A DNA stretch of 26,708 nucleotides from a virus, in the IMG/VR virus record IMGVR_UViG_3300035162_001908, positions 1 to 26,708 of that record; one strand, 5' to 3'. Shown here in pieces: positions 1-26,708 of the stretch. Numbering within the stretch: position 1 is the stretch's first letter; each line of letters opens with the position of its first letter. Below the pieces are notes generated by a model. The model saw only the letters and a list, made by a program, of their open reading frames with translations. It did no database searches and was not told the DNA's origin. The position numbers and the translations under genes are program-made.

Positions 1-1
1 T

Positions 2-1993
2 ATTGCTGCTTACTGCTCTGATAGTAGCACTGCTATACACAGGCTATCCAAAGGACATCCAGATTACGATCCCCAAGCAGTGGAGCGCAAAGCCGCAGCC
101 ACAAAAGGGCCACATAGTTGTGCGGAGTTTGCTAAGGAGTACCCCGACGGGTGCAAAGGGTGCATACACAGCAAAGGTAAAGACAAAATAAACAATCCCA
201 TAGAGCTTGGGCGCTACGTAGACAAAGATGTTGCTCCATCCTTTGAGTTACCAGAGGGCTACTACCGTGGTGCACACGGGGGTATTTATACAGACAGCAT
301 AGCTGGCCAAGAAGGTAAACCAAGCCTCGTATACCCCTATGATTTATATGTGATGGAGAGAATGGTCGATACAGTATCGGGAGATGTTGCTAGGGTTAAG
401 GTAGCTCACCCCCATGACGGGGAGAAAGAATTCCCCATCCCAAATACTAGCTTAGGTAAAAACGACTTACGAAAAGAGTTAGCAAAGAACGGGGTGGTAG
501 CACTAGAGCCACAAAGCACATACATCACTACATACATAACCAAGTGTATTATGCACTTGCGCGATAAGAGGAAGGCAGAAACTATGGAAGACCAATTTGG
601 GTGGAAAGAAAATTACACTAAGTTTATTGTTGGGGAACGTGAGATTACTGTAGACGGGGTGGGCCATTCTCCGGCTTCGAGCGTTACAGAGGGTATAACA
701 CCTCACTTCCAACCCCGAGGGACGCTCGACAAGTGGCAGGAAGTTTTTAATTTATATGACAGGCCAGGACTAGAGATTCAGGCATTCGCTGCGTTAAGTG
801 GCTTTGGCTCTGTACTGTTGGAGTTTACTGGGCAAAAGGGTGCACTGATTAATCTAGTACATACCTTAGCAGGTACTGGTAAAACAACTGTGTTGCGAGT
901 TATTAATAGCATTTGTGGACACCCGGAGATGCTATTGGGTACACCAGATGATACATACTTAGCCCGCATAACCAGGCTTGGGGTGCTTAACAACATAGCC
1001 AACACTATGGATGAACTTACCAATATGGATGACGACGACATATCTCCGTTCATCTATGCGTGCTCACAGGGCAAAGGCAAAGAGCGAATGCAGAAGGACA
1101 AAAATGCCAACCGCATAAACAAAACTACGTGGAGGGCACTTTCCGTTTCCACTGCTAACGCAGGGTTTGGACAAAAACTTTCGGCTAAAAAGAACACGCC
1201 CGACGGTGAAATGATGCGGCTGCTAGAGTTTAATGTCCCACCTTCAACCGCCATAACTACAGATGAGGGCAAGCATTTGTTTGACCATCAGCTCCTAGAG
1301 AACTACGGGCTTGCCATTGTTCCTTTTATTCAGTACATCATTGGGGATTTAGAGGAAGTGAAAAAAACATTATCTAAGGTACAAGCTCTTGTAGACCAAC
1401 GGTGTAATTTTACAGGGCGCGAACGAAATTGGTCAGCAGCACTTGCCGTTAACTTTACGGCAGGGATAATAGCTAATCGAGAAGGTATTATAAAACTTAA
1501 CACTAGACGCTTATTCAAAGCCTTAGTCCCAGCTATTAAGCAAATGAAGAAAGAAGTTACCCCTCCACAGAATAATGATGCCACCATACTTGGGGCTTAC
1601 ATACTTAAACACCACGGTAGTATTCTTGTTGTAGATTCCGCTGCCGATAAGAGGACGGGTAAAGCTATGGCACCTGACCTTGAACCCCTAGGTAAAGGCA
1701 AACCCGTGATTAGGTATGAGTCAGATACAAAGAGGTTGTACACCCCCGTTGCAGATTTTAAGAAGCACTGTATAGGCGACCAAGTTGACTACGGCCAACT
1801 TATCAAACGCTATAAAAACGTGGGGTTTTGTTTAGGTAGTAAAAATGTATGCATGGACAAAGGGATGCAGTTTTCGTTTGGCACTGTGCGCTGCGTAGAG
1901 TTTGATTGTGCTCACCCCCAGTACGGGATTGATGTAAATTTGTATGCCCAGGGAGATACCAGTGACAGTGGAGAAAGTGAAGTATCAAGTTAA
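2..1993 (+). CDS. Phage primase/helicase, DUF927-type, 5' end cut by window
   Basis: This is the C-terminal part of a replication protein that probably primes and unwinds phage DNA. The frame is open to the left edge, with no stop between base 2 and the GTG at base 80, so the true start lies outside the window. A Cys-rich module near the visible N-terminus (HSC, then GCKGC, roughly bases 110-165) looks like the zinc-binding segment often found between the polymerase-like and helicase halves of phage primases. The core matches the DUF927 layout: a Phe-Gly-Trp segment near 595, a Walker A loop AGTGKTT at about 869-889, and a Walker B-like MDEL at 1007-1018. An acidic serine-rich tail ends the protein. 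No polymerase active site is visible in this part. It is followed by a small overlapping gene on the same strand. I am confident of the ATPase core and less so of the primase half, which is off-window. Confidence 0.85.
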   Translation: MAAYCSDSSTAIHRLSKGHPDYDPQAVERKAAATKGPHSCAEFAKEYPDGCKGCIHSKGKDKINNPIELGRYVDKDVAPSFELPEGYYRGAHGGIYTDSIAGQEGKPSLVYPYDLYVMERMVDTVSGDVARVKVAHPHDGEKEFPIPNTSLGKNDLRKELAKNGVVALEPQSTYITTYITKCIMHLRDKRKAETMEDQFGWKENYTKFIVGEREITVDGVGHSPASSVTEGITPHFQPRGTLDKWQEVFNLYDRPGLEIQAFAALSGFGSVLLEFTGQKGALINLVHTLAGTGKTTVLRVINSICGHPEMLLGTPDDTYLARITRLGVLNNIANTMDELTNMDDDDISPFIYACSQGKGKERMQKDKNANRINKTTWRALSVSTANAGFGQKLSAKKNTPDGEMMRLLEFNVPPSTAITTDEGKHLFDHQLLENYGLAIVPFIQYIIGDLEEVKKTLSKVQALVDQRCNFTGRERNWSAALAVNFTAGIIANREGIIKLNTRRLFKALVPAIKQMKKEVTPPQNNDATILGAYILKHHGSILVVDSAADKRTGKAMAPDLEPLGKGKPVIRYESDTKRLYTPVADFKKHCIGDQVDYGQLIKRYKNVGFCLGSKNVCMDKGMQFSFGTVRCVEFDCAHPQYGIDVNLYAQGDTSDSGESEVSS

Positions 1994-2156
1994 CTGGAAG
2001 GCTTTCAAGAAAGGGTGGTCTTTCTTTATCCCGTGCCTAGACGCGCCCCGGTGCCGCCCTATTATTACAAAAGAAGTTCGGCGGTTGAAGTACAAAGTGA
2101 TTACTAAAGTAGTTATAGCAGATGGGGTGCGGGGCATTCGGGTATGGAGAATTTAA
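1962..2156 (+). CDS. Small basic hypothetical protein downstream of primase
   Basis: A short Lys/Arg/Val-rich protein of about 64 residues overlaps the end of the primase gene in another frame. I chose the GTG at 1962 because AGGGAG sits at 1950-1955 with six bases of spacing; an in-frame ATG at 1944 would give 70 residues but lacks a clear ribosome binding site. The protein has a WKAFKKGWSFFIP stretch, then a basic segment, and ends in GVRGIRVWRI. No catalytic motif is visible. The composition suggests a small nucleic-acid-binding or structural role, but that is only a guess. It is the last + strand gene, and its stop codon overlaps the stop of the opposing large gene. The overlap with the primase and the plausible ribosome binding site support it as real. 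Confidence 0.62.
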   Translation: MTVEKVKYQVNWKAFKKGWSFFIPCLDAPRCRPIITKEVRRLKYKVITKVVIADGVRGIRVWRI

Positions 2157-5100
2157 TCAACAACAAACTCATCTAAAAACCGGTCAGTAATTATTGGACG
2201 TAGGGCAGAGTCAAATCTTACTCCTGCTATTAAGTTTTTCTTTTGGCTTTCGCGGGTTTTGTAGGAACGAGACAGTGTGTCTTTGTTCACCAGACCAGGG
2301 TATTTGGAACCTAGCTCTTGTAAATCTCTTTCAGCTTCTGCAGCCAGCGCATAATCCCCCGCAGTGTAAGCTGCATACCATCTGTCGGTAATGCGTTTTT
2401 TTATAGCCCGGATTTGGTTTTGGAAATTAAGCCCCGCAGAACGAGTTTCATACAAGGATGTTACATCAGCTGGGCTAAAACCAAAGAATTGCAAAAATAA
2501 ATTATATCCGTTGATGTCTGTGTCCACAGGTTCGCCTTTGGTAGTCCTTGCACCTTCCATCGTATAGCGGCCTGCCTTAAGCACATTACGCACCATACTA
2601 GGGGACATAGTTTCCAAGGCACGCCCGTAGTTACCTGCTTCCCACTGCTTACCAAAATTACGTTCTATGTTTAAAGCATAGCTACCTAATGGGCCTAACG
2701 CTTGCATTACTGCCGTCATTAAATACCCGTTTTCTTCTATGCTGTAGGGGTCTTCCCTGAACAACATACCGTTAGCTATACCCGCTCTGTTAGATATTTC
2801 TAAATTGGTAAGGTAATTGAGTGGGCCTTTGTAGACAAATTCATTGGTAAAGGCACGTGTTTCTTCTTTGAAGTTGAATGGTTCTTCATCATCCCCTAGT
2901 AGGGCGTTAATCATATTAACCAAAGTTGCCACTGCACCGTAGAAAGGTAAGCCGTTGATTCCTCCTATGGCTGCACTCATCCCGACAATACCTACCACTT
3001 GGCGGCGAGCCATCTTTTTTACTTCGGGGCTTTCCCCCTTTAAAGATTGCTGCATAGCACGAGCAGTGACAAAGGCACTGTTCCAAATGAATGTCTTAAA
3101 GGTAAACATAACCCGGCCCAGGCCACCTGCAAAACTGTTCTGCAAATAACGCGGCCCCTCTGCGGCCATACCTGAAGTATGAGTATCACGCACTATATCA
3201 AGTGCTTCTCGTACAGCTACTTCTTCAGTCTTACCCGCAGCTATGGCTAAGTCGTAGGTAGCTATAGCTGACGTTGCTCTACTGTATGTCTCCGCTGCAG
3301 CGAAAGGCACACTTATCAGATTCATCAGCTTGGCGGATGTGGAGCTGTAGTCTTCAGTGCTTTGCTTAGACCCTTCCAGTATTTCCCGCTGCATCGTGTG
3401 CTCTAGCTGAGCAAATTCAGTTAGCTTTGCCGCTAGATTTTTGTACTTGGCTTTTTCAGTCCAGCTTTCTTTGCCCCACGGCACAGCTAATTTACTTGCA
3501 TTGACTATAGCTTTATTAATGTCGTTAAAAGATATTGTACCGGAGTTAGCGTATTGCCCCCACAGCACTGGCGCTACCAGGAGAGGTACTGCTGTTAAGT
3601 TAATGATGGCAGACGATATGTTGCCAAGGATAAACAAACTGTAAGAGCCTACCGATGCCTTTGCAATTAAGCTGGCATAGTTTGGGCTTTCTATGAAGTC
3701 TTTTCTGTGGAGAATTTCATCTACTACAGCATTTATAGTAGAGACGGAAGGGGCTTTGTCGTTTGCCTGAGTATAGTTTTTACCTTGCTGTTGAATGTTT
3801 CGTATTTCTTGTTGGATTTTGGGTAAGTACTCCATGTTGCCTAACTTCCGTGTCCACTTAACCATAGTGTCACCGTAGACTCGCACCATATCAGCAGATG
3901 CACCTTTAGTTTCTTTAGCCTTTCTCAACCTTTGGATCACAGAAGACTCAGGAAACAACTCTAAATACATATCAAACACTTCCCCTTTGGCTAACGCGGG
4001 AGTGCCGTCTGGGTTATTAGGAATGTTATCCATCAGCTTGCGAATGAAAGCATCAGAGGGAAAGGACGCTGCATCTACACCGCCTGCACCTATTTGACTC
4101 CGATCAAAGGGCCGTGGCTTCCCCTTAAACCGTGGTTCGTTGGCAGTCCGAAACAGGTCTCGTTCCCTTATTGATTCAAAACTGTAAGTAAAATGTTCTC
4201 CTTTAGAGTCTTCAAAAGATAGATAAAAATCTCCAAAGCGCACCAGAGGTACATACCCTACCTTAGATACTTTACGCCTAAACTCCTCTGTCAATCTTTG
4301 TTTTGCTGCAGGGTCAGTTACTTGGTCAAGTATGAATTTGCCATAGGCGTTAAAAGAGTTTAGATAATCTTCCCGCATCTTGCGGTACATCTGTTGTACG
4401 GCGGGGTCTAGTTTTTTGTACCGTTTTTCTAGGGCTTGGAACTCTCTGAGTTGAGCGGGGGTAAGTTTATTTTTGTCAAACAAAAGCGCACCTGTTTCAA
4501 TGTCTTTGTCTACCCCAAGCAAATCAAACTCTTTTTTCCTTGCTTCTTCAGCAATCCCCCAAAGTTCTTCTACATCACCAGGAACTCTTTTGTTTATCTC
4601 TTCAAACTCTCTGTAGTTCCCAACGATGCGTTTAATGTCGTTTTCTATTTTAGCCTGCCGTTGGAGGATGTAGTCACCTAACAGTTTTAAACCCGGTACC
4701 TGTACTCCGTAAAGCTTAGCCATCTGGTCAATACGAAGCGTGCCCAAAGCCATGCGCTTAAGCCCCCTACCTTTTAAATTAGAGATAGTATTCTTAATGG
4801 CATCTACTTTCTTTGCAAAAGGAGGAGCAGCGTTAAACATATCTCCTATAGCTTTAACAGCTACCGTAGGAGTCCCTAAAAATAACCGGTCGGATAAGGT
4901 AGGTTCTACGTCTTGGGATACATCAAGCAGTTTGTCTATAAACTCTAAGCCTTTGGTGTAAGCACTCTGTCCGGGGCGGAAACCAAAGAAACGCGCAATG
5001 GCTTCCATGATGTTAGTCCACATATTCTTGCCAGCCGGTGCCTTGGGTGCTCTAGTATCTTTAAGCAGTGCTTGGAACTCGGGGTTCCCTATCAACTCAG

Positions 5101-7597
5101 CTGCAAACTCTTGCAGGTCTTGACCCCCATACGCATCCCCCATTTGTGTTTTTACCTGGGAAAAGAACTCGAAGAACTCTTGAGTAATGGGTAAGTCTGG
5201 GTTGTTAAGAGCCTGTGCCAAAGCAGCGTGGGCTGCTTCGTGTAGGAAAGTGTCTTCGGTAAGACCTAAAAAAGCTCCCTCTTCTGGGCTGAGGACTATG
5301 GTATCTGTACCTGCATCATAGTAACCGCTTGTGCCTTCTGCCGTAGCACCAACTACTAACTTGGTAGCTAACCCTTGGGAAAGTATCTTACGCAGTATCT
5401 TTTGTACCTCTTTGGGTTGTTTGCTTACTAAGCTGCTAAGAAGCTGTTTAAAGTTGCCCCGTTCTGCTATGCGCCTGTCTGTTCTATCAAGTGCTCTGCC
5501 TTGGGAGGTTGGCTTGTTAGGTAATGGTTTAGGTGGGCTTAGCGCTGTTTGATCTACTGTGTCACTTACGCCTACGCCAGCAGGGAATCTTGTTAATTCG
5601 CTTCTCTTTTTAACTAAATTTTCTACACCGCTGTAATTTCGGTGATTTCGTACTTTCCTGAAGGCTTTAGAACTACCTGTGGCAGGAGCTGTTTCTACCG
5701 TCCTAAACCCTTTTCCTTTGTGGAATACTTCTATCTTTGTCCCTGAAGACGAGTTTTCGTAAGTCTCTATGGGAGTTTCGACTACTGTTTCTATTGTTCC
5801 AGCGGGCGTCCCTGCTGCTGTTACATCTGCGGTTTGGTCTGTTGTTGGGTCTGTTGTTGGAGCTGCAGTAGACTCATTGGGCGTAGGTGTATCCGGTAAA
5901 GGAGGTAAACCTGCAATCCAAGTATCTATTTTGCCTCGGGCTACGTCCCCTAAAGTTTCTTTTGCTAAATTAACCGTTTCTATAGCTTGAGCACGTTGGG
6001 TAGGGTCAGACATATCTTTGTTTGCTAAAGGGCCGTTCTCCCTTAGCAATAGTGCGGTAGGGCCAAGCCCAAAGACTGCTCTACCCCATGCTTTTAACCC
6101 TGCTTCGTCTTTGGGTATGACAACACGCGTGCGGAGTGCTTCAGCATCCGTTGCTTTTTTTTGTTTTGCTTTTTGGATGTTGTATGCTTTCTGTACTTTT
6201 TTGTCTTCCAAAACGTTGTTATCAGCTTGCCATACTTCTAGTTCAGATAAGTTTTTACCAGCTACTGTTACAATCGGGGCTTGCGCCACAGCTGCCGCTG
6301 CTGCCATACCTGAATCGAAAGGTGCGTCTTCTAATCCTGCCGCAGTTTTTTCTGCCGTTGCTTTAATTTCTGCTTGTTGTTCTGCTGCTTGTTTTGCTGC
6401 TATTGCTTTTGCTTGCTCTTCTTCTTGCGCCGCAATTACTTTTTGTTCTTCAGCCTTAGTTGCTGCTCTGTTACGCATGCCTCTAGGAACACCACCTACC
6501 CCACCAAAAGCACCGCCAGCTACAGCACCTCGTACTGACGCCTCTACTATTCTTTCCCAGTCTGCGCTATCCCAGTAGTCTTCATTCTCATTTACAAACT
6601 GTTCAGCGGCTATACTTATGGCTTCTTGTGCACCTTCTGTGACTCCTTCTGTTCCTATACCAGCAGCTAGCCCCAAGCCCACGGGCTTCAGCAACCCTTT
6701 ATCCATACCAGACCGGGTTAGAAGTTTGTTTACGACTGCTTTTTTTGCAGGCCCACTAAATTGTTTCATTAAAGCAGCGGGGAGAATGGAATCCAAAGCA
6801 GCAGACACAGAGCTAAACAATGCCGCAACAGCCGGGGCTGTCTCTCCTGTTTCTTCATAGATGTTACGAAATACTTCGGGGGCGTTAAGTGCATAAGAAC
6901 CTAAGAAGGCTCCAGCCAGTTGTCCCTTGGGGGCTGCTTTAGCTCCTGCCTTGGCCGCTGCCGCAGCAGTCTCTCTTGCAGTTTTAGTACTGTATATCCT
7001 AGCCGATGCTTGTGGAACGGCAGCTTCGACAGCTTTTACTGCACCGGGACTCAAAGGCTTTGCGCGGGGTTTCGCTAACGTAGCTGCTGCTTTTTTAGCT
7101 GCCCCTTCCGCCGCTTTTTTAGTGGCCGCAGTAGCTGCTTTAGTAGCCGCAGCCGCCGCACCTCGTGCTGCAAGAGAACCACCTCCTATACCAGGGACTA
7201 TGGCTGTAGCAAGATTAGGTACTTGTTCACCTACTGTCTCAAGGCCAAACTTAATGGCATCGCCAATGCCTTCAACGTCTTTATAACTTTGGAACTGCGC
7301 TGGGTTAGTGATTGCCAGCCTGCGTTCTTTTTCCGCAGCCTCTGCTAGTTGGGCTTCTGCATACTCATCAAACCCTAAAGCACTTGCGCCCATAGCGGGG
7401 AGTACATCTCCAAACGTAGAACCTAACCGGCTCACACCCCTAGATACACCACGGGTAAAAGTTTCTCCTATCCCATAGTCCGGTCTACGAGGCTCTTTTA
7501 GTTTGTTAAAAGCCTGCAGTACTTGTGCATGATCTTCAGTGCCCTTTTTGTCGTTGTTGTCTACCAACCACTGGGCATATTGTTCAACACTAGCCAT
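2153..7597 (-). CDS. Giant ejected virion protein with zincin HEAAH motif and polyvalent-protein-like C-terminus
   Basis: A protein of 1814 residues, the last gene of the - strand unit. The N-terminus has helical Ala/Gly/Lys-rich stretches (about residues 130-185) and further glycine-alanine segments up to about 370. A Glu/Ala/Gln-rich coiled-coil-like region spans about 370-430, and a Thr/Pro-rich linker follows near 570-620. At residues 786-790 HEAAH, preceded by DTFL, fits a zinc metallopeptidase (zincin) helix. The C-terminal third has hydrophobic segments near 1320-1345 and 1530-1565. It resembles the large polyvalent protein-associated domains (LPD38-like) of giant phage proteins; that name is from memory. 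The position after a transglycosylase protein and the size echo T7 gp16, so the inferred role is ejection into the host with the DNA, with membrane insertion and proteolysis of a host or virion target. It starts with ATG directly after the stop of the upstream gene (TAAATG). Confidence 0.8.
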   Translation of the reverse strand: MASVEQYAQWLVDNNDKKGTEDHAQVLQAFNKLKEPRRPDYGIGETFTRGVSRGVSRLGSTFGDVLPAMGASALGFDEYAEAQLAEAAEKERRLAITNPAQFQSYKDVEGIGDAIKFGLETVGEQVPNLATAIVPGIGGGSLAARGAAAAATKAATAATKKAAEGAAKKAAATLAKPRAKPLSPGAVKAVEAAVPQASARIYSTKTARETAAAAAKAGAKAAPKGQLAGAFLGSYALNAPEVFRNIYEETGETAPAVAALFSSVSAALDSILPAALMKQFSGPAKKAVVNKLLTRSGMDKGLLKPVGLGLAAGIGTEGVTEGAQEAISIAAEQFVNENEDYWDSADWERIVEASVRGAVAGGAFGGVGGVPRGMRNRAATKAEEQKVIAAQEEEQAKAIAAKQAAEQQAEIKATAEKTAAGLEDAPFDSGMAAAAAVAQAPIVTVAGKNLSELEVWQADNNVLEDKKVQKAYNIQKAKQKKATDAEALRTRVVIPKDEAGLKAWGRAVFGLGPTALLLRENGPLANKDMSDPTQRAQAIETVNLAKETLGDVARGKIDTWIAGLPPLPDTPTPNESTAAPTTDPTTDQTADVTAAGTPAGTIETVVETPIETYENSSSGTKIEVFHKGKGFRTVETAPATGSSKAFRKVRNHRNYSGVENLVKKRSELTRFPAGVGVSDTVDQTALSPPKPLPNKPTSQGRALDRTDRRIAERGNFKQLLSSLVSKQPKEVQKILRKILSQGLATKLVVGATAEGTSGYYDAGTDTIVLSPEEGAFLGLTEDTFLHEAAHAALAQALNNPDLPITQEFFEFFSQVKTQMGDAYGGQDLQEFAAELIGNPEFQALLKDTRAPKAPAGKNMWTNIMEAIARFFGFRPGQSAYTKGLEFIDKLLDVSQDVEPTLSDRLFLGTPTVAVKAIGDMFNAAPPFAKKVDAIKNTISNLKGRGLKRMALGTLRIDQMAKLYGVQVPGLKLLGDYILQRQAKIENDIKRIVGNYREFEEINKRVPGDVEELWGIAEEARKKEFDLLGVDKDIETGALLFDKNKLTPAQLREFQALEKRYKKLDPAVQQMYRKMREDYLNSFNAYGKFILDQVTDPAAKQRLTEEFRRKVSKVGYVPLVRFGDFYLSFEDSKGEHFTYSFESIRERDLFRTANEPRFKGKPRPFDRSQIGAGGVDAASFPSDAFIRKLMDNIPNNPDGTPALAKGEVFDMYLELFPESSVIQRLRKAKETKGASADMVRVYGDTMVKWTRKLGNMEYLPKIQQEIRNIQQQGKNYTQANDKAPSVSTINAVVDEILHRKDFIESPNYASLIAKASVGSYSLFILGNISSAIINLTAVPLLVAPVLWGQYANSGTISFNDINKAIVNASKLAVPWGKESWTEKAKYKNLAAKLTEFAQLEHTMQREILEGSKQSTEDYSSTSAKLMNLISVPFAAAETYSRATSAIATYDLAIAAGKTEEVAVREALDIVRDTHTSGMAAEGPRYLQNSFAGGLGRVMFTFKTFIWNSAFVTARAMQQSLKGESPEVKKMARRQVVGIVGMSAAIGGINGLPFYGAVATLVNMINALLGDDEEPFNFKEETRAFTNEFVYKGPLNYLTNLEISNRAGIANGMLFREDPYSIEENGYLMTAVMQALGPLGSYALNIERNFGKQWEAGNYGRALETMSPSMVRNVLKAGRYTMEGARTTKGEPVDTDINGYNLFLQFFGFSPADVTSLYETRSAGLNFQNQIRAIKKRITDRWYAAYTAGDYALAAEAERDLQELGSKYPGLVNKDTLSRSYKTRESQKKNLIAGVRFDSALRPIITDRFLDEFVVD

Positions 7598-10500
7598 TTA
7601 CGCCCCCACATTAAGTGCAGTGGCCTCGGCTACTATATCCACTGGTGGGGCACCGCCACTGCCCAGCATACCCATGCCCATAGTACTCATAACTTGACGC
7701 TCTACTGCTAGTTGAGCGGCTATAGCGGCAGGGTCGCTCTCTTGCAAGAGTTGCATAACTTCGTCTATAGCCATCCCTCCCATTTGCGCTCCAATTCTTG
7801 AATAGTAAATTTGTGGTTCACTACGCAAGTCAGCAATAGCGTCTAGTACGTCACTGGTCATACGTTGTTGGCTTACCGCTAACGCTATTTCTTTATCTAT
7901 TTGCATTTGAGCTTCTTTAACCGTAAGAATTCTACCTTCCAAAGCCATCTTCTCTTGCCTTCCTATTTCTGCTCCTACAGCTCTACCCGAACCACCCAAT
8001 GCGTCTGCGGTTGTAGTAGCCCCCATTCCTCCTGCTCCCCACTCTCTAAGCATGTCCCAGTTAGGCTTGATGCTGGTGTCTTCCACTTCTACTTCTTCTA
8101 CTTCTTCTACCACCACTTCTGGTTCTGGAACTGGCTCCTCTTGCTCTCCATCAAACCCTCCCCCTCGCGCTGCAATTAGCTCAGGGGATGCGGGTACAAA
8201 CTCCCCACCTTCTATTCTGCCTTCTTGGTTTAACCCTCCCTTCGCTACTTCTGTAGAAATAATGGCCCTGATTTGGTCAGGCCCTAAGTTAGGAAACTGT
8301 TCTTTTAATTCTTGCCCGCGTTGTTCTTGTTGTAGTCTCCTACGGCCTTCACTACCAACCCAATCCCACTCACGGGGGTCAAGAATTTCTTTAAGGAGAG
8401 GTCGTAGTCCCCCTTCAACAGATGTAGGGTCTATACCTGCTTCTCGTAATTGTTCTCGTTGGTCGCGCTGTTGTATAAGCCTTTCGATCTCCTCTTCATC
8501 CTTGGAGCGAGGCCGTGCGTACTGCCTTCTATTGGATTCGGGATAATGTTCTGCAGATAAACTTCCTACAGTAGCTTCCCTGGCCGCGCTGCGGGCATCA
8601 AGGTCAACAACCCCGTTTACATCTCCCCCATTATCAAAACCACGCCCTGCTATTAGGGTTGTTACGTCTTCTGTTTCTTCTTCAACGGGCATGCCTGCTG
8701 CATCAACCATGTTTTGATTTTCCTGAAGCATAGCCAAGTAACGAAGCACATCAGGGTCCGCAGCTGGGGTTTCTTGCCCACGCGTGCGTCCCGCCGGGTC
8801 CGCTGCGTTAATCATGTTTTGAGAGTCTTGCATCATAGCTAAGTAACGAGCTGCTCTGCTGCCTTCTTGACGTCTTCCTTCTTGTTTTCTAGCCAAGCGC
8901 CGTAAATAACCTATACCACCATCTGCTTTTTCTTGCTCAGCACGAGCTACAGCTGGCTTCACATCAGGAAAAGCCCTATCAAACCTAGCTCTGCGATCTT
9001 CTTGCTGCGCCCCAATGTTTTGCAAATAGTCCAAAGCCCCTTCAGCACTCTGATCTTGTTGTCGTCCTATGCTTTGCAAGTACTCCAAAGCCCCTCCAAC
9101 ACCTTCAACACCTTCAGAAGTCTCAATGGAGGCAAGTCCTCCTCGATCCGCCGCTGCTCTTTGTTGGCTTCGCGCCATAAGTCCTTTTGCTTCTGGAGGA
9201 TTAAGGTTAGTTGAAAAGTCACGTCGTCCCCTAGGGTTAACATTGCGGCTAGGCGACCCTGCTCTATCTGCCCCCCCTCGGTCAGTTGCCACTCTCTGCT
9301 GGCTTTGTGCCATAAGCCCCTGTGCTTCTGGGGGATTAAGGTTAGTTGAAAAGTCACGTCTTCCCCTAGGGTTAATATTGCGGCTGCGTTCTTCGCTACC
9401 TTGAGCTTCCATCTGACCCATTACTTTTCTTACATAAGGCTCGGTCTGAGCTGCTTGAGGCAACACACTATAATCTCTACCTGCTGCTATAAACCTATCT
9501 GCGTTAGTTGCACCTGCGTTGTAAGCAATAAGCGCAGCTTCAATATCTCCGTCATACCTGTCGATAAAAGCTTGTAAATATTGGCGGGCAAAACTCCGGC
9601 TTGCACTTGGGTCAAACCTATCGCCTTCCATAGGGGGTACGCCAAAGCCTGGGTCTGCCGCAGTTGACGGCATTATTTGATAAGCACCCTCTGCTCCTGC
9701 TGAACTAACTGCATTAGGGTTACCACCGCTTTCAGCCACCATAAGAGCGTCCAAAAGAGCCTCTATGTTGTCACCCCCAACAGAACTACCTTGTGGACCC
9801 GCAAAACCAACAATCCCACCACCAGCCATACCCTCTTCTTGAGCGTCTAAAACCCTTTCCCTAGATTCTTTCATGGCTTCTAGTTGTGATAAAAAATCAG
9901 GGTTTTCTTTATTCCACTGCCGCCTCTGGCCCATACTTTTAGGCCCAGACAGTATCTTCTGGAGTTCGTTGACTGCTTCTTGGTTAGACATGGAACCACT
10001 GTCCACTAGGGATTGTAAAAGTGCTGGAAGGGGTGATCGTAATGCTTCCCTAGCAGTATTTGAACGGCTAAACGTAAAGTCGCTTAGAAATTCAGGAATA
10101 GTTCTAGTGCTATGCTCTCTTCTAGTCCGTTCCATCTCCCGAAGTTCTTCTGCAAAATCTCCACCTGCGGGATTAAACGGCAGTTGTATTTTTCTTGGGG
10201 CGTTAGTTAAAGTCTGCCAACCATCAGGTATTGGTTGTCCCGGTAAATACTGTTTACCCATTTCGTCATACAACGCCTTTTCTACATCTCCTCCATTAGC
10301 AAAACCAACAATGCCACCCTCAGCCATTAATAAGTCTTCACTAATGTCTATTGGTCCTCCCCTAACTGTATACAGTTCTTCTAAGAAACCTTGAGGGTAA
10401 TGGGAATAAAAGTTGTCTCTTTTTTGTTTGTAGGCATCTGCATATTCAGGGGCTACGTATTTACTTTCTTCTTTTAACTGCTTCTCTCCCTCCAAAAACC

Positions 10501-10954
10501 CCATTACCATCTCACTGCCATACTTATCCATAAGGGCAGGAATAGGCTGCACAGACCCACCATCTGCAAAACTCACAATGCCACCACCAGCCATCATCAT
10601 GTTATTGGCAGGCTGCCCTGGTTGTTGTTGTTGTTGGGGTGGTTGAAACTGTTGCATAGCAGCTTGCTGCATCTGTTGCCCCTGCTGCTGTATACCTGGC
10701 GCCAACTGGCTTAGTATTTGGCCCCTGCTACCTTCTACAACTTCCTGCGCTAACGCTTGTTTTTCATTAGGCATTTCCGTTTCAGCACTAGCTAACATGG
10801 TGGTTTTTGCTTCGTTGACAGCGTTAGCAGCTGCCTGCAATGCCAGTAAATCCACCGTTTCCCCAGTAATTTGAAAACGTTCCATCAAAGCTTGTGGGTC
10901 AGAGCCATAAGCGTCTAAACGGTTGCCTACTAGACTATCTATTCCTTGGCTCAT
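7598..10954 (-). CDS. Internal virion protein with embedded lytic transglycosylase domain
   Basis: A protein of 1118 residues. A soluble lytic transglycosylase (SLT) domain lies at about residues 398-513: VAESGGNPNAVS with likely catalytic Glu408, then GAYQIMPSTA, then ALIAYNAGA, the three signatures of the family. It would cleave peptidoglycan glycan strands to let the DNA conduit through, as T7 gp16 does. Around it are low-complexity regions: a Gln-rich tract near residues 85-112, three MA-GGIV-FA-GG motifs (near 117, 211 and 376), a 45-residue tandem repeat after the SLT domain, and paired short repeats of the RYLAMLQ-NQNM type near 710-755. The C-terminus is helical with an acidic Glu/Val-rich stretch near residues 945-975. 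The ATG overlaps the upstream stop (ATGA, 10951-10954), so translation is probably coupled. The size and place match T7 gp15, but the enzyme domain sits here rather than in the largest protein. Confidence 0.88.
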   Translation of the reverse strand: MSQGIDSLVGNRLDAYGSDPQALMERFQITGETVDLLALQAAANAVNEAKTTMLASAETEMPNEKQALAQEVVEGSRGQILSQLAPGIQQQGQQMQQAAMQQFQPPQQQQQPGQPANNMMMAGGGIVSFADGGSVQPIPALMDKYGSEMVMGFLEGEKQLKEESKYVAPEYADAYKQKRDNFYSHYPQGFLEELYTVRGGPIDISEDLLMAEGGIVGFANGGDVEKALYDEMGKQYLPGQPIPDGWQTLTNAPRKIQLPFNPAGGDFAEELREMERTRREHSTRTIPEFLSDFTFSRSNTAREALRSPLPALLQSLVDSGSMSNQEAVNELQKILSGPKSMGQRRQWNKENPDFLSQLEAMKESRERVLDAQEEGMAGGGIVGFAGPQGSSVGGDNIEALLDALMVAESGGNPNAVSSAGAEGAYQIMPSTAADPGFGVPPMEGDRFDPSASRSFARQYLQAFIDRYDGDIEAALIAYNAGATNADRFIAAGRDYSVLPQAAQTEPYVRKVMGQMEAQGSEERSRNINPRGRRDFSTNLNPPEAQGLMAQSQQRVATDRGGADRAGSPSRNVNPRGRRDFSTNLNPPEAKGLMARSQQRAAADRGGLASIETSEGVEGVGGALEYLQSIGRQQDQSAEGALDYLQNIGAQQEDRRARFDRAFPDVKPAVARAEQEKADGGIGYLRRLARKQEGRRQEGSRAARYLAMMQDSQNMINAADPAGRTRGQETPAADPDVLRYLAMLQENQNMVDAAGMPVEEETEDVTTLIAGRGFDNGGDVNGVVDLDARSAAREATVGSLSAEHYPESNRRQYARPRSKDEEEIERLIQQRDQREQLREAGIDPTSVEGGLRPLLKEILDPREWDWVGSEGRRRLQQEQRGQELKEQFPNLGPDQIRAIISTEVAKGGLNQEGRIEGGEFVPASPELIAARGGGFDGEQEEPVPEPEVVVEEVEEVEVEDTSIKPNWDMLREWGAGGMGATTTADALGGSGRAVGAEIGRQEKMALEGRILTVKEAQMQIDKEIALAVSQQRMTSDVLDAIADLRSEPQIYYSRIGAQMGGMAIDEVMQLLQESDPAAIAAQLAVERQVMSTMGMGMLGSGGAPPVDIVAEATALNVGA
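9130..9390 (-). repeat. Two tandem 135-bp repeats after transglycosylase domain
   Basis: Two near-identical copies encode a basic 45-residue unit, RN(I/V)NPRGRRDFSTNLNPPEA, then GLMA-SQQR and DRGG. GTTAA-ATTGCGGCT sites at 9236 and 9371 set the 135-bp offset. Confidence 0.82.
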
Positions 10955-11799
10955 GATCCGCCCCCGCTAGGCAAAAGCCCTATACCCTGCAGTAGCCCTA
11001 TGATGCCCGACGCTCCTGATGTGGCTTGGGCAAAAGAACTAGGTTCTGCGTATGAGTAATCTTGTGTGGTAATAGGTAGCCCTTGAAGCAACGAATTTTG
11101 AAACTGCAATTGTTTGTACGGATCGTTCCGTTCGGCTTCAAACTGCCCTATATCTGCGTTTATACCTTCCACGTCTATACCCCGTTGGACCGCGCCTAAA
11201 TCAGCCTGCTTCAGCAGTCCTTCTAGCCCGTAAGCTCTGTCTTTATCAAATTGCGACTGGGCGTTTGCATACGCTTGCTCATAACCACGTCCGGTTATAG
11301 CTGACATATTTCTAAGAGCTTCTCCTCCGAGTACCCCTTCTGCTGCGCCCTGCCTACTACCGCCGTAAGCACCAGCTTTACCATAACGGCTTTGCAAATC
11401 CCGTTGAGCCAGCCCATAATCTTGAGCAGCTTGTGCGTACTGAGGTTCTAATGCTGCTTCTAAGTAGGGGTTCATGTAGTTTTGCACTACATTGCCGGAA
11501 GCAGGCCCGTAGTAACCCGGTGTTGCTGTGCCGCCAGCTAAAGCACTTGCTGCCGTAGGGGGTGTATAAGCAGAACCTGTAAAAGAGCCGGTAGTAAAAG
11601 CTTGGGGGACAGCAAGGTTAGCTAACCCCGAAAAAGCTTGGTTTTGTAGGTTAGAAGCCCCCGCAGTTAGTGGGCCTTTGTAAGCTTGGTAGGGTTGTTC
11701 ACCGAGCGCCGCTGCCTTACCCAACATGCCTGTTACATACTCACCTGCCCAGGGGGATAGCGAAGATGATCTGCCTAATTCAGTTGCTGTAGTAACCAT
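10951..11799 (-). CDS. Virion protein, probable small ejectosome/core component
   Basis: A protein of 282 residues, rich in Ala, Gly, Gln and Tyr. The middle holds NYMNPYLEAAL, a Gln/Arg-rich helix and then YGKAGAYGGSRQG, a pattern I recognise from conserved phage structural proteins of unknown detail found beside internal virion proteins. The C-terminus has a short hydrophobic glycine-rich segment (SGIIGLLQGIGLLPSGGG) that could contact a membrane. It is followed by the transglycosylase-bearing protein and the giant protein, so by position and size it corresponds to T7 gp14, the smallest core protein. That correspondence is inferred from order and size, not from sequence similarity. The start ATG has TAAGGA seven bases upstream, where the TAA is the stop of the previous gene. 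Confidence 0.72.
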   Translation of the reverse strand: MVTTATELGRSSSLSPWAGEYVTGMLGKAAALGEQPYQAYKGPLTAGASNLQNQAFSGLANLAVPQAFTTGSFTGSAYTPPTAASALAGGTATPGYYGPASGNVVQNYMNPYLEAALEPQYAQAAQDYGLAQRDLQSRYGKAGAYGGSRQGAAEGVLGGEALRNMSAITGRGYEQAYANAQSQFDKDRAYGLEGLLKQADLGAVQRGIDVEGINADIGQFEAERNDPYKQLQFQNSLLQGLPITTQDYSYAEPSSFAQATSGASGIIGLLQGIGLLPSGGGS

Positions 11800-11809
11800 A
11801 ATTATTTCC

Positions 11810-14800
11810 TTACGCTGGGAGCTGTTGCATTGGGTTTATTTGTGCGCCCTGCCGGGTGCTGCCGGTGCGCTCCTGACGTACTCTGTCCATCATTGAATAT
11901 AACTGTTCTGAACCAGCCTCGGAGTTGCCATTACCTAAATGACTTACTACATCAGCAGGTATTACAAATTCGCCATCACTCAGTCTAGCAGGTTCAGCTC
12001 CATCTATTGTAGCAGGTACATTATCGGCCATTCCATCAGTAGGACCACCTAAGTAATATCCCTGGTTACCTTCTAGCAAACCCCCTGCTGCAGAGGCGTT
12101 ACTTATGCTAATTAGTATAGCTTCCGTTGTGCCTAAAGCATCGGCTATAGCTGCTAAAGTATACGTATCTTGGGCTTGCCATGCTTGCACATCAGCTTTA
12201 GTAATAGCTTTATCTTCTGCACTGTAACCCATATCAACCAAATAGTTGTTCAAAGCAATAGCAGTGTCGGAGGGGGCTTCGTAACTAACTACTGAGTTTA
12301 GCTGTGCTTCTGTTACGTTTAACCCAGTAGCAATCTCAGCTAACGTAAAACCATAATCAGCACCCATGAGGTTATTTATATCCTCTGCGGTAATAACTTT
12401 ACCCCCTTTAACCGCGTAACCCAGAGTGCTTAAAGCTGTTTCTAAACCAGTGGGGGCGGTGTAATTAACTATTGAAGTTAAGTCTGTTTCGTTTACACCT
12501 AACGCAGTAGCAATCTCAGCTAAGGTATAGTCCGCATCTGTAAGAGAAGTTATATCTCCTGCTGTAATAACTTTACCGTCGTCAGCATCGAACCCTAAAG
12601 TTACCAAAGCTGCTTCTAAACCAACGGGGGCGGTGTAACTAGATATTGAGTTTAGCTGGTCTTCTGTTACGTCTAACGCAGTGGCAATATCCCCTCCTGC
12701 ATACCCCGCAGTTATAAGCTGGCTTATATGGTCTGCTGTAATAGTTTGACCCCCATCAACACCGTAGCCTAAAGCTATTAAATCTGCCGCTAACCCTTCG
12801 GGGGCGGTGTAACTAGATATTGAGTTTAGCTGGTCTTCTGTTACGTTTAACGCAGTAGCAATATCAGCTAGGGCATAGCCATCATCTGTAAGAGAAGTTA
12901 TATCTCCTGCTGTAATAACTTTACCGCCCTCAACATCAAAATCTAAATCTGCCAAAGCTGTTTGTAAGGCAGTGGGGGCGGTGTAATTAACTATTGAAGT
13001 TAAGTCTGTTTCGTTTACACCTAACGCAGTAGCAATCTCAGCTAAGGTATAGTCCGCATCTGTAAGAGAAGTTATATCTCCTGCTGTAATAACTTTACCG
13101 CCCTCAACATCAAAATCTAAATCTGCCAAAGCTGCTTCTAAACCAATGGGGGCGGTGTAACTAGATATTGAGTTTAGCTGGTCTGTTGTTACATCTAACG
13201 CCTCAGCAATCTGATCTAACGTAAAGTTATTATCACCCCCCGTGAGGTCAGATATATGTTGTTTAGTAATAGTTTGAGTGGCATCAGCAGAAAACCCCAT
13301 CCCACTCAAAGCTGTTTGCAAAGCAGTGGGGGCTTCGTAATCAGATATTGAGTTTAAGTCTGATACGCTTACATCTAACGCAATAGCGATATCAGCTAAC
13401 GTAAAGTTATTGGGGGCTTGGGTGAGAGTATTTATGTCTCCTTTGGTAATAGTTTTACCGCCCACAGCATCAAAATCTAAAGCTACCAAAGCTGTTTCTA
13501 AACCAGTGGGAGCTTCGTAACCAGATATTGCAGCCAAGTCTGCTATGCCTACGTCTAACGCCTCGGCAATCTGATCTAACGTAAAGTTATTATTGCCCCC
13601 CGTGAGGGTAGCTATATGGTCTGCTGTAATGGTTTGACCGTCGGCAGTAAAGCCTAAACCTACCAAAGCTGTTTGTAAGTCAGTGGGGGCGGTGTAATCA
13701 ACTATTGAAGTTAAGTCTGCTGGGTCTACATTTAAGGCAGTAGCAATATCAGCTAACGCATACCCATCTGCGGTGAGGTCAGCTATATGTTGTTTGGTAA
13801 TAGTTTGACTGGCATCAGTAGAAAACCCCATCCCACTCAAAGCTGTGTTCAGAGCCACAGTAGTGTCGGAGGGAGCTTCGTAATCAACTATTGAAGTTAA
13901 GTCTGTTGCCTCTACCCCTAACGCAGCAGCAATATCCTCTAGTGCATAACCGGCATCAGTGAGGGTAGATATATCGTCTGTTGTAATATTTCTACCACCC
14001 GCCTCAGCGAATCCCATACCCCCTAAAGCTGTTTGCAAAGCAGTAGGAGCTGTATAGTTAGCTACGCTCAATAAAGCAGTGGGGTCAGTCCCCAACGCAG
14101 TAGCAATATCACCCAACGTAAATACACTTTGCCGCCCAAATGCAGCTATATCGTCTGCGGTAATGTTTCTTGCAGTTTCTCCAAAACCCATCCCTCTTAG
14201 GTAATTGTACAAATCACTGGTGCCTCCAGTGGTAGTAGCCGAGGTACTTCCGGGGGCAACCGAAGCTGCAACAGCGGGGGTTTCAGTTACAGTTGTAACA
14301 CCCCCTAAAGTAGGGGCACTACCAATAGTACTTGCGGTTCCACCGATGTTTGGGAGTGTGTCTACGGTAACACTACCGCTATCACTTCCGCTTCCGCTTC
14401 CGCTTCCAGTAACACCGCTACCTAGGTTTCCAGTAACACTACCGCTACCTAGGTTTCCAGTAACACTACCGCTACCCAGACTTCCAGTAACACTGCTACC
14501 TTCGTTAGTACTTCCAGAGGCATAATTTTCGCCATAGGCATCCATGTACGCCTGCCCTAGGGACAGGTTATAGGCGGCTTGATCAGCGGCAGCTTTTGTA
14601 GCAGCAGCGTTAGCAGTGGCAAGGTAATCGCCGCCCAGTATGTTGTTAGTTGTTACTCCGTCTGTAGTGGTAGTTACCGGGCTATAGAGTCCTCCTGTAG
14701 TGGGGTAATCAAAATAGTTACGGCCCATACTCCCCGGTCGGCGCGGTGCTGTTACACTGGTAGTTGCCCCTGGCACGTCCCGCTGGTCCAACATCCCTCC

Positions 14801-15100
14801 TGTGTTTGTATACCATTCAGTAACTGGCACTTCTTTCTGGTAGGTATTAGCAAACGCATTGTCTTTAATTGTTGGATTGTAAGTGTATTCTGGTATACCC
14901 CCCTGGTATCCTGAAGAACCTTGGGTATCTCCACTGCCTCCCTTCAAGCCAAGTATTCCCCCTAGGCCCGCACCCAACGCACCAATTAAAGTTGAATTGT
15001 CCGAAGCCCACTTCCCAAACCCACCAGTGGTACTGCCAGTGGCACTGCCACTTCCACCTGAATTGTTCAAGGCATTGTACTGCGCTGTTGTTAGCGGCAT
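11810..15100 (-). CDS. Virion protein with twelve ~59-residue HTH-like repeats
   Basis: A protein of 1096 residues in three parts. Residues 1-297 are low complexity: a Gly/Ser start, a short hydrophobic stretch TLIGALGAGLGGILGLKGG that may span or touch a membrane, and Ser/Gly repeats of the GSVTGNLGSG type near 205-240. Residues 298-1007 are twelve degenerate repeats of 57-64 residues; each runs L-x-ALxxLGF, then ITxxDI-xLT, then YTLAEIATALGV, then LTSIVxYxAP. The second half of each unit looks like a helix-turn-helix pair. Residues 1008-1096 are a conserved phage cap: GGPTDGMADNVPA, then LSDGEFVIPADVVSHLGNG, then LYSMMDRVRQ. Such caps are common in marine phage structural proteins, but the function is unknown to me. 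The start has a strong GGAGGTG five bases upstream. It lies between structural genes, so it is most likely virion-associated. Confidence 0.78.
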   Translation of the reverse strand: MPLTTAQYNALNNSGGSGSATGSTTGGFGKWASDNSTLIGALGAGLGGILGLKGGSGDTQGSSGYQGGIPEYTYNPTIKDNAFANTYQKEVPVTEWYTNTGGMLDQRDVPGATTSVTAPRRPGSMGRNYFDYPTTGGLYSPVTTTTDGVTTNNILGGDYLATANAAATKAAADQAAYNLSLGQAYMDAYGENYASGSTNEGSSVTGSLGSGSVTGNLGSGSVTGNLGSGVTGSGSGSGSDSGSVTVDTLPNIGGTASTIGSAPTLGGVTTVTETPAVAASVAPGSTSATTTGGTSDLYNYLRGMGFGETARNITADDIAAFGRQSVFTLGDIATALGTDPTALLSVANYTAPTALQTALGGMGFAEAGGRNITTDDISTLTDAGYALEDIAAALGVEATDLTSIVDYEAPSDTTVALNTALSGMGFSTDASQTITKQHIADLTADGYALADIATALNVDPADLTSIVDYTAPTDLQTALVGLGFTADGQTITADHIATLTGGNNNFTLDQIAEALDVGIADLAAISGYEAPTGLETALVALDFDAVGGKTITKGDINTLTQAPNNFTLADIAIALDVSVSDLNSISDYEAPTALQTALSGMGFSADATQTITKQHISDLTGGDNNFTLDQIAEALDVTTDQLNSISSYTAPIGLEAALADLDFDVEGGKVITAGDITSLTDADYTLAEIATALGVNETDLTSIVNYTAPTALQTALADLDFDVEGGKVITAGDITSLTDDGYALADIATALNVTEDQLNSISSYTAPEGLAADLIALGYGVDGGQTITADHISQLITAGYAGGDIATALDVTEDQLNSISSYTAPVGLEAALVTLGFDADDGKVITAGDITSLTDADYTLAEIATALGVNETDLTSIVNYTAPTGLETALSTLGYAVKGGKVITAEDINNLMGADYGFTLAEIATGLNVTEAQLNSVVSYEAPSDTAIALNNYLVDMGYSAEDKAITKADVQAWQAQDTYTLAAIADALGTTEAILISISNASAAGGLLEGNQGYYLGGPTDGMADNVPATIDGAEPARLSDGEFVIPADVVSHLGNGNSEAGSEQLYSMMDRVRQERTGSTRQGAQINPMQQLPA
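12080..14209 (-). repeat. Twelve in-frame tandem repeats of about 174 bp
   Basis: The repeat array lies inside the 1096-residue virion gene. Units are 57-64 codons, most often 58 (174 bp). Bases 12448-12578 are identical to 12970-13100, an offset of 522 bp or exactly three units, so part of the array has been duplicated as a three-unit block. A separate stretch from about 12895 to 12960 recurs at 13069-13134, one unit away. Lengths stay in frame throughout. Confidence 0.88.
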
Positions 15101-15115
15101 ATTCCCACCTCCGCG

Positions 15116-17401
15116 CTAACTATAAGGATACAACAATTCATTTTCTTCTTCCTTTGTAAGTTCTGGGGCAAAAATAGTGTCCCCAAAACGTTGGAATAAA
15201 TATTCAATTTCGGCTAAACCACCTGGCCCACCAGCCACTTGACCTGGGCCGCCACCGCCAGTATCCATCCCCCCACCGCCACCACCACCACCACCACCAC
15301 TGCTACCACGCAATGTACTGGTTTTCTCAGCTGGTGATGTCGATCCCTTTATTTCACCTTTAAAGACCTCACCAGCGGTCAATGTTCCCTCTAAACTACC
15401 TGCCCTTAACGTCCCTTTAAGATCACCTGGGGCACCCTCATTTAGACTGGCCCTGAGTGTTGCAGCTGCGCCTGGAAAATCTTCTCCTAGGCTACTCCTG
15501 TACGTTGTACTCGCGCCGGGAACGTGCTCTAGGGTACCCGATGCATTGGGTCCAGTCTCTAGTGTTACAGCGCCTCCAAAGCTTGGCCCGGAGCGTAGCT
15601 CAGATATGCCCCCTCCTATCGAGGGTTCTCCAGTTAGTGTTACACTCCTTAAAACATTTGGCTGTTGGTCTAACGCACCTATACCCTTTTTAAGTTCTAA
15701 CTTTTGGTCTAACGCATCTATGCTCTTTTTAAGGTCTAATGGGCTGTAATCTACACGTTTGGTAATGTCATCTAACGGGTCAGCAATAGCTACACGTTTG
15801 GTAAGGTCATCTGGCTTGACGTCAACCTGTATACCTGCGGTAAGGTCTAACGGGCTGTAATCTACACGTTTGAGAATGTCATCTAACGGGTCAGCAATAG
15901 CTACACGTTTAGTAAGGTTTAAGGGGCCTGCTGTATCCAGTCCAAGTACCCCCGTGGCAGACTCGCCTTGAAGTCCTGTTCCCGTACTAAATATTGTGTT
16001 TATTTTGTCAAGATCACTAACAGTTGAAGTGGTCGTATTATCAACTACTGGGGTTAGAAAGGTCTTTATCTCGTCAAGCGATACACCCGTCTGCTCAGAC
16101 AAATCTGCAATGGTTAAACCGTTGTCCTCTAAAGCTTGTAAGACTGCTGCTTTACCAGCTTCACCACCACCAGCATCGTCGAACACTTTTATAGCCTTTT
16201 TATAGGCAATTTGCTGAGGCGTCTCTACAACAATATCTGTACCAGTACCAGTAGTAACAATATCTGCACCCGTCGCAGCTGGGGTTAGAAAAGTCTCTAA
16301 CTCAGCGATTGATACACCCGTCTGCTCAGACAAATCTGCAATGGTTAAACCGTTGTCCTCTAAAGCTTGTAAGACTGCTGCTTTGCCCTCTTCTCCACCA
16401 CCCGCACCATCGAACACTTTCATCGCTTTGTTATAAGCAATTTCTTGAGGGCTTAACCCCCCATAGGTAAAGACCGTATCAGGGGTAGTTGCATTTGCGT
16501 CGATAGCGGGAGTAACAGTAGTAGGATCAAAAGTTTCGGATGCATCTTCCCCCAATAAACTTAGCGTCCCCGCTGCCCCCGTCACGCCTCCAATATTTTC
16601 CCATATAGTACCGAAGTCAGGTTTTTTAATTCCCGAAATACTCCCATCTGCATCAGTGGTGGTAGACCCCCCAATAAGAGCATCAAGGGCTGGGATGCCT
16701 GTACTGGCTGCAACAATAGTCCCGTCTTTAGTCTCTCCTATTTTTAAAGGAGTGTATTGCCCTGAATCAGTGTATTGTCCCGTAACCGACCCCTGCAAAG
16801 GGTTTAAGGTCACTTGTCTAAAATTAGGGCCACCTACTGTATTCATTGCCCTATTCATACCAGTTGTTGCAAGTTGGGCTACTGTTACGATCCCCCTTTT
16901 TAGAAGGCTACCATAGGGACTACCACCTAAGCCTTCTAGCGCAGCTTTAGTCACTTGAACCGCATTTTGCCGCCCCTTTTGCCCCCCCTGCTTATCGTAC
17001 TCACTCCCCACGAAAAAGTCTGAATCTTGCTCGTCGCCCTCCTCAGTCCATTTATCAGCGGTATCGTACTTTCTACCTTTGTTGTAGTTCCTCAAATCTA
17101 ATACTGCCTTGGCATAAGCCTCTTCTGCTCGTCTTAGTTTGGCTTCCTCAGTTAAAGGTAGGTTTAATATATCTTGAAGCGTAATTTTACCGCCGCCAGT
17201 AGTCGCAGGAGTGGCAGAAGAGGTAAAAGAGTTGAGTCCAGCCGCAGCAAGGGCATTAGCATCCATCTGCAAGCCCCGTGCATTAATCGCTGCATAGGGG
17301 TTACCAGTGACATTCATAAGAGTGGCACCAGGGTGCTGATCTAAGATGTCTTGAAAAGGGTCTATGTCTACCCCTGATAAAATTCCTTCATTACTTTCCA
17401 T
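15116..17401 (-). CDS. Repetitive virion-associated protein sharing HTH-like unit with neighbour
   Basis: A protein of 761 residues with no domain I can name. The N-terminal 300 residues contain a charged helix near 80-135 and Gly/Thr-rich segments. Two 77-residue repeats (about 315-455) each hold QIAY-KA-KVFD-AGGGE, then LEDNGLTIADLSEQTGVS, whose end resembles the HTH-like repeats of the next gene. Near 500-570 a 37-residue unit is duplicated (LTKRVAIADPLDDI, then KRVDYSPLDL), followed by several short related LKK-I-ALDQ units. A run of ten glycines near residue 705 is encoded by a CCA/CCG tract. The C-terminus is acidic. The upstream stop TAA merges with TAAGG two bases before the ATG. Its place in the structural block suggests a virion or scaffold-like role; this is inferred only from context. 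Confidence 0.68.
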   Translation of the reverse strand: MESNEGILSGVDIDPFQDILDQHPGATLMNVTGNPYAAINARGLQMDANALAAAGLNSFTSSATPATTGGGKITLQDILNLPLTEEAKLRRAEEAYAKAVLDLRNYNKGRKYDTADKWTEEGDEQDSDFFVGSEYDKQGGQKGRQNAVQVTKAALEGLGGSPYGSLLKRGIVTVAQLATTGMNRAMNTVGGPNFRQVTLNPLQGSVTGQYTDSGQYTPLKIGETKDGTIVAASTGIPALDALIGGSTTTDADGSISGIKKPDFGTIWENIGGVTGAAGTLSLLGEDASETFDPTTVTPAIDANATTPDTVFTYGGLSPQEIAYNKAMKVFDGAGGGEEGKAAVLQALEDNGLTIADLSEQTGVSIAELETFLTPAATGADIVTTGTGTDIVVETPQQIAYKKAIKVFDDAGGGEAGKAAVLQALEDNGLTIADLSEQTGVSLDEIKTFLTPVVDNTTTSTVSDLDKINTIFSTGTGLQGESATGVLGLDTAGPLNLTKRVAIADPLDDILKRVDYSPLDLTAGIQVDVKPDDLTKRVAIADPLDDITKRVDYSPLDLKKSIDALDQKLELKKGIGALDQQPNVLRSVTLTGEPSIGGGISELRSGPSFGGAVTLETGPNASGTLEHVPGASTTYRSSLGEDFPGAAATLRASLNEGAPGDLKGTLRAGSLEGTLTAGEVFKGEIKGSTSPAEKTSTLRGSSGGGGGGGGGGMDTGGGGPGQVAGGPGGLAEIEYLFQRFGDTIFAPELTKEEENELLYPYS
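15271..15300 (-). repeat. Trinucleotide tract coding for polyglycine
   Basis: A CCA/CCG run encodes ten consecutive glycines near the C-terminus of the 761-residue protein. Changes in copy number by slippage would keep the reading frame. Confidence 0.8.
15741..15925 (-). repeat. Pair of 111-bp-spaced direct repeats
   Basis: Sequence starting GGGCTGTAATCTACACG at 15741 recurs at 15852 with a few changes, an offset of 111 bp or 37 codons. It encodes the duplicated LTKRVAIADPLDDI and KRVDYSPLDL segments. Confidence 0.75.
16080..16384 (-). repeat. Pair of 231-bp-spaced direct repeats in virion gene
   Basis: Bases 16080-16153 match 16311-16384 exactly (74 bp), an offset of 231 bp or 77 codons. 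The copies encode the LEDNGLTIADLSEQTGVS unit of the 761-residue protein, whose second half resembles the repeats of the neighbouring gene. Confidence 0.85.
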
Positions 17402-17405
17402 AGCC

Positions 17406-18302
17406 TTACCCGTCTATCAACACGCCCTGAAAGGCGGCGCTGACTTGGTTATTAGTATTAGACGTGAGTGCACGACACTCTATGTCGGTTTTGGCAGCGA
17501 TAGACAGCGGGTAGTTAAACGGTGACACGTTACTGTTGCTCTGCATTACCTGTATAAACTTTGTTCTGAATGCGGTACTGGCAAACGCACGGGTTACAAA
17601 CTTTACCGTGGCATAATTATTTGCAGCTGAAATAGCTGACGTAAACGTAATGTCATCCACATACAAAGTCTTACTAGCTGGGACGGTGTACGTTGCCATC
17701 TGCGTCTGGTTAGCAGTACCAAAGCTTGCATATACTACCGGGGGTACACCAGCGGTAGCTCCCGTTGTACCTACGTAAACAGTACCAGCACTGGCTCCAT
17801 TTGATCCCGCTGTCAGCACATAAGCCCTGAAAATTCTTAAATACTCTTTCGTCGTAATTACTTGGGTTTGACCATTCAGGGCAATATCTTCTTCTATCTC
17901 AAGGTAATTGGCATCTAGCCCCTGTACCTTTATGGTTCGCACCCCAGTACCACCGGGGCTGACATCGTTAACATCACTACTGGAGATATAAACTTCAGCC
18001 GCCGCAGCGGGGTAAACTAAGTCTCCCCCCTCTGTCCACACAGTTTCCTCTGTGGTATCTACATCGGCGTTAAAGCCAAACTTGAACAAAGAAGTAGCGC
18101 CAGTAATCTGGCCTTCTGCAACTCGTAAATTGTAGGGGACGGCGGTAGCCACGGCGTTCCTTAATGCGTTATCTAACTGGTTAAAATATAAACGTAATAT
18201 ATTGTTAAAACGATCCAAATAACCTTTCTGGTAGTCCACCGGTGCTGTGGGTAAAGCGGGTGCGACTACATTACTGTCGGTGTCTTGCGCCGTAGTAGGC
18301 AT
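17406..18302 (-). CDS. Beta-rich virion structural protein
   Basis: A protein of 298 residues, of the type seen in many marine podovirus-like genomes between tail/neck genes. After a polar start, residues 30-60 form a helix (YLDRFNNILRLYFNQLDNAL). The rest is beta-rich: ETVWTEGGDLVYP, SGDVN-like turns, GTGVRTIKVQGLDANYLE, then IALNGQTQVITTKEYLRI and TVPASKTLYVDDI, ending in a short hydrophobic strand. No enzyme motif is present. Its start ATG overlaps the stop of the preceding gene by one base (TAATG at 18304-18300), which implies coupled synthesis with the larger tail protein. A role in the tail tube, neck or fibre attachment is likely, but the exact position in the particle cannot be read from the sequence. 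Confidence 0.75.
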   Translation of the reverse strand: MPTTAQDTDSNVVAPALPTAPVDYQKGYLDRFNNILRLYFNQLDNALRNAVATAVPYNLRVAEGQITGATSLFKFGFNADVDTTEETVWTEGGDLVYPAAAAEVYISSSDVNDVSPGGTGVRTIKVQGLDANYLEIEEDIALNGQTQVITTKEYLRIFRAYVLTAGSNGASAGTVYVGTTGATAGVPPVVYASFGTANQTQMATYTVPASKTLYVDDITFTSAISAANNYATVKFVTRAFASTAFRTKFIQVMQSNSNVSPFNYPLSIAAKTDIECRALTSNTNNQVSAAFQGVLIDG

Positions 18303-20194
18303 TATCGTCTACCATCAGGACGCATATCTAAACGCGGTGCACCCAACTGCCACGCCACACCCTCCGCTGTTGACTCCATTGTAAACGCTATCTGTCGGCC
18401 CCTTATCCGTAGATACACCTGCCCAGTGAACTGCTCAATAGGGACAGTAGCTGACCGCGTTACAGTATTAGAGGAATTACCTCCCTCTGATAAAGGACTG
18501 TTATAACCTGATCCAGAGTTAGCCATAGGCGAAAGCGTCATAATGGCTGCGGGATTAGTAGCACTAGACCCATCAAAGGTTACATCAGGCAGCATACGGT
18601 TAATCAGCACAAAAGAATGCCCGTCATCTAAGTCAAATTCTGAGGAAGTTATTGAAGCTGCTATAGCAGCAGTAACCCCGGTTTCTTTGTTGTCATTGCC
18701 TTTTTCATGGTCAACTAAGTTGTTACTATAAGTAGCGGCTATTGGCCTATCTCGTAGTCCTGAGTCTAGCCATGCGGTACGTGCTATGTTGCCGTAATAC
18801 CATATATCTTCAAGGTAATTGTAGACCACGTAACGATCATTAGCCAAAACCCCATCTGAACAGTAGAACCACCACACTTCATTAAACCCTTCGTTAGTGC
18901 CTGACACCACTTGGTTAAATTGTTCCGTGTTGATGTCATTAAATATATAGCGTTTAACATTGCAGGGTAGGGTCATTACTGTGCCGTCATATTTGTAGAA
19001 CTTGTCACGCCCCATCCAGTACGCTGTACTACCTGCGTAAGCGGTAGCATTTTGACTAGCAATAGAGATGTTGTCTCCCATTAACTGGGCATTCCACACA
19101 ATGTCACCACCTAAATACTGCAGGGAATAAAGGGCTGAATCAGTCCATACCAAGACTTCCTGGCGAGCTTGCACGACAGCAATGATTTCTGTTCCATGTG
19201 AAACACGGATGCTACCTGCTGTCCCCGTTGCTGTAACCGACCAATCAAACACATCTTCTTGGTTAGACCACCGTATAAGCATAGGGTCTTGAACCACACT
19301 GCCTACAGTGTTCGCACCAAAGGCAAACACAAAACGGTAGATGTCCGAAACACTCACAATGTTAACAATGGAAGGAGCATCTACAGAAAGAGGGTAGTTG
19401 GTGGTGTCTATTATTTTACCGCGCACACTGGTGCCAGTACTTGCATCCCAGTAAAAAATAGGCCCACCACGGTAGGCAAACACTAAGTCTTCACCGTAGT
19501 TAGATTGGCTCCATAGGCGGATGGCAGACGAAGAAGCGTTGGAATAGCCCCATGTACCTAAGCCCCACCCTCCAGAACCCCATCCACTAAAAGGTACAGC
19601 GGTAGCAGAACCTGTATTAATTTGGTAGGTGCCTATAACCGCAGCGCCACCATTTCCTGTATCTAAAGCATTAGCAGTAACAGTAACGTCGGAAGTGTCT
19701 TTGGCAGCTACAGTGTAGGTATCGTCGGTAAGTACCGTAGAGATTTCATATTCTTGGTTGAGGACAGCAGCAGTTATATTGCCCCCTAAAGTTACCGCAC
19801 CGGAGAAGGTAACAAAGTCACCAGCAACAGCCCCGTGGGAAACATTGGTAATAGTAAGAGTGGAGGAGCCGTTTGTAGCTGAGAAAGTTACTGCACCTGC
19901 TATGGTAGTCAGACGGATAGGGGTTATATCGTAGTAATTTCCGCCACGTTCTATATAGTACTTAATGGTAGTGCCTACACTAACTAGGTTCTGACCACCT
20001 AGTGTGATCCAGTTCCACAGTGAACGACAGACTCCCAGGAACGTGTTTGCAGAGATGCGCTCCCAGCCACCAATCTTCTCAGGCATCCCCTGACGAAAGC
20101 GTACTTTGTCGGATTCATACCAGCCACCTTCAGTCGTATACCGTGTGTTCTCACGGTCAACCCCCGGTTTTAATTGAAGTTTCTTGAGTGGCAT
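18302..20194 (-). CDS. Tail/neck structural protein, gp12/gp10-like class
   Basis: A protein of 630 residues beginning MPLKKLQLKPGVDRENTRY, then GGWYESDKVRFRQGMPEKIGGW. This opening is a widely conserved signature of phage tail structural proteins in marine podoviruses. The rest is beta-rich with repeated Trp/Tyr/Gly strands (WGSGGWGLGTWGYS near residue 205; WTDSALYSLQYLGGD near 357), a pattern that fits a propeller-like or multi-sheet fold such as the T7 gp12 nozzle or P22 gp10 tail protein. That structural comparison is inferred; I cannot show homology by eye. It starts one base inside the lysozyme stop (TAATG), and the lysozyme's last codons, GAG GTT AGG, supply a Shine-Dalgarno-like sequence. 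Confidence 0.78.
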   Translation of the reverse strand: MPLKKLQLKPGVDRENTRYTTEGGWYESDKVRFRQGMPEKIGGWERISANTFLGVCRSLWNWITLGGQNLVSVGTTIKYYIERGGNYYDITPIRLTTIAGAVTFSATNGSSTLTITNVSHGAVAGDFVTFSGAVTLGGNITAAVLNQEYEISTVLTDDTYTVAAKDTSDVTVTANALDTGNGGAAVIGTYQINTGSATAVPFSGWGSGGWGLGTWGYSNASSSAIRLWSQSNYGEDLVFAYRGGPIFYWDASTGTSVRGKIIDTTNYPLSVDAPSIVNIVSVSDIYRFVFAFGANTVGSVVQDPMLIRWSNQEDVFDWSVTATGTAGSIRVSHGTEIIAVVQARQEVLVWTDSALYSLQYLGGDIVWNAQLMGDNISIASQNATAYAGSTAYWMGRDKFYKYDGTVMTLPCNVKRYIFNDINTEQFNQVVSGTNEGFNEVWWFYCSDGVLANDRYVVYNYLEDIWYYGNIARTAWLDSGLRDRPIAATYSNNLVDHEKGNDNKETGVTAAIAASITSSEFDLDDGHSFVLINRMLPDVTFDGSSATNPAAIMTLSPMANSGSGYNSPLSEGGNSSNTVTRSATVPIEQFTGQVYLRIRGRQIAFTMESTAEGVAWQLGAPRLDMRPDGRR

Positions 20195-20643
20195 TACCTA
20201 ACCTCGGAATAATACTCGCCCGTTTCAATCATGCTGGCAAGCTCGATGGACCGTCCTTTGACGGCGCGACTCCACGCAGAGTCTAAAAATTCTTTTGCCG
20301 CAGATTTGTAGTCTGCTTTTGCCATCGCGTCGAGCGCCAGTACAAACTTTCGTAGCTTGGTAGCACCGAGGTTAAAACTAATGTCGATCATAGCATCTTT
20401 ACGAACGTCATCAAGATCGTTGAACCAAGAGTACTCTGAGCTTAACTCCTTAATCACACGCGCTATGTCGTTCTCTAGCAGATGGTCTACCTCATCGTCA
20501 GAAAGACCTATGCCCCCATTTATGTCTATATTCCGCCCAATTCCGATAGTCCAGTAACCGGCTGAACACTTGTATAAAACGTGTTGTCCGTTTGTCTTAA
20601 CTTCCCCCTCGTGGCGTTTCAGCATTTCAATCAACCGCTCCAT
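20194..20643 (-). CDS. T4-type lysozyme (endolysin, GH24-like)
   Basis: A protein of 149 residues that would hydrolyse the glycan strands of host peptidoglycan at lysis. MLKRHEG near the N-terminus gives catalytic Glu12, and GYWTIGIGRNID contains Thr32, equivalent to T4 lysozyme Glu11 and Thr26. The residue at the position of T4 Asp20 is Cys26 (five residues before Thr32), a Cys variant known in some phage lysozymes; the Glu-to-Cys spacing is longer than in T4. The C-terminal half is helical, with a SFNLGATKLRKF motif typical of the family. There is no signal or anchor segment, so it should need the holin encoded just upstream (five-base gap) to reach the wall. Confidence 0.92.
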   Translation of the reverse strand: MERLIEMLKRHEGEVKTNGQHVLYKCSAGYWTIGIGRNIDINGGIGLSDDEVDHLLENDIARVIKELSSEYSWFNDLDDVRKDAMIDISFNLGATKLRKFVLALDAMAKADYKSAAKEFLDSAWSRAVKGRSIELASMIETGEYYSEVR

Positions 20644-20648
20644 GTCAA

Positions 20649-21056
20649 CTACCTCTCTCTGCTCACCCCTTTTGCTTTCTCAAAGGAGCGCATGGCTCCT
20701 AAACCTAACATACCCATAAGGACGGGCATCATCTCTGCAAGTTCAATCATTGGGATCAAGACATCTGTGCCGGTCAGCTCCAAGCCCATATTAACAAAGG
20801 GAATAACGAGGAAGTTTCCACCCATGCCCAACGCGCATATCCAGCCAATTGCCGGTCGCCAACCCGCTACAAACAAGTTGTGGTGAGCAGCCTCGACCTT
20901 GTTGACCTCGATCTGGGCCATGACTTGTTCTTGCGTGTGCTTCTCAGCCATTGTCGCAATGTCATGCGACAGCTTTTCACGCAGGTCTTTGTCTGGAATT
21001 ACCTTATCAAGGATTGCCGAAATAGGCCCAATCAGGGCACTTAGTCCCGAAAGCAT
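20649..21056 (-). CDS. Holin, GTA-type 3TM family
   Basis: A protein of 135 residues. The motif EAAHHNLFVAGWRPAIGWIC at residues 55-74 and the ending MPVLMGMLGLGAMRSFEKAKG are characteristic of the 3TM holin family first named in gene transfer agents (PF11351 as I recall it). It would form membrane lesions that release the lysozyme encoded directly downstream. Two clear hydrophobic segments are visible (about 68-90 and 98-121), plus a weaker one at the N-terminus (residues 1-20) and a charged helix between. The start lies three bases after the stop of the 42-residue membrane protein and has no strong ribosome binding site, so it is probably translationally coupled to that gene. Confidence 0.88.
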   Translation of the reverse strand: MLSGLSALIGPISAILDKVIPDKDLREKLSHDIATMAEKHTQEQVMAQIEVNKVEAAHHNLFVAGWRPAIGWICALGMGGNFLVIPFVNMGLELTGTDVLIPMIELAEMMPVLMGMLGLGAMRSFEKAKGVSRER

Positions 21057-21059
21057 GGG

Positions 21060-21188
21060 TTAGATAACAACCCAAATAACGATGCCCACGACTATAAGCA
21101 CAATGACTGCACCAATGTGGTGATGCTTACTTGTCTGAAACAATCTCCAGACAGGACCACCGATTTTAGCTAATAAGTTTTTAATCAT
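21060..21188 (-). CDS. 42-residue single-span membrane protein in lysis cassette
   Basis: This very short gene fills the gap between the DUF6127-like gene and the holin. It encodes 42 residues: a basic amphipathic start (MIKNLLAKIGGPVWRLF), a QTSKHHH hinge and one membrane span (residues 25-42, IGAVIVLIVVGIVIWVVI) that ends the protein. The ATG at 21186-21188 is preceded by GAGGTG at five bases, a strong ribosome binding site that overlaps the stop of the upstream gene. The stop is three bases from the holin start. A role as second holin, antiholin or holin regulator fits the neighbours. No family is recognised, so the function is inferred only from position and topology. Confidence 0.72.
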   Translation of the reverse strand: MIKNLLAKIGGPVWRLFQTSKHHHIGAVIVLIVVGIVIWVVI

Positions 21189-21197
21189 CTGTTCACC

Positions 21198-21443
21198 TCA
21201 CTGTTTATCTGTGAAATTGAAGTATGCACCCGCCATCAGTGCTGCAAGAAACAATGTAGTCAACGCCTGAACAATGGTTTTGCCCACGGTACGTTTTGCA
21301 GAGCGGAAGGAATCGAGCAAGTTTCTAAGCTCTTTCACATCAGAATTAGCATCATCGTCAGATAGCCCTACTTCGCGGAGAGCCGTTCTAGCCCCCGCTT
21401 CCGCAGCGCGTTCGATCATTGCTTCCATCTCTGCTTCGGTCAC
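21198..21443 (-). CDS. DUF6127-like small membrane protein
   Basis: A protein of 81 residues with an acidic helical start (TEAEMEAMIERAAEAGARTAL), a linker with LSDDDANSDVKELRNLLDSFR, a basic patch SAKRTVGKT, and one membrane span at about 55-76. The arrangement matches small proteins (DUF6127, named from memory) that sit next to GTA-type holins in phages of alphaproteobacteria. It starts with GTG, supported by the frame and the 26-base gap from the previous gene; the ribosome binding site is weak (GGTAGAG at about eight bases). It probably assists lysis or regulates the holin, but no experiment I know of fixes its role. Confidence 0.75.
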   Translation of the reverse strand: MTEAEMEAMIERAAEAGARTALREVGLSDDDANSDVKELRNLLDSFRSAKRTVGKTIVQALTTLFLAALMAGAYFNFTDKQ

Positions 21444-21469
21444 TATTTACTCTACCATATATACAGTTT

Positions 21470-22183
21470 TCATTTAAACGGGGGTCCTATATACCATGCA
21501 ACAAGTGAGTATCGGGTGCCCTTAGTTACTGGCTCAACTCTGTGCATCATAAAAGAAGGAAATACTATAATAGAACCTGCCTTATACAAATCTGGTGTTT
21601 GCGTTACGCTTTTCCCTTCTGGGTCTAAACGGGTGAACTCAAAATCCCCTCCTTCGTAATCATCATTTAAGAGGATACTCATGCTCAATTTTCTAACATT
21701 TCCGTGTAGGAAATGATTGTCTGGCCTATTATAAGCAGCTAAATTGTCACCTCTTCCGTCCTTGTGAAATTTGTAGAAACTGCCTTTTTCGTAACGAGAT
21801 ATTTGGATTGTTTCAGCGGCTTTGATGTCATATTTCCAACCCGCTTGTTCGTTTGCTGTGACCATGTAGGGCCATATTAAATCGTATAGCCATTGATCCT
21901 CTACCCACGCAACATCACTTGTTCTCTTTTTTTTATCTAACTCGAACTCATGTTTTTTGCCCTCTATTCTTTCTTTGGCTGTAATTTCTGTATCTTTTTC
22001 TAAGCCTCCCTTTTTGAATCCCTTGTCTCCTAACTTTATTATTCTGCTACAATTTTCTTTGCTTAGGGCTTTATCAAAAATATACCATTCATTAGTCGAA
22101 TACAATTTCTCTCCATTTACCAAGGGGGCAGCTTTGCCCTTTAAACCAAGTTTTAGCTGGTATAAAACATCCACATTCTTCAC
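21470..22183 (-). CDS. 2OG-Fe(II) oxygenase, PKHD/prolyl-hydroxylase type
   Basis: A protein of up to 237 residues that would hydroxylate a protein or small substrate using Fe(II), O2 and 2-oxoglutarate. The metal ligands are visible: His140 and Asp142 in FYKFHKDG, and His214 in FPSFMMHRVEPV; Arg224 in GTRYSLVAWYIG is placed to bind 2-oxoglutarate. YEGGDFEF before the second His is also typical. The ATG at 22183 makes a 92-base overlap with the zinc-ribbon gene; a TTG at 22105 (residue 27, after GGAGAGAA) would cut the overlap to 14 bases and still keep the domain, which begins near WYIFDKAL. I leave the longer start as the default. The substrate is unknown. Confidence 0.87.
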   Translation of the reverse strand: MKNVDVLYQLKLGLKGKAAPLVNGEKLYSTNEWYIFDKALSKENCSRIIKLGDKGFKKGGLEKDTEITAKERIEGKKHEFELDKKKRTSDVAWVEDQWLYDLIWPYMVTANEQAGWKYDIKAAETIQISRYEKGSFYKFHKDGRGDNLAAYNRPDNHFLHGNVRKLSMSILLNDDYEGGDFEFTRLDPEGKSVTQTPDLYKAGSIIVFPSFMMHRVEPVTKGTRYSLVAWYIGPPFK

Positions 22184-22289
22184 ACACCTTAACCGCCTTA
22201 ATATATCGGGGGCATTCCTTACACGTAGCTATCCTTTCCCTGCGAGATGATCTTAACACACGGGAGAAAGGGGAAGAAGGTACAGTCAT
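22092..22289 (-). CDS. Small Cys-rich zinc-ribbon-like protein
   Basis: A protein of 65 residues with a basic N-terminus and a Cys-rich core: CKEC (23, 26), CEECGC (36, 39, 41) and CPLGKW (Cys54). Four or more of these cysteines could hold zinc. The pattern CxxCP, ECGCF, CPxGKW recurs in small phage proteins of unknown function, which, with the ATGA overlap with the previous gene (22286-22289), supports it as a real gene although it overlaps the next gene by 92 bases. It may bind nucleic acid or act with the flanking oxygenases; neither is shown by the sequence. Confidence 0.75.
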   Translation of the reverse strand: MTVPSSPFSRVLRSSRRERIATCKECPRYIKAVKVCEECGCFIPAKTWFKGQSCPLGKWREIVFD

Positions 22290-22831
22290 CCGCTAAGTGC
22301 CACTGGTAGAATATCTATTATTAAATGAACTCTATCTGCGTCCGAGTTATTTGTTACAGAATGCTCACGGGAGTTGTTAAACTCAAACAAAGTGCCGGGA
22401 GCGAAGTAATTAGTTTCATTACCCACCTTAAAATCAACCCCCGTTTCTGCGGTTACTACAAGGTGACACCTACGAATAGTGAGAAGCGCATCCCCACTAT
22501 CTACATGAGGAGGAATTTTGCCCTCATCAGGTAATAGTGTGAGCATCGCCTTGTACACAATCCCGTTATAAAGATTCTCCAGAAATGCAATAAATGGCTG
22601 CGCTAATTTACCCGCTAAAGAATCAACATTCATTAAGACAGTAGGTAGGGTTATAGTGTCTAAACTACTCCACACAAGAGGAAATGTTTTTGTGTCCCTA
22701 TGTGCGCCAAAGGTGTTCTGTCGATGGTCCCATACATCCCATTGTTCGGGAGTTATTCCCTTACAGCATTCTGCCAAAGCCGCCACTTCAGCGTTTTCTT
22801 GTAGAATCTTAAAATTCCCTTCAAAGTCCAT
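22286..22831 (-). CDS. Aspartyl/asparaginyl beta-hydroxylase-like 2OG dioxygenase
   Basis: A protein of 181 residues of the compact aspartyl/asparaginyl beta-hydroxylase (PF05118-type) fold. LLPDEGKIPPHVDSG gives His109 and Asp111 as iron ligands; FNNSREHSVTN gives His157 as the third, and DADRVHLIID with Arg167 follows as in the family. RRCHLVV near residue 120 is the usual strand of the cofactor pocket. It would hydroxylate Asp or Asn side chains, or a related substrate. It follows the sulfotransferase with an eight-base gap and overlaps the zinc-ribbon gene start (ATGA). It is a different family from the oxygenase two genes downstream. The substrate is not predictable from sequence. Confidence 0.85.
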   Translation of the reverse strand: MDFEGNFKILQENAEVAALAECCKGITPEQWDVWDHRQNTFGAHRDTKTFPLVWSSLDTITLPTVLMNVDSLAGKLAQPFIAFLENLYNGIVYKAMLTLLPDEGKIPPHVDSGDALLTIRRCHLVVTAETGVDFKVGNETNYFAPGTLFEFNNSREHSVTNNSDADRVHLIIDILPVALSG

Positions 22832-22839
22832 CTTTCGGC

Positions 22840-23628
22840 CTATAGACGCAAATGCAAATTACTGTTTTCCAGTGCTAATTGTTGCAACACAGCGCATCTG
22901 TAAAGAACCTTATCCGAGAGTTTAACATCAATCTTACGCCGACTAATTGCTGGTCGAACATGGTGTAACCCTGCACTTTTAAAAAATAATTCGTCATTGT
23001 CGGGATGGTTATTCTTTATGTTTGTTAGGTCATGCTTAAATGGTTCTAGCCCACAAAAGCTATAAATGGAATCTAAAACATCTTGAGGATTGTCCACTAA
23101 ATCATCATATTTAATAAACAAGAACTCACCGTTGTTATTCTGTTTAGCCCAGTTAATTCCGGTTAACGGCGGTGTTAGCCATTTATCAACCCCTTTTGTA
23201 AAATTTTCCAGCATCTCGAAAGGGCTGTTACCGCTTCGCTGTTTCTGCGCCACTAAGGACTTAATTACGTCGGTAATTGGCCTTTCTAAAACTATAACTT
23301 TTGGGGGGTTTTTAAAATATCGTTTCAGCATCTCCATATTGGCTTGGAGCGTCCATGTCCTACACTTATCCACAACTATAGAGGCCGATATGTCTTTGTA
23401 ATATACATTGGGGATAGAGGCCACCAGATCATCCGTTGTGTGAAGTCTATAAGCCCCATTAAGCTGTTCATTGGCCGCTCCATAACAAGACTGCTGCATA
23501 TCCCACATCAACTGACAAACTGCGCTGTTACCTTCTGCGTGAATCGCAGGGTTCTGATCTAGGATTGCGGAGAGTAGTGTAGCGCCTGATCTAGGCATTC
23601 CGCTCAACCCTATAAATTTACTTATCAT
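22840..23628 (-). CDS. PAPS-dependent sulfotransferase family protein
   Basis: A protein of 262 residues that probably transfers sulfate from PAPS to a hydroxyl or amine on a glycan, peptide or small molecule. GLSGMPRSGATLLSAIL at residues 7-23 is the 5'-phosphosulfate-binding loop, and VLERPITDVIKSLV supplies Arg116 and Ser124, eight apart as in the 3'-phosphate-binding motif. A YDDLVDNPQDVL helix then matches the family. No membrane span is present, so it should act in the host cytoplasm. The start overlaps the stop of the previous gene (ATGA). Sulfotransferases of this type occur in marine phages, but their targets are not established. Confidence 0.88.
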   Translation of the reverse strand: MISKFIGLSGMPRSGATLLSAILDQNPAIHAEGNSAVCQLMWDMQQSCYGAANEQLNGAYRLHTTDDLVASIPNVYYKDISASIVVDKCRTWTLQANMEMLKRYFKNPPKVIVLERPITDVIKSLVAQKQRSGNSPFEMLENFTKGVDKWLTPPLTGINWAKQNNNGEFLFIKYDDLVDNPQDVLDSIYSFCGLEPFKHDLTNIKNNHPDNDELFFKSAGLHHVRPAISRRKIDVKLSDKVLYRCAVLQQLALENSNLHLRL

Positions 23629-24224
23629 TTAGGTGACGGAAAATTGGTGACTTTATTGAAGAAGTGCCACTCAGGGTAAGTCATAACGTCTTTCCAAGTC
23701 TTGCCCTCCGGCAGCTCAACCCAAATCCATTGAGTAAAATCAAAGGTGTATGTCGCGCCGTCAATTGGATATTCAGGTTCTTCTCTCCAATTGTTATCCC
23801 CACCCGACCAACGATAGATTTCATCGTCATCAGGTCTAGGGACTGGGGGAACGAAGATAATATCGGTTTCGTCAAATGTGAATGCGTCCCAGTTTGACAC
23901 TTGCTCTTTGCTGTTCCAATCAGCTAGAAACTCTTTTATATAAAAGGCTCTTTCCGCTTGGATTAGCTCGTCTTTTTCTAGCTTCTCCGCAGGTGACATT
24001 TCATGAACTACGTGCTTATCCGTATACATTCCATCAACCAATTCGTAGGTGGTGGAAATATGAGTCCCATAGGTTCCCAGCTCTGGCTTTTCTATTCGTA
24101 TGAACTCTACAAATTCAGGAGGTAAGTTATCTATATCCACCTCTGGAAAAGCCTGAATAAAGTTCTCTTCCAAAATTGGATGCTCAAAAGGAACTTCATC
24201 TTTAATGCGTATAAAAAGCCTCAC
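23625..24224 (-). CDS. Conserved phage protein, probable tail-fibre-associated or chaperone
   Basis: A protein of 199 residues with the opening MRLFIRIKDEVPFEHPILEE and then PPEFVEFIRIEKP, a pattern I recognise from proteins found directly after fibre genes in marine phages. The central region is charged and helical (EKLEKDELIQAERAFYIKEF), and the C-terminus has WIWVELPEGKTWKDV, a tryptophan-rich segment that could bind another protein. It starts with GTG, overlapping the adhesin stop by one base (TAGTG), with GGGGAA upstream. A fibre-assembly role is inferred from position. No enzyme motif is seen. Confidence 0.68.
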   Translation of the reverse strand: MRLFIRIKDEVPFEHPILEENFIQAFPEVDIDNLPPEFVEFIRIEKPELGTYGTHISTTYELVDGMYTDKHVVHEMSPAEKLEKDELIQAERAFYIKEFLADWNSKEQVSNWDAFTFDETDIIFVPPVPRPDDDEIYRWSGGDNNWREEPEYPIDGATYTFDFTQWIWVELPEGKTWKDVMTYPEWHFFNKVTNFPSPK

Positions 24225-25240
24225 TATAAGTTCCCCGTATTTGTTGAGGGATAAGAACGTGAGCTTCCGGGCCAGAGAAGACGAACCGCGCCCCGTGCCC
24301 CCGCGCCACCATTATTACCTCCAGCACCGCCGTATAGCCCTCCCGCTCCACCGGGGCCAGTGGCCCCAGCAGCGCCGCCTGAACCGCCACCACCGCCACC
24401 GGGGTTACAACAGGTAGGGGATGGATAATTGTTACAGTTTGTCCCGCCACCCCCATTAGAACCTTCACCTAAAAGACCAACACCGCCTCCGCCACCAGCC
24501 GTGGCACAATAACTATCGTAACCACCACTTCCGCCACCGCCACCAGCTCCTGGTTGGGCAGTACCGCCTCCACCATTGCCAGAGTAACCAGCAGCCCCTC
24601 CACCATTCCAAGGCACTCCATACCCACCATCACCGCCGCCATCGCCTGTGAAACTGCCACCAGCGCCACCACTGCCACCTTCTCCTTCTACAGTGCCACT
24701 GGATACAAAATAGGAATCAGCACCGCTACCGCCAACCACAACAGTATAGGAATCACCCGGAACTGTAGTGTAATTATTTTTATAGCCAAGGCCACCAGCA
24801 GCCTTAGCTCCACCTCCTCCTATAGCAAGAGCAGAGACATTAAATGCTCCGGCCACCGCTACCCAAGAGAATGTCCCCGCAGTCGTAAAGTCTACTTGGC
24901 TAGTTGTGGCTGTTGTGGAGGTTGAATTACTTGCTGAACTCTCTGCACTATTACCTACACCATTTACAGCATGGACAGTAAACGTGTAGCTTGTAGATGC
25001 AGTAAGCCCTGTGACCGCAATCGTCCCTGATCCAGCTCCGCTTAATGTGCCTGTGACACTTCCGGGTGTAGAGGTAGCTACATAGGAAGTAATGGCCGAA
25101 CCGCCATCATTTGCGGGGGCTGTAAATGCTACATTTGCAGTTGTGGTACTGGTTGCAGCGGCAGTACCAATCCCCGGTGCATCAGCGACAGTCGCAAAAC
25201 CCCGTTGGCTTGTGAAAACTCCTATAAGGGCACCACTCAT
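24224..25240 (-). CDS. Glycine-rich tail adhesin with FN3 domain
   Basis: A protein of 338 residues that probably tips the fibre and binds the receptor. Numbering from the ATG at 25240, residues 21-110 form a fibronectin type III-like domain (APANDGGSAITSYVATSTPG, then TVTGL-like strands ending TVHAVNGVGNSA). A strand-rich segment, FDFTT-like (VDFTTAGTFSWVAVAGAFNV), leads into a glycine-rich domain (about 131-316) that ends GARGAVRLLWPGSSRSYPST, the closing motif of glycine-rich phage tail domains. Four cysteines (245, 269, 277, 278) sit in this part. I chose ATG 25240 over GTG 25267 because it overlaps the upstream stop (ATGA) and has AGGGAG nine bases upstream. Confidence 0.82.
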   Translation of the reverse strand: MSGALIGVFTSQRGFATVADAPGIGTAAATSTTTANVAFTAPANDGGSAITSYVATSTPGSVTGTLSGAGSGTIAVTGLTASTSYTFTVHAVNGVGNSAESSASNSTSTTATTSQVDFTTAGTFSWVAVAGAFNVSALAIGGGGAKAAGGLGYKNNYTTVPGDSYTVVVGGSGADSYFVSSGTVEGEGGSGGAGGSFTGDGGGDGGYGVPWNGGGAAGYSGNGGGGTAQPGAGGGGGSGGYDSYCATAGGGGGVGLLGEGSNGGGGTNCNNYPSPTCCNPGGGGGGSGGAAGATGPGGAGGLYGGAGGNNGGAGARGAVRLLWPGSSRSYPSTNTGNL

Positions 25241-26436
25241 GTTAAGGCACTCCCTGAAATAAGCCACGTTGTTGCGGTCATTTTAAGGGCTGTCGCAGAA
25301 CCGTACTGGGCCAGCGACCTCGTACCTGTTGTACCGTCTTTTGCGAGATACATAGTGTCGGAGGTAATAGCTATTGATACGACCTGAGAAGTCATATTGA
25401 CAAAAACTACCGCCGTGCCTATTGGATAAGCTACCGAAGCATTAGCGGGAATCGTATAAGTACGAATACTCGCATCCCCAGATGGGTGAAATATATGTTT
25501 GCCTGAGTCAGCCAGAACCAAAGTGTAATCTGCACTTTTGCTGTTTTGAGGTATGTTCTTAAAACCAACCTCGTCTGTTCCGTCAGCAGTACAACTTTGA
25601 AGGTTTCCCGAAGCGGGTGTGCCAAGAACGGGCGTGACAAGCGTTGGGCTTGTAGCAAAGACTAACGAGCCTGATCCGGTTTCGTCAGTTACGGCACTGG
25701 CAAGATTAGCTGAGGAAGGTGTTCCCCACCATGTTGCAATACCCGTACCTAAGCTGGTAATTCCCGTACCACCATTGGCTACAGGAAGAGTACCGGTTAC
25801 ATTTGTTGTTAGGTTTACGAAAGTAGTAGAACTACTCCCTGTACCACCGTTAGCGGTTGGTAAAATTCCTGTCACCTGAGAGGTCAGATCAACCCCAGAT
25901 AAGGTTCCACCCAAAGTCAGAGTGCCGGTGGTAGTGATTGTTCCCCCTGTCAGGGTAATCCCATTAACCGTTCCAGTAGTGGCAATAGAAGTTACCGTTC
26001 CTGTACCTGTCTCAGTAGGGTTCGCAAGAGTAACTGCTGCACCTGCTCCCGCACCATCAGTGTAAACCCATGCTTTTGCACCTGTGGCTATAGTAACTTC
26101 AGCGCCTGAACCTTGTTTGATTATGATTGACTGACTTCCACTCGTGGCATTCTCAATCATCCACATCTTGGAAACAGTATTTGGTGCAAGTGTCAGGGTA
26201 CGGGTTGCAGTTAACGAACCAGCCGAAGTGAACTTTAAATACAGTGCTCTGGTTCCGTCTGCTGTAGCATCAGGCATTGTAAATGTCTCATTTGAATCCG
26301 CCGCTACCTGTTTGGTTCCATACCCCAAAGCATCAGTTATAAGTTCTAAGTTGGTATTGGTTGAAGTGCCCCACGTACCGTCTTCATCGCCGGTAGTGAT
26401 CTCTTTAAGTCTTAAATTATTTACATAAGTTGCCAT
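25237..26436 (-). CDS. Tail fibre protein
   Basis: A protein of 399 residues. It opens with ATYVNNLRLKEITTGDEDGTWG, a common N-terminus of phage fibres that attach to the particle. A beta-rich region follows, then short repeats with PTANGGTGSSS and PVANGGTGITS, the NGGTG pattern of trimeric fibre shafts, and SGNLQSC near the middle. The C-terminus is a compact beta domain (ADYTLVLADSGKHIFHPSG to the end) resembling a head or trimerisation module. The start has AGGAAA at about five bases, merging with the stop of the upstream gene. The next gene, an adhesin, overlaps its stop, so the two are probably made together and assembled in one fibre. Confidence 0.87.
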   Translation of the reverse strand: MATYVNNLRLKEITTGDEDGTWGTSTNTNLELITDALGYGTKQVAADSNETFTMPDATADGTRALYLKFTSAGSLTATRTLTLAPNTVSKMWMIENATSGSQSIIIKQGSGAEVTIATGAKAWVYTDGAGAGAAVTLANPTETGTGTVTSIATTGTVNGITLTGGTITTTGTLTLGGTLSGVDLTSQVTGILPTANGGTGSSSTTFVNLTTNVTGTLPVANGGTGITSLGTGIATWWGTPSSANLASAVTDETGSGSLVFATSPTLVTPVLGTPASGNLQSCTADGTDEVGFKNIPQNSKSADYTLVLADSGKHIFHPSGDASIRTYTIPANASVAYPIGTAVVFVNMTSQVVSIAITSDTMYLAKDGTTGTRSLAQYGSATALKMTATTWLISGSALT

Positions 26437-26445
26437 AATTGTTTC

Positions 26446-26708
26446 CTATGCTGCTACGTCTATGTCTACCCAATTGGGGTCTTGTGAAACGTCTATGCTT
26501 GTCCAACCACCCCGTATGATGGTTCCTATTGCGCCTGTTCCTACTACCCCTGTGGGGAAAATATTCGCGCTTCTTGTGTTCGTTACCGTGCCTACTGCAC
26601 CTGTTCCTGCTACTCCAGCTACCGCAAATATAACCGTAGGGGTTACCGCTTGTACAGCTCCAGTTCCCGCCACTCCTGTGGGGTAAACAATCCAGTCGTA
26701 GGCTGGCG
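26446..26708 (-). CDS. Tail-associated repeat protein, 5' end beyond window
   Basis: Only the last 87 residues are visible; the frame is open to the right edge, so the true start is outside. Three imperfect ~22-27-residue repeats carry GV(A/V)GTGA(V/I), such as GVAGTGAVGTV and GVVGTGAIGTI, followed by WTSIDVSQDPNWVDIDVAA. That ending is a pattern I recognise from marine phage tail proteins. Beta-strand repeats of this kind fit an exposed structural or fibre protein. Its position directly before the tail fibre supports that, but the complete protein is needed to name it. Confidence 0.6.
   Translation of the reverse strand, partial: PAYDWIVYPTGVAGTGAVQAVTPTVIFAVAGVAGTGAVGTVTNTRSANIFPTGVVGTGAIGTIIRGGWTSIDVSQDPNWVDIDVAA

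What the first reader, a model, noticed from the sequence alone, without database searches (positions are those of the whole stretch)
12080..14209. Twelve HTH-like repeats form the body of a virion protein
Each unit ends with a pattern like YTLAEIATALGV followed by LTSIV, which looks like the two helices of a DNA-binding helix-turn-helix, but twelve occur in a row in a protein with low-complexity flanks and a conserved phage C-terminal cap. This could be a solenoid spanning a fixed length, or a multivalent DNA-binding strap inside the particle. The function is unknown to me.
Basis: partly seen in the sequence, partly recalled or inferred. Interest (0 to 1): 0.72.

Follow-up and report, generated by a model that had tools for sequence, protein, structure and literature searches.

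The report
Tape-measure-capped string of helical beads
A marine phage particle protein has a body of twelve tandem copies of a small fold that normally grips DNA, but these copies are acidic and lack DNA-gripping residues, and the protein ends in a motif shared with the tail-length rulers of long-tailed phages, so it is probably a stretchable ejected spacer rather than a DNA strap.

Summary
The repeat is real. Residues 293-1003 of the 1096-aa protein (window 12092-14224, minus strand) are 12 tandem units of 56-64 aa, and all 12 are found by a profile built only from other phages. AlphaFold2 gives four helices per unit (pLDDT 82). Helices 2-4 superpose on solved HTH domains, so the HTH-like fold is supported. 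DNA binding is not: the array has 15 basic and 102 acidic residues, and 47 would-be recognition helices from seven proteins hold no Lys or Arg and 62 Asp or Glu. The array is not a fixed length either. Relatives carry 10, 9, 9, at least 7, 4, 3, 3 or no clear units, and inner units duplicate within each lineage. New here: the C-terminal cap is homologous to a C-terminal motif of tail tape measure proteins, although the gene lies among DNA-ejection genes of what looks like a short-tailed phage. My best explanation is a tape-measure-capped virion protein ejected with the genome, whose body is a flexible acidic bead string of evolvable length. Fold, charge, cap homology and copy-number variation are shown by computation. 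Virion location, ejection and spacer role are inferred.

The parts
14225..15100 (-). N-terminal region, residues 1-292: start, hydrophobic Gly/Ala-rich stretch, low-complexity Gly/Ser/Thr linker with three 27-bp repeats (14414-14494)
   Evidence: ORF translation; TRF
14057..14224 (-). unit 1 (edge unit, diverged)
   Evidence: branches outside the inner units
13883..14056 (-). unit 2
13697..13882 (-). unit 3
13520..13696 (-). unit 4
13340..13519 (-). unit 5
13160..13339 (-). unit 6
12986..13159 (-). unit 7 (88% identical to unit 10)
12812..12985 (-). unit 8
12638..12811 (-). unit 9
12464..12637 (-). unit 10
12284..12463 (-). unit 11
12092..12283 (-). unit 12 (edge unit, diverged)
   Evidence: branches outside the inner units
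11813..12091 (-). C-terminal cap, residues 1004-1096, homologous to the tape-measure C-terminal motif TSDSIPAxLSNGExVV
15116..17401 (-). upstream gene, one ORF with the repeat protein in L001, L016, L017, L022 and L024; holds two 58-aa HTH-like repeats at 16280-16453 and 16049-16222
   Evidence: hhalign to the units is weak
10951..11799 (-). next gene downstream, PHROG 'DNA ejection protein'
   Evidence: phrog_4287, E 7e-11
7598..10954 (-). large virion-type protein with lytic transglycosylase (SLT) domain
   Evidence: PF01464 E 1e-20; phrog_2013, phrog_342
2153..7597 (-). 1814-aa protein, C-terminal half like DarB-type polyvalent proteins
   Evidence: phrog_10089 E 8e-56
18302..20194 (-). virion structural protein, 'stabilization protein' in relatives
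   Evidence: phrog_3287 E 6e-58; 123 phage records

Best explanation
It is a virion protein encoded with the DNA-ejection genes of a probably short-tailed marine phage. Its C-terminus is the docking motif of tail tape measure proteins, and its body is a string of 12 small acidic four-helix beads with an HTH-like fold. The beads do not bind DNA in the usual HTH way. They act as a flexible spacer that repels DNA and that can probably unfold, pass the tail and refold. The cap would dock on the tail or hub side, and the string would leave the particle with the other ejection proteins and help bridge the envelope. Bead number is set by unequal tandem duplication, so the length can be tuned. Shown computationally: repeat, predicted fold, charge, cap homology, gene context, copy-number variation. 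Inferred: presence in the particle, ejection, docking, refolding, spacer role.
For: Twelve units found by an independent profile. Four helices per unit, pLDDT 82; helices 2-4 match HTH folds. Net charge -87 in 711 residues, and 0 Lys/Arg against 62 Asp/Glu in 357 recognition-helix residues of 47 units. Cap: 26 of 35 members hit a tape-measure PHROG, other tape-measure PHROGs down to E 8.6e-11. The related DSL-LC04 cap hits 872 phage records, and nearly all of the 60 listed are annotated as tape measure. hhalign probability 94-97%, against a best of 13% for 100 shuffles. Neighbours are a DNA ejection protein, an SLT transglycosylase and a stabilization-type protein. Unit number varies and inner units cluster by protein. 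The last 60 residues of the TP901-1 tape measure are needed for infectivity, and its C-terminus is proposed to act in the tail initiator complex (PMC5099701). Tape measures are proposed to form a trans-periplasm conduit in long-tailed phages, as the T7 core proteins do in a short-tailed one (PMC10883804).
Against: No proteomics or electron microscopy was found for this phage or for an array-bearing relative. Most cap proteins have no such array, so the beads are not needed for the basic function. The cap alone was predicted with low confidence (pLDDT 55), so its homology rests on sequence. Short tail is inferred from relatives called Podoviridae and from finding no tail-tube family among the proteins scanned.
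Confidence: 0.45

Rival explanations
1. Multivalent DNA-binding strap: each unit is a working HTH that grips packaged DNA inside the head.
For: HTH-like fold, HTH-type Pfam families above their cut-offs when summed over repeats, gene among virion proteins.
Against: Array net charge -87; no basic residue in 47 recognition helices, 62 acidic; no individual unit-to-HTH-family match is strong.
Confidence: 0.07
2. True tape measure: the phage has a longer tail than assumed and the array length sets it.
For: Cap homologous to the tape-measure C-terminal motif; some isolates annotate the cap protein as tape measure; tape measures evolve by unit duplication (PMC3271669).
Against: Neighbours are ejection genes, and no tail tube or terminator family turned up among the proteins scanned. 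Cap-protein length runs from 124 to 1479 aa, many under 300. The predicted body is small beads, not long helices.
Confidence: 0.15
3. Protein-binding scaffold or DNA mimic: beads are docking sites for another virion protein or for a host factor met during entry.
For: Acidic surface; whole-unit matches include the peptide-binding PEX14 N-terminal domain (Z 5.5); conserved repeating hydrophobic core with variable surfaces.
Against: No partner is known; edge units are conserved while inner units drift by lineage, which is not typical of a fixed binding surface.
Confidence: 0.2
4. Weakly constrained expansion: the repeat grows by slippage and recombination and has little function of its own.
For: Large lineage-specific copy changes; the most recent pairs have dN/dS near or above 1 (units 7-10 and 7-8); most relatives lack the array.
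Against: Several older pairs have dN/dS 0.44-0.55; core residues are invariant and the frame is kept over 12 units; edge units are 70-86% conserved between L016 and L103.
Confidence: 0.13

Closest known systems
Tail length tape measure proteins of long-tailed phages (e.g. phrog_3547; Vibrio phage PG28, Mycobacterium phage Angel, Pseudomonas phage Ps59)
   Same: C-terminal motif; body that grows by tandem unit duplication; variable total length; virion setting
   Different: Units are 56-64 aa four-helix beads, not 11-aa W/F-marked or long-helix repeats; gene sits among ejection genes; tail probably short
Short-tailed-phage ejection proteins (T7 gp14-gp16, P22 E-proteins, PhiM1 ejectosome)
   Same: Gene neighbourhood with an ejection protein and a transglycosylase virion protein
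   Different: No sequence match of this protein itself to those families; tape-measure cap and bead array are not described for them in the passages read here
HTH domains (ParB/Spo0J, phage immunity repressor 7r6r)
   Same: Predicted helices 2-4 superpose at 1.2 A over 41 residues (7r6r)
   Different: Acidic, no basic residue in the recognition helix, 12 in tandem, in a virion-type protein
Cap-bearing proteins of Synechococcus phage MinM2, phage DSL-LC04, Caulobacter phage GB2A and pelagiphage HTVC027P
   Same: Same cap family and similar gene order
   Different: No bead array

Membership tests
HTH DNA-binding domain | Three-helix HTH geometry | tested here: met
   Model pLDDT 82; helices 2-4 on 7r6r 1.2 A over 41 residues, Z 5.9; unit on 1vz0 Z 6.0. 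Moderate Z only; common arrangement
HTH DNA-binding domain | Basic/polar DNA-contacting recognition helix | tested here: not met
   0 K/R, 62 D/E in 357 residues of 47 recognition-helix windows
HTH DNA-binding domain | Binding to DNA | not testable with these tools
   Needs purified protein
Tail length tape measure protein | C-terminal TSDSIPAxLSxGExVV motif | tested here: met
   PHROG hits in 26/35 members; 872 phage records; hhalign 94-97% versus 13% at best in shuffles
Tail length tape measure protein | Gene between tail tube/assembly chaperones and distal tail genes | tested here: not met
   Neighbours are stabilization-type, ejection and transglycosylase genes, unlike true tape measures
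Tail length tape measure protein | Gene length proportional to tail length | not testable with these tools
   No virion images; cap-protein length 124-1479 aa among relatives
Short-tailed-phage ejection (internal core) protein | Sequence match of the protein itself to known ejection families | tested here: not met
   PHROG scan gives only HTH-type partial matches for this protein
Short-tailed-phage ejection (internal core) protein | Gene within an ejection-gene cluster | tested here: met
   Next gene phrog_4287; then SLT virion protein; same order in L001, L002, L016 and G001
Short-tailed-phage ejection (internal core) protein | Present in virion and leaves it on infection | not testable with these tools
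   Needs proteomics of full and emptied particles
LysM domain | Beta-alpha-alpha-beta fold | tested here: not met
   Pfam 22.7 bits over cut-off 20.9, but the model has helices only, no strands
RepB plasmid partitioning protein (PF07506) | Match across the 185-position domain | tested here: not met
   Best stretch covers profile positions 14-50 of 185, no stretch significant on its own

The most novel reading that the evidence does not exclude
The HTH-like fold has been reused as a structural building block. A short-tailed phage builds a tape-measure-derived ejection filament from duplicated acidic non-DNA-binding HTH beads, and the number of beads tunes the reach of the ejected complex across the host envelope.
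Probability: 0.25. Interest if true: 0.75.

Novelty: new variant of a known kind. Interest (0 to 1): 0.55.

Why it matters
It links the rulers of long-tailed phages with the ejection machinery of short-tailed ones through a shared C-terminal motif, and it shows an HTH-like fold used in tandem as probable building material. If the bead count sets reach, natural variants with 3 to 12 beads form a ready-made series for testing how short-tailed phages cross the envelope.

Tried and rejected
DNA-binding strap: rejected on charge. EF-hand or dockerin-like reading of the GGKVIT segment: rejected by inspection, because the loop spacing is off and the acidic positions are lost in relatives. LysM: helices only in the model. 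Fixed ruler: copy number 0-12. Cap structure: predicted, but pLDDT 55, so not searched. Profile against PDB sequences: only a weak HTH hit (2x48, E 0.018) and coiled-coil noise. Foldseek against PDB and viral models: no hit at E 0.001 or better; top hits mostly HTH proteins, none spanning the array convincingly. P22 portal family: no match in eight related records; the T7-type portal search was uninformative because its control was silent. Hits L018-L021 are unrelated RNA-polymerase-like proteins with one C-terminal HTH. Roseobacter phage CRP-13 (E 0.7) does not match the unit profile. Homology of the two repeats in the upstream gene is suggestive only (hhalign 43-53%).

Full report
Observation. 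The ORF at 11810-15100 (minus strand) encodes 1096 aa. Its residues 293-1003 repeat with a 58-residue period as 12 units of 56-64 aa, 30-88% identical to one another. At DNA level Tandem Repeats Finder reports periods of 174, 180 and 360 bases. A profile built only from units of other phages finds all 12 units, each at E 1e-8 or better, and none in 20 shuffled copies.

Fold. A three-unit stretch (units 7-9), aligned with 13 other three-unit stretches from this protein and from L016, L017, L022, L024 and L025, was predicted at mean pLDDT 82 and pTM 0.52. Each unit has four short helices and no strands. Against solved structures, helices 2-4 fit a mycobacteriophage immunity repressor HTH at 1.2 A over 41 residues (Z 5.9) and a whole unit fits the Spo0J/ParB HTH domain at Z 6.0. 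A PEX14 domain, which binds peptides rather than DNA, fits nearly as well (Z 5.5). Such Z values are common for helical folds, so I claim HTH-like geometry, not membership. The modest pTM gives no sign of one rigid solenoid, but the tool returned no pairwise error, so bead orientation stays open.

Charge. The array holds 15 Lys/Arg and 102 Asp/Glu, net -87, pI 4.05; all 12 units are negative. Across 47 units of seven proteins, the recognition-helix windows (about 8 residues each) contain no Lys or Arg and 62 acidic residues in 357. Overall Lys/Arg content of the units is 3.1% (74 of 2412), so about 11 would be expected at random; units are related, so I give no P value. The usual HTH way of gripping DNA is therefore unlikely.

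Cap. The last 93 residues are conserved at 61-77% identity in IMG/VR relatives and at 45% in Synechococcus phage MinM2. Scanned one by one, 26 of 35 cap members match phrog_3547, tail length tape measure protein, and other tape-measure PHROGs reach E 8.6e-11. The cap of phage DSL-LC04 finds 872 phage records, with almost every listed row annotated as tape measure. In Vibrio phage PG28 and Pseudomonas phage Ps59 the motif lies about 84 and 110 residues from the end of the tape measure; in Mycobacterium phage Angel it is about 430 residues from the end. Profile-profile comparison of IMG/VR caps with six tape-measure segments gives 94% probability, E 1.8e-7; column shuffles reach at most 13%. With four isolate caps added it is 97%, E 1.2e-11. 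In phage TP901-1 the last 60 residues of the tape measure are needed for infectivity, and its C-terminus is proposed to act in the tail initiator complex (PMC5099701).

Context. Downstream lie a DNA ejection protein (phrog_4287), a 1118-aa protein with a transglycosylase domain and an 1814-aa protein with a DarB-like C-terminal half. Upstream lie a gene that is one ORF with the repeat protein in several relatives, and a stabilization-type virion protein shared with pelagiphages, roseophages and others. A 60.6-kb relative (G001) encodes terminase, portal, Mu gpT-like capsid, tail fibre, ejection and transglycosylase proteins; no tail-tube family appeared among the proteins scanned, which did not include every small ORF. 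HTVC023P-type relatives are described as Podoviridae (PMC9599517). A short tail is therefore likely, not shown.

Variation. Counts are 12 here, 10 in L016, 9 in L022 and L103, at least 7 in L017 (cut off), 4 in the held part of L025, 3 in L024 and L001, one or two weak ones in L031 and L002, and none in most of about 90 cap proteins of 124-1479 aa. In a unit tree, inner units cluster by protein while the first, second and last units group across L016, L017 and L103 (L017 is cut off before its last unit). Inner units are 53-90% identical within a protein and 37-42% between this window and the others. The array grows by local tandem duplication between conserved edge units. Recent pairs have dN/dS near or above 1 with few changes; several older pairs have 0.44-0.55. 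Tape measures are known to evolve by unit duplication (PMC3271669), but with other units, such as an 11-residue period marked by Trp.

Mechanism. I propose that the cap docks the protein at the tail or hub side, as in tape measures, and that the acidic string is expelled with the ejection proteins and helps bridge the envelope. Tape measures are proposed to form a trans-periplasm conduit in long-tailed phages, and the T7 core proteins build one in a short-tailed phage (PMC10883804; ejection proteins reviewed in PMC8954989). Acidic beads would repel the packed DNA; electrostatic repulsion has been suggested to shape DNA around the PhiM1 ejectosome (PMC11440229). Small helical domains are plausible cargo for passing a narrow channel and refolding, as partly unfolded T7 gp16 can do (PMC8954989). 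Virion presence, ejection, docking and refolding are inference.

Verdict. This is a new variant of a known kind: a tape-measure-capped virion protein with an acidic HTH-like bead body, in a probably short-tailed phage. The DNA-binding and fixed-length readings are not supported. Interest 0.55.

Noticed in passing
window 15116-17401 and 11810-15100: These two genes are one ORF in L001, L016, L017, L022, L024 and others, and two ORFs here and in L003: a gene fission or fusion at the same point.
   Followed up: partly
window 16049-16453: The upstream gene holds two 58-aa copies (83% identical) with an HTH-like end, the same unit length as the main array; homology to the units is weak.
   Followed up: partly
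window 2153-7597: 1814-aa protein: C-terminal half like DarB-type polyvalent proteins (phrog_10089), with a weak stretch matching virion RNA polymerase phrog_2206.
   Followed up: no
window 21470-22183 and 22840-23628: Small genes that by inspection look like a 2OG-Fe(II) oxygenase and a sulfotransferase, between tail and lysis genes; oxygenase genes sit near the same place in HTVC023P and HTVC027P.
   Followed up: no
L018, L019, L020, L021: Large phage RNA-polymerase-like proteins (DFDGD motif) with a single C-terminal HTH, in phages rich in paralogous HHGIKGMKWGVRR proteins.
   Followed up: no
L016 4145-8581, L022 2882-7279, L103 4638-8981: The array-bearing fused proteins also carry a second low-complexity repeat, GGAGxxDVFGGAGSADV, upstream of the beads.
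   Followed up: no
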